NCBI GenBank assembly: GCA_031267135.1 | Contig: JAIRZQ010000153.1 | Location: 1 to 53,165 of the forward strand | Source: Prevotellaceae bacterium | GTDB lineage: Bacteria > Bacteroidota > Bacteroidia > Bacteroidales > UBA932 | Reading direction: 5' to 3' | DNA: 53,165 nt | Part shown: one piece after another, positions 1 through 53,165 of the stretch | How positions within the stretch are numbered: the stretch's first letter is position 1 | Layout: every line of letters begins with the position of its first letter | Position numbers and translations under genes: made by a program | Notes under the pieces: model-generated | Seen by the model: the letters and a program-made list of their open reading frames with translations, nothing else | The model's database searches: none | Told to the model about the DNA's origin: nothing

Positions 1-2124
1 ATTCCCGAAATATCTTCTAAAGATTACTTTATACACGGATTTGCACTTTTCGACAAAGCTGCAAAACAAGAAGTAGAACGTTACACTTGGAAAACTGATA
101 ATTATTACAGTAATAAAACAGGAATATCCATTGCAGATGCAAATTCTATAACTATTACATATAATACTACAACTCAAACTGAAATTAACATACGAATAGC
201 GAAAGTGGTATCCGGCAATTGTTTTTTCAGTTATACGGATGTTTTATATAATCCTAATTCAAAAGAGATACTTACAAATCCTGTCAGATGGACGCATCGT
301 GGCAGATTATTTAATGCAGACCCAAATTGCGATTACTTGTTAGTAAGCGACCCGAGCGAAAGCGAAGAATGTTTCAATCCCGAATTCGTAGAAGCGCAAA
401 AAGCAAGATTAACAGGAATTATTGATACAATTGATAGAATTAAGGACAAAGATATTGAGCCATTGATAAACAGTTTAAATGGATATTGTTCTACTGCACT
501 CGGAAATCTTGGCGGAGAGTTGCTTTTAAAAGCGATTAACCATATAGGATTAATGGACAATATACCGAGCGATAACGAAAAGGCAATATTGCGCATGTTG
601 GAAGTTTTGCCTGCTGATTATTATTCGGCGTTAATTACAAAGCTTTCGAACAATGAATATGCTTTGCTGAATAATCTGCTCAAAGAATTTAACGATGCTT
701 TTTTGTGGGGTTTGGACAGTTATACTTTGCTAATGAAGTTTTTATCAAAGGCGGTAACAGAAACATCTCTTGCATCTCTTTCTGACGATAATGACATAGA
801 ATCATTGAAACAAATTTTCTACATAACCCCTGTGGAATTTGAAAGTTCTTCTGTTATGAACAGTTACAGTATAGCCCTTAATAAAAAGAAACATTCGGGC
901 ATATACCTGTCAAACAAGGTGAAAATAACAGCGCAGGAACAGATTGGATATGGCGATCCTTACGAAGGCACATACGGAACAACATGGACTGATATTGCCG
1001 AAGAAGAACCTGTTTTCTTAGATCCTTTAACTCCTGTTATAATTATAAGCGACGAAACGGCTTTGCCTTTAATACAAACCGCTCTCGACGGCAACGAGGC
1101 GCTTGGCAACGCCTATGTTGTACCTGCAATATTTTTAAAGTATGCAAATGATAAGGAAATGAACCATGAAACGTTGCGAAATACAATGGTTGCCCTTGAT
1201 GCTGTTACAATAGCGGCAAGCGGCGGCGCTGCACTGGCAACAAAGGTTCATTGGGTAAAGCGCTTATGGGCAATAGCCGAAACCACAGGCGCAATAGGCG
1301 ATATTGTTATACAAACTACCAATGTTTCGCCGCAAATGGCAAATGTTGTAAATATCTTCAACGGCGCAATGGGGCTTATCGGATTAAAGAACCTCGGCGC
1401 AGGAATAGTAAAAGGTACTTACAATGTTGCTAAAGAAATTCCACAGGCTGTACGAGCTTTATTAAAGGAAAATAAAAGCATTAGGGCTCTTATTATAGCA
1501 AAATATCTGGAATATCGAATTGCAATCACGCAATTAAAGAACTCGGATGATTGGATAAATTTACCTGCTGAAACACGGGAACAAATCGTTCAACAGGAAA
1601 AAACGTTTATAACGCTTGCAGATGCAAAAAATATTCCAAATGATACGTGGGGTGCACCAAAAAGCGCTTTTATAAACGGAAAAACAAGCGAAGATATTTT
1701 AACTATATCAAAAGGAAGTAGGCCTTTGCCTGAAATATACTTGGATGCAAGCTATATTCAACAACATTTGGCTAAGTTTGAAAATGGAGTTACAAAAATC
1801 TCTGCTAATCCACCATCAGGTGCAGTTGGTCCACCAAATGGAACATTTGTTATGCCCAAACAACAAGCAGATTTATTGATTGAACAGGCAAATGGAAATA
1901 TTTCTAGATTAGAAGAATTGTTAGGATTAGAAAAAGGAACTCTTGGCAATAATCCAGTCAGAATAGATGTTAGTAATCCAAATGGATTAAGAATGCCAAG
2001 CGGAAATGAATCGGGGGCAAATCTATTATGGATACCTGGCGGACAAACAACGGGAGGTGTCTTGGAAGCCACGATAGACCAAATCCAAGTGGATTCCTAC
2101 AGTGTTGAATTTATAGTAAAATAA
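1..2124 (+). CDS. C-terminal part of a large polymorphic-toxin-like protein (5' end outside the window)
   Basis: The frame is open from base 1 (IPEISSKDYFIHGFALFDKAAKQEV...), so the listed start at 205 is internal. A glycine/alanine-rich hydrophobic segment (VALDAVTIAASGGAALATKVHWVKRLWAIAETTGAIGDI...) precedes a distinct C-terminal domain (YLDASYIQQHLAKFENG...FVMPKQQADLLIEQANGNISRLEELLGLEKGTLGNNPVRIDV...LRMPSGNESGANLLWIPGGQTTGGVLEATI). That layout matches Rhs/polymorphic toxin tips. A small AT-rich gene follows immediately. Confidence 0.65.
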   Translation: MPEISSKDYFIHGFALFDKAAKQEVERYTWKTDNYYSNKTGISIADANSITITYNTTTQTEINIRIAKVVSGNCFFSYTDVLYNPNSKEILTNPVRWTHRGRLFNADPNCDYLLVSDPSESEECFNPEFVEAQKARLTGIIDTIDRIKDKDIEPLINSLNGYCSTALGNLGGELLLKAINHIGLMDNIPSDNEKAILRMLEVLPADYYSALITKLSNNEYALLNNLLKEFNDAFLWGLDSYTLLMKFLSKAVTETSLASLSDDNDIESLKQIFYITPVEFESSSVMNSYSIALNKKKHSGIYLSNKVKITAQEQIGYGDPYEGTYGTTWTDIAEEEPVFLDPLTPVIIISDETALPLIQTALDGNEALGNAYVVPAIFLKYANDKEMNHETLRNTMVALDAVTIAASGGAALATKVHWVKRLWAIAETTGAIGDIVIQTTNVSPQMANVVNIFNGAMGLIGLKNLGAGIVKGTYNVAKEIPQAVRALLKENKSIRALIIAKYLEYRIAITQLKNSDDWINLPAETREQIVQQEKTFITLADAKNIPNDTWGAPKSAFINGKTSEDILTISKGSRPLPEIYLDASYIQQHLAKFENGVTKISANPPSGAVGPPNGTFVMPKQQADLLIEQANGNISRLEELLGLEKGTLGNNPVRIDVSNPNGLRMPSGNESGANLLWIPGGQTTGGVLEATIDQIQVDSYSVEFIVK

Positions 2125-2140
2125 AATATTACAGAATAAT

Positions 2141-2935
2141 ATGATTTTAGGAGTATATTGGTTTTATGAGTTTCCGAATAAATTGTACGAATTTGAATTT
2201 TTCAAATTTAAAAAAGGATTAGGAGGATTAGGTTCTTCACCAGCGGAACTACTTACTACAATTAGGTGTCAGAACTCTGATAACCTTATATTGCAATTAC
2301 AATACTTAATTGACAAATATAATGACGGAAAATTATTTATTTATTCAAAAGATAATTATTTGAAAATCAGTATTGGTGGCTGGGAAATTTTTGACTACGA
2401 TTTTTTAATTACTAAAAAAGTTGAAAAAATTTTACAAGAACAAAAAACAATATTAGTAAAGGATTATGATTTCAGAGATTGTGAAATTATTAAATTGACT
2501 GGAAAAATGGCAGATAGGCAAGGGGCTTATTTTGAAAGAAAATTTTTACAAATTGTAGGGTCTGAAATAGGAAAAAATCAATCAGAAAGATTAGCAGTAA
2601 GAATGGATTGTAATATCATAGATTTAGAAAAAAATAATTTTATGGTAGAACTTGTCAATATTGCAAGAGCAGAAAATATCAATGTTCTTTATCATTATGA
2701 AAAACCATTTCAAAATAGAGTTAATTTAATGATATTTTTTTCCAATGGAAGGCAAGGTATAAATTTATACAAAAAACAAGATGTAAATTTATTTTGTCTA
2801 GAAAATAAGTTAGATATTTTATTTCAAAAATATGATATAAAAATTGGTCATATAGGTGGTTTTGAGTATTATCCATATTCTTCCAAAGAAGAAAAGATAG
2901 AACTTATGGTCGATAAGGATTATTTTTTAGGATGA
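2141..2935 (+). CDS. Putative immunity protein paired with the upstream toxin (264 aa)
   Basis: Starts 16 bp after the toxin stop, same strand, no signal peptide, AT-rich. Inferred from position only. Confidence 0.5.
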   Translation: MILGVYWFYEFPNKLYEFEFFKFKKGLGGLGSSPAELLTTIRCQNSDNLILQLQYLIDKYNDGKLFIYSKDNYLKISIGGWEIFDYDFLITKKVEKILQEQKTILVKDYDFRDCEIIKLTGKMADRQGAYFERKFLQIVGSEIGKNQSERLAVRMDCNIIDLEKNNFMVELVNIARAENINVLYHYEKPFQNRVNLMIFFSNGRQGINLYKKQDVNLFCLENKLDILFQKYDIKIGHIGGFEYYPYSSKEEKIELMVDKDYFLG

Positions 2936-3081
2936 TGTCTGCTCCATTCGATTTTTTTTGACTGGTTCTATCTGCGTAAGAGAAAGTAAACACAAAATAA
3001 AGAATGCGAAGAAAATAACAGAAAATCTGATCTATAATATGAAAAATAACAAACGAAAACAACACAATAAAAAAGAATAAG

Positions 3082-6000
3082 ATGAAAACAACAGTAGTAA
3101 GGCTGCTTTTTATGGCGATAATGTTAATTGGCGTGGTGCGTATTGGCAATGGCGCCGAAATAGATGACGCGGTAAGGAATGCCAAAGAGGTATTTGCGTT
3201 AATTGATGCAAACAACGCCTATATCGAAAGGCTTGAGAACCTGTTAAGCGGGATAGAGTTTCCAGTGGGCTTGCAGAAGAGCATCAACAATACGCGCATC
3301 ACGATAGCGGCATCGGGCGGGCGCATCAATTCGCAAAACAATGTTACGGAGCTGGACTTTTTCGCCCGTCTGGAAATAGGCACAAAGGACACAATCTTTT
3401 TCGGCGCCAAAGGCGTAAAGCTGTCCTACAGCGGCGACATTATCGGCGATGCGCGTCTGGTATTGCTGAAGAACCGGGAAATACCCATAGGCGGCTCTTA
3501 TGTCATTCTTCGTTTGTTAGGCTCTTTCGACATGACGTCAGGCAACATGAACGGCTTAACCTATGTCGAGATAGACTGTGGCGGTTTCAAGAGCTTGGGC
3601 TTGTCCGCCGAAGTGGAACTGTCGCCTGCGCTCTGCTACCCGGTAGATAAAAATGGCAAGGTTGACACAGCCGCAAACAGGCGCGTCGTAGGCAGGTTCA
3701 ACACGCAAATATCGGGCTTGGACGATATTCTTGCCGCCGTAACGTTTCCATCGTTCGAGATAAGAGGCTTGAGCGGCTTTGTATGGACTTTGCGCGATGC
3801 TGTATTCGACTTCAGCGACTTGCGCAACGATACGCGCGTGCAGTTTCCAAACGAATACGGTCAGTATCTTATACAGGGCAACGAGAACCTGTGGAACGGC
3901 GTTTACGTTCGGGAACTTTCCGTCACCCTGCCGCCGCAGTTCGAGAAGGAGGGCAACGACACAGTTGCCGCTTATGCCAACCGCACAAGCTTCATGGCAT
4001 CCGACATGCTGATAGACGAAAACGGGGTTACGGGCATGTTTTCAGCCGAGAACCTGCTGTCCATCAACGAGGGCAACGCGAGCGGGTGGGAATTTTCGCT
4101 CGACCACTTTCATTTGCATCTTTTGGCAAACAGCCTTGAGGAGGCTAATTTCAGGGGAAAGATAGGCATTCCCCTTTCCGAAAAGACGCGCTTTGCATAC
4201 AACGGTCTTATCACAGCCGACGACAGATACATGCTGCAGGTAGCCACGCTTGATACTGTTTCATTTGACATATTTATGGCTCAAGCGGAAATAGATCCCA
4301 ATTCCTATATAGAATTTACTGTCGACAAGGGTAAATTCCGTCCCAAAGCCCTTCTGCACGGTCGGATGGGAGTATATTTAAAGTTAAATGAAAATTCAAG
4401 TTCAAACCTCGCCGAATTTAAAGGCATTGAATTTAGAAGTATGTTGCTTCAAACGCAATCGCCATATTTTGGAGTTGAATATCTGGGTTATCAGGGCGAG
4501 GTAAAATTTCAGGGCTTCCCCATATCATTAAGCAATATAGAATTAACAGCGACATCAACAGCCGCACAACTCGGATTTAATATGGAACTTGCCCTGATGG
4601 ACGGCGATTTCGGGGCAAAAACGCGCCTGGAAATTGTCGGCGAACTTCCCGAAGGCAGGATACATAAATGGAAATACAAAAAAATCAACATCAACGATAT
4701 AGCAATCAATGCCACCATAGGCGGCTTAATGCATTTGACCGGTTCTTTGAGCATCATGAATGATGATCCTGTTTACGGCGATGGCTTCGGCGGCAGTCTG
4801 GCAGTCGATTTTACGGGCGGTCCCATCAGCGGTCTTAAAGCGGAGATGCGCGGCATGTTCGGCAAGACGGAATTTCGGTACTGGTTTATCGATGGCAAGG
4901 CAACCATACCGGGAGCAGGCATTCCCGTACTCGGCATTTTGAATATAAAGGGCTTTGGCGGGGGACTGACGTACCGCATGAAAGGCACGGGACAGACATC
5001 CGGCGGCGGCAATGTTGCAAGCGTAACAGGGATGAAATATGTTCCCGACGCCGGCTACAGCCTTGGCATAAAGGCGTCGGCGGCGTTTACGATTATTTCG
5101 GAAACTGCGGCAAGCGGCGAAGCCTGTTTTGAACTTGCGTTTAACAATCACGGCGGCTTGAACTATGCAGGCTTTTACGGATTTGCAAAATTCGTAGGCG
5201 CCATGCCCGGGCTTGATAAGTTTCAGGATAAGATAGGTGAATCATACCAGAAGATTGTTCAAAAGGAAAAGGATTTGCTTAATTCCGTAGGAGGCGAAGA
5301 AGGCTTGAAAAGATTAAAGCAGTATGAACCCAACGAGGCGGGTAAAGTATATACCGACGAAGACAAAACAAGCTCTATGGAGATAAAGGCGGTACTGGGC
5401 TTGCAGTTCAACTTTGCGGAGTCGTCGTTTCATGCCACGTTCGATTTGTACGTAAGCGTAGCCGGCGGACTTATCAGGGGCGTAGGGCAGAACAGCAGGG
5501 CAGGCTATGCCGTCATACACGTTGATCCTCAGGACAAGTATATTTACATGGGTACTCCCACCGACCGCATAGGCTTGAAGTTCGGTCTTGGCGGCTTTAG
5601 CGTGGAAACGGGCTCCTACATCATGGCAGGCACGAAAATACCCGGCTCGCCACCGCCTCCTCCGCAGGTAGCAGCCATCCTCGGGGTTTCCTATGAGAGC
5701 CTCAATTACATGGGCAGCCTTAATGCGCTTGGCGAGGGCAAGGGCTTTGCCTTCGGGTCTCACTTGAGCGTCAATACGGGCGACATCACGTTTTTGATAC
5801 TGTATGCGCATTTTGAGGCTGGACTTGGCTTTGACATCATGCTGAAGGATTACGGTGATGCCGAATGCAAGGGACGCAGCGGCGCCATAGGTATGGATGG
5901 CTGGTACGCCAACGGGCAGGCTTATGCCTACCTTAGCGGCGAGCTTGGCGTAAAGGTCAACCTGTGGTTTATCAAGGCGCGAATACCGATAATCACCGCC

Positions 6001-7590
6001 GACTTTGCGGCTCTGCTGCAGGCAAAGCTGCCCAATCCGAGCTCGTTCAAGGCGTACATTGCCGTCAGGGCAAAGGTATTGGGCATAGTTAGCGTAAACT
6101 GCCGGTTCAAGCTGTCGATAGGCGAAGAGTGCGAGCTGGTCATACCGGGCGGCAGTCCCGTCGACATGATAATGATCACCGACTTTACGCCGACCGAAGC
6201 GTCAGGCGATGTAAGCGTGTTTACCGCTCCTCATGCCACCTTTGCCATGGATATCGGCAAGGCGTTCAGCGTTCAGGACGATGAGGGCGAAAAGACCTAC
6301 CGCATTCAGCTTAAGGACTTCGTCTTGCAGGATGGCGGCAGCAGCATTGTCGGCAATTTGAAATGGAATACAGAAAAGGACGAGGTCTCGTTCTACTCTC
6401 ACGAGGTACTGCCACAACAAAAGGACATAATTGCGACAGTACGGGTAATATTCGAGGAATACAGGAACGGGCAGTGGTCGCAGGTTTATACCGCAGGCAA
6501 GGAAGCTATGGAAATCAAGACTGTCGGCTTTACTACAGGCACGGCTCCCGACCACATACCTCTGCAGAACGTGGCATATTCGTACCCTGTAGCCGGGCAG
6601 AAATATTATCTTAAAGGCGAGCGCCCGCAGGGATACATACAGCTGATCTTCGGTCAGAGCTACCTGTTTCCCGCAGATCTTGAAAACAGGATATCCGTAA
6701 AGGATGCATCGGAAAGCCGGGCGTATTCGTCTTTTGTTTACAATACGGGGCAAAAGCGCATTGACTTTGACATGCCTGAGGTAGCGCATCAGGCGTCATA
6801 TACCTTCGACATACTGTCGTTTATGCAGGGCGAGTCGCCATCGTCGGGTTCTATTACTAATTCACAGTCGCTCATGGACGATGAGGAGCTTGGCAACATA
6901 GACATCGAAACGAAGGCTGCATCCACGGAAACGCGCACCGACATAGGCAAGAGCCTGCTTTCGTATGATTTTTCCACGAGCCGCTATTCAACGTTCAAAC
7001 AGAAAATCGACGGCATAGTAAAATCGAGGGCAGCGGTGATAAAGCTGGATTCTGACGTTCTTATGTTTGAATACGAGACGTCAGATATGGAGCCGTTTGA
7101 TTTGGCAGAACTTGTCGGCGTGGCGCAGACAGAGAGCAAGCCGCTGGTTACTGTTGAGGCATCGCTCGACGAATATTTTTACACGGGCAAGATACGCCCG
7201 CTTCTTTACGAGGACTATCCCGTACAGGGCGTACTGCGCGTCAAAAACAGGGACGCCGGCATACTCGGCTTGCCGCCCGCAAAAGCCATGCCCATAATGA
7301 CTACCTACCTGAATCAGATAGAAAACGGTAACTTTACGGGGCTTGTAACAAAGCGTTTTCCGTATTACTACAATTTGCCGCAGATATACAAGTTTGACTT
7401 TATTGATTTGCAGAATCAGGTCATCAACACATGGTTCGGCAGTCCGTCCAATCCGGCGTATCAGCGTTTTATACAGGCAGTGTATCCGTTTATTTCGGCG
7501 GGCGACTATAAGACAGCTCTTCGCTATGTGCTTCCCGGCGGCATAAACGGCACATCCTCTTCATTTGAATACAGGAACTTCATACAGTAG
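3082..7590 (+). CDS. Large exported protein of unknown function (1502 aa)
   Basis: Single long ORF with an N-terminal hydrophobic signal (MKTTVVRLLFMAIMLIGVVRIGNGAE); glycine-rich and beta-rich in appearance; no family recognised. Confidence 0.85.
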   Translation: MKTTVVRLLFMAIMLIGVVRIGNGAEIDDAVRNAKEVFALIDANNAYIERLENLLSGIEFPVGLQKSINNTRITIAASGGRINSQNNVTELDFFARLEIGTKDTIFFGAKGVKLSYSGDIIGDARLVLLKNREIPIGGSYVILRLLGSFDMTSGNMNGLTYVEIDCGGFKSLGLSAEVELSPALCYPVDKNGKVDTAANRRVVGRFNTQISGLDDILAAVTFPSFEIRGLSGFVWTLRDAVFDFSDLRNDTRVQFPNEYGQYLIQGNENLWNGVYVRELSVTLPPQFEKEGNDTVAAYANRTSFMASDMLIDENGVTGMFSAENLLSINEGNASGWEFSLDHFHLHLLANSLEEANFRGKIGIPLSEKTRFAYNGLITADDRYMLQVATLDTVSFDIFMAQAEIDPNSYIEFTVDKGKFRPKALLHGRMGVYLKLNENSSSNLAEFKGIEFRSMLLQTQSPYFGVEYLGYQGEVKFQGFPISLSNIELTATSTAAQLGFNMELALMDGDFGAKTRLEIVGELPEGRIHKWKYKKININDIAINATIGGLMHLTGSLSIMNDDPVYGDGFGGSLAVDFTGGPISGLKAEMRGMFGKTEFRYWFIDGKATIPGAGIPVLGILNIKGFGGGLTYRMKGTGQTSGGGNVASVTGMKYVPDAGYSLGIKASAAFTIISETAASGEACFELAFNNHGGLNYAGFYGFAKFVGAMPGLDKFQDKIGESYQKIVQKEKDLLNSVGGEEGLKRLKQYEPNEAGKVYTDEDKTSSMEIKAVLGLQFNFAESSFHATFDLYVSVAGGLIRGVGQNSRAGYAVIHVDPQDKYIYMGTPTDRIGLKFGLGGFSVETGSYIMAGTKIPGSPPPPPQVAAILGVSYESLNYMGSLNALGEGKGFAFGSHLSVNTGDITFLILYAHFEAGLGFDIMLKDYGDAECKGRSGAIGMDGWYANGQAYAYLSGELGVKVNLWFIKARIPIITADFAALLQAKLPNPSSFKAYIAVRAKVLGIVSVNCRFKLSIGEECELVIPGGSPVDMIMITDFTPTEASGDVSVFTAPHATFAMDIGKAFSVQDDEGEKTYRIQLKDFVLQDGGSSIVGNLKWNTEKDEVSFYSHEVLPQQKDIIATVRVIFEEYRNGQWSQVYTAGKEAMEIKTVGFTTGTAPDHIPLQNVAYSYPVAGQKYYLKGERPQGYIQLIFGQSYLFPADLENRISVKDASESRAYSSFVYNTGQKRIDFDMPEVAHQASYTFDILSFMQGESPSSGSITNSQSLMDDEELGNIDIETKAASTETRTDIGKSLLSYDFSTSRYSTFKQKIDGIVKSRAAVIKLDSDVLMFEYETSDMEPFDLAELVGVAQTESKPLVTVEASLDEYFYTGKIRPLLYEDYPVQGVLRVKNRDAGILGLPPAKAMPIMTTYLNQIENGNFTGLVTKRFPYYYNLPQIYKFDFIDLQNQVINTWFGSPSNPAYQRFIQAVYPFISAGDYKTALRYVLPGGINGTSSSFEYRNFIQ

Positions 7591-7757
7591 AAAATAATTA
7601 ACAATTAACAATTAACAATTAATAATGATGATGAGAAGGAAAAACATATTAAACAAAACGAATAATTGTCAGGTTATAATTAACAATGGTAAATAAAACA
7701 ACAGTAAATAAACAATGTCCGGTCAATGGCAGAATGCCGGTAGAAAGGTGGTATATA

Positions 7758-7790
7758 AAACCTAACAGGTTTAAAAAACCTGTTAGGTTT
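7758..7790. repeat. Palindromic element AAACCTAACAGGTTT-AAA-AAACCTGTTAGGTTT (copy 1)
   Basis: Direct reading; related copies at 10079-10093 (half), 32920-32950 and 33361-33393. Confidence 0.9.
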
Positions 7791-7802
7791 ACAATAACAT
7801 CC

Positions 7803-7904
7803 GCAAGCATGTCCGAAGCCTCGGCGACAGTTTCAACTCTTGCTGCAAGTATGCCCGAGACCTCGGCGAAGCTTTCTAACTCTGTTGGAAGTATGCCCGA
7901 GAGC
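7803..7904 (+). repeat. 42-bp degenerate tandem repeat, about 2.4 copies
   Basis: Units begin at 7803 (gcaagcatgtccgaagcctcgg), 7845 (gcaagtatgcccgagacctcgg) and 7887 (ggaagtatgcccgagag); exact 42-bp spacing. Confidence 0.85.
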
Positions 7905-7976
7905 TTTACACACTTTATGAACTTTACACACTTTACACACTTTATGAACTTTACACACTTTATACACTTTACAAAC
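7905..7976 (+). repeat. 9-bp tandem repeat (tttacacac/tttatgaac), 8 units
   Basis: tttacacac-tttatgaac-tttacacac-tttacacac-tttatgaac-tttacacac-tttatacac-tttacaaac, ending 7 bp before the ATG at 7984. Confidence 0.95.
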
Positions 7977-7983
7977 AAATAAG

Positions 7984-10023
7984 ATGAATATAAAAAAACA
8001 TTTGATACCTGCGGCAGTTGTACTGCTTTTTTCGGCATGTCTGTACGGACAGTCGGATACCGTATCTGTTGCCGTTCGCGGCAGTGTCGGTCGGGATGCT
8101 GTACGTTTGAGGTGGGCGGCAACATCGCCGCAGTCGTGGTATTATACCAATAAAAACGGCGTGATTATAGAGCGCTATACGCTTTTGCGCGATGGGCGCG
8201 CCCTGCCGGAACCCGAGAAGCGCGTGCTGACGCCTGACCCGCTGAAGCCTCACGCTCTTGACGACTGGCAGGAGATAGCCGTTGCCGACGGATATGCAGC
8301 GGTAATAGCGCAGGCTCTGTACGGAGAATCGTTTGAAGTGTCGGGCGGGACGAAAAACATTGCAGAGCTCATAGCCTTGTCGCAGGAGCAGGAACAGCGT
8401 TACGCGATGTCGCTGTATGCAGCCGACATGTCGTATCGTGCGGCTCTGTTTGCCGGCTGGGCTTTCGATGACAGCGACGTTAAGCAGGGCGAGCGCTATC
8501 TGTACCGCATCGTTCCGGTAAGCGCGAATGACGGCAGGCACATTGAGGAAGGAAGCTTTTTTGCCGGCTTGGACGACTACCGTCCCCTTCCGCAGCCGTT
8601 GGAAATGGATGCAATATTCGGCAATTCCACAGTCATGCTTACATGGAACTACGAGCTGCTCGAGCATTTGTACAGCCTGTATATTGTAGAGCGCTCCGAA
8701 GACGGCAAAAATTTTCACCGCCTTACCGAATCCCCGCTGACTAACATCACAGGCACAAGCCGCATGTTTCGCGCAGATTCCATCGAAAACGGCAGGACGT
8801 ACCATTATCGCGTAGCGGGCATCACTCCCTTTGGCGATACAGGTCCGTATTCGGATACCGTTTCGGGTCAGGGCAGAAGCATGATGATATATGTTCCTCA
8901 TATAACTAAGGCTGTACCCGACGACAAAGGCGTATTTGACGTGTCGTGGGATTTTGATGAGCGCGGCAACGCCCTGCTGAAAGGCTTTGAACTGCAGCGC
9001 AGCGGCGCTGACAGGGGAGAATATGTAACTGTCATTTCGAATATTTCGCCCGAGGCGCGACATGTTTTATACAGTGAGCCGGAGGCGGAAAATTATCTTC
9101 GCATGGCGGCAATACCCAAAGAGGGCGAGCCATCGCATTCGTTTCCTTTTCTGTTGCAGATACCCGACAGCATACCGCCTGCCGTGCCTCGCGGCTTGGA
9201 AGGCAATATAGACACGTCGGGCATTGTACGCTTGAAATGGCATGCAAACAGCGATAGCGACATTCTCGGCTACCGCATGTTTCGCGGTCAGACGGCAGGC
9301 GAAGAGCTTGTGCCGCTCACGGACATAGCCGTTGCCGACACGTTCTTTATCGACACTGTCGATGTGCGCAATCTCAATGCCAAAGTTTATTATGCGGTAT
9401 CGGCGCTTGACAGGCGGTATAACCAGTCTGCTCTTTGCGCTGCGGTGGAAATAACAAAGCCTGTGCTTGTGAAGCCGTCGCCGCCGCTTGTAACGAAGTT
9501 CGAGGCTACAGAAGAAGGCGTCATGCTCGAATGGGTAACAGGCAGGGACGAGTCGCTTGTTTCGTACGTGATATATCGCGGCGCAGGCAAAGCCGATTCG
9601 GCGATAGCCGAAATTTCGGACATTAACATCAGGAAGCATGTCGATAAAACGGTTGAGGGCGGCAGGATGTACAGTTATGCGGTATCGGCGAAAAACAGCG
9701 GGGACATTCAGTCCGACAGGTCTCCTGAAATATCGGTAAGGGCAAAACACGTAAATGAAAGTGCGGGCGGCATAAAAAAGTTCGCGGGCAGGCGGGTTGA
9801 CAACAGCATTGTATTGCAGTGGGAGCATTCGGTATCGGGCGTCAGGAGCATATCGGTTTACCGCAGCGTCAACGACAACCCTCTTACGAAGTGGAAAGAT
9901 GAGGATATTCATTCATCAATAACCTCTGATGCTAATGTAAATGCAAACTCGACCTACGAATATCTTCTTGTGATTAAGGATATGAACGGCAAGGCATCGA
10001 GCGCGAAAGTAAAGGTGAAATGA
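7984..10023 (+). CDS. Secreted fibronectin type III-like protein (679 aa)
   Basis: Signal sequence MNIKKHLIPAAVVLLFSACLYGQ; repeated Fn3-like segments (e.g. VMLTWNYELLEHLYSLYIVERSEDGKNF, VRLKWHANSDSDILGYRMFRG, VMLEWVTGRDESLVSYVIYRGAG). Confidence 0.75.
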   Translation: MNIKKHLIPAAVVLLFSACLYGQSDTVSVAVRGSVGRDAVRLRWAATSPQSWYYTNKNGVIIERYTLLRDGRALPEPEKRVLTPDPLKPHALDDWQEIAVADGYAAVIAQALYGESFEVSGGTKNIAELIALSQEQEQRYAMSLYAADMSYRAALFAGWAFDDSDVKQGERYLYRIVPVSANDGRHIEEGSFFAGLDDYRPLPQPLEMDAIFGNSTVMLTWNYELLEHLYSLYIVERSEDGKNFHRLTESPLTNITGTSRMFRADSIENGRTYHYRVAGITPFGDTGPYSDTVSGQGRSMMIYVPHITKAVPDDKGVFDVSWDFDERGNALLKGFELQRSGADRGEYVTVISNISPEARHVLYSEPEAENYLRMAAIPKEGEPSHSFPFLLQIPDSIPPAVPRGLEGNIDTSGIVRLKWHANSDSDILGYRMFRGQTAGEELVPLTDIAVADTFFIDTVDVRNLNAKVYYAVSALDRRYNQSALCAAVEITKPVLVKPSPPLVTKFEATEEGVMLEWVTGRDESLVSYVIYRGAGKADSAIAEISDINIRKHVDKTVEGGRMYSYAVSAKNSGDIQSDRSPEISVRAKHVNESAGGIKKFAGRRVDNSIVLQWEHSVSGVRSISVYRSVNDNPLTKWKDEDIHSSITSDANVNANSTYEYLLVIKDMNGKASSAKVKVK

Positions 10024-10151
10024 TGATAATTAATAATTAATAATGGGTGATGTAACAGCTAACAAAAAACAAGATACAAAACCTGACAGGTTTACAATAA
10101 AATCCGCAAGCCTGTCCCATACCTCGATGACGGTTGCGGGAGTAAATAATA

Positions 10152-10230
10152 AATTAACAATGAATAAATAACAATTAACAATTAACAATTAATAATTAAT
10201 AATTAATAATGAATAATTAACAATTAATTA
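10152..10230. repeat. 7-bp AT-rich tandem repeat (attaaca/attaata)
   Basis: Run of attaaca, attaata and atgaata units; a shorter run lies at 7597-7624. Confidence 0.8.
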
Positions 10231-10261
10231 AATATTAAATGATAAATTAAAAACAATAATT

Positions 10262-10993
10262 ATGAAAAAGATTTTACATTACGCATTGATGATTTCAATG
10301 CTTGCAACAACAAGTTGCTCGAAAAACGAAGAAGACAACTCGGTTATTCCTGTCCCCGATCCTGTATTTAAGGCTTATCTGCTCGATCATTTTGACTATA
10401 ACAATAACGGCGAAATATCATTCACTGAAACTCAATGGATAACTCAAATATGGATTGAAGATGCATCGGCAATAAAATCCTTTGAAGGCATAGAATATTT
10501 TACAGAACTGGAATTGTTAGTGATAAAGAATTGTAATATAAATTCTTTGGACATTTCAAAAAATACAAAATTAAGAGAAATACTATTTGACAATGTAGAA
10601 ATAACATCGTTTGATTTGTCAAAAAACACAAATCTAACAAGATTGAACTATACAAACAGTAAATTAACGTCTATTGATGTCAGAAAAAATGAAAAACTGG
10701 AACGTCTTGATTGTAGCGCTAATCAATTAACATCTATCGATGTAAGCAAAAATATTTTATTGGAAGAACTTAACTGTAATAATAATCAACTGACGGAACT
10801 TGATGTAAGTAAAAACGTTTTGTTAGGGTATCTTAACTGTTCGTCTAATAATCTTACGCATCTGGATTTGCGTTTTAATGTTAATATGCGGAGTGTAAGA
10901 TGTTACTTCAACAGCATTGTAAACTTGATTCTTATACAGGGGCATGATTATGACATTAATCGAGACCATTTTACCAATATAATTTACATATAA
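10262..10993 (+). CDS. LRR lipoprotein with an EF-hand/dockerin-like calcium loop
   Basis: Lipobox ATTSC; DYNNNGEISFTE loop; repeated LTSIDVSKNxxLEELNCNNNQ units of about 21 aa. Confidence 0.8.
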   Translation: MKKILHYALMISMLATTSCSKNEEDNSVIPVPDPVFKAYLLDHFDYNNNGEISFTETQWITQIWIEDASAIKSFEGIEYFTELELLVIKNCNINSLDISKNTKLREILFDNVEITSFDLSKNTNLTRLNYTNSKLTSIDVRKNEKLERLDCSANQLTSIDVSKNILLEELNCNNNQLTELDVSKNVLLGYLNCSSNNLTHLDLRFNVNMRSVRCYFNSIVNLILIQGHDYDINRDHFTNIIYI

Positions 10994-11010
10994 CAAATAA
11001 GATTTTAGCC

Positions 11011-14000
11011 ATGAAAAAACTAATATTAACCGCTATGTTATTAATTATAGTGACAAAGGCATGGGGACAGGCAGGTTCAATATCTAATTCCGACAAGGAA
11101 AATTACATGTATGCTGTTAAATTTATTAATTTTAGATTTAGAGTTACATATTCTCATACAGGCAATTGTTTTAATCTTGTAAATATTTATGCTACACATC
11201 CAGACAATACAACAACTTTATTGTATACCTCATCTTCTGGTAATATTTCTTTTAATAACAGATATTTTTTTGTAGCAAAGGAAATAAAAAATTTACGCGT
11301 ATATGCTAAATCGATCGATGAAAGGAATGTTTTTTTGGGAAGCAATGATTGCGATGAAGAAATTATAATAGATCAAAATATTAACAATATTGTTTGTTGT
11401 TCTCCTGAATATTTTCAAGCAAGCGCGCATCATGGCGGTGGTGAGATAGATAATGAAATATCAATTACATATAATATTTTGCCTCTTCATTATTTGCAAT
11501 CGGAAGCAAATAATACCTTTTTGCCTACCGACGATAAAGTAACCTTATTCGATAAGCCGGGTTTCACCGCCTCACTGTATAATTATCAATATTATTTTAA
11601 TGGAGACTGGTATAATATAAACAGCAGTTTATACAATAAGGATAAATTGATGGTGTCGGCTAAAGATTTATTCGGAGATAATTGTTGGCAGCATATAGGT
11701 AAAAATATTTTGTTTAGAGCAGTGTCATGTCTTGGAACAAGTGAGCCATCATATTCAGAATCTGTTACTCTTACCATTAAACCATCCGCCCCACATATAG
11801 AAGATGTTACTTATGTAATGCCCACCTGTCATAACGACGAAGACGCCAAGCTTATAATAAAATTCGACAGGGCATTGTACAGTGATGAATGCGGAACCAA
11901 TCTGTCCGATCAGTCCTTTTGCGAGGAACATCTATTTTTAACCGTGAATGGCATCACATCGAATACCCCAATTGATATAGACCCGACAACTCTTAAATAT
12001 ACTCTCGAAAATCTTCCTGCCGGCGCGTACATTTTAGGACTTATAGATGTTATTCATTACAAAAAAAACGGAGTTACCGATACTATGTATGCCTACACCA
12101 TGGACAGCCGTCATTATTACGATACTGTCATTCCCGACCGTTTGGCATTAAAGATTGAATCCATAACAGCGGACAGCGTTCACTGCTACGGGGGAGCGGA
12201 TGGGAAAATAAACATCAGGATGAGCGGTGGTACAGGAGTGTTTACGGCATTTCTTAAGAAATCGGGCGAACCTGCAGACACGCTGTACAGCTTCAACTCC
12301 AATGCAAATGTATCGTTTTTAAACCTTAGCGCAGGCACGTACGAAGTGGCAGTTGTTGACAGCAACGGCTGCACCGCAGACATAAGCGGCAACGACATAA
12401 AAGTTACGATAGAAGTAAAGCAGCCCGACGAACAGGTAAGGATAACCAACAGTGCGGTAGTCGAGCCGTTGTGCTTCGGTATGCAAAACGGTTCTGTAAA
12501 AATATATTTCAGGGGCGGCACTCCGTCGGCTTCCAATCCTTCATATACTGTAAGCTGGCATAAGGGCGGCATTGCAGGACTTCCTATATTAAACCCCAAT
12601 CCTGTAGTAAACGAGGGCGGCGGCGCCTGGTCTGTCGTACTTGACAACGTCGGCACAGGCTATTACGGGGTCAGGGTAACTGATTCTCGCTACCTGCAGG
12701 CAAACCCTGCAACGGAGCAGAACCGCTGCGGGTGCTACGACACGCTGACGGTATTTGTTCCCGAGCCTCCCAAACTTGAAGTAAGCATGGAAGAACATCA
12801 TTACGTAACGTGCTACGGCGACAGCGATGGCGTTCTTGTTGCTCATGCCACAGGCGGACGCCGTTATTCTTCGGGCAGTCCTTACCGGTACGAATGGAGC
12901 ATTGTCAACGGCAGTATCAGCATGCCTGTACCCGGCGCTGCGGACAGCGTTTTGAAGGATCTTCCTGCCGGAGTTTATCAGGTAAAGGTTACCGACAGAA
13001 ACCTTGTCTGCACAGCCCAGTCAATCTATAAGCTCGCGCAGCCCGACACGCTGGTTGTGAAAACCGAAGTACAGCAGCATGTACAGTGCAGCGGCGAAAA
13101 CACGGGATCGATAATCAGCAAGGTAACAGGCGGCACGCCTCCCTATACCTACCTCTGGTCTAACGGCGCAACCACGCCTGAAATACACGGTTTGTACATG
13201 GGCGGCTATGTTGTACACGTGCGCGATTCGCGCTATGCCGACAACGGCATAACGGGACATTACTGCTCGGCGCATGATGAGGCGTTTGTCACATCGCCCA
13301 ACGGCATTGAGTTTAATGCTGTTGCAGCAGACCCTTCCTGCTTCGGCTATTCCGACGGCAGCATAACGCTGAATGTTACGGGCGGCGTATCGCCATACTC
13401 GTACATGTGGGAAGACGGCAGCACGGCGAGCTTCAGAACGGGCTTGCCTTCGGGCGCATATTACGTTTCGGTTACCGACGGCAACGGCTGCATCATATCT
13501 CAGGCATACACGCTCAACGACCCCGACCCGATAGTTGTGGATTTAGGCAAGGACATAACCCTGTGCAGGAATCAGACTGTAAAAATAGATGGACGCATTG
13601 ACATTTCCGGTGCGAGCTACGAATGGACAAACGCCTCGGGCGAGGTCTTGTCATACCTGTCGGAGTACGAATTGAGCGCTGCCGGCGTTTACACGCTTAC
13701 GGCAACTACGCCTGCAGGCTGCTACGGCAGCGATGAAATCACCGCTTGGCAGTCGGACGAGGAAATAGATGTTGATTTTGTTGTCCCGACGACAGTAGCC
13801 GGCAATACGAAGCTGTATGCAATAAATATCACCCGGCTGTCGCTTGACGCGATAGAGTGGATTATTCCCGACGGGGCTGTACTTCTCGAGGAAACGACAG
13901 ACAGGATAGAGCTTCTGTTTACCGGCAACGGCAGTTATGTTCTTGGTCTTACGGGCTATAAGGGCTTGTGCGAAAAGACTCTTTACAAGACCATCAGCGT

Positions 14001-14295
14001 AGTAGATTCCAAAGACATACGCGAAGATGAAAGCAGCGAGCCGTTTCTTAAGCGCTTTATAGTGGCGCCCAATCCCAGCAATGGCAATTTTGAAGCAGTC
14101 ATAGAACTTCGCGAGGCGGCAGAATACAGGCTTATACTTTACGACATGAACGGAACGGTTATAGAGACTACGCCCCTGTACAACAATTCGTCAGGTATCA
14201 TACCGTTCAGCCGCTCCGGATCGGCTTCTGGCATGTACCTGCTAAAGTTCGTATCAAGCCAAACCACATCCGTATTCAAGGTTCTTATACATTAA
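11011..14295 (+). CDS. SprB-repeat surface protein with T9SS type A-like C-terminal sorting domain (1094 aa)
   Basis: Signal peptide; repeats of the type CFGYSDGSITLNVTGGVSPYSYMWEDGSTASFRTGLPSGAYYVSVTDGNGC; C-terminus VAPNPSNGNFEAVIEL...YDMNGTVI...SGMYLLKFVSSQTTSVFKVLIH. Confidence 0.85.
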   Translation: MKKLILTAMLLIIVTKAWGQAGSISNSDKENYMYAVKFINFRFRVTYSHTGNCFNLVNIYATHPDNTTTLLYTSSSGNISFNNRYFFVAKEIKNLRVYAKSIDERNVFLGSNDCDEEIIIDQNINNIVCCSPEYFQASAHHGGGEIDNEISITYNILPLHYLQSEANNTFLPTDDKVTLFDKPGFTASLYNYQYYFNGDWYNINSSLYNKDKLMVSAKDLFGDNCWQHIGKNILFRAVSCLGTSEPSYSESVTLTIKPSAPHIEDVTYVMPTCHNDEDAKLIIKFDRALYSDECGTNLSDQSFCEEHLFLTVNGITSNTPIDIDPTTLKYTLENLPAGAYILGLIDVIHYKKNGVTDTMYAYTMDSRHYYDTVIPDRLALKIESITADSVHCYGGADGKINIRMSGGTGVFTAFLKKSGEPADTLYSFNSNANVSFLNLSAGTYEVAVVDSNGCTADISGNDIKVTIEVKQPDEQVRITNSAVVEPLCFGMQNGSVKIYFRGGTPSASNPSYTVSWHKGGIAGLPILNPNPVVNEGGGAWSVVLDNVGTGYYGVRVTDSRYLQANPATEQNRCGCYDTLTVFVPEPPKLEVSMEEHHYVTCYGDSDGVLVAHATGGRRYSSGSPYRYEWSIVNGSISMPVPGAADSVLKDLPAGVYQVKVTDRNLVCTAQSIYKLAQPDTLVVKTEVQQHVQCSGENTGSIISKVTGGTPPYTYLWSNGATTPEIHGLYMGGYVVHVRDSRYADNGITGHYCSAHDEAFVTSPNGIEFNAVAADPSCFGYSDGSITLNVTGGVSPYSYMWEDGSTASFRTGLPSGAYYVSVTDGNGCIISQAYTLNDPDPIVVDLGKDITLCRNQTVKIDGRIDISGASYEWTNASGEVLSYLSEYELSAAGVYTLTATTPAGCYGSDEITAWQSDEEIDVDFVVPTTVAGNTKLYAINITRLSLDAIEWIIPDGAVLLEETTDRIELLFTGNGSYVLGLTGYKGLCEKTLYKTISVVDSKDIREDESSEPFLKRFIVAPNPSNGNFEAVIELREAAEYRLILYDMNGTVIETTPLYNNSSGIIPFSRSGSASGMYLLKFVSSQTTSVFKVLIH

Positions 14296-14465
14296 TAATT
14301 GAGGTATGAATTGAAATTAAATAAAGTAAAGTAAATATGAAAGAGCTGAATAAACAGTATCCCGTAATGAGTCGTGATGGTATAATAATGATATTAATTG
14401 CGGATTTGAACCGTCGTTACGGCGCAATCAAAAATCCCATGAATGATGAGATTGCGGGAGCATCC

Positions 14466-14632
14466 GCAAGTTTGCCCGAGACTCCTGCAACCTGCGGCAG
14501 ACTTTCACACTCGGTAGGAAACGTTCCTGCAACCCTGCGGCAGGCTTTCATACTCGGTGTGAAACATTCCTGCAACCCTGCGGCAGGCTTTCACACTCGA
14601 TGCGAAACCATGCCTCAATGACGGTTGCGGGA
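14466..14632 (+). repeat. 42/43-bp degenerate tandem repeat related to 7803-7904
   Basis: Units cctgcaac(c)ctgcggcag(a/g)ctttca(c/t)actcg... begin at 14484, 14526 and 14569, preceded by a diverged copy at 14466. Confidence 0.85.
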
Positions 14633-14683
14633 GCATCTGCAAGCCCGGTGTTCAGCGCAGGACGCTACATAGAATACAGCATC

Positions 14684-14713
14684 AAGCTCTGCTTTGCAGC
14701 AAAGCAGGAGCTT
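14684..14713. repeat. Inverted repeat (aagctctgctttgc-a-gcaaagcaggagctt)
   Basis: Near-perfect hairpin-forming sequence with one bulge, between the SprB-like and PKD genes. Confidence 0.6.
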
Positions 14714-14869
14714 TGCTTTTAACACGACACAGTCAGGATACTGCGCCGAACGGATTTCTTATACATTAGCCGTGCCTGCGAAAATAAGCTGACAGTACAT
14801 TGAAAATAAGTCATAAATTGATATTATAAATTAAGAAAAATAAAAAAACAATATAAAACAGGAATTAAG

Positions 14870-16201
14870 ATGAAGAAGATATTATTAATTGCGGCGTTTC
14901 TATCGGCAGCGATTTCGTGCTATAAGGAATCCCGCCTGCTTGTGAAGTCCGAATTTTCGGCGACTGTTGAGAATGACAGCTATACTGCGCCTGTAAGGGT
15001 TGTACTTGAAAATAACAGCACGGGAGCTGATTTTTACCAGTGGACATTCGAAGGCGGGGTTCCCTCGACTTCGTCCGACAGGCAGCCGCCTTCGGTAGCT
15101 TATAACGAGGCAGGCACGTACAGGATAGTTCTTGAGGCATGGAACAGTACGGAGCGTGATGTAAAGGAGATGGAATTTTCGGTAGATTCCGCCGTAAGCG
15201 TTTCGTTTGATTTGGAAGTATTAATCAACAGCTTTGCTCCTGCCGAAGTAAAAATCATCAACACAACCGCAGGCGCCTCATCATATCAGTGGACGTTTGA
15301 AAGCGGTACGCCTTCGTCTTCCACAGAGCGGCATCCGGCAAGCGTGTATTTCGCAACGCAGGGAGAACATTCGGTTTCGTTAACCGCAAGCAACGGGCGC
15401 GAGACCTTTTCGACAAGCAGAACAATAAATCTTGATGCTCCCATAAGCGTTGATTTTGACATAGAGCCTTCGTTTGATGATTTTGACTACGAAGCGCCGT
15501 TCACGGCAACCCTTACAAACAGAACCACAAGCGGACTTACATACGCATGGACTTGCCCGGAAGCGGCGATTGCCGATGCAAGCGCCGAAAATACAGACAT
15601 TCATATTCAAAATGCGGGAACATACCTGATAGAATTGACCGCTTCCAACGGCAAGGAAACAAAAACCGCAGGCAAGCAAATTACAGTAAACCCGAACACC
15701 AACCTTTATACCATGCAGGATGTTAAGCTGGGCATTAAATCGGCGGAGCATACCGTCGGCTGCTTTTATTCGCTTTCGCTGCGCACGGTGGTGAGTTCGG
15801 ATAACATGGATGCGGACATCGGCAGCGCGGTAGATCTTGTTTTTTTCGGCTTGGATGCAGGCTTTAACTATTGTTACTTTACATCTCCGGATGCGGCGGC
15901 GTCTTCGGGATTTATGCCTGTTCCAAACGCAACTCAAACATTTTTCATAAACAGAATTGAAGATACTCCTCTGACGTTTACGGTATCCGACTTTGACGCC
16001 ATGTGGGATGATGCCCTGCTTTCGACGCTTGACATCAGAGGCAGCAGCAGCGCCGGTTCGTGGTTTACGAATGTTGAAATACCCCGCGCCGTTCTCTTTG
16101 AAACGGCGGCAGGCATTAAGGGCGCGATAAAAATCAAGGGCTTCATATCCGAAGGCGACATGTCTTACATACTGACAGATATTAAGTTTGAGAAGCAGTA
16201 A
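14870..16201 (+). CDS. PKD-domain lipoprotein (443 aa)
   Basis: Lipobox AAISC; three PKD-like units (FYQWTFEGGVPSTSSDRQPPSVAYNEAGTYRIVLEAWN; YQWTFESGTPSSSTERHPASVYFATQGEHSVSLTASNG; YAWTCPEAAIADASAENTDIHIQNAGTYLIELTASNG). Confidence 0.85.
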   Translation: MKKILLIAAFLSAAISCYKESRLLVKSEFSATVENDSYTAPVRVVLENNSTGADFYQWTFEGGVPSTSSDRQPPSVAYNEAGTYRIVLEAWNSTERDVKEMEFSVDSAVSVSFDLEVLINSFAPAEVKIINTTAGASSYQWTFESGTPSSSTERHPASVYFATQGEHSVSLTASNGRETFSTSRTINLDAPISVDFDIEPSFDDFDYEAPFTATLTNRTTSGLTYAWTCPEAAIADASAENTDIHIQNAGTYLIELTASNGKETKTAGKQITVNPNTNLYTMQDVKLGIKSAEHTVGCFYSLSLRTVVSSDNMDADIGSAVDLVFFGLDAGFNYCYFTSPDAAASSGFMPVPNATQTFFINRIEDTPLTFTVSDFDAMWDDALLSTLDIRGSSSAGSWFTNVEIPRAVLFETAAGIKGAIKIKGFISEGDMSYILTDIKFEKQ

Positions 16202-16225
16202 AATATTTTGCAAATAACGTTAACA

Positions 16226-17944
16226 ATGAAAATAAGGAAAATATTACCGGCGCTTGCCTTGTGCCTCTTTACAGCAGATGCGTTTTCACAGGCGGTTAAC
16301 ATAGAAGATGCAGGCAGCATATTCAAGAACAGTCCGTTTGTATTGAGCGGGAGCCTGTCGTCGGGAGCAGTCTTTTACAGCGGCAATCAGCAAACGGGCA
16401 GGCAAAGCTTTACGTATTATGTCAACGGAAGCGTCAACGCAAGTATTTACGGTCAGTTCAACCTTCCCGTGAGCATAAATATAACCAATCTTGGCAATAA
16501 CTTATCCTGTCCGTCGCTGCCTAACCGCTTGAGCTTGCATCCCACGTATAAATGGCTTACAGGTCATATAGGCGATGTGTCGATGACGTTTTCGCCATAT
16601 ACGCTCAACGGGCATCAGTTTACGGGCGGCGGACTGGAGCTGTCGCCGGGGAAATTCAGGATAGGCATCATGGGTGGACGCCTGCTGCGTGAAGTGGAAT
16701 ATTCTCAGGCTTCACCTTCGATGATGCCTAACTACTCCCGTTTTGGCTATGGCATAAAAGTGCAGTATGAAGCGGAAAGCTATGCCGCAGGCGTCACATA
16801 TTTCGGAGCCAAAGACAGCAGGAACCGGCAGATGGAATACGTGCTGGACAGTCTGGGCATTGCGCCTATGGAAAACTCGGTCATCGGCGTGGATATTCGA
16901 TTCAACCTGTTAAAGAATATAAGCCTGCTGACCGAATACGCCGTCAGTTTTCTCACGCGCGATACTCGCGCTCCCAAGGAAGAGGAAACCTCTGTTTTTG
17001 CCGATATTTTTGGTAACAGGACGTCCACGGGCATATATAATGCGTTCAACGCAAAGCTTAACTGGCAGCTGTCCAAAAATACCATAGGCATAGGCTACGA
17101 GCGCATTGACCCTGATTATAAAACCCTTGGCGCATACTATTTCAACAGCGACTATGAAAACATAACGCTGAATTACGCCCGTCCGTTTTTGAAAGGCGAC
17201 AGGGCAAGCATATCGGCAAGTTTCGGAGTGCAGCGCGACGACCTGAAAGGACAGAATGAAAGGGAAAACATGCGCTATGTAGGCTCGTTAAACTTGACGT
17301 ACAGTCCGTCCGAGCGTCTTCAGGTGTCGGCAAACTATTCAACCTTTCAAAGCCATCGCAACTTAAAGTCGCAGTTCGACTACATAAACGCCGTATCGCC
17401 TTATGACAACATGGATACGCTCAATTACACGCAGCTGTCGCAGTCTATAGACGGTTCCGTAACGTACGGCATACGGCAAACCGAAAACAGCAGCCGGCGC
17501 CTTAACCTGACGGTCAGCTATCAGGAGTCAGCCGACAGGCAGGGCGACGTATCGTTGCCGGGCAACGTGTCCCGCTTTCTCAACTCATCGCTTGTTTACA
17601 GCCTGTCGCTGCTCAAGCGCGGAATAAATTTAACGGCATCGGCGAATTATTCGTACAGCTACGGCGGGCTGTCGGAAATGCATACATTCGGACCCATGCT
17701 GGGCGTGACGTCCGTTTTATTCAACAGGAAGGTAACGACAGGTATTTCAAGCTCGTACAATTTGAGCTTAAACGATGGCAATACTCAAATCAGGGTGCTT
17801 AACTTGCGGGCGAATGCGGCGCTGGTGTTTTTGAAAAAGCACAGTATCAGCGTAAATGCCGTATGGCAAAACAGAAACTTATTGGCAACAGGCAAAAAAA
17901 CAGATTCGATAACTGCCACTTTCGCATATTCTTTCTCTTTTTGA
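16226..17944 (+). CDS. Outer-membrane beta-barrel protein
   Basis: Signal peptide MKIRKILPALALCLFTADAFSQ; alternating amphipathic strands; terminal aromatic ITATFAYSFSF. Start set at the ATG at 16226 rather than the TTG at 16208. Confidence 0.75.
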   Translation: MKIRKILPALALCLFTADAFSQAVNIEDAGSIFKNSPFVLSGSLSSGAVFYSGNQQTGRQSFTYYVNGSVNASIYGQFNLPVSINITNLGNNLSCPSLPNRLSLHPTYKWLTGHIGDVSMTFSPYTLNGHQFTGGGLELSPGKFRIGIMGGRLLREVEYSQASPSMMPNYSRFGYGIKVQYEAESYAAGVTYFGAKDSRNRQMEYVLDSLGIAPMENSVIGVDIRFNLLKNISLLTEYAVSFLTRDTRAPKEEETSVFADIFGNRTSTGIYNAFNAKLNWQLSKNTIGIGYERIDPDYKTLGAYYFNSDYENITLNYARPFLKGDRASISASFGVQRDDLKGQNERENMRYVGSLNLTYSPSERLQVSANYSTFQSHRNLKSQFDYINAVSPYDNMDTLNYTQLSQSIDGSVTYGIRQTENSSRRLNLTVSYQESADRQGDVSLPGNVSRFLNSSLVYSLSLLKRGINLTASANYSYSYGGLSEMHTFGPMLGVTSVLFNRKVTTGISSSYNLSLNDGNTQIRVLNLRANAALVFLKKHSISVNAVWQNRNLLATGKKTDSITATFAYSFSF

Positions 17945-18141
17945 AAATGGGAATGGATTTACCTCGAAAATCAACAGGTGAACTTATGGCAAGCTACTGA
18001 CGATAAAAATATTTAGCAAATGCTGAATGGCAAGTTTTTAACCGATAACGAATAAAACGCTTTTTTTGTTTGTGAAAAAATATTACCTTTGCATGTTAAT
18101 AAAAAGATTTGAATTTATAAGACAATTAATATCGAAAATCA

Positions 18142-19113
18142 ATGAAAAATATAAAAATACTGTTTTTATTGCTGATTGCCTGCATAGCAGTTTACTTTAT
18201 TATACATGCGCCGATGTTATTTGTTTCTGAAAAAAAATTCGGCAATATAAATCGAGATGAAATAGATTTGATAAGAATAGAACGCGACTCAATACAGACC
18301 AAACTGGAAAAAACGAATGATGGAATTTGGCTTGCCGAAGGAAAACAGACAAACGAACAAATTATTGATAATTTGATTTATGCATTATCGAATCAAGCTG
18401 CCGATTTTCCTGTACCTGCAAACATTACAAAACAGGTTATCGACAAAATAAGCAGTCAAGGATTTCGTGTAAGAGTTTTTTCCGGCAATTCAAAAAAACT
18501 GGATTTCAAAATATCATGCTTCGATACGCTTTGCGTCGGGCTGGTTACAGGCAAGCGGCAACCTTATGCAATATCAATTCCGGGGTACAGCGATAAAATC
18601 ATCGATTATGTCAGCGCAAATGCATCTTTTTATTTCAACAACAATGTGTTCAAGTATCTTCCTTCCGAAATAGAAAAAATTACTGTCGAAAATATTGATA
18701 ATCCGACAGAATCGTTTACTGTTTTTCATAATTCAAAAAATCAGCTGATGCTGTTCGATACAGGAAATCAAAGATTAATCTCTTCGTTCGACGAATACAA
18801 AATACGCAATTATTTAAGTTATTTCAATGGAGTTGAATATACACAAATGCTTAACCCCGGCAAAAGAGAAAAAAATAATATTATCAGGCAAAAACCGTCT
18901 TACAGGTTGATTGTTGAAACCGATAAAAATAAAATATCATTAACAGTTAAAAATATAATTTTAAACAAACCTGTGGAAATATACGGGCAGTTACAATTAT
19001 TTGATACAAATAATTTTTATTTAATAATTGGTGATAATCAGGACATTGCACTTGCTAAATGGGTCGATTTCGACATTTTATTGAAAAAATTGTCGGATTT
19101 TGTTAATAAATAG
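18142..19113 (+). CDS. Membrane-anchored protein, DUF4340-like
   Basis: N-terminal TM segment followed by a domain resembling DUF4340 (IERDSIQTKLEKTNDGIWLAEGKQTNEQIIDNLIYAL). Confidence 0.5.
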   Translation: MKNIKILFLLLIACIAVYFIIHAPMLFVSEKKFGNINRDEIDLIRIERDSIQTKLEKTNDGIWLAEGKQTNEQIIDNLIYALSNQAADFPVPANITKQVIDKISSQGFRVRVFSGNSKKLDFKISCFDTLCVGLVTGKRQPYAISIPGYSDKIIDYVSANASFYFNNNVFKYLPSEIEKITVENIDNPTESFTVFHNSKNQLMLFDTGNQRLISSFDEYKIRNYLSYFNGVEYTQMLNPGKREKNNIIRQKPSYRLIVETDKNKISLTVKNIILNKPVEIYGQLQLFDTNNFYLIIGDNQDIALAKWVDFDILLKKLSDFVNK

Positions 19114-19148
19114 TTTGCGTCTAACCGCATAAAACAATAAAATTTTAT

Positions 19149-19156
19149 TATTTTTG
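19149..19156 (+). promoter_or_regulatory. Bacteroidota -7 box candidate (TATTTTTG) upstream of dnaN
   Basis: Matches TAnnTTTG; no well-spaced -33 TTTG identified. Confidence 0.35.
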
Positions 19157-19197
19157 CGTGATATATTTAAATATAAATAATACATAAAGGGAAAATT

Positions 19198-20334
19198 ATG
19201 AATTTTGTAGTATCAAGCAGTGAATTACTGAACCGTTTACAGACGCTTAGCAAAGTTATAAGCAGCAAAAACGCTTCTTTGCCGATTTTGGATAACTTTC
19301 TGTTTCAATTGAAAGGCAACGAACTTAAAATAACAGCCAGCGATATTGAAATAACTTTTGTTACAACGATGAATATAGAAAACGTTATTTCGGAAGGCGA
19401 AATATCAATTCCGGCAAAGCGACTTACCGACTTGCTTCGCGAATTTTCGGAGCAGCCTTTGGAATTTAAAATTGATAATTCGACATCATCGGTTGAAATA
19501 CGATGGAACTCGGGAAAATCAAATATTACAGGAGCAAATGTTGATGAATTTCCATCGCTTCCGGTAATAAGTGACGAAACAAAGTCAACAATAGGAATTA
19601 CAGCCGACGCCTTGCTTGAAAGTATTAACCGTACTTTGTTTGCAACTGCCGACGACCAGCTTCGTCCGGCGATGAACGGAATTTATTTTGACTTGAACGG
19701 GGAAAACGGTAGTCTTACTTTTGTTGCTTCCGATGCACATAAACTTGTGAAGTATATTCGCAATGACGTTACAATTGAAAAAACAGCATCGTTCATACTG
19801 CCCAGAAAACCGGCAAGCCTTTTACGGTCGATACTTACAAAGGAAGAAGAAAATGTAAAAATAGAATTTGATGAAAAAAATGTGCTGTTTTTGCTGAACA
19901 ACTACGTGCTTGTTTGCCGTTTGATTGAAGGCGTTTATCCAAGCTATAACTCGGTTATCCCTAAAAATAATCCAAATAAGATAACTGTTGACAGAGTAGA
20001 TTTATTAAACAGTATCCGTCGCGTTGCAACATTTTCAAATCAGGTAAGCAATCTTATAAAATTGGAAATCACAGGCAACGAATTGACTGCTTACGCTCAA
20101 GATTTGGATTTCTCTGTGTCGGGAGACGATTGCGTTTCCTGCCAATATGATGGAACCGATATGGAAATAGGTTTTAAATCTACGTTTTTAATAGAAATTT
20201 TAGCCAACATCAATTCACAAAATATATTGATAGAATTGGCAGATTCGACAAGAGCGGCGCTTTTCGTGCCTTTTGATAAATCCGAAAAGGAAGATTTGAT
20301 AATGCTATTAATGCCAATGATGATTAACAGCTGA
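19198..20334 (+). CDS. dnaN: DNA polymerase III subunit beta (sliding clamp)
   Basis: Full-length clamp; MNFVVSSSELLNRLQTLSKVISSKNASLPILDNFLF start and terminal LIMLLMPMMINS. Confidence 0.95.
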   Translation: MNFVVSSSELLNRLQTLSKVISSKNASLPILDNFLFQLKGNELKITASDIEITFVTTMNIENVISEGEISIPAKRLTDLLREFSEQPLEFKIDNSTSSVEIRWNSGKSNITGANVDEFPSLPVISDETKSTIGITADALLESINRTLFATADDQLRPAMNGIYFDLNGENGSLTFVASDAHKLVKYIRNDVTIEKTASFILPRKPASLLRSILTKEEENVKIEFDEKNVLFLLNNYVLVCRLIEGVYPSYNSVIPKNNPNKITVDRVDLLNSIRRVATFSNQVSNLIKLEITGNELTAYAQDLDFSVSGDDCVSCQYDGTDMEIGFKSTFLIEILANINSQNILIELADSTRAALFVPFDKSEKEDLIMLLMPMMINS

Positions 20335-20347
20335 AAAATGCAAAAAT

Positions 20348-20385
20348 AAAACAGGATGGAGATGCAGCTATTGCATCTCTGTTTT
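20348..20385 (+). terminator. Terminator-like hairpin after dnaN
   Basis: Inner stem GAGATGCA-gctat-TGCATCTC with outer AAAACA/TGTTTT arms. Confidence 0.55.
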
Positions 20386-20399
20386 ATAATATATATAAG

Positions 20400-21173
20400 A
20401 TGAAATTGAATTTAAAAAATCCCATTGTAGCTCTTGACCTGGAAACAACGGGTCTTGATATAGCAAAAGACCGCATAATTGAAATCTGCATAATAAAAAT
20501 TTCGCCGAACGGAAATGAAGATATAAAAATCCGCCGCCTTAATCCTACAATCCCGATATCGCCCGAAGCATCTGCTATTCACGGCATTTATGATGAAGAT
20601 GTAAAGGATTGCCCGACATTTCGCGAAGTAGCAAAAAACATGGCTGCATATATCGATGGCTGTGATTTTATCGGATATAATTCAATAAAATTCGATATGC
20701 CGCTACTTGCCGAAGAATTTTTGCGAGCAGGAGTTGATATTGACTTTCGTAAGCGTAAAATGATTGATGTACAGAATATTTTTCATAAAATGGAACAGCG
20801 CACGCTGATTGCAGCATATAAATTTTACTGTAATAAGACTCTCGAAAATGCACACAGCGCCGAAGCCGATACGCGTGCAACGGTCGAAGTACTCGAATCT
20901 CAATTAGACCGTTATTCCGAATTGAAAAACGATATGGCATTTTTATCCGAATTTTCAACCAAATCGCGCAACGTAGATTATGCAGGACGTTTTGTGTACA
21001 ATGACAGGGAAGAAGTAACCGTGAATTTCGGGAAACATAAAGGACGTCTGCTTGCGGATGTGTTGAAAACGGAACCCAGTTACTACGACTGGATGATGAA
21101 TAGCGAATTTGCTTTGGATACAAAAAATATACTTACAAAAATTCGCATTTCGGAGATGAATAAACTGTTCTGA
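20400..21173 (+). CDS. DnaQ-like 3'-5' exonuclease
   Basis: Exo I motif ALDLETTGLD, Exo II GYNSIKFDMPLL, Exo III HSAEADTRAT; C-terminal VNFGKHKGRLLADVLKTEPSYYDWMM. Confidence 0.9.
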   Translation: MKLNLKNPIVALDLETTGLDIAKDRIIEICIIKISPNGNEDIKIRRLNPTIPISPEASAIHGIYDEDVKDCPTFREVAKNMAAYIDGCDFIGYNSIKFDMPLLAEEFLRAGVDIDFRKRKMIDVQNIFHKMEQRTLIAAYKFYCNKTLENAHSAEADTRATVEVLESQLDRYSELKNDMAFLSEFSTKSRNVDYAGRFVYNDREEVTVNFGKHKGRLLADVLKTEPSYYDWMMNSEFALDTKNILTKIRISEMNKLF

Positions 21174-21181
21174 TTTTTTAA

Positions 21182-21778
21182 ATGAAAATTTTTGTTGTCG
21201 AAAATAATTTTTCAGATACGCTGCAAAATATTACAGAGCCTGTATTTTCAATGCGTCCCGAAACATCATTATTGCGCAACAGTCAAAATTTTTTCTATCC
21301 CGAATTTACAAAAAACATTGTTTGCGGAGTTTCTGCTTTTGTTCGTCTTTCACGTACAGGACGCTGTATTTACAGGAAGTTTGCAAACAGATACTATGAC
21401 GAAATCGGCGCAGGCATTTATTTTACCGCTGTTGACATCTTGGATAAACTGCAAGCCGAAAACAAACCTTCCGACATTGCCCGCTGTTTCGATTTTTCTT
21501 TGCCGGTAAGCCCCGAAACAGTTTCGGCAAACGAAATAAACTATAGCGATATGGATATACAGCTTGTTATAAACGGTAAAATTTCGCAAAAATACAACAC
21601 TTCTCAACTGCCTTTTGATATTGACGGAATAATATCTTACATTTCACAGTATGTAAGTTTTAAAATAGGCGATATAATATTAATAGGCTCGCCTCCTGCC
21701 GCTGCAAAAATCGAAATAGGCTATAGACTGCAGGCTTATATAAACAGCAGAAAAATGCTTGATTTTGAAATTGAATGA
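21182..21778 (+). CDS. Fumarylacetoacetate hydrolase-family protein (198 aa)
   Basis: C-terminal DGIISYISQYVSFKIGDIILIGSPP resembles the FAH fold; short version. Confidence 0.6.
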   Translation: MKIFVVENNFSDTLQNITEPVFSMRPETSLLRNSQNFFYPEFTKNIVCGVSAFVRLSRTGRCIYRKFANRYYDEIGAGIYFTAVDILDKLQAENKPSDIARCFDFSLPVSPETVSANEINYSDMDIQLVINGKISQKYNTSQLPFDIDGIISYISQYVSFKIGDIILIGSPPAAAKIEIGYRLQAYINSRKMLDFEIE

Positions 21779-21849
21779 ATTTACAGCCGTCTGAAAATAA
21801 TATTTAATATTTTCACACTGCTTACAATAAAGCTTTCGCACGTATAATT

Positions 21850-24450
21850 TTATAATTCTCTTTCAACTTTTATTTTACACTCGGCAACCTGCTTGTTAGC
21901 CGGCGCTTTTTTATCTGGCTGTTTTCCGCCTATGTAAATGTTCATTGTTCCTGTTGCTGCTGTTTCGTCATTATCGACGCTATTGCGCACTGTCATTTGA
22001 GATGGTGCGAGCGTAAACTCAACATTTGCGCTTTCTCCCGCTTTTAGATGTATTCGCCTGAATCCCTGCAATGATCTTATCGGAGTTTTCCACAAACTAT
22101 TTTTTGGCAGCGAAACGTAAAGCTGTACAACTTCGTCGCCATCCATTTTGCCTGTGTTTTTAACTTCGGCGGTTATTTTTACCGTATTGCCTGCTTTGAT
22201 TGTTTGAGGCGCATTTGTAATTGAATATTCAAAAGTGGAAAAACTCAATCCGTACCCGAATTCGTAAAGCGGCGTTCCATTAAAATAGCGGTAAGTCTTA
22301 CCTTGCATATCGTAGTCGGTAAATTCGGGAATATCGTCGATGCTTTTGTAAAAAGTAACAGGCAACCGTCCTGCCGGATTGTAATCGCCGAACAGCACAT
22401 CTGCAATTGCTCTGCCTCCCTGCTGTCCCGGATACCATGCTTCGATTATTGCCGACATGGTTTCGTTTTCACGATTTATGGCGAGCGCGCTGCCGTTAAG
22501 CAAAACAAGAACCGAAGGTTTTTTGAGCTTATGTATTTCTTCGATAAGTTCTTTTTGTGTTGACGGCAATTCTATACTGGTGCGGTCGCCGCCGCTGAAG
22601 CCTTCGATATTAACAGGCATTTCTTCGCCTTCGAGCGAAGGACTCAATCCCATACACAATACAACGACATCCGAATTTCGTGCAAGTTCTATTGCTTCCT
22701 GTTTCATATCGGGATTGGGAGCAGACCATAGCAGCCGAGCCATTGCAAATTGCGTGTTTTGTTGAGAATATTTAACCTTAATATTATATGTTTCACCGGC
22801 TTTAAGTTCCATACTTTCCTGTTTTCTTTGCGGGTTATGTCTTGATTTTATATTCATCAGCAATGAATCGTTGATGTACAGTGCAAACGACTGCTGAGCT
22901 TCGGCTGCAAAAACATATTGTCTCGTTGTTTTTGGAACGAGAACTCCTGTCCATTCTGCCGAAAAGTCATCATAGTCTATACCTTCGGCAGGCGGGTTTT
23001 GTCCCCAAATGAAATCAACAGTTGCATCTGTTCTGTCAATTTGCCTGTCTTTTGAAGTATATATTGCTTGAAGTCCGTTTTTTGTCAATGAAGCATCCGT
23101 AAACAGGCAATTTGCGGGTATGGCTGTAAAGTACGGCAATCCCGGAGCAAGTTCGCAGCCCTGTGCAAACAGTACTTCCGCATTTGGCAATTTTTCGCGA
23201 ATGCCTGCCAGCGGCGTTACGTATGTCGTTGGGAAACCGTTATAATTTGCCAACAATACGTTGAAATCTTCGGCGTTTGAACCAATGACGGCTATTTTCT
23301 TTATATTTTTCGACAGAGGCAGTATGCCATCATTTTTTAACAAAACGATAGATTTGCGTGCTGCATCGAGCGATGATTCAACATTTTCTTCGCTTTCGAC
23401 AACACTGTATGGAATATCAGTGTATGGAACCTGCTGTTTTTCATCAAAAAATCCGAGTTTCATCATTGCCAGTAATATTCGCTTCACTGACACATCTATT
23501 TCGCTTTCGGTAATAAGTCCCTGCCGGACGGCTGAAACCAGAAAAGGATAAGTATTTCCGCAATTCTGGTCGGTGCCTGCTTTTACAGCCATTGCCGCCG
23601 CTTCGGCAGGCGTATTTACTGTTTCGTGATGTCCCTTGGCGTAAAAATCCATTACAGCCCAGCAGTCCGATACGATATATCCTTCGAATCCCCATTCGTT
23701 TCGCAGAAGATTTGACAGATATTCGTTGCCGCAGCACGGAAGTCCGTTAAGCCGCTGATATGCGCACATTACGCAATATACTTTTGCTTCCTGTACCACT
23801 CGTTTGAAGTGAGGAAGGTAAGTTTCCGCCATGTCATAATCGTTTGGCATGACGTCAAACGAATGTCTTATCGATTCGGGACCGCTGTGCACTGCAAAAT
23901 GTTTTGCGGTAGCAATTAATTTAAAGTACTTTTGGTCGTTTCCCTGCAATCCTTTTACGAAAGGTATGGCTAATTCAGCGGTTAAGTAAGGATCTTCGCC
24001 GTATGTTTCCATTCCGCGTCCCCAGCGCGGGTCGCGAAATATATTGATATTTGGCGTCCAGTATGTAAGTCCCATGTACTGCCCGAACTTGCCTCGATTT
24101 GCATAATCGTGATGTTTGGCGCGCGCTTCGTCCGATATTGAGTTTGCTATTGAAAACATTTTATCGGCATCCCACATAGCTGCTAATCCTATGGCTTGTG
24201 GAAATACGGTGGCGCGTCCCGACCGCGCGACTCCATGCAGACATTCGTTCCAAAAGTTATGGGCGGGAACATCAAGGCGGGGAACACCCGGACAGTCGTA
24301 ACGAAGCATGTTAACTTTTTCTTCGAGCGTCATTCGCGACAACAGATCATCTACTCGCGTTTCAAAGTCGAGCGATGTGTTTTTGTAAGGTTTTGTGCTG
24401 CACGATGCAAGCGATATGCAGAATGCAATAAACAGTATTTTTCCTTTCAT
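21850..24450 (-). CDS. GH3 beta-xylosidase/beta-glucosidase lipoprotein with PA14-like insert
   Basis: Lipobox LASCS; RVDDLLSRMTLEEKVNML; nucleophile region GYIVSDCWAV; PA14-like FIWGQNPPAEGIDYDDFSAEWTGVLVPKTTRQYVFAAEA; C-terminal Fn3-like domain. Confidence 0.93.
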   Translation of the reverse strand: MKGKILFIAFCISLASCSTKPYKNTSLDFETRVDDLLSRMTLEEKVNMLRYDCPGVPRLDVPAHNFWNECLHGVARSGRATVFPQAIGLAAMWDADKMFSIANSISDEARAKHHDYANRGKFGQYMGLTYWTPNINIFRDPRWGRGMETYGEDPYLTAELAIPFVKGLQGNDQKYFKLIATAKHFAVHSGPESIRHSFDVMPNDYDMAETYLPHFKRVVQEAKVYCVMCAYQRLNGLPCCGNEYLSNLLRNEWGFEGYIVSDCWAVMDFYAKGHHETVNTPAEAAAMAVKAGTDQNCGNTYPFLVSAVRQGLITESEIDVSVKRILLAMMKLGFFDEKQQVPYTDIPYSVVESEENVESSLDAARKSIVLLKNDGILPLSKNIKKIAVIGSNAEDFNVLLANYNGFPTTYVTPLAGIREKLPNAEVLFAQGCELAPGLPYFTAIPANCLFTDASLTKNGLQAIYTSKDRQIDRTDATVDFIWGQNPPAEGIDYDDFSAEWTGVLVPKTTRQYVFAAEAQQSFALYINDSLLMNIKSRHNPQRKQESMELKAGETYNIKVKYSQQNTQFAMARLLWSAPNPDMKQEAIELARNSDVVVLCMGLSPSLEGEEMPVNIEGFSGGDRTSIELPSTQKELIEEIHKLKKPSVLVLLNGSALAINRENETMSAIIEAWYPGQQGGRAIADVLFGDYNPAGRLPVTFYKSIDDIPEFTDYDMQGKTYRYFNGTPLYEFGYGLSFSTFEYSITNAPQTIKAGNTVKITAEVKNTGKMDGDEVVQLYVSLPKNSLWKTPIRSLQGFRRIHLKAGESANVEFTLAPSQMTVRNSVDNDETAATGTMNIYIGGKQPDKKAPANKQVAECKIKVEREL

Positions 24451-24515
24451 ATAAATTGATTATTTGATTTATTAAATTATTATACAGAAACCGAATCAAA
24501 CAAAGTTTCTACTCT

Positions 24516-24715
24516 AATAAGGCTCGGCATCTTATCTTAATAAGGCTTGTCATCTTATCCTGATAAGGCTTGTCATCTTATCCTGATAAGGCTCGACATC
24601 TTATCCTAATAAGGCTCGACATCTTATCCTAATAAGGCTTGTCATCTTATCCTGATAAGGTTCGACATCTTATCCTTATAAGGTTCGCCACCTTGCCCTT
24701 ATAAGGCTCGGCAGA
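24516..24715. repeat. 23-bp tandem array, about 8.5 units, each junction carrying a CTTAT-N4-ATAAG dyad
   Basis: Units begin at 24516, 24539, 24562, 24585, 24608, 24631, 24654, 24677 and 24700; consensus (g/a)ataaggct(t/c)g(t/a)catcttatcct. Confidence 0.97.
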
Positions 24716-24816
24716 CGATACATGTAAGTATCTACCTGCATGACATGCAAAGGATTGAAAGCCGGTATTTGTATAATTAAATATCATTTGCTTGAAATTG
24801 CATTTTATTTATCTGT

Positions 24817-25782
24817 TCAAACAGAAGTTCCTTCGATTGTTTTTATTGTATCATCTTCATTATACTGCAATTCCGTCACTTTTATGCTGCGAAGCCACGT
24901 CTTGCCGCCCGACGGTACGCTATCGTGATGGAAAAGATACCATTTTCCTTTCCATTCAATGATTGCATGGTGCGTTGTCCAGCCTGTTACGGGAGTCAAT
25001 ATAACGCCTTTGTAAGTAAAAGGACCGTATGGGCTGTCGCTTGTTGCATAGCACAGTCTGTGAGTATCGCCGGTAGAGTAGGAGAAGCAGTATTTTCCTT
25101 TGTACCTGTGCATCCACGATGCCTCGAAAAAGCGCCGCATGTTGTCGCTGTGAGCAACAGGCTTGCCGTGTTCGTCCAAAATGACAACCGGTTTCGGTTC
25201 TTCGGCAAACTGAAGCATGTCGTCGCTTAAACGGGCTACACGCGATGGTATGGCAGCTTCATTACCGGCAGGAAATTCCGCATTTTCGAGAGCTTTGTTA
25301 TTGCGATAGCGCTGCAGCTGTCCGCCCCACAAACCGCCGAAGTACATGTAGTAATTGCCGTTATCTTCGAGTACGCACGGGTCGATGCTGTAGCTTCCGC
25401 GAATCGGGTCGGATTGCGGAATAAAAGGACCTTCGGGCTTGTCGGACACAGCCACGCCTATGTGGAAAACATCATTTTTGTCTTTCATCGAAAAGTACAG
25501 ATAGTATTTGCCGTTTTTATACGCTGCATCGTTGTCCCATAACTGACGTCCAGCCCACGGAATGTCTTTTACGTCAAGAATCAAGCCGTGATCAATAACA
25601 TCGCTGTCAATATCGCTCATTGAAAGCGCGTGATAGTCTTTCATGTCGAAATGGTCGCCGTTATCGTTTTCGGGAATCCCGCTTTCGCGGTCGTGCGAAG
25701 GGTAAATGTAGAGCTTATTGTTGAAAATATGCACGGCAGGGTCAGCCATGTAATCGCTCGGGAATAAATATCTTGCTATCAT
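24817..25782 (-). CDS. GH43 glycosidase (arabinofuranosidase/xylosidase-type)
   Basis: YMADPAVHIFNNKLYIYPSHD, WDNDAAYKNGKYYLYFS, GSYSIDPCVLEDNGNYYMYFGG; no obvious signal peptide. Confidence 0.88.
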   Translation of the reverse strand: MIARYLFPSDYMADPAVHIFNNKLYIYPSHDRESGIPENDNGDHFDMKDYHALSMSDIDSDVIDHGLILDVKDIPWAGRQLWDNDAAYKNGKYYLYFSMKDKNDVFHIGVAVSDKPEGPFIPQSDPIRGSYSIDPCVLEDNGNYYMYFGGLWGGQLQRYRNNKALENAEFPAGNEAAIPSRVARLSDDMLQFAEEPKPVVILDEHGKPVAHSDNMRRFFEASWMHRYKGKYCFSYSTGDTHRLCYATSDSPYGPFTYKGVILTPVTGWTTHHAIIEWKGKWYLFHHDSVPSGGKTWLRSIKVTELQYNEDDTIKTIEGTSV

Positions 25783-25786
25783 AATC

Positions 25787-26917
25787 TTAATTTTGTTTTG
25801 TTAATTTTATTAATTCGCCTACAACGGGCTTGGGCTGATATTCGCGGTCGAAGAGCAGGGCGTAGTCCGTTCTTCCGTGAACAGGCCAGTCGTTGCGCCA
25901 CGAGTCTTTATCGGTAACGCCCCACAGTGTTACGCGGCTTACTTTGTCGTGATGTTTCAGAAACAGCCTGAAAAAGTCGATATATCTATTTTGCTGCTGC
26001 AGCGCTATTTCCGCAGGTATGCTGTCGGAATACGGGTTCAGTTCAGCCTTGAAGTCGAAGTTTGCCGAAACGTCTGCTCCCGTAAAGCCCCGAAAAGCCG
26101 GAAGAACGGTTAAGTCAAGTTCCGTTACCATAACCTTAACGCCTAAAGATGAAAATGCAAGCAAGCTTTTTTCAAACTCTTCTACAGTCGGGCTGTCCAT
26201 GTTCAAATGTCCCTGCATTCCTACCGCATCTATTCTAAGCCCTTTTTCCTGTATAGATTTTACCAATCCGACAATACCCTGACATTTAGCTTCGATGGCT
26301 GTGGAATAATCGTTGTAATACAGTTCCGCTTCGGGGTCGGCTTCGTGTGCAAACTGAAATGCAAGCGGAATAAAATCTTCACCGATTATCCTGTAGAATT
26401 TGCTTTGACGCCACGAGCCGTCGTCCATTATGGCTTCGTTGACAACATCCCAGCCTTTGATTCGCCCTCTGTATCGCGAAACTACGGTTGTAATGTGGCT
26501 GCGCATGCGTTCTATCAGCATTTCGCGCGAGACATCGTTGCCGTTTTCGTCGATAAAGAACCATTGCGGAGCCTGCGAATGCCAAACGAGGCAATGTCCC
26601 GTTATCCACATATTATTTGCTTCGCCGAAAGCAACGTATTCATCGGCTTCGTCGAAAAAGAATTTTCCTTCTTCGGGTTGCAGGTACATGCTTTTCATGC
26701 AGTTTTCGGGAACAATGGCGTTAAACTGTTCTGTTATGATTTGTACGCCAAGTGTGTCCAGTTCGAAAATCTGCAATGAGTTTAATGCCGTTCCTATTAA
26801 AAATTTACCGGCAAACGCCTTTGCCAGCGTGCTGTTTTCAACAGTTGATTTTTTACATGCCGTTAACGCGCAACAGCAAACAGCGGTTATCAGCAATGTT
26901 TTTTGTAATACTTTCAT
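25787..26917 (-). CDS. GH10 endo-1,4-beta-xylanase lipoprotein
   Basis: Lipobox CALTAC; acid/base WDVVNEAI; nucleophile MVTELDLTVL; WGVTDKDSWRND. Confidence 0.95.
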   Translation of the reverse strand: MKVLQKTLLITAVCCCALTACKKSTVENSTLAKAFAGKFLIGTALNSLQIFELDTLGVQIITEQFNAIVPENCMKSMYLQPEEGKFFFDEADEYVAFGEANNMWITGHCLVWHSQAPQWFFIDENGNDVSREMLIERMRSHITTVVSRYRGRIKGWDVVNEAIMDDGSWRQSKFYRIIGEDFIPLAFQFAHEADPEAELYYNDYSTAIEAKCQGIVGLVKSIQEKGLRIDAVGMQGHLNMDSPTVEEFEKSLLAFSSLGVKVMVTELDLTVLPAFRGFTGADVSANFDFKAELNPYSDSIPAEIALQQQNRYIDFFRLFLKHHDKVSRVTLWGVTDKDSWRNDWPVHGRTDYALLFDREYQPKPVVGELIKLTKQN

Positions 26918-26947
26918 TTTTATGTCTTTATTAATTTATTTACAATA

Positions 26948-28345
26948 TCATGCAAGGTTTCTGCTTTCTATTTCTCTGTTGATTTTATCAATTATTTCAT
27001 CGTCCAGTTCATACTTTGAAATAATAAACATTGCCAAAATCAGGAATAATGCAGGAATGATAACCATCAGCCACAAGATTCCCTGCAATGCCATTGGTGA
27101 TTGAGTTTGAACTTCGGGATTGAAATCGGTAAACGCAAGTATCAGTCCGGGAATTACGCCGCCAAGAGCAAATCCTGCCTTGAAGAAAATTCCGGTAAGC
27201 GCATTAACAACTCCCGAAATGCGCTTGCCTGATTTCCATTCTCCATACGAAATTACTTCTGGAACCAGCGCCCACATATATCCGGTAGCAACTATAATAC
27301 CTGTTGATTTCACAAATTGTGCTGCATAAATGAGCCATATCATTTCGCGAAGCGCCGGCACGACTGAAACCACATACAGCAAAGCCATACCTGCCAGCGA
27401 AATGCTTAAAAACAGGTAAAACATTTGCCGTTTGCCGATAGCGCGTTTTATCATTGGCACCAGAGGCAGGAAAATAAATGCAGGAACAGAACTTAATCCG
27501 TTGAAAACAGGCAATATGTCATCACGACCAATGTTGTAGCCGATATAATATGATGACGCTGTATTGCCTACTGCCATCAGTGCAAAAGCGGTAATGAAAA
27601 AGAAAGCGAGTATGCGAAGCGGACGATTGCGTATAAACTCGGTAAACAAATCCGAGTATTTCACGCTGTCGGTTTTATCTCTGTGCATCACCACGCGCTC
27701 TTTTGTCTGGGTGTAGCAGAAAATGAGCAAGCCAAATCCGACAATGGCATATACAGCCATTATCACAAACCATGTTCCCGAAGCGGCAGGCTTTTTCCAG
27801 TCATTATCGGGTGCAAACATTTGTATCAGGAAGGGAACGGCAAACTGAACTGCCAAACCTCCCATATTTGCCATAACCATGCGGGTTGATGTAAGAATGG
27901 TAATTTCGTTTGTATCGCGCGTGAGCGAAGCGTTTAATGCGCCGTAAGGCACATTTACCAGCGTATAGCAAAGCGAAAGCGTAACGTATGTTATATAGGC
28001 ATACCACAGTTGTCCCGAAAAGCCATCCCAGAACGACAGGATCATTAGTCCGCTCAGGGGAATGCCGCCGAGTATCAGGTAGGCGCGATATTTTCCGAGC
28101 TTCGGATTGCGCTTGTCAACGAAAGCGCCTACAAACGGATCCCAGAGTACATCAACCAGACGCACAATAAGGAACATAACAGCGGCAGAAGCCGGAGCAA
28201 TGTTGAATACGTTTGTATAGTAAAATAAAAGATAGGTTGATACCGTTTGGTATATAAGATTTTGAGCCAAATCGCCCGATCCAAAGCCGATGCGTTGCGC
28301 CCACGATAATTTATAAAATCCTTTTGCTTCGTTTAATGTATTCAT
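26948..28345 (-). CDS. MFS/GPH-family sugar:cation symporter (XynP/MelB type)
   Basis: 12-TM profile; LVDVLWDPFVGAFVDKRNPKLGKYRAYLILGGIPL; GYMWALVPEVISYGEWKSGKRISGVVNALTGIFFKAGFALGG. Confidence 0.92.
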   Translation of the reverse strand: MNTLNEAKGFYKLSWAQRIGFGSGDLAQNLIYQTVSTYLLFYYTNVFNIAPASAAVMFLIVRLVDVLWDPFVGAFVDKRNPKLGKYRAYLILGGIPLSGLMILSFWDGFSGQLWYAYITYVTLSLCYTLVNVPYGALNASLTRDTNEITILTSTRMVMANMGGLAVQFAVPFLIQMFAPDNDWKKPAASGTWFVIMAVYAIVGFGLLIFCYTQTKERVVMHRDKTDSVKYSDLFTEFIRNRPLRILAFFFITAFALMAVGNTASSYYIGYNIGRDDILPVFNGLSSVPAFIFLPLVPMIKRAIGKRQMFYLFLSISLAGMALLYVVSVVPALREMIWLIYAAQFVKSTGIIVATGYMWALVPEVISYGEWKSGKRISGVVNALTGIFFKAGFALGGVIPGLILAFTDFNPEVQTQSPMALQGILWLMVIIPALFLILAMFIISKYELDDEIIDKINREIESRNLA

Positions 28346-28398
28346 AAATCCTTTACTGTTTTATTATTTTCTATTCTATTATTTCCTTAATTATGTCT

Positions 28399-30324
28399 TT
28401 ATTCCGTCCGGAAAGGCGATGCAGGAAATCCTTCTTTGTTTTTCAGATTTGCATCATCGGGATTATCCGCCCATGCATAACGCACTTTGACGGGATTTTT
28501 CACCGAATCATTCCATACCTTTACTTTGTCTTTTGCTATCACCACAGCATTTGCCCATTCATACACGCCATCTGCGCCGGCAATGGCAAATCCGTGCAGG
28601 TCGAGGTTTGTATATATCCCGGAGCCTGTCGAAGTAAATGTAAGGATGATACTGTTATTTTTTATTTCCATGCTTTTGTACAGTGGACCACAGCTGACTG
28701 CCGATTCGCCATAGGCAACCCGTTGCGCTTCCAGTGCCAGACGGCGCCCGAGTTCTTTCTTATTGAGCGGATGAATATCGTTCCATTCTCCTATGTCTAT
28801 TGTAACAGCCATGCCCGTGTTTGGAATATCCAGCGCTTTTCGCTGCACGTTGCGCAGTGCAGCCCAGTCGCTTTCTATCGGCGCTTTCCGCGCTTTCATA
28901 AAATTGGGTAACTGTGCAAATATAAACGGCAATTGAGGATTATTCCATTTGTCCCGCCAGTCTTTAATAAGATCAGGAAAAAGGCTTGCATATTCTTCCA
29001 CTCGCTCGGTATTGGATTCTCCCTGATACCATATAACGCCTTTTATCGAAAAGTTCAGCAAGGGCGCTATCATGCCGTTGTATAAGCCTAAGGGCTTGTA
29101 ATGAAAAGTAGTTGTTGGCTGCATTGGAGTTGACAGTTTTGCTCCGATTTTATATTTCCATTCACCTGTAAGGTCAATGCTTTCATCACCGACGATGACT
29201 TTATACGGCTTTTCTTCTACAAAACCTCCGTATTTGCCATCGCATACAACCCGTATTGCAATAACGTTTTTGCCTTCTTTTAGCAGGTCTGACTTAAAGG
29301 GATAAATTCGAGGCGGATACTGATATGTAATATTGCCGACATAAGCGCCGTTGATGAAAGAAGAATCGCCATCGACTATGCAGCCAAGCCTGAGTATGCC
29401 ATCCTTTCCGGTCATCGACTTCGGAACATCAATTTCCTTGCGGAACCATATAACGCCGTATTCCAAGTCAATATCCTTTTCCATCCAGTAACCCGGCAGT
29501 GAGATTTCATTCCAGTCGGAATCATCTGCGTCGGCTTTATGCCATTTGGATAATCCTGCGTCATTCTCATTTAATATCGCAGTTCTGTTTATGGTGTTTG
29601 CTCTGTCGAGTTTCATTGTGTTTTCAACATAGGCATTATCAGCGCATTTTTCTATTTCCTTGATATGTTCGGGATAATGTTTTAACGTTTCAATGCTGAC
29701 CCATGCCTCAACAGGCGACCCGCCGACGCTTGAGTTAATAAGCCCTACGGGAACGCGGTATTTGTCGTATAGATTTTGGGCAAAGAAGTATGCCGTAGCT
29801 GAGATGGTCATAATATTTGCAGGCGTTGCAGCTCGCCATTCGCTTTTCCACATTCCATCCGACAAATCTTCATTCGGATGTTGAAAATTATAATGTAATG
29901 GCGTTTTGTAATGCCGTATGTACGGGTTATATATTTGTTTTATTTCGTCTGCAAACATGTCTGTTACTTCGTATATTTGCATTTCCATGTTCGACTGTCC
30001 GGAACAAAGCCATACATCGCCTACGAGAATGTTGTTTACCGTGATTGAGTTGCTTGCTTCTATTGTCATTGTGTAAGCGGTATTTCCTGCTTTCTGTTCG
30101 GGAATGACTGTTTGCCAGTTTCCGTTTTCATCTGCCGAGCATTTGTATTCGCCGCCATTGAATGATATTGTTATATTTTCATTTGGAGATGCCCATCCCC
30201 ATATTTTCAAAGGCACATCGCGCTGAAGCACCATGCCATCCGATATTAATTTCGGCAGTCGTACCTGCCCTGATAGGCAGGTTGTAAAAAGGAATAAAAT
30301 TAATAGCGCTGTTGAATGTTTCAT
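28399..30324 (-). CDS. SASA-type (sialate O-acetylesterase-like) carbohydrate esterase
   Basis: VRLPKLISDGMVLQRDVPLKIWGWASP; VWLCSGQSNMEMQ; GVIWYQGESNTER; DWNDIHP-like IGEWNDIHPLNKKELGRRLAL. Start revised to the ATG at 30324 before MKHSTALLILFLFTTCLSGQ. Confidence 0.9.
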   Translation of the reverse strand: MKHSTALLILFLFTTCLSGQVRLPKLISDGMVLQRDVPLKIWGWASPNENITISFNGGEYKCSADENGNWQTVIPEQKAGNTAYTMTIEASNSITVNNILVGDVWLCSGQSNMEMQIYEVTDMFADEIKQIYNPYIRHYKTPLHYNFQHPNEDLSDGMWKSEWRAATPANIMTISATAYFFAQNLYDKYRVPVGLINSSVGGSPVEAWVSIETLKHYPEHIKEIEKCADNAYVENTMKLDRANTINRTAILNENDAGLSKWHKADADDSDWNEISLPGYWMEKDIDLEYGVIWFRKEIDVPKSMTGKDGILRLGCIVDGDSSFINGAYVGNITYQYPPRIYPFKSDLLKEGKNVIAIRVVCDGKYGGFVEEKPYKVIVGDESIDLTGEWKYKIGAKLSTPMQPTTTFHYKPLGLYNGMIAPLLNFSIKGVIWYQGESNTERVEEYASLFPDLIKDWRDKWNNPQLPFIFAQLPNFMKARKAPIESDWAALRNVQRKALDIPNTGMAVTIDIGEWNDIHPLNKKELGRRLALEAQRVAYGESAVSCGPLYKSMEIKNNSIILTFTSTGSGIYTNLDLHGFAIAGADGVYEWANAVVIAKDKVKVWNDSVKNPVKVRYAWADNPDDANLKNKEGFPASPFRTE

Positions 30325-30328
30325 ATTA

Positions 30329-31882
30329 TTATTGTTTTGTATAAGTAAAGAAATCAATATCTATATATCCTCCTGCTGCTTTTGTGGCATAGTTGTAAAT
30401 AGCAAAACGATTGCCCATGAAGTGTTCAAGATTGTATGTCATGTGAAATTCCGCACCCGATTTCGTCCAATTTTCCGGCGCGGTGAGGCATTTTTCGTCT
30501 GTACTGTAATAAAAATTAGCCTTGTCGGTATTAAAATTGCAATCCACGCGCAGATAGACGATATTTTCCGTCAATTCTGCTCTCGCTTTTTCGCTGCCCC
30601 TGTCAGTCATCACAATAAATTTCTTATCGCCTTCCATTACTACCGAAATAAGTCCGGGTTCGGAACAGAAAACCCCAAATCCTGCCATATCTCCATCTTG
30701 CATTTGCGATATATCCATGCCAACCGCTGCACTGGACCGTTCTCCTTCGGTGCGCTGCGACAGAGTGTTGCGGGCTTCAAATATGCTTTTTACTGTTTTG
30801 CCCGTCTTGAGCCTCATATAACCGGAACGCTCGCCGAGCGTCCACAAATTGTTATCTGGATTGTGATTCCATTGCCAATTCAAGGCTAATTTATCCGTAT
30901 CGAAGTTGTCGCTTGCAACCATATGCATTTCGGGATAACCCTGTACGGGCTTTTCCATTACTTTGGGAGTTTTGCCGTTGCTGTCGCCGAGCAGTGGCCA
31001 GCCGTCTTCCCAATGGCATGGCAACAGCACCGGAACGCGCCCCACGGCATTGTGGTCTTGAAACAGAAAGCCGAACCAGCGTCCATCTTCGGTATCAACA
31101 ATGCATCCCTGTGCTACGCCTCTTCCGTACAGGTCGAGTGTGTCCGAAAGAATGGTTTTCGATTCGTAATAACCATTAATGCTGTCGGAGCGAAAACAAA
31201 GCTGTGTACGTATTCCTCCGTGTTGCCAGTCCCACCATATTATAAATATATAGTATTTTCTACTGTATTTGCACAGGTGTGTTCCTTCAAACAGCCCTTT
31301 GTAACCCAGTTCTTCGCCGTTGATGATGCTTGCGTGCAGTCCATCCTCTTTTATGGCTGTCAGGTCGCTTTTCAATTCTGTTATCTTTATTTGCCCTTCT
31401 ACATAAGACAGATATACTCTTCCGTCATCATCAAACAATAGAGATGAGTCGTGATAGTTGCGGTCGAATACAGCTATTTTTTTCCATTTGCCTGTCGGGT
31501 CGTCGGTTGTGTAAATGTATGATTTTTGAGGATTGTTGGTAGCGAAAAACACGTAAAACCTGCCGTTGTGATAGCGCAACGACGATGCCCACTGTCCTTT
31601 GCCGTACACATTGCCCTCTTCGAGGTCGTAGAGCGGACTGTCTTTTATCTCATCAAAAACGTAACTGACTATTTCCCAGTTTACGAGGTCTTTCGACCGC
31701 ATGATGGGCGCGCCCGGCATAAGGTGCATGGTGGTGCTTATCATGTAGAAATCGCTGCCAACGCGGATAACGTCCGGGTCGGGAACGTCGGCATAAATGA
31801 CAGGATTTGTAAAAAACCTGTCGCCGGTCTCTGTTTGCGACGACAGCGACAGCGCAAGCATCAATAAAATGCATGCGAGCAT
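30329..31882 (-). CDS. GH43 glycosidase with C-terminal beta-sandwich domain
   Basis: NPVIYADVPDPDVIRVGSDFYMISTTMHLMPGAPIMRSKDLVNWEIVSY; start revised to MLACILLMLALSLSSQ (31882), because the upstream extension crosses a 23-bp repeat array. Confidence 0.9.
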   Translation of the reverse strand: MLACILLMLALSLSSQTETGDRFFTNPVIYADVPDPDVIRVGSDFYMISTTMHLMPGAPIMRSKDLVNWEIVSYVFDEIKDSPLYDLEEGNVYGKGQWASSLRYHNGRFYVFFATNNPQKSYIYTTDDPTGKWKKIAVFDRNYHDSSLLFDDDGRVYLSYVEGQIKITELKSDLTAIKEDGLHASIINGEELGYKGLFEGTHLCKYSRKYYIFIIWWDWQHGGIRTQLCFRSDSINGYYESKTILSDTLDLYGRGVAQGCIVDTEDGRWFGFLFQDHNAVGRVPVLLPCHWEDGWPLLGDSNGKTPKVMEKPVQGYPEMHMVASDNFDTDKLALNWQWNHNPDNNLWTLGERSGYMRLKTGKTVKSIFEARNTLSQRTEGERSSAAVGMDISQMQDGDMAGFGVFCSEPGLISVVMEGDKKFIVMTDRGSEKARAELTENIVYLRVDCNFNTDKANFYYSTDEKCLTAPENWTKSGAEFHMTYNLEHFMGNRFAIYNYATKAAGGYIDIDFFTYTKQ

Positions 31883-31910
31883 ACCGTATTTTATGCAAGG
31901 CGCACAAGTA

Positions 31911-32007
31911 AGGCACGACCTCTCCGTCCGACGAGGCACGACCTCTCCGCTCGGCAAGGCGCTACCTCTCCGTCCGACGAGGCACAACCTCTCTGCACGG
32001 AGAGGCG
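31911..32007. repeat. 23-bp tandem array, 4+ units (aggcacgacctctccgtccgacg)
   Basis: Units begin at 31911, 31934, 31957 and 31980, with a partial unit at 32003. Confidence 0.95.
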
Positions 32008-32049
32008 TGTATTGCCATTGTACATGATTACCTGGCATATATCTGTCGC

Positions 32050-32790
32050 TTACTGTACCGTTAATGTCTTGTCGAATACTGTCGAGCGCGGTTCTTTCAA
32101 TACTTTGCCGCCTCCGGATATGAATTGCGTTGTTACTTCAAGACTGTACGTTCCTGCTGCCAGTTGCGGAATTATTACAATCAATTCCGACGGATTATTG
32201 ACGACGATGTCCGAAGCGTCAACCTTTGTCCGTTCCTGTGTATCGGTATTAATGAAATATACTCCGTTAACCTCGTCAGCGCCTTCAATTTTTATTTTGT
32301 GTCCTGCTATTTTCAGGTTGCGGTTTGGCGTGAGGATGTCATTGATGCTGCCTGTTTTGACGTCGGTAACATGAGCAACCGCAACGCCCGTTTCGGCTAT
32401 TCCGAGAATATCAACGCCCACCATTTCCAGCTCTTTACGCAGCGTAGCGCCCTGGTGAAACTCGAACAGCACGGTGTGCTTTTGCGGGTCAAACTTTTCG
32501 TTAGGGTTGTCGAACACGCCGCGAATGTGTACGCTTGCCGTGAACCAGCCCGTATTGATTGAAAATCCATCGCATAGCCGATAGCCCATTTCTTTGAGAA
32601 AAAGGTTGACGGCGTGTTCCATAGCCGCTGCCGACACGTCTGCGCCGCCGCGCGCTACTGCCGATTCGCAAATATCGTTTACGTTAAGCGAGCGTTCCGA
32701 AATGACGCGTGCGATATAATCATTCGGATTATCCTGTGTAAGGAGGTTGTCGTACAACCATGCCTTGATTTTGTGTAATACTGTTGCCAT
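32050..32790 (-). CDS. HU-like DNA-binding protein with C-terminal DUF4469/Ig-like domain
   Basis: MATVLHKIKAWLYDNLLTQDNPNDYIARVISERSLNVNDICESAVARGGADVSAAAMEHAVNLFLKEMGYRLCDGFSINTGWF; C-terminal NRNLKIAGHKIKIEG...VDASDIVVNNPSELIVIIPQLAAGTYSLEVTTQF. Confidence 0.8.
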   Translation of the reverse strand: MATVLHKIKAWLYDNLLTQDNPNDYIARVISERSLNVNDICESAVARGGADVSAAAMEHAVNLFLKEMGYRLCDGFSINTGWFTASVHIRGVFDNPNEKFDPQKHTVLFEFHQGATLRKELEMVGVDILGIAETGVAVAHVTDVKTGSINDILTPNRNLKIAGHKIKIEGADEVNGVYFINTDTQERTKVDASDIVVNNPSELIVIIPQLAAGTYSLEVTTQFISGGGKVLKEPRSTVFDKTLTVQ

Positions 32791-32845
32791 TGTATTTTAA
32801 TTTAAATATTTGATAAATTTGATTTGTGATTTAAATATTTAATGA

Positions 32846-33215
32846 TTATGTCTCGTAGAGGTATTCTCCGTTCGGCGTAGCGTTCCCGCTACGTCGAAGA
32901 TGCGACTGTCTATATTCCCAACCTAACAGGTTTTGAAACCTGTTAGATTTAGCTGTATCCACGCTGAACAATGTAGTCCCGAACGGGACGCTATTTTCAT
33001 AACCGCAGGTAAGCGTAGCGTAACCTGTGGATGATATACAGACTTCCATTTCGCGCGGAGCAGAGGTAGTTTTCCATATCATTGTCGGCAACCCGCGCAA
33101 CATGCAGGATGTGTTTCTTTGTCCCCAAGCTACGCCTGCGGCTTGCATGGGGTTATGCATATTCTGTCCCTTTCGGGACATCTTTTTGTTTACTGCTGTT
33201 TTATTTATCATTTAC
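32846..33215 (-). repeat. Intergenic repeat element (MINKTAVNKK-type box plus palindrome)
   Basis: Minus-strand atgataaataaaacagcagtaaacaaaaagatgtcccgaaagggacagaat matches boxes at 33400-33465 (-) and 7686-7750 (+); contains the palindrome at 32920-32950 and a CGTAGCG-ttcc-CGCTACG hairpin (32876-32893). Confidence 0.7.
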
Positions 33216-33339
33216 GGTTGAATAAATTATTAATTATTATGCGTTCCGCAGGAACGAAATGTTGGTAAAAAAAAAACCGTCCTCCGTGCCTTTTGCACGA
33301 AGCATTGCCGCCGACCTGACACACCGCAGCCAACCCGCG

Positions 33340-33465
33340 CAAAATGCAATCCATCATTGTAAACCTAACAGGTTTCAAAAACCTGTTAGGTTTTGTTTCT
33401 TTTTCTACAGACATTCTGTCCCTGACTGGATATTTTATATTTACTGTTATTTTATTCACCATTTA
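33340..33465 (-). repeat. Intergenic repeat element (MVNKITVN-type box plus palindrome)
   Basis: Minus-strand atggtgaataaaataacagtaaatataaaatatccagtcagggacagaatgtctgtagaaa then AAACCTAACAGGTTT palindrome; same order as 7686-7790. Confidence 0.8.
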
Positions 33466-33538
33466 CTATTGCTTATTATTTCCGGATTGCTTCGCTGCAT
33501 TCGCAATGACGTTTCTTTACAAACTTTATAAACATTTT

Positions 33539-36040
33539 TCACTCTTCACTCTTTAAAAGACTGTTTACCGCATTCACCAGATAAATGTAGTTAGGCGCAA
33601 GCGGTATTACATATTCATTTTCACTCCAGTGGAAAGGATAATCATCCCTGTTTTCCGGATAGTCGGGTTTCAATATGCGTATTCCGGGTACAATGCCGCC
33701 CGGTATAAACGTAAAGTCTGCACGGTTGTTGCCGTAAGCAATCTTTTTAGGCTGTGCGCCAACACCCGACACAAACGACAGGTTGTGCACAGGATGACAT
33801 CCGTAGAGATAGTTTAACGCCCTGTATATGTATTCTGGATTAATCAGGTCGGGAAACAGGCGGTACAAGTTATAATTGAAGTTTGCCATGCTTATTATGT
33901 TTCCGTTAGCCGCCCATCCCGATGGACTTATCATTACGCCGAAAGGACTTATTGAATCAACTGCATTCAGCCGTTCGCCGTAGGCTTTTACCGCAGATCT
34001 TAACTTTTCTTTCAGTTCGTCGTCCATATATGGCGCTATTTGCGCCAGTATAAACATATTGCGTTCGATATTTTCTTCAAGTTCGGGTAATATTTCATCT
34101 ATACGCGCCTTGTATTCTGCTTTTCCTGTTGTTTTCCAAAGTTCGACGGCGGCAAGCAACTCGGTTTGAATACCAAAGCCGCGAACAAAGAAAGGCTGAT
34201 TTTGCTCTTGCTCTGCCGGACGGCTGTGTTCGTCTTTCCATATATATTGCGCCACATCGAGACATTCTGCGGCAAATGCACTGTTGTAATCTTTCAATAC
34301 GCGGGCGGAGGCAGCCAACGAAATGGCTGTATTATAATTCAGATATGCAGACCTGTTTGTGAATGCCCAGCGGTCGTCGGGAGTTCCGCTTGTACGCCCG
34401 TCTGCTTGCAGACTGTCCAAATGCGGATTGTAAATCAGATTGTCGGTTTTTGTTAAGGCGTCTCCAAGATGCCGATACTGATAAAGATGCGATTCGTTGA
34501 TACCCGGTATGGCATAACCTATGGATTTTACCTGCGCTGCAAGTTGAAGTGCGCCGTGTTCAATCTGCTGAAGCATGTCGGGCTTGCCGTCGGGGACGTG
34601 GATATCTACATGGCGCGTCTTCTGGCTGACGGTTGTTTCGTCACGGTCGATGCCGAATGTTTCGTAAGCATTGACCAATGACTGCACAGTGCTTTGCTGC
34701 GACGGCGTTTGAATGTCAAAGTCGCCAGCGTCGAACCAGCCGCCCACGTTCAAGCCGGGAATATGCTGCATTGGTTTGTACTTGTTGTCGGTGCTGCTTC
34801 CCTGCCGCCATCCGTCCCAGTGTATGCGGTTGAGGGGCGCCTGCAATGCATCGTCCAGGTGCGCCGCGCCGTGCCATACGCGGTAGGCTTCGCGCACAAA
34901 CATGTGATCCATCTGCACCGGCATGAACACGTCGAGCGTGGGAAACCATGCCCGCTCATACACGTCGGCGGCGATGGGGAACGGTGCTGTACGCTGACCG
35001 CCGTATTCGAGTTCATAGATGCCCGCTTCTGTAACTGATGAAAAGTCGAATTGCAGATAGTTATACCTTAAATACATTCCCCATGATTTCGGTTTTCCCG
35101 AAAGCGCCTTTGTACGGCTGCCGTCGTCATTGACTTTCCACAGCGAAACGATTGAAAGCGCTTTATCATTTTTATCGAGTTCCACCACGGCAAGTTTTGT
35201 TTGAGAAGGATGATAACCTGCCTGCGAATATGAAATAACAGGAGTGCGTATCCAGTCGGCAACAGATTCGCCGGTAATAAACCATTCTGCTATTTTGCCT
35301 GCTTTGCCAGATGGCAGCAGTGTGCGCACAACGAATGTTCCGTTTTGCTGTTTATTTCGTCCATCGAACAGCATCAAATTGTCGCCTTCAACAAGGCGGA
35401 TTGAGAGGTGTTTATAGGGATCGTCAGGCGCTATTTCTATTGTTTTGCCTGTTGCCATTGGCGTAGGCTCAACCTGCCCGTTGATGAATGTCATAAAATC
35501 GGCAGGCGAGGTGGGAAAAAGACCGTATTTGTTATCCATAATGTAGGATGTTCCCCAGAACACTGGCGGAAAAAATTCAAGATTCAATCCTGCTACGCCT
35601 GTTAAGGCTTCGGGCAGTGGTTTGTCGACCGTTACGCCGAAGAGCAGTCCGTTGCCTTTTGCTTCTGCTGTGAGGGTGTATTGAAAATCATAGGCGGCAA
35701 AGTTCATGGTTATTTCCATGCGCTGATTTTCTCTGTCCACCTTTTTGTCTACGAATTTGGCGATGGGATCCCATTGTCCTGGTGTAGGGTTCAGGCGCAC
35801 GTCTCCGTTGGTAGCGGTGCGTATGCCGTGATGGATTATTTCTACCGCGCTGATTTTTGAGTCGTCAAACAGGTTGTCGTACATATTGTTGAAGACAAGA
35901 ATATTGAATCCGTGTTTTTCAAAATATAGCGAATCGTTAAGCGTAAGGTCTTTCGATGCGCCGCCGCCGTGGCAGCCCGACAGCCACAGACAACCGCAGG
36001 TTGCCGCAAGGCAAATGATAAAAAGGGTAAATTTTTTCAT
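33539..36040 (-). CDS. GH9 family glycosidase lipoprotein
   Basis: Lipobox WLSGC; VGGWFDAGDFDIQTPSQQ; C-terminal FHWSENEYVIPLAPNYIYLVNAV; GCHPVHNLSFVSGVGAQP. Confidence 0.9.
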   Translation of the reverse strand: MKKFTLFIICLAATCGCLWLSGCHGGGASKDLTLNDSLYFEKHGFNILVFNNMYDNLFDDSKISAVEIIHHGIRTATNGDVRLNPTPGQWDPIAKFVDKKVDRENQRMEITMNFAAYDFQYTLTAEAKGNGLLFGVTVDKPLPEALTGVAGLNLEFFPPVFWGTSYIMDNKYGLFPTSPADFMTFINGQVEPTPMATGKTIEIAPDDPYKHLSIRLVEGDNLMLFDGRNKQQNGTFVVRTLLPSGKAGKIAEWFITGESVADWIRTPVISYSQAGYHPSQTKLAVVELDKNDKALSIVSLWKVNDDGSRTKALSGKPKSWGMYLRYNYLQFDFSSVTEAGIYELEYGGQRTAPFPIAADVYERAWFPTLDVFMPVQMDHMFVREAYRVWHGAAHLDDALQAPLNRIHWDGWRQGSSTDNKYKPMQHIPGLNVGGWFDAGDFDIQTPSQQSTVQSLVNAYETFGIDRDETTVSQKTRHVDIHVPDGKPDMLQQIEHGALQLAAQVKSIGYAIPGINESHLYQYRHLGDALTKTDNLIYNPHLDSLQADGRTSGTPDDRWAFTNRSAYLNYNTAISLAASARVLKDYNSAFAAECLDVAQYIWKDEHSRPAEQEQNQPFFVRGFGIQTELLAAVELWKTTGKAEYKARIDEILPELEENIERNMFILAQIAPYMDDELKEKLRSAVKAYGERLNAVDSISPFGVMISPSGWAANGNIISMANFNYNLYRLFPDLINPEYIYRALNYLYGCHPVHNLSFVSGVGAQPKKIAYGNNRADFTFIPGGIVPGIRILKPDYPENRDDYPFHWSENEYVIPLAPNYIYLVNAVNSLLKSEE

Positions 36041-36191
36041 ATTACTTTATTATTTTTGTTTGTTGGGGCGAAAAACTTTTCGCTCTTACTTGTTTGTTTT
36101 TTTTTCTCGGTATTCCGTAGTCAATATCAAGTATTACATATATTATCTATCTTAATCGTTAACTACTAATTACTTTTCATTTTTCAATTCT

Positions 36192-37541
36192 TCATTGCTC
36201 AAATCTTATCCAGTCTATTTCAACAGCGCCTGCACCATCCTGCATGATAAATAAATCCTGTATTCCTGTCGGAACATTTGAAAGATTATATATTGTTTCT
36301 GACCATTGTGCATTTTTCGGTATATTGACTTCGGCTATTAACGTTCCGTTTTGTCCGCCTGTATGTATCTGTAATTTAGCGCCGGTAGATGAGGATGCAT
36401 TGACTTTTACCGTTTTCAGTTTGTCGTTTCCGAAATTAACACTGTTGTATTGTACATAAGCGCTGTTTTCGTTCAGTATGGTTTTCCATCCTTTAAAAGT
36501 GTCTGTCGTATCGATATAATCAATTCTTACTCCCGTACTGCTGATTTTGCTGTAGCGGTCTATCTGTATTTCTTTGTACGCATCTGTTATGCCAACTCCG
36601 CGTAGAGTAGGAATCACCTTTTGAATTGTGCCGTCGGGATTGAACCGGAGAGAATCAATGCGTATAGAGCGGTTTTTGTCGAACTTGGGCGACAAGTCGT
36701 TGTGATGATAGAACAGATACCACTGTCCTTTGTATTCAACGATAGAATGATGGTTTGTCCAGCATCCGGTGGACGATTCGTCCATAATTTCGCCTTTCAT
36801 CTCAAAAGGTCCAAGCGGACTGTCGCCCATGGCGTAGGCAAGCAGTTCCGTAGTGTTGTTCTTTACCCAGGGGAAAGTGAAGTAGTATTTGCCGTTGCGC
36901 TCGAATACAAAAGGACCTTCTTTCATGCCCTTATCCGGCGCCGGCAATTCCTGTATTATCACCGGTTCGGACGCCAGTTCCAGCATATTGTCTGCCAGCT
37001 TTGCGCCGAGCAGCCCGCCAAAGCCTGCCCAATAGATATAAGCCTGCCCGTCTTTGTCGATGAGCGTACACGGGTCGATGCCGTAAGTGCCTTTTATCGG
37101 TTCCGGTTGCGGTACGAATGGTCCGTAAGGCTTGTCGGCTACGGCAACGCCTGTCATCATGCCGCGTCCCACGAGCGTATCCTTCACCGGTGCGGGAAAG
37201 TAGAAATAGTATTTGCCGTTGCGCTCGATGCAGTCGGGCGCCCACAGGCTGTAGCCTTCCGGATTGACCCAGGGGATATTGTCCTGACTTACAATAACGC
37301 CGTGGTCTGTCCAGTCGGTCAGGTTTTCCGAAGAAAACACGTGGTAATCAGCCATGCAAAACCATGTTTTAAGATGTTCAACAGGACTTGGAATATCGTG
37401 TGAAGGATAAACATAAACTTTTCCTTCAAATACTCGTGCCGTAGGGTCGGCAGTAAACTGGTCTCTGATAATCGGGTTTTGAGCGAATACTGCGCTGCTT
37501 AATAAACCAACAGTTAACAGTAGTGTAATTCTTTTTTTCAT
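36192..37541 (-). CDS. GH43 glycosidase with C-terminal CBM6
   Basis: FTADPTARVFEGKVYVYPSHDIPSP, WAPDCIERNGKYYFYFP, GTYGIDPCTLIDKDGQAYIYWAGFGG; CBM6-like end LFIMQDGAGAVEIDWIRFEQ. Confidence 0.93.
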   Translation of the reverse strand: MKKRITLLLTVGLLSSAVFAQNPIIRDQFTADPTARVFEGKVYVYPSHDIPSPVEHLKTWFCMADYHVFSSENLTDWTDHGVIVSQDNIPWVNPEGYSLWAPDCIERNGKYYFYFPAPVKDTLVGRGMMTGVAVADKPYGPFVPQPEPIKGTYGIDPCTLIDKDGQAYIYWAGFGGLLGAKLADNMLELASEPVIIQELPAPDKGMKEGPFVFERNGKYYFTFPWVKNNTTELLAYAMGDSPLGPFEMKGEIMDESSTGCWTNHHSIVEYKGQWYLFYHHNDLSPKFDKNRSIRIDSLRFNPDGTIQKVIPTLRGVGITDAYKEIQIDRYSKISSTGVRIDYIDTTDTFKGWKTILNENSAYVQYNSVNFGNDKLKTVKVNASSSTGAKLQIHTGGQNGTLIAEVNIPKNAQWSETIYNLSNVPTGIQDLFIMQDGAGAVEIDWIRFEQ

Positions 37542-37634
37542 AATATGTTGTATTTTTTATATTTGTATTCTGTAATTCAGTATCAAGTATTGCATATTAA
37601 ATCATTAAATAATAAATAATTCTTATTATAAAAA

Positions 37635-37658
37635 AAGGGCTGCCGCATAGCAGCCCTT
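37635..37658 (-). terminator. Rho-independent terminator/attenuator after susD
   Basis: On -: AAGGGCTGC-TATGCG-GCAGCCCTT followed by TTTTT; between susD and the GH43-CBM6 gene. Confidence 0.8.
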
Positions 37659-37731
37659 CTCCAAATAAAACTTTTTTTAATAACCAATGTAAAACAAAAC
37701 CATATCAGTTTTATTCTTGTTTTTTAAAGTA

Positions 37732-39690
37732 TTAATTATATCCAGGGTTTTGATAAGCAGCTTTTTCATCTGCGGTTGCTTCCATACCATCTATCTGAAC
37801 TTGAGGAATAGGACGCAAATAATGATACTTCTCAATGGTACGAGTTATTGTTGTCGGCGGCACAGGACCATTTGTGTCCGCATAATAAAAAAGCGTGCCT
37901 GTTTCAACAATAGTATAGGTAGCGGCAAATTCAGCCCACTTTTGAGTACGAACTAAATCATACCAGCGATAACCTTCGCCAAACAATTCGCGTGAACGTT
38001 CCATCAAAATATAGTTGATGTCTATGTTCTGTGGCGTAGCGGCAACCATATCGGCGCTGTAGTCATCCGTTTTTGCGGCGTTTTCCGCATTGTTGAACGA
38101 CCATTTGCCGGCGCGTGCGCGTAACACGTTCACACATTCCAGTGTGCTAAAGCCTGCCTCTTCGATAGCGCCTTTCACTGCGGCTTCGGCTGCTATGAGA
38201 TAAAGTTCAGAGAATTTTGCAATGTTCCACGGGCGATGGCTGGCGGCACCTGAGTTACCTAGTCCAGTGCCGTTATCCTCACGATAGGGTCCGATTTTCC
38301 AGAGGCTGGGCGACATTACCCTGCGTGTAGCGTTCGGCGTTATTACATAATCGGCTCTACCAGGTATTTCGCCTGCAGCTATAAGATTTGCACCAGCGCC
38401 GCTAGGATAGGTAATCTGGCTCGCCAGCGATTCGTCAGGCAGGAATGTTAATATCAACCCGCTCTGTGGAACTGTCATGCCGTTGGCATTGGTTACCGTT
38501 GGAGCGCTAATACCACCTTTCTGCCAATTGCCGCGATAGGTAGTAACAAAAGTACCGTCGTAGCGTGAATCTTTTTCCTTTTCGGCAAAGGTATTATTGA
38601 TAACTTCATGAGGAACAGCCAAGGCAGTCCATGGTCGTCCCATATTCTGACATATTTCACGCTGAAGCGACGCTACGCCTCCGCTACGGAGCGTTGTATA
38701 GTTCCATGTCGTCATCCAGCAGGCAAAGTTTTCCCTTTGACTGCCACCAGCGTAACCTAACCCGCCTTCGTTATATTTTTCACTTAACCAATTATGGTCA
38801 GCATAAAGCAATATTTCTTTATTGCGGTCATTCGATCCTAAGTTCACTTGATAGAAGTTATCCAACAAACCAAATGGTCCTGGGTTTTTAATGGCTTCCA
38901 CCGCTATGTCGTAAGCCTGCTGGAAATACCATTTAGCATCGTGTCCGTCTGGGTCGGTTCTTGCACATTCGGGGTAGGTAGGAATGTCGTTAGGATTTTC
39001 CAACCACCATCCGTAAGTCAAATAAGCCTTTGCAAGGTACAGACGTGCTACCGTTTTGGTCAATCCTCCTATTACACGCCCTGTTTCGGGCAAATCATTT
39101 ATTGCAGTGAGCAAATCAGGGAAAATGGCTTCAGTATAAACTTCAGGCACAGTATTGCGTACGGAAGTACGCGAAGGAGTAACATTGAACATCAGCTTAC
39201 CTGATCCTAAGTCCAGCGGTACGCCGCCAAAGGTTTGCACTAAAAGGAAATAGTCGAAAGCGCGGAAAAAACGAGCTTCGGCAATCAGTGCGTCAGAGAG
39301 TCCTACCCCTGCAGCATTTTCAATGACGCCGCTGGCAGTATTGATGTAAGCGAAGACAGTATTCCACACTACGTCGCTACGGCTATTGGTGGGCTGTAGC
39401 ACCGCACCTGACATATCATGTGGCAAAAAATTACCGTTGTTAATAGGCCCGTAGGTGTACTCGTCTGTACCTACAACACAGGATCCGTAGTAATAGCCAT
39501 GCCCATACAAATCGCGCAGGTGTGCATACAGGGCGGTCAGTCCTCCGTTTACACCTTCCGGCGTTTTGAAATATTCCGGCGTAAACGAGACACGCGGTTG
39601 TTCTTCCAGCAGATAGCCGCAAGACGTTATTGCGAGGAACAGCGTTAATAACAATGTTCCAATAAATGTTTTTATGCTTTTATTTTTCAT
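37732..39690 (-). CDS. susD: SusD/RagB-family glycan-binding lipoprotein
   Basis: Lipobox AITSC; EQPRVSFTPEYFKTPEGVNGGLTALYAHLRDLYG; C-terminal YHYLRPIPQVQID...YQNPGYN. Confidence 0.95.
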   Translation of the reverse strand: MKNKSIKTFIGTLLLTLFLAITSCGYLLEEQPRVSFTPEYFKTPEGVNGGLTALYAHLRDLYGHGYYYGSCVVGTDEYTYGPINNGNFLPHDMSGAVLQPTNSRSDVVWNTVFAYINTASGVIENAAGVGLSDALIAEARFFRAFDYFLLVQTFGGVPLDLGSGKLMFNVTPSRTSVRNTVPEVYTEAIFPDLLTAINDLPETGRVIGGLTKTVARLYLAKAYLTYGWWLENPNDIPTYPECARTDPDGHDAKWYFQQAYDIAVEAIKNPGPFGLLDNFYQVNLGSNDRNKEILLYADHNWLSEKYNEGGLGYAGGSQRENFACWMTTWNYTTLRSGGVASLQREICQNMGRPWTALAVPHEVINNTFAEKEKDSRYDGTFVTTYRGNWQKGGISAPTVTNANGMTVPQSGLILTFLPDESLASQITYPSGAGANLIAAGEIPGRADYVITPNATRRVMSPSLWKIGPYREDNGTGLGNSGAASHRPWNIAKFSELYLIAAEAAVKGAIEEAGFSTLECVNVLRARAGKWSFNNAENAAKTDDYSADMVAATPQNIDINYILMERSRELFGEGYRWYDLVRTQKWAEFAATYTIVETGTLFYYADTNGPVPPTTITRTIEKYHYLRPIPQVQIDGMEATADEKAAYQNPGYN

Positions 39691-39729
39691 GATAATACTT
39701 TTTTATACAGTTTTTATTATTCATATTAC

Positions 39730-42700
39730 TTAAAATGTTAAATTAATACCAAACAACCATGTGCGAGTCTGCGGCGCATTGGTGCCGATAACTGCCAGAC
39801 GAGACTGATAAGCGCTTACTGCCTGGTTTTGATTGCCATAGGAGTTTGGTTCAGGATCTATGCCTGTTTCGTTGTAGAATGGAGAGAACAGTACAAAGGG
39901 ATTCTGCACGGTGGCGTAAACCCGCAACCTGCTAATACCTGCATCTTTTATCCATTTCTGTTCAAAGTTATAACCCAGCGTAATGGTGCGTATTTTCAGG
40001 TACGAAGCGTCAAAAAGGTTGAGTAAGTCTCCATGCCTTGGACCTTCGGCAGCGGCAGGCAAGCCTCCTGGTCTAGGATATTTTGCTCCTGTGTTTTCTG
40101 GCGTCCAAAAGTCTACATCTACCTGACCACGACGTCCTGTAAGTTGATTGAGGTAGCCACTTGATCCGTAAAGGGTACTGATAAGAGTACCGCCGCTTTT
40201 AAAAGCACCTATAATGCTAATATCAAATCCCTTGTATGCAACGCGGGTATTAAATCCGCCCTGGAAATCGGGATCCATTTTTCGTATTACCCGATCGTCG
40301 GCGCCGAATGGTCTGCTTGGCGAGCCATCAGTATTATAGTCGCCGCGATATTTTATCTTAATATCCCCAGCACTCGCTAACGTACTTCCTTCAAGAAATT
40401 GGATGTATTGATAATCGGGGTCACTTTCGTTCCACAAGCCTAACATCTCGTAAGTGTATAGCACATCAATAGGGTAGCCTACAAACCACGAATTGTATTC
40501 ATCTCTTGTTGCTCCGGAAGCAAGAGAAACTATTTTGTTAGAGTTGGTATATAAGTTGATGCCGGCGTCCCATGTCCATCCATTGTAATTATTCAGTATT
40601 GTACCGTTAAGCGACAATTCAAAACCTTTATTTTGCGTTTGCCCGATGTTTGCCATGTAAGAGCCTACACCGGACGTAGCCGGCAAATTAAGACTCATTA
40701 AAAGGTCATGAGTATTCACTATATAGTACTCTATAGTACCATGCAAGCGATTTTTCAATAAAGAAAAATCCAAACCGAAGTTCCATGTTTCGGAAAATTC
40801 CCATCCCAAATTGGGATTGGGCAATAGGGACACATAGTAACCTGTCTGATAATTTGTTCCAAAATTATAATTTCTGTTAGATAATGCACCCAGGGTAGCA
40901 TAAGGGTTAACAGACTGATTTGAAGTTTCGCCATAGCCGGCACGCAATTTCAGACTGTTGATGAACGATACGTTTTCCATAAATTTTTCTTTATGTATAT
41001 TCCATCCGAGCGATATGGCAGGGTATGTATGCCATTGATGTCCGGGAGCAAGTCTTGAAGAAGCGTCAGAACGGAAAGCAACTGACGCCATGTAGCGTCC
41101 ATCGTAAGAGTACATAATGCGTCCCATCCACGAAATCAAAGCACTTTCCTGATAACCTTGATAGTCAGAGTTAATGTTAATATCTTCGGCAGGACCCTGT
41201 CCTAAATTGTAGTACAAGAGGAAATCAGCAGGAATATTTCTTGCAGAAATGTATGAGTTGTGGATGTGTGTTTGCTCTGACGAAAAAAGCCCAACCACAT
41301 TCACCTGATGTTTTTCGGCAAAGGTGCGATCGTAAGTCAGCAGGTTTTCCACCGCCCAGTTAGTCATAAATGAACGGCTGACGGAAGCTGATGAAGGATT
41401 ATCTAATGTAGAACTGTTAACACCCACGCCTGTGTAACTGCCACCGTCGCTCATGCGTAAGTTCAACCCCAGATTCAATTTGTATTTCAAGCCTTCTATC
41501 CATGGAATTTTTACTTCGCCGAAAATATTATTGTAAGTTCCGAAATTTTTGCTTTGGTTGACCCACTTATCGTTTTCTTCCAAACTTTCTATAGCCTCTT
41601 TGGTAAGGATATACTGTGCGTCTCCTTGTACTATCAAGTCATTGCGTTCTTTTAAATTTCCGTTTGCATCGGTAGGATAGGGTCCAGTCAGTGGTGAGCT
41701 GTTCAGTATGCCGTACATCCCTATTTGCATACCATTGCTCATGGTATAACTGTTGTTGGTAGTAACGCCGAAACGGAAATATTTGCCTATTTGCTGGTCA
41801 ATAGTACCGCGTAGTGAAATACGGCTATAATTCTGAGTGGGTATTACGCCGTCTTCGCTGTAATAACCCAGTCCGAAATTGTAAGTGCCTTTTTCGCTAC
41901 CACCGGAAATCCCAACGTCGTGACTGTGTGATATACCTGTTCTGTAAAACAAATCCTGCCAGTCAGTGTTGGTTGTTGCTTTTTCGTCAGCAGAAGTACC
42001 GGAATATACTCCTGCCAATTCGCGCATGGTTAAAAACTTGGGTCCGCTCATCATAGGATATGGTATCGCGGTTTTTACTCCTACGTATCCGTTGTACGTA
42101 ACGACTGCTTTTTGTCCCATAGTACCTTTATTGGTCGTAATGATTATAACACCGTTAGCGCCGCGTGCTCCGTAAATAGCTGTGGCGGAAGCGTCTTTCA
42201 ATACGTCGATACTCTTAATATCGTTTTGGTTAATATCGCCGAGCGAACCTGGGTAAGGGATCCCGTCTAATACAATCATTGGGTCATTATTGGCGGTTAG
42301 CGAGCGTTGACCTCGAATACGTATTTGCATTTCTGCGCCAGGCTGCGAGTTAGTTTGCGTCATTTCAATTCCAGCAATACGTCCCTGCAAAGCCTGCGCG
42401 ATGTTAGCCGCCGCCACTTCGCGAATGCTTTCCCCACCTATAGACGCTACCGAGCCTGTAACGGCTTCTTTGCGTTGCGTGCCGTAACCGATAACAACTG
42501 TCTGTTCAAGTTGCTGAACTTCTTCTTCCATCGCAACATTTATAATGCTGCGTGTACCTATAGTTTCGTTTACCGTTGTATAACCGATGAATGAAAATGT
42601 CAGTACAGAATTTTGGTTTGGCGCTACGATAGAATAATTTCCGTTATCATCGGTCATTGCATACGTACCGGTTCCCTGAACCAATACAGTTACTCCTCCC

Positions 42701-42846
42701 AAAGGATCATTGTTGCCCGTTACCTGTCCTTTGACTGTTATTCCTCCTGTTTGAGCATACAAACACGAAGGAATCAAAAATAACATGCAGGCAACTACTC
42801 TTAGTAGTATCTTGAATCCTGCTTTTTTTGATTTGATTAAATCCAT
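39730..42846 (-). CDS. susC: SusC/RagA-family TonB-dependent receptor
   Basis: Carboxypeptidase-regulatory-like N-terminus (VKGQVTGNNDPLGGVTVLVQGTGTYAMTDDNGNYSI), plug VVIGYGTQRKEAVTGSVASI, DVLKDASATAIYGARGANGVIIITT, C-terminal WLFGINLTF. Confidence 0.97.
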   Translation of the reverse strand: MDLIKSKKAGFKILLRVVACMLFLIPSCLYAQTGGITVKGQVTGNNDPLGGVTVLVQGTGTYAMTDDNGNYSIVAPNQNSVLTFSFIGYTTVNETIGTRSIINVAMEEEVQQLEQTVVIGYGTQRKEAVTGSVASIGGESIREVAAANIAQALQGRIAGIEMTQTNSQPGAEMQIRIRGQRSLTANNDPMIVLDGIPYPGSLGDINQNDIKSIDVLKDASATAIYGARGANGVIIITTNKGTMGQKAVVTYNGYVGVKTAIPYPMMSGPKFLTMRELAGVYSGTSADEKATTNTDWQDLFYRTGISHSHDVGISGGSEKGTYNFGLGYYSEDGVIPTQNYSRISLRGTIDQQIGKYFRFGVTTNNSYTMSNGMQIGMYGILNSSPLTGPYPTDANGNLKERNDLIVQGDAQYILTKEAIESLEENDKWVNQSKNFGTYNNIFGEVKIPWIEGLKYKLNLGLNLRMSDGGSYTGVGVNSSTLDNPSSASVSRSFMTNWAVENLLTYDRTFAEKHQVNVVGLFSSEQTHIHNSYISARNIPADFLLYYNLGQGPAEDININSDYQGYQESALISWMGRIMYSYDGRYMASVAFRSDASSRLAPGHQWHTYPAISLGWNIHKEKFMENVSFINSLKLRAGYGETSNQSVNPYATLGALSNRNYNFGTNYQTGYYVSLLPNPNLGWEFSETWNFGLDFSLLKNRLHGTIEYYIVNTHDLLMSLNLPATSGVGSYMANIGQTQNKGFELSLNGTILNNYNGWTWDAGINLYTNSNKIVSLASGATRDEYNSWFVGYPIDVLYTYEMLGLWNESDPDYQYIQFLEGSTLASAGDIKIKYRGDYNTDGSPSRPFGADDRVIRKMDPDFQGGFNTRVAYKGFDISIIGAFKSGGTLISTLYGSSGYLNQLTGRRGQVDVDFWTPENTGAKYPRPGGLPAAAEGPRHGDLLNLFDASYLKIRTITLGYNFEQKWIKDAGISRLRVYATVQNPFVLFSPFYNETGIDPEPNSYGNQNQAVSAYQSRLAVIGTNAPQTRTWLFGINLTF

Positions 42847-42974
42847 AAATAATTTTTAATTAAGTTGTACATATTTTAAAATTGTGTTGCTATATATATC
42901 TGCATAATACAGTTTTATCTTTTTTAGTTAATGTTTGTTTATCTGCATTTTGCCTATGTTAATTTTTGTAAATG

Positions 42975-42982
42975 CAAAGGTA
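42975..42982 (-). promoter_or_regulatory. Bacteroidota -7 box (TACCTTTG) for susC
   Basis: Exact TAnnTTTG on -, about 130 bp upstream of the susC ATG. Confidence 0.6.
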
Positions 42983-43001
42983 TTGCATATAAAAATGCAT
43001 G

Positions 43002-43082
43002 TGTAACAAAAATGAAACAGATGTTTTTCTATTGGTTACTTACGCCTTTCTATTTGTAACTAATTGTTTCGTTTACGTTACA
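43002..43082. promoter_or_regulatory. Nested imperfect inverted repeats in the susC/HTCS divergent region
   Basis: tgtaacaaaaatgaaacag (43002-43020) against ttgtttcgtttacgttaca (43064-43082), 15/19 complementary; inner attggttac (43031-43039)/gtaactaat (43056-43064), 8/9. Confidence 0.55.
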
Positions 43083-43209
43083 TCGTAAATGTTCGTTTTG
43101 TATAATAATTTGAATGTCAGATTAAAACGTTTTATTTGTCTGATATGGCTCTTGTTAATATTTGTAAAAATATTATTAATTTTGAACTTGAAATAATCTT
43201 AAACATCAC

Positions 43210-46200
43210 ATGAGAGACTTAAAAAAATATATTTTTCTGTATCCCCGCATATTAATGTTGTTTATATGTAACATTTTGCTTTCAGGCTCTTTACATGCGC
43301 AAACAGGGAATTATTATTCGTCGGAAAACGGATTATCAAGCAACCTTATAAATTGCATGCATCAGGATATGAGAGGATTTATATGGATTGCTTCCGAATA
43401 TGGCTTAACTCGTTTCGATGCTCTTCAATTTGTTAGATATCAGCATATTGAAAATGATGAAAACTCTATAAACGATAATTATGTACGCACTATTTTTGAA
43501 AGCACCGGAGGTGAACTGTTTATAGGTACAATATCAGGATTGATGCAGTATTGCGTAGAAACCGACAATTTTAAAGAAATTAAAATGATTCAGGAAAATG
43601 ACACGGTTACTGCACATGTTATTGAGATTATTGAAGTTGAAAACGGTGATTTATGGATAACAACTTCGGGACACGGATTATTTATTCTGCATAAAGGCGA
43701 ACAGTTTGCAAGGTATGAAACTTATATATCAACGCGGCTGAGCAGTACTTATCTCACTTCAATATATAAAGATTTAAACGGTTTGATATGGATAGGAACC
43801 GATTCAAACGGACTGAACAGTTACAACCGTAAAAATAAGGAAGTAACACAATTTCGTGCGCCTGATAAAATATCGGGCAATAATATTTCGGCTATAAACG
43901 GAGACAAAGATGGAAATTTGCTTGTTGGTACTCTTACCAACGGACTGAATAAATATGACCGTGAAAATGCACGTTTTGCTGTGGTTTCTAGTGAAAGCGA
44001 AAGCAATCTTGTTTATTCCATACTGGTAAGCAAAAACAATCGCATACTGGTAGGAACAGACGGACAGGGATTAAAATACTATGATGCACATACCAATACT
44101 CTGAAAGATATGAAATCTGATTTTGCTCCGTTTGACTTCAATAAAAGCAAGATACATGTAATATTTCAGGACAGGAAGAAAGACATTTGGCTTGGTTTGT
44201 TTCAAAAAGGAATACTGCATATTCCTTCAGAGCAAAATATATACGACTACTACGGCTACCGTTCTATAAATAACAACATTATAGGTTCAAACTGCGTAAT
44301 GTCTATAACCAAAGACAAAAAAAATACCCTGTGGATTGCTACCGATAATGATGGATTATACGGACTGGACGAAACAACAAAACACTCGGTTCACTTCTGT
44401 CAAACACCATCTTCGCAATCAATGTCGGACATTGTTCTGTGCGTTTTCGAAGATTCCGAAAGCAACCTGTGGATTGCCGCTTACATGAAAGGACTTGCCC
44501 GTGTAAATCGCAAAACAGGACAATGCGAATATATCTCTCAACTGTCGAACGAAAAAGTATGTTATATTACCGAAAACGATAAAAAACAGTTACTTATAGC
44601 AACATTGGGTTCGGGATTGTTTATGCTGGATATTGTGAGCGGCGAAATACAGCATTATGAATCTTCGAAACGGGAAGATAACGACTGGACACTGGATGAA
44701 CTGTGCAACGACTGGATAAACAATATACTGTGCGACAGCGAAGGACTTATCTGGGTAGGACATTACAATGGATTAAGTTGTTTTAATCACGGCAAAAAAA
44801 CATTTATTAATTATCTCAATACAAACAATCTTCTTCCGGGATGTATAGTAAATGCTTTGTACGAAGACAGTTACGGCGCAATATGGATAGGAACGACATC
44901 GCAACTTTATCGCTTTGACAAAACAAACGGCATTATGGAAAACATCCAACTGCCAAACAGTAAAAGCGGCGAAATGATTTGCGGAATATGCGAAGACAAC
45001 GATGGCAATATCTGGTTCAGCACATATCACGGAATTTATAAATACGATCCCAATACACATGAATTTTTACATTATTATGCCGGTAACGGTTTGCCTGACA
45101 ATGAATTTACTCGCGGGGCAATATTCAAAGATAAAAGCGGTAAATTATATTTTGGAGGTACAAACGGCGTAACAAGTTTTTATCCGAACAGTATTAACGA
45201 ACTGCAAACGGCATTGCCTTTGCATCTTACTGCTTTTTACGTTGCCAATAAACCAATAAATAAAGGCGACATTTCGGGTAATCATGAAATAATAAAAACT
45301 TCGATTTTGGATGCAGATACTTTCCATCTTTCATACAAAGACAATACATTCACAATGGAATTCTCAAACTTCGACTTTGTTAATGCCAAGCATACAATTT
45401 ATGAATACATGCTGAATGGAAGACAGTCGGAATGGATAAGCATGCCTCCGGGAATGAATCGGGTAACTTACAACAACTTGCAGCCGGGACAGTACAAATT
45501 TATGATACGCGTTGCAAATCTTTCCGAATCGCAAAAAACAATTTTTATAAAAATCGATTATCCGTGGTATCAAACAGGGTGGGCTACTGTTCTGTTTGTT
45601 TTATTTGGTATTTCGCTTGTTCTTGTCATCGTTGTTTTTATTTATTCAAGAGTACATTATCGGCACGAATTGCTTATAAAAGAACATAATCAGGAAATAA
45701 ATGAAGCGAAATTACAGTTTTTTATTAATATATCACACGAGATACGTACACCTATGACGCTAATTATCAATCCACTTGAAAAACTGCTGAAAAATAATAC
45801 CGATGAAAAAACGCATCAAACCTACGTGATAATATATCGAAACGCACAAAGAATACTTCGCCTTATAAATCAGCTTATGGATGTTCGTAAACTTGACAAG
45901 GGGCTTATACATCTTGGCTGTCGCGAGACGGATATTGTCGGTTTTATAAACGATTTGATGCATACTTTTGAATATCTGGCTGAACAGAACAATATAAATT
46001 TTGCTTTCGATACGCCTTTTGATGATATTAAAGTATGGATAGATCTTAATTATTTTGACAAAGTCATGCTTAATATACTGTCAAACGCTTTCAAATTTAC
46101 ACGCGAAAACGGTGAAATTACGGTAAAACTCACAACAGGCAGCGGCGATAAACGATTGGAAACGGCAGAATATTTTGAAATCAGAGTTATTGACAACGGC

Positions 46201-47325
46201 ATAGGTATAAATTTGAATAATATAGAACGCATCTTTGAGCGTTTTTATCAAGTTCCTCAAGCAGCAATAGATACAAAATTCGGTACGGGTATCGGTTTGC
46301 ATTTGGCTCGTGAACTGGTTAAGCTTCATCACGGAATTATTTATGCCGAAAAGCGAAATGATGATGAAACAGGAATACAAATGGTAATTCGTGTACCGCT
46401 GGGCAATAAGCATTTGTCGTCCGACGAAATGGAAACTCCTGAAAAAGCGGCAATACGCACATCGATGTATTTCAATGCAAATAATGTTGAATTGCCACAA
46501 GAAAAAGATGATAAAGATAAACATGCGCCGCTTTCAGCATCAAAAACAAAATATAAGGTACTTGTAGTCGAAGATGAAGATGAATTGCGCAGATATATAA
46601 CAAAAGAACTGTCGGCAACATATCGAATAACAGGCTGCAGCAACGGCAAGGAAGCATTGGAATTGATACTGAAAGAACGTTTTGATGCTGTTGTGAGCGA
46701 TGTAATGATGCCTGTGATGGACGGAATTACGCTTACTTACAGGATAAAGCAGAATATTAATATCAATCACATACCCGTAATATTATTAACGGCAAAAATA
46801 CAGGAAAAGGATTTTATCGAAGGATTGGAAACAGGAGCAGATGCTTACATTACCAAACCGTTCCATACGAGTGTATTGGAACAGACTGTTAATAATTTAA
46901 TAGCCAATCGTGAAATTCTACGAACAAAATTCAGCGGGGGACAGGAATACGATGATAAAATAACGCGCATAGAAATGAAGTCGGCTGATGAGATTCTTAT
47001 GAATAAAGTATTGAAAATAATTAGCGATAATTTATCAAATTCGGAACTGAATGTTGAATTTTTGGCTGATAATGTAGGTATGAGTCGTGTTCACATGCAT
47101 CGTAAACTGAAAGAATTAACCAATCAGTCGGCGCGTGATTTTATTCGCAACATAAGAATGAAACAGGCGGCGCTGTTACTGTCGGAGAATAAGTTTGGAA
47201 TTGCAGAGGTTGCTTATGCTACTGGCTTCAGTAACGTTTCGCATTTTTCGACCTCATTCAAAAGTTTTTACGGCATGTCGCCGACAGAATACATAGAAAA
47301 TCTGAAACCAAATAATATTAATTAA
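43210..47325 (+). CDS. Hybrid two-component system sensor/regulator (HTCS)
   Basis: Reg_prop propeller repeats (DLNGLIWIGTDSNGLN etc.), Y_Y_Y domain, H-box HEIRTPMTLI, HATPase FGTGIGLHLARELV, REC VVSDVMMPVMDG, C-terminal AraC HTH ATGFSNVSHFSTSFKSFYGMSPTEY. Confidence 0.97.
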   Translation: MRDLKKYIFLYPRILMLFICNILLSGSLHAQTGNYYSSENGLSSNLINCMHQDMRGFIWIASEYGLTRFDALQFVRYQHIENDENSINDNYVRTIFESTGGELFIGTISGLMQYCVETDNFKEIKMIQENDTVTAHVIEIIEVENGDLWITTSGHGLFILHKGEQFARYETYISTRLSSTYLTSIYKDLNGLIWIGTDSNGLNSYNRKNKEVTQFRAPDKISGNNISAINGDKDGNLLVGTLTNGLNKYDRENARFAVVSSESESNLVYSILVSKNNRILVGTDGQGLKYYDAHTNTLKDMKSDFAPFDFNKSKIHVIFQDRKKDIWLGLFQKGILHIPSEQNIYDYYGYRSINNNIIGSNCVMSITKDKKNTLWIATDNDGLYGLDETTKHSVHFCQTPSSQSMSDIVLCVFEDSESNLWIAAYMKGLARVNRKTGQCEYISQLSNEKVCYITENDKKQLLIATLGSGLFMLDIVSGEIQHYESSKREDNDWTLDELCNDWINNILCDSEGLIWVGHYNGLSCFNHGKKTFINYLNTNNLLPGCIVNALYEDSYGAIWIGTTSQLYRFDKTNGIMENIQLPNSKSGEMICGICEDNDGNIWFSTYHGIYKYDPNTHEFLHYYAGNGLPDNEFTRGAIFKDKSGKLYFGGTNGVTSFYPNSINELQTALPLHLTAFYVANKPINKGDISGNHEIIKTSILDADTFHLSYKDNTFTMEFSNFDFVNAKHTIYEYMLNGRQSEWISMPPGMNRVTYNNLQPGQYKFMIRVANLSESQKTIFIKIDYPWYQTGWATVLFVLFGISLVLVIVVFIYSRVHYRHELLIKEHNQEINEAKLQFFINISHEIRTPMTLIINPLEKLLKNNTDEKTHQTYVIIYRNAQRILRLINQLMDVRKLDKGLIHLGCRETDIVGFINDLMHTFEYLAEQNNINFAFDTPFDDIKVWIDLNYFDKVMLNILSNAFKFTRENGEITVKLTTGSGDKRLETAEYFEIRVIDNGIGINLNNIERIFERFYQVPQAAIDTKFGTGIGLHLARELVKLHHGIIYAEKRNDDETGIQMVIRVPLGNKHLSSDEMETPEKAAIRTSMYFNANNVELPQEKDDKDKHAPLSASKTKYKVLVVEDEDELRRYITKELSATYRITGCSNGKEALELILKERFDAVVSDVMMPVMDGITLTYRIKQNININHIPVILLTAKIQEKDFIEGLETGADAYITKPFHTSVLEQTVNNLIANREILRTKFSGGQEYDDKITRIEMKSADEILMNKVLKIISDNLSNSELNVEFLADNVGMSRVHMHRKLKELTNQSARDFIRNIRMKQAALLLSENKFGIAEVAYATGFSNVSHFSTSFKSFYGMSPTEYIENLKPNNIN

Positions 47326-47337
47326 ATACTTATTATA

Positions 47338-50300
47338 ATGAAACATCTAACAACACTTTTAGTACTCTTGCTGTCGGCGATGAGCCTCTTCGGCCAGGGA
47401 CAGTTTGTATTCACAGAAGGCAGGGACGCATGGTTTCCGCTGGCGGCAAACGGGCAGCCGGCCGCCATCCTCTCCGACGCAGCCGACCATCAGGGCGTGC
47501 TGCGTGCGGTAAACGACCTCCGGGAAGACTTCCGCAGGGTTACTGGCAATGTGCCTGCGGCAAACGGCGCTTACGCTATTATCGTCGGCACGGCGGGCAA
47601 GTCGGCGGCCATCGACCGCCTGATTAGCGAAGGTAAAATCGACCGGAAAGAACTTGCCGGGAAGAAGGAGAAGTACCTCCTCAGCGTAGTGGCTAACCCT
47701 GTAGAGGGCATCGCCTCCGCCGTAGTCATTGCCGGCAGCGACAAGCGCGGCACGATTTACGGCATCTACGAGCTGTCGCGGCAAATCGGCGTGTCGCCGT
47801 GGTACTGGTGGGCGGACGTGCCGACGGTGCACCGCGACAACCTCTACGTGAAGCCCGGCGTCTACACCGACGGCGAGCCGGCCGTGCGCTACCGCGGCAT
47901 CTTCATCAACGACGAGGCGCCGGCCTTCCAGGGCTGGTGCGAGGAGAAGTTCGGCGGCGTCAATGCGGCCATGTACGAACACATGTTTGAACTCATCCTC
48001 CGCTTGAAGGGCAACTTCCTGTGGCCGGCCATGTGGGGCAACGCCCTCTATTACGACGACCCGCGCAGCGGCGCGCTGGCCGACGAGATGGGCATCGTCC
48101 TCGGCACATCGCACCACGAGCCGATGGGGCGCGCCCACGAAGAATGGGCGCACCTCGGCAAAGGCGCATGGGACTACGACAGGAACCCGAAAGAACTGCA
48201 GGAGTTCTGGCGCGGCGGCATGGAGCGGATGAAGGACTTTGAGACCGTCGTAACCGTCGGCATGCGCGGCGACGGCGACAGCCCGATGAGCGAAGGCGCC
48301 AACATCGCCCTGCTCCAGCGCATCATCAAAGACCAGCGCGGCATCATATCCAAAGTAACCGGCAGGAAAGCCGAAGAACGCCCACAGGCATGGGCGCTCT
48401 ACAAGGAAGTGCAGGACTACTACGACAGGGGCATGCGCGTCCCCGACGACATCACGCTGCTCCTCTGCGACGACAACTGGGGCAACATCCGCAAGCTGCC
48501 CGACCTCAACGCCCCCAAGCGCAAGGGCGGATACGGCATGTACTATCACTTCGACTATGTAGGCGGCCCCCGCAATTACAAATGGATTAACGTGACGCAA
48601 AACGAGCGCACCTACGAGCAGATGAGCCTCGCCTACCGCCACGGCGTGGACAGGCTATGGGTAGTAAACGTAGGCGACCTCAAGCCGATGGAGTTTCCCA
48701 TCAGCTTCTTCCTCGACCTCGCGTGGAATCCCGACCGCTTCAACGCCCAAAACCTCTCCGCATGGACGGAAGCCTGGGTGATGCAACAGTTCGGCGGGCA
48801 GTATGCCGGGGAAATTACCCGGATGCTCGACCTGTACACGAAATACAACAGCCGCGTAACGCCCGAGCTGCTCGACGACCAAACGTTCAGCCTCGACCAC
48901 TACAGCGAGTTTGAAACCGCGCTCAGGGACTATCAGTCCCTGGCGCTCGACGCCCTGCGCATGTACAACCTGCTGCCGGCGGAATACCGCGACGCCTTCG
49001 ACGAGCTGGTACTGTTTCCCATCAACGGCACATGTAACCTCTACGAGATGTATTATGCGCTTGCGCTAAATAAGGAGTATGCCGCCGACTACGACATGCG
49101 GGCAAACGCCTACGCCGACAAGGTAAAGGAATGCTTCAGGCGCGACTCGCTCCTCACGCTGCACTATAATATGGACATCGCCGGCGGCAAGTGGGCGCAC
49201 CAGATGGATCAGCAGCGCATCGGCTATACTAACTGGAACAACCCGCCGGTAAACATTATACCGCAGGTGCAGTACGTCTATCGCGCAGAGCCGGCGGAGA
49301 AGGTATTCGTAGAGAAAGACGGGTACGTCTCCGTCGAGGCGTATCACTTTGCGCGGGCAAAGGCCGGCAGCGACATGCACTGGGAAATCATCCCGAACCT
49401 GGGCAGGACGGGCTCGGCGGTAACGACCTTCCCGCAGTCGGCTTACCCGCGTGCGAACGAGCCGGTGTACCTCGAATATGACCTGCAGACCGCCTCGCCC
49501 GGCGACAGCGTCGAAGTGCAGGTATTCCTCGCGCCGACGCTAAACTTCAATGCCAATAAGGGGCTGCGCTATGCGCTGTCATTCGACGGCGGCAGGGAAG
49601 AGACGGTGAACTTCAACGGGCATTACGACGGCTCGCTCGGCGCATGGCAGGGCGAACGCATCATCAAGACGAGTACGAAACTGACCATCGGCGCAGCGGG
49701 CAGGCATACCCTGCGCGTGCGGGTACTCGAACCGGGCATTGTGTTTGAAAAGTTCGTGGTGAACTTCGGCGGCGTGAAGCCGTCGTACCTCGGCGCGCCG
49801 GAAAGCGAGTACATCAACGACAACTCGCCTTTCCCCGCCTTCCCGCCAAGCGAAGGCGCCACCACGCGGTTAGACCACGACCAGATGATGGAGCAGCTGG
49901 GCGTAACCTATCCCCAATTGCCCCCGGGCGACGGTGCGCCTAACAAGTCCTCGTACCACACGGCGCATTCCGGTTTCGGCTTGTGGACAAACTATGTGCA
50001 GGCATGGGAACCCGACGGCGACTACTACACCGGCGCCCGGTTCTACCGGCCTTTGAAGCTGCACGACCTCTCGGGACTGACGGCGGAAAGCTGGCCGGCA
50101 CGCCGCGCGGAGATATTCGATGAGGTGCAGAAAATCTACGGCTATATTCCGGCGGAAGCTGCCCAGCTGAACATCGAATGGACAATAAGCGAACCCGTAG
50201 AAGTGAAACAGGTATTCGGCCGCGGCGGGATGGTGGAAACCGTTCCCTTCCGCCAGTATCAGATTACGGGCAGGATTGACTCGTCCGTCTATCCGAATGT

Positions 50301-51234
50301 GCGCAATGTGCCTGTGCTGAGCGGTACGCTGCGTATTCCGGCAAGCGTGCCGGAAGGCGTGAAGGTACCGGTAGTCATCAACTATGCTTTCAGTTTCAAC
50401 AGGCGGTTTATGATGGGCGACGAAAGCCTGTGGAACACGATGGCGCCCGACGGCATCGGCGTACTCTACTTTGACGCCGGCGCCCTGCAGCCCGACAACG
50501 GCGCGGGACTGACCAGCTACCTCATCGGCATGGTGAATAAGGGCGCATGGCGCAAGCCGACCGACTGGGGAGCACTGGTCGCATGGTCGTGGGGCATCAG
50601 CCGCTTTGTGGACTTCTTCGAGCAGAACAACTCGCCTGTGGATGCAAATCGCGTAGCCGTTACCGGACATTCGCGCTACGGCAAAGCCACGCTTGTGGCC
50701 ATGGCCTACGATACGCGGATTGCTACCGCTTTCCCCAGCTCGTCGGGCGCGATGGGCGTGGCGCCGACGCGCAGACACTGGGGCGAAGACCTTGAAAACA
50801 GTACCGACAACGGCAGCTATCACTGGTTAGCCGGCAATGCCATGCGTTATTTAGGCGTGGACGAAAGCAGCACGGACGGCTACCTGCCGCGCAAGGTCAT
50901 CAACATGCCTGTGGACGCCGAGTCGCTGGTAGCGCTCTGTGCGCCGCGCCCCATCTTCATTGGCGGCGGCGTCAGCGAGCAGGGCGAAGCATGGACAGAC
51001 CCCTACGGACAGTACATGACAGCCGCGGCAGCCAGCCCCGTGTATGAACTGCTGGGCGGAAAGGGACTCGTGATGGACGACGTTACCGACTACAACGGGA
51101 AGACTATCCCCATGCCGGTAACGGACAAGGCGTATCTGTCGGGCGACATCGGCTACCGCCGCCACCATGAAGGACATGTGGCTGCGCCGAATTACCCCGC
51201 GTTTAAGGAATTTATGTTTAAATATTTTAAATAG
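47338..51234 (+). CDS. GH115 alpha-glucuronidase fused to CE15 glucuronoyl esterase
   Basis: N-terminal two thirds GH115-like (GIYELSRQIGVSPWYWWADVP, RYRGIFINDEAP, GTSHHEPMGR, LCDDNWGNIRKLP); C-terminal third CE15-like (VAVTGHSRYGKATLVAMAYDTRIATAFPSSSGAMG, YRRHHEGHVAAPNYPAF). Confidence 0.9.
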   Translation: MKHLTTLLVLLLSAMSLFGQGQFVFTEGRDAWFPLAANGQPAAILSDAADHQGVLRAVNDLREDFRRVTGNVPAANGAYAIIVGTAGKSAAIDRLISEGKIDRKELAGKKEKYLLSVVANPVEGIASAVVIAGSDKRGTIYGIYELSRQIGVSPWYWWADVPTVHRDNLYVKPGVYTDGEPAVRYRGIFINDEAPAFQGWCEEKFGGVNAAMYEHMFELILRLKGNFLWPAMWGNALYYDDPRSGALADEMGIVLGTSHHEPMGRAHEEWAHLGKGAWDYDRNPKELQEFWRGGMERMKDFETVVTVGMRGDGDSPMSEGANIALLQRIIKDQRGIISKVTGRKAEERPQAWALYKEVQDYYDRGMRVPDDITLLLCDDNWGNIRKLPDLNAPKRKGGYGMYYHFDYVGGPRNYKWINVTQNERTYEQMSLAYRHGVDRLWVVNVGDLKPMEFPISFFLDLAWNPDRFNAQNLSAWTEAWVMQQFGGQYAGEITRMLDLYTKYNSRVTPELLDDQTFSLDHYSEFETALRDYQSLALDALRMYNLLPAEYRDAFDELVLFPINGTCNLYEMYYALALNKEYAADYDMRANAYADKVKECFRRDSLLTLHYNMDIAGGKWAHQMDQQRIGYTNWNNPPVNIIPQVQYVYRAEPAEKVFVEKDGYVSVEAYHFARAKAGSDMHWEIIPNLGRTGSAVTTFPQSAYPRANEPVYLEYDLQTASPGDSVEVQVFLAPTLNFNANKGLRYALSFDGGREETVNFNGHYDGSLGAWQGERIIKTSTKLTIGAAGRHTLRVRVLEPGIVFEKFVVNFGGVKPSYLGAPESEYINDNSPFPAFPPSEGATTRLDHDQMMEQLGVTYPQLPPGDGAPNKSSYHTAHSGFGLWTNYVQAWEPDGDYYTGARFYRPLKLHDLSGLTAESWPARRAEIFDEVQKIYGYIPAEAAQLNIEWTISEPVEVKQVFGRGGMVETVPFRQYQITGRIDSSVYPNVRNVPVLSGTLRIPASVPEGVKVPVVINYAFSFNRRFMMGDESLWNTMAPDGIGVLYFDAGALQPDNGAGLTSYLIGMVNKGAWRKPTDWGALVAWSWGISRFVDFFEQNNSPVDANRVAVTGHSRYGKATLVAMAYDTRIATAFPSSSGAMGVAPTRRHWGEDLENSTDNGSYHWLAGNAMRYLGVDESSTDGYLPRKVINMPVDAESLVALCAPRPIFIGGGVSEQGEAWTDPYGQYMTAAAASPVYELLGGKGLVMDDVTDYNGKTIPMPVTDKAYLSGDIGYRRHHEGHVAAPNYPAFKEFMFKYFK

Positions 51235-51291
51235 AACATAGACTTGGAGAGTATATACCTTCGTCTATTGTCTAAAAGTCTATGTTCTATT
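51230..51291. repeat. Perfect 16-bp inverted repeat with 30-bp loop, spanning the GH115-CE15 stop codon
   Basis: AATAGAACATAGACTT (51230-51245) / AAGTCTATGTTCTATT (51276-51291); also a direct repeat TCTATTGTCT at 51264 and 51286. Confidence 0.95.
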
Positions 51292-51312
51292 GTCTCATAA
51301 CTCATAATTGAT

Positions 51313-53165
51313 ATGAAAAGAACAATCTTACTATCGTTTATCCTCCTTTACGGATGGTCGCTGCAGGCGGCGGTGCGCCTGCCCAGGCTAATCGGCGACG
51401 GCATGGTGCTGCAGCGCGACACGAAGCTCAACATCTGGGGCTGGGCAGACCCGGGCGAAACCGTCCGCCTGACGTTTAACAAAACAACAGTCAGGACGAC
51501 TGCCGACGCGGCCGGCCACTGGGAAGTGTCGCTGCCGGCGCAGAAGGCCGGCGGGCCGTATGCCATGCGGATTAATAACATTACGCTAAATGATATTCTG
51601 GTGGGCGACGTGTGGGTGTGCTCCGGACAGTCGAACATGGAGACGCCCATGGAGCGCGTGCTGGAACGATATACCGACGAAGCGGCGGCGGCAAATAACC
51701 CGCAGGTGCATTTCTTCGTCATCCCGCATATCTATGCTGTCGGCGGCGCACAGGACGACCTCTCCGCCGGCGAATGGAAGGCGGTAACGCCCGACAATAT
51801 AAAGCCGCTCTCGGCGCTGGCTTATTTCTATGCGCAGGAACTGCATAGCCTCTACAAGGTGCCGCAGGGCATCATCCAGTCGGCGGTGGGCGGCTCGGCC
51901 ATTGAGGCGTGGTTGAGCGAAGACGTGTTGAAACATTACCCGAAATACTGGCATGCCGCACAGCCGGACGAAAGAACGGAGCGCGCGCCGGAGGCGGGAA
52001 ACCGTCCCGCCGGCGCGGCGTTTCGTCCCCCGGTGATACCGGACGAGGGACAGGGCAAATGGCACCTGCCGGATATCGACATGACGGACTGGAAACCAAT
52101 GGACTTGCCGGGCTACTGGGCTGACAAGGGGCTGGGCGCGGTGAACGGCGTATTCTGGTTTCGTAAAAACATCACCGTTCCCGCCGGGCTGGCAGGACAG
52201 GAAGCCACGCTGCGGCTCGGCTGCATCGTAAATTCCGACTCGGCGTGGGTGAATGGCGCGTTTGTAGGAACGACCGGCTATCAGTATCCGCCGCGCATTT
52301 ACAAAGTGCCGGCGGGCGTGCTGAAAGCGGGGGAAAATGTCATCAGCCTTCGCGTGACAAGTCCTGTCGGGCGCGGCGGCTTTGTGGAAGACAAGCCCTT
52401 CAGGCTGAATATCGGCAAGGAAACGATGGAACTGGCGGGGAAATGGCAGTATCGCATCGGTGCAACGTATCCCGCATTCTTCATGCCGCCACAGGCGCCG
52501 GCGTTTCGTAACAGGCTGCAGGTGCTGTACGACGGCATGATTGCGCCGCTGGTCAAATATCCCGTCAAAGGCGTGCTGTGGTATCAGGGAGAGTCGAACA
52601 CGGGACGGGCGCAGGAATACGCCCCGCTGTTCTCCGAGCTGGTCGGCGACTGGCGCAGCAAGTGGAATAAGCCCAACCTGCCGTTCCTCTACGTGCAGCT
52701 TCCCAACTTTATGACTCCCGACGTGGCGCCGCCGCAGGAAAGCGACTGGGCAAACCTTCGCGAAGTGCAGCGCAAAGCCCTCGCTGTGGTTCCGAATACC
52801 GGCATGGCGGTAACCATTGACCTCGGCGAATGGAACGACATTCACCCACTCAACAAGAAAGACGTCGGGCACCGGCTGGTGTTGCAGGCTCGCTGGCTGG
52901 TGTTCGGCGAAAAGAATATCGTGGCTTCGGGTCCCCTTTATAGCGGCGTAACCGTGCGCGGCGACAGTCTGGTGGTGTCGTTCACTGAAACAGGCAGCGG
53001 ACTGACGAATGGAGAATTGGCAGACGCCACAGCTAATACTCAATTCGTATCAGGGTTTGCCATCTCTGCCGACGGCAAAAACTTTGCATGGGCGAATGCC
53101 CGAATAGAAGGTAACACAGTGGTAGTATGGCACGACTTTATCAAGCGCCCGACGGCAGTACGGTA
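51313..53165 (+). CDS. SASA-type carbohydrate esterase, second copy (3' end outside the window)
   Basis: Open frame to the window end, absent from the ORF track because it has no stop: MKRTILLSFILLYGWSLQAAVRLPRLIGDGMVLQRDTKLNIWGWADPGE...VWVCSGQSNMETPMERV...GVLWYQGESNTGR...LGEWNDIHPLNKK. Confidence 0.9.
   Translation, partial: MKRTILLSFILLYGWSLQAAVRLPRLIGDGMVLQRDTKLNIWGWADPGETVRLTFNKTTVRTTADAAGHWEVSLPAQKAGGPYAMRINNITLNDILVGDVWVCSGQSNMETPMERVLERYTDEAAAANNPQVHFFVIPHIYAVGGAQDDLSAGEWKAVTPDNIKPLSALAYFYAQELHSLYKVPQGIIQSAVGGSAIEAWLSEDVLKHYPKYWHAAQPDERTERAPEAGNRPAGAAFRPPVIPDEGQGKWHLPDIDMTDWKPMDLPGYWADKGLGAVNGVFWFRKNITVPAGLAGQEATLRLGCIVNSDSAWVNGAFVGTTGYQYPPRIYKVPAGVLKAGENVISLRVTSPVGRGGFVEDKPFRLNIGKETMELAGKWQYRIGATYPAFFMPPQAPAFRNRLQVLYDGMIAPLVKYPVKGVLWYQGESNTGRAQEYAPLFSELVGDWRSKWNKPNLPFLYVQLPNFMTPDVAPPQESDWANLREVQRKALAVVPNTGMAVTIDLGEWNDIHPLNKKDVGHRLVLQARWLVFGEKNIVASGPLYSGVTVRGDSLVVSFTETGSGLTNGELADATANTQFVSGFAISADGKNFAWANARIEGNTVVVWHDFIKRPTAVR

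Follow-up and report, generated by a model that had tools for sequence, protein, structure and literature searches.

A 23-bp palindromic tandem array in a xylan utilization operon is probably an orphan of arrays paired with HU-like genes in Bacteroidales

A tandem array of 23-bp palindromic units (array 1) is located in a xylan PUL of a Prevotellaceae bacterium, on the 53,165-bp contig JAIRZQ010000153.1 of assembly GCA_031267135.1 (the whole contig is referred to as the window). The object of interest proved to be a pair consisting of an HU-like gene and an array, of which array 1 is probably an orphan. This pair represents what looks like a previously unreported class, found throughout the Bacteroidales, of tandem 22- or 23-bp palindromic units beside genes that encode HU-like DNA-packaging proteins. 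Relatives place the genome within the Prevotellaceae, among MAGs of probable termite-gut origin. We assign a probability of about 0.5 to the reading that array 1 is an orphan of these HU-paired arrays and that the arrays are putative landing sites for HU-like proteins, read by shape and spacing.

RESULTS

Array 1 occupies positions 24514..24710 on the (−) strand. It is intergenic, flanked by the GH43 gene (24817..25782, (−)), which is transcriptionally upstream, and by the GH3 beta-glycosidase gene (21850..24450, (−)), which is transcriptionally downstream. Tandem Repeats Finder gave a period of 23 with 8.6 copies, 88% matches, and zero indels, in agreement with the ~8.5 units and exact 23-bp step described in an earlier note on this DNA. 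For the intergenic region, the tandem score was 132, whereas none of 200 shuffles exceeded 12. On the operon strand, 9-bp linkers (ATGTCGAGC) join CTTAT-N4-ATAAG dyads. The units are arranged head-to-tail and include a higher-order 69-bp duplication. CRISPR was ruled out, here as in the earlier note, because there are no unique spacers between the units. The same note correctly placed the array upstream of and close to the GH3 start (24450), but the gap is 63 bp by the present count and not 66 bp.

The CTTAT-N4-ATAAG dyad is unbroken in seven of the eight full units. In units 1–7, both arms are exact, and none of the five variable columns falls within the 10 arm columns (hypergeometric p ~0.04). 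In unit 8, one arm is broken (CTTGC); unit 9 peters out. Taken alone, the 5-bp dyad of the consensus was marginal when compared with shuffled units (p 0.10–0.12), and the CTG variant of the unit, with 6-bp arms, gave p 0.026. The exact unit occurs at no second place in the 2.6-Mb draft genome of the organism, and tandem CTTAT/ATAAG was found in none of 10 congeners. A single unit, cGATACATGTAAGTATCt (24716..24733, (+)), adjoins array 1 and is identical at 16 of 18 positions to the dyad GGATACATGTAAGTATCC, which comes from an array beside another HU gene (G000:C90, locus L263).

The remaining xylan PUL (25787..42846, (−)) comprises GH10, an MFS transporter, a CE esterase, GH43_C2, an HU-like gene, GH9-like, GH43-CBM6, SusD, and SusC, accompanied by a divergent HTCS regulator. 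Array 1 is intercistronic and co-directional with the PUL genes, and is not located at the SusC/HTCS promoter. Several dyads 63 bp upstream of a start codon could be a cluster of operators through which a PUL transcription factor controls GH3; the earlier note had named a dyad-binding protein as one option. However, array 1 was missing from the orthologous GH43-GH3 junction in all six congeners from which this junction was recovered, and its motif is found nowhere else in the genome. Arrays of this kind also adjoin HU-like genes in many contexts. Since array 1 is absent from the junction of the congeners and its sequence is single in the genome, we regard a GH3 operator as extremely improbable. 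The GH43-GH3 junction itself seems to accept inserts. In G007 (L034/L074), a CGTC-type REP pair is inserted at the site of array 1, and the junction of G005 carries a different hairpin, ACCTAACAGG...CCTGTTAGGT.

A second array of the same period is present in the operon of array 1. Array 2 (31911..32007, (−)) consists of ~4 units of 23 bp, which on the operon strand read GAGG-TCGTG-CCTC followed by GTCGGACGGA. It starts 43 bp past the stop codon of the HU-like gene (32050..32790, (−)), which encodes a 246-residue protein with the domains PF14848 (HU-DNA_bdg) and PF14734 (DUF4469) and has a solved homologue, 4fmr. The sequences of the two arrays differ, and the period is 23 in both; in a preset comparison, their units agreed at 14 of 23 positions (p 0.001–0.002). 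Array 2 has the features of the class described below (period, adjacent HU gene), except for dyad strength. In the congeners G007 and G008, the HU gene of the xylan PUL is also directly followed by a 23-bp array, of unrelated sequence. Other dyads of HU-linked arrays are GTCAAAG-ACC-CTTTGAC in G002, TTACG-ATGAA-CGTAA in G008, and GATTAGA-ACATC-TCTAATC in G003.

HU-like genes are paired with arrays of fixed period, this period is tied to the clade of the protein, and the dyads are retained despite the private sequence of each array. PF14848 was searched in 61 relatives, and the DNA past each stop codon was scanned with periods of 19–26 allowed. All 46 clear arrays found downstream of HU genes had a period of 22 or 23. 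Among genes with a clear array, the period was 23 in 26/26 HU-DUF4469 genes, while short HU-HIG genes (PF18291) had a period of 22 in 15/20 and 23 in 5/20. As a control in the organism's own genome, 16 of 688 other genes had any such array (periods 21–23), and some of these arrays bear HU remnants. An array was present at five of the six HU genes of this genome, compared to 11 of 688 others (p 2e-8). In other families, scanned with periods of 15–30, a downstream array of period 23 was found at 10 of 16 DUF4469 genes. HU-HIG genes of other families have dyad arrays of period 22, mostly upstream of the gene; this placement was seen in the families of G118 and G111 and in one clade within the genus. 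Order-wide searches of Bacteroidales found up to 18 HU-HIG and up to five HU-DUF4469 genes per genome.

The best stem per unit in the HU-linked arrays exceeded that of shuffled units (combined p 8e-16). Retention of the dyad, which the earlier note described for array 1, is supported at the level of the class, but array 1 alone gives p ~0.1. The arms change completely from one array to another (GTCAAAG/CTTTGAC, ATTAGA/TCTAAT, CATCTTGA/TCAAGATG, TTCTGAA/TTCAGAA, and others), and what is retained is their complementarity and the 22/23-bp period. On the tree of HU proteins, the period requires three changes, compared to a mean of 14.4 for shuffled labels. In one HU clade, the arms TACATACGTATGTA are constant, while one member has a step of 22 and its sisters have 23. 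Array similarity correlates with the identity of the HU proteins (Mantel p 5e-4); inheritance alone could explain why similar arrays accompany similar proteins.

A different explanation is that array 1 acts as RNA. Intercistronic stems in the operon transcript would stabilize the mRNA or direct its processing, thereby fixing the level of GH3 relative to the upstream genes, and at HU genes the arrays would be 3'-UTR structures, possibly HU-bound in the manner of naRNA4. Array 1 lies between co-directional cistrons and folds well as RNA (z −3.4), and Escherichia coli HU binds REP325/naRNA4 RNA (PMC6907758). However, the opposite strand folds comparably (z −3.8), and no Rfam family, including the structured tandem RNAs, matched above the gathering score in the window. 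Selection for RNA stems on the coding strand should produce more G.T than A.C mismatches. In the stems of the HU-linked arrays, we counted 34 G.T and 37 A.C mismatches; these numbers are about equal, so there is no sign of selection on RNA, and the RNA hairpin selection put forward in the earlier note is not borne out. A 3'-UTR role is also at odds with the many HU-HIG arrays upstream of their gene. Overall, the RNA reading appears unlikely.

The arrays outlive or escape their HU gene, as can be seen from HU remnants at arrays lacking an HU gene and from a dispersed element. HU-less arrays at L191 and L210 are directly preceded by the C-terminal remnants of HU proteins (the last 23 and 19 amino acid residues, respectively), and those at L172 and L165 by longer HU fragments. 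The element, ~260 bp and intergenic, occurs in at least nine copies in the organism's own genome (L063:8780-9040 and at least eight more) and contains a 22-bp array, ATTTTCATTTAGGAGAAAATTT; one of its copies is the array upstream of the HU-HIG gene G000:C97. The element is reminiscent of a REP-like family that surrounds an HU gene.

Neither an HU gene nor a remnant adjoining array 1 was found by tblastn, and the closest HU gene, a member of this operon, lies at a distance of 7.3 kb; array 1 is therefore called an orphan by resemblance only. In a 50-way search, its unit matched the HU arrays of the genus no better than chance (p 0.43). When 148 relatives were searched for sister arrays by motif (AGGCNYGNCNYCT at 23-bp steps), mostly chance matches were returned, since sequence is not the conserved property. 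On the strength of its period of 23, its dyad, the presence of an HU gene in its operon, and the 14/23 agreement with array 2, array 1 rather likely belongs to the HU-linked dyad-array class.

Alternatively, array 1 may be a neutral minisatellite, expanded by slippage from a quasi-palindrome that arose by chance, with neither a function nor a tie to HU. It is species-specific, being missing in the congeners, its 69-bp duplication is consistent with such growth, and its dyad alone is marginal. In addition, the genome holds further tandem arrays that have no dyads, mostly with periods of 21 or 42. Against this stand the period of exactly 23 in an operon that also holds an HU gene and array 2, the agreement between the units of the two arrays, the sparing of the arms in units 1–7, and the clearly non-random character of the class as a whole. 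We consider a neutral origin doubtful, if slightly less so than a role as RNA.

Arrays with periods of 21 and 42 are set apart from the class, as dyads are rare among them and no HU neighbor was detected for any. Related intergenic arrays of 42/43 bp, not linked to HU, were seen at positions 14483-14608 of the window and at L070:5754-5909; they alternate two dyads, TTTCACAC-CGA-GTGTGAAA and CCTGC...GCAGG. Strong 21–23-bp dyad arrays also occur near xylanase loci where no HU gene was detected, at L101:8623-8758 (Tannerella), L123:5861-5923 (Bacteroides sp. 51), L113:9130-9201 (B. heparinolyticus), and L088:5725-5954 (a Treponema MAG). Among short tandem repeats in the Bacteroidales DNA examined, a period of 7 is the most frequent, and heptamer runs (AATTAAC)n are found in the window at 7596-7626 and 10152-10227.

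DISCUSSION

HU proteins recognize cruciform and kinked DNA through its structure, and the E. coli protein binds both cruciforms and hairpins (PMC6907758). Together with the tie of HU to REP325/naRNA4, this makes recognition of the dyads by their shape, at a fixed step, the simplest mechanism that we infer for the HU-like proteins. An array would be the cognate DNA landing site of an HU-like dimer, which would recognize a palindrome or an extruded cruciform and the fixed center-to-center spacing instead of the base sequence. The protein may then assemble regularly along the array, beside its own gene, with a putative role in organizing or regulating the chromosome locally. On this view, array 1, which shares its operon with an HU gene and array 2, would serve as a secondary landing array or be a relic of one, and GH3 would be affected, if at all, as a by-product of the nucleoprotein patch. 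The arms, at 5–9 bp, are short for cruciform extrusion, which counts against this reading.

More tentatively, the HU-like gene and its array may form a two-part, self-addressing unit. Each paralogue would have a private landing array with dyads read by shape and a 22/23-bp step set by its clade, so that the sequence could drift freely with the architecture locked. Arrays that shed their gene, or spread without it, would provide many orthogonal landing pads, some of them in polysaccharide-utilization operons.

Several known systems share some of these features. In Porphyromonas gingivalis, the BrickBuilt MITE consists of 19 dispersed copies of a single sequence, with a leader, a tail, and IS5-like terminal inverted repeats (TIRs) (Klein et al. 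2015, PMC4596501). Like the arrays described here, it has 23-nt tandem units without spacers, is intergenic in a member of the Bacteroidales, and is predicted to fold. In contrast, HU-linked arrays are each private in sequence and lack TIRs, and as a class they are tied to HU-like genes. Insertion of a BrickBuilt- or REP-like mobile minisatellite into the GH43-GH3 gap would account for the shared unit length and would fit both the inserts in this gap in G007 and G005 and the dispersed 22-bp array element of the genome. However, array 1 is single-copy, no inverted repeats were found at its ends, and the BrickBuilt TIRs (GAGACCTTTGCA) had no match near it. Array 1 was accordingly rejected as a BrickBuilt MITE, and a mobile insertion of this general type is very improbable.

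In E. coli, an HU-family protein is likewise tied to tandem palindromic repeats (REP325/naRNA4, PMC6907758), but REP325 does not adjoin the HU genes; it is one locus that acts via RNA, and it has neither a gene-specific unit nor a fixed 22/23-bp step. The GTAG/CGTC REPs with their RAYT transposases (PMC3733652) are similar in that palindromes flank a gene and dispersed copies without the gene exist. HU-linked arrays differ from them in having an HU-like gene in place of a transposase, no GTAG/CGTC tag, and head-to-tail units of fixed period. The HU gene–array pair also resembles partition loci in that the gene for a DNA-binding protein adjoins its own repeat sites. In such loci, the protein gene stands beside tandem or palindromic sites, as with ParR and the parC iterons or ParB and parS. 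Unlike partition loci, the HU-array pairs show no ATPase or motor gene and occur several times per chromosome, within metabolic operons.

In 2017, the Aravind group reportedly named HU-HIG in a survey of HU/IHF clades. Among open-access sources, we found no literature on HU-HIG, on DUF4469, or on tandem repeats adjoining HU genes; as far as this literature shows, HU-HIG and HU-DUF4469 have no known function. Pairing with HU-like genes accounts for a group of intergenic minisatellites that one would otherwise dismiss as noise. A gene-linked array with a clade-specific step offers a convenient substrate for binding assays, footprinting, and structural studies of HU-HIG and HU-DUF4469. The class would be a rare case of conserved DNA architecture without conserved sequence, and the HU-array pairs are a plausible route to orthogonal landmarks in the nucleoid.
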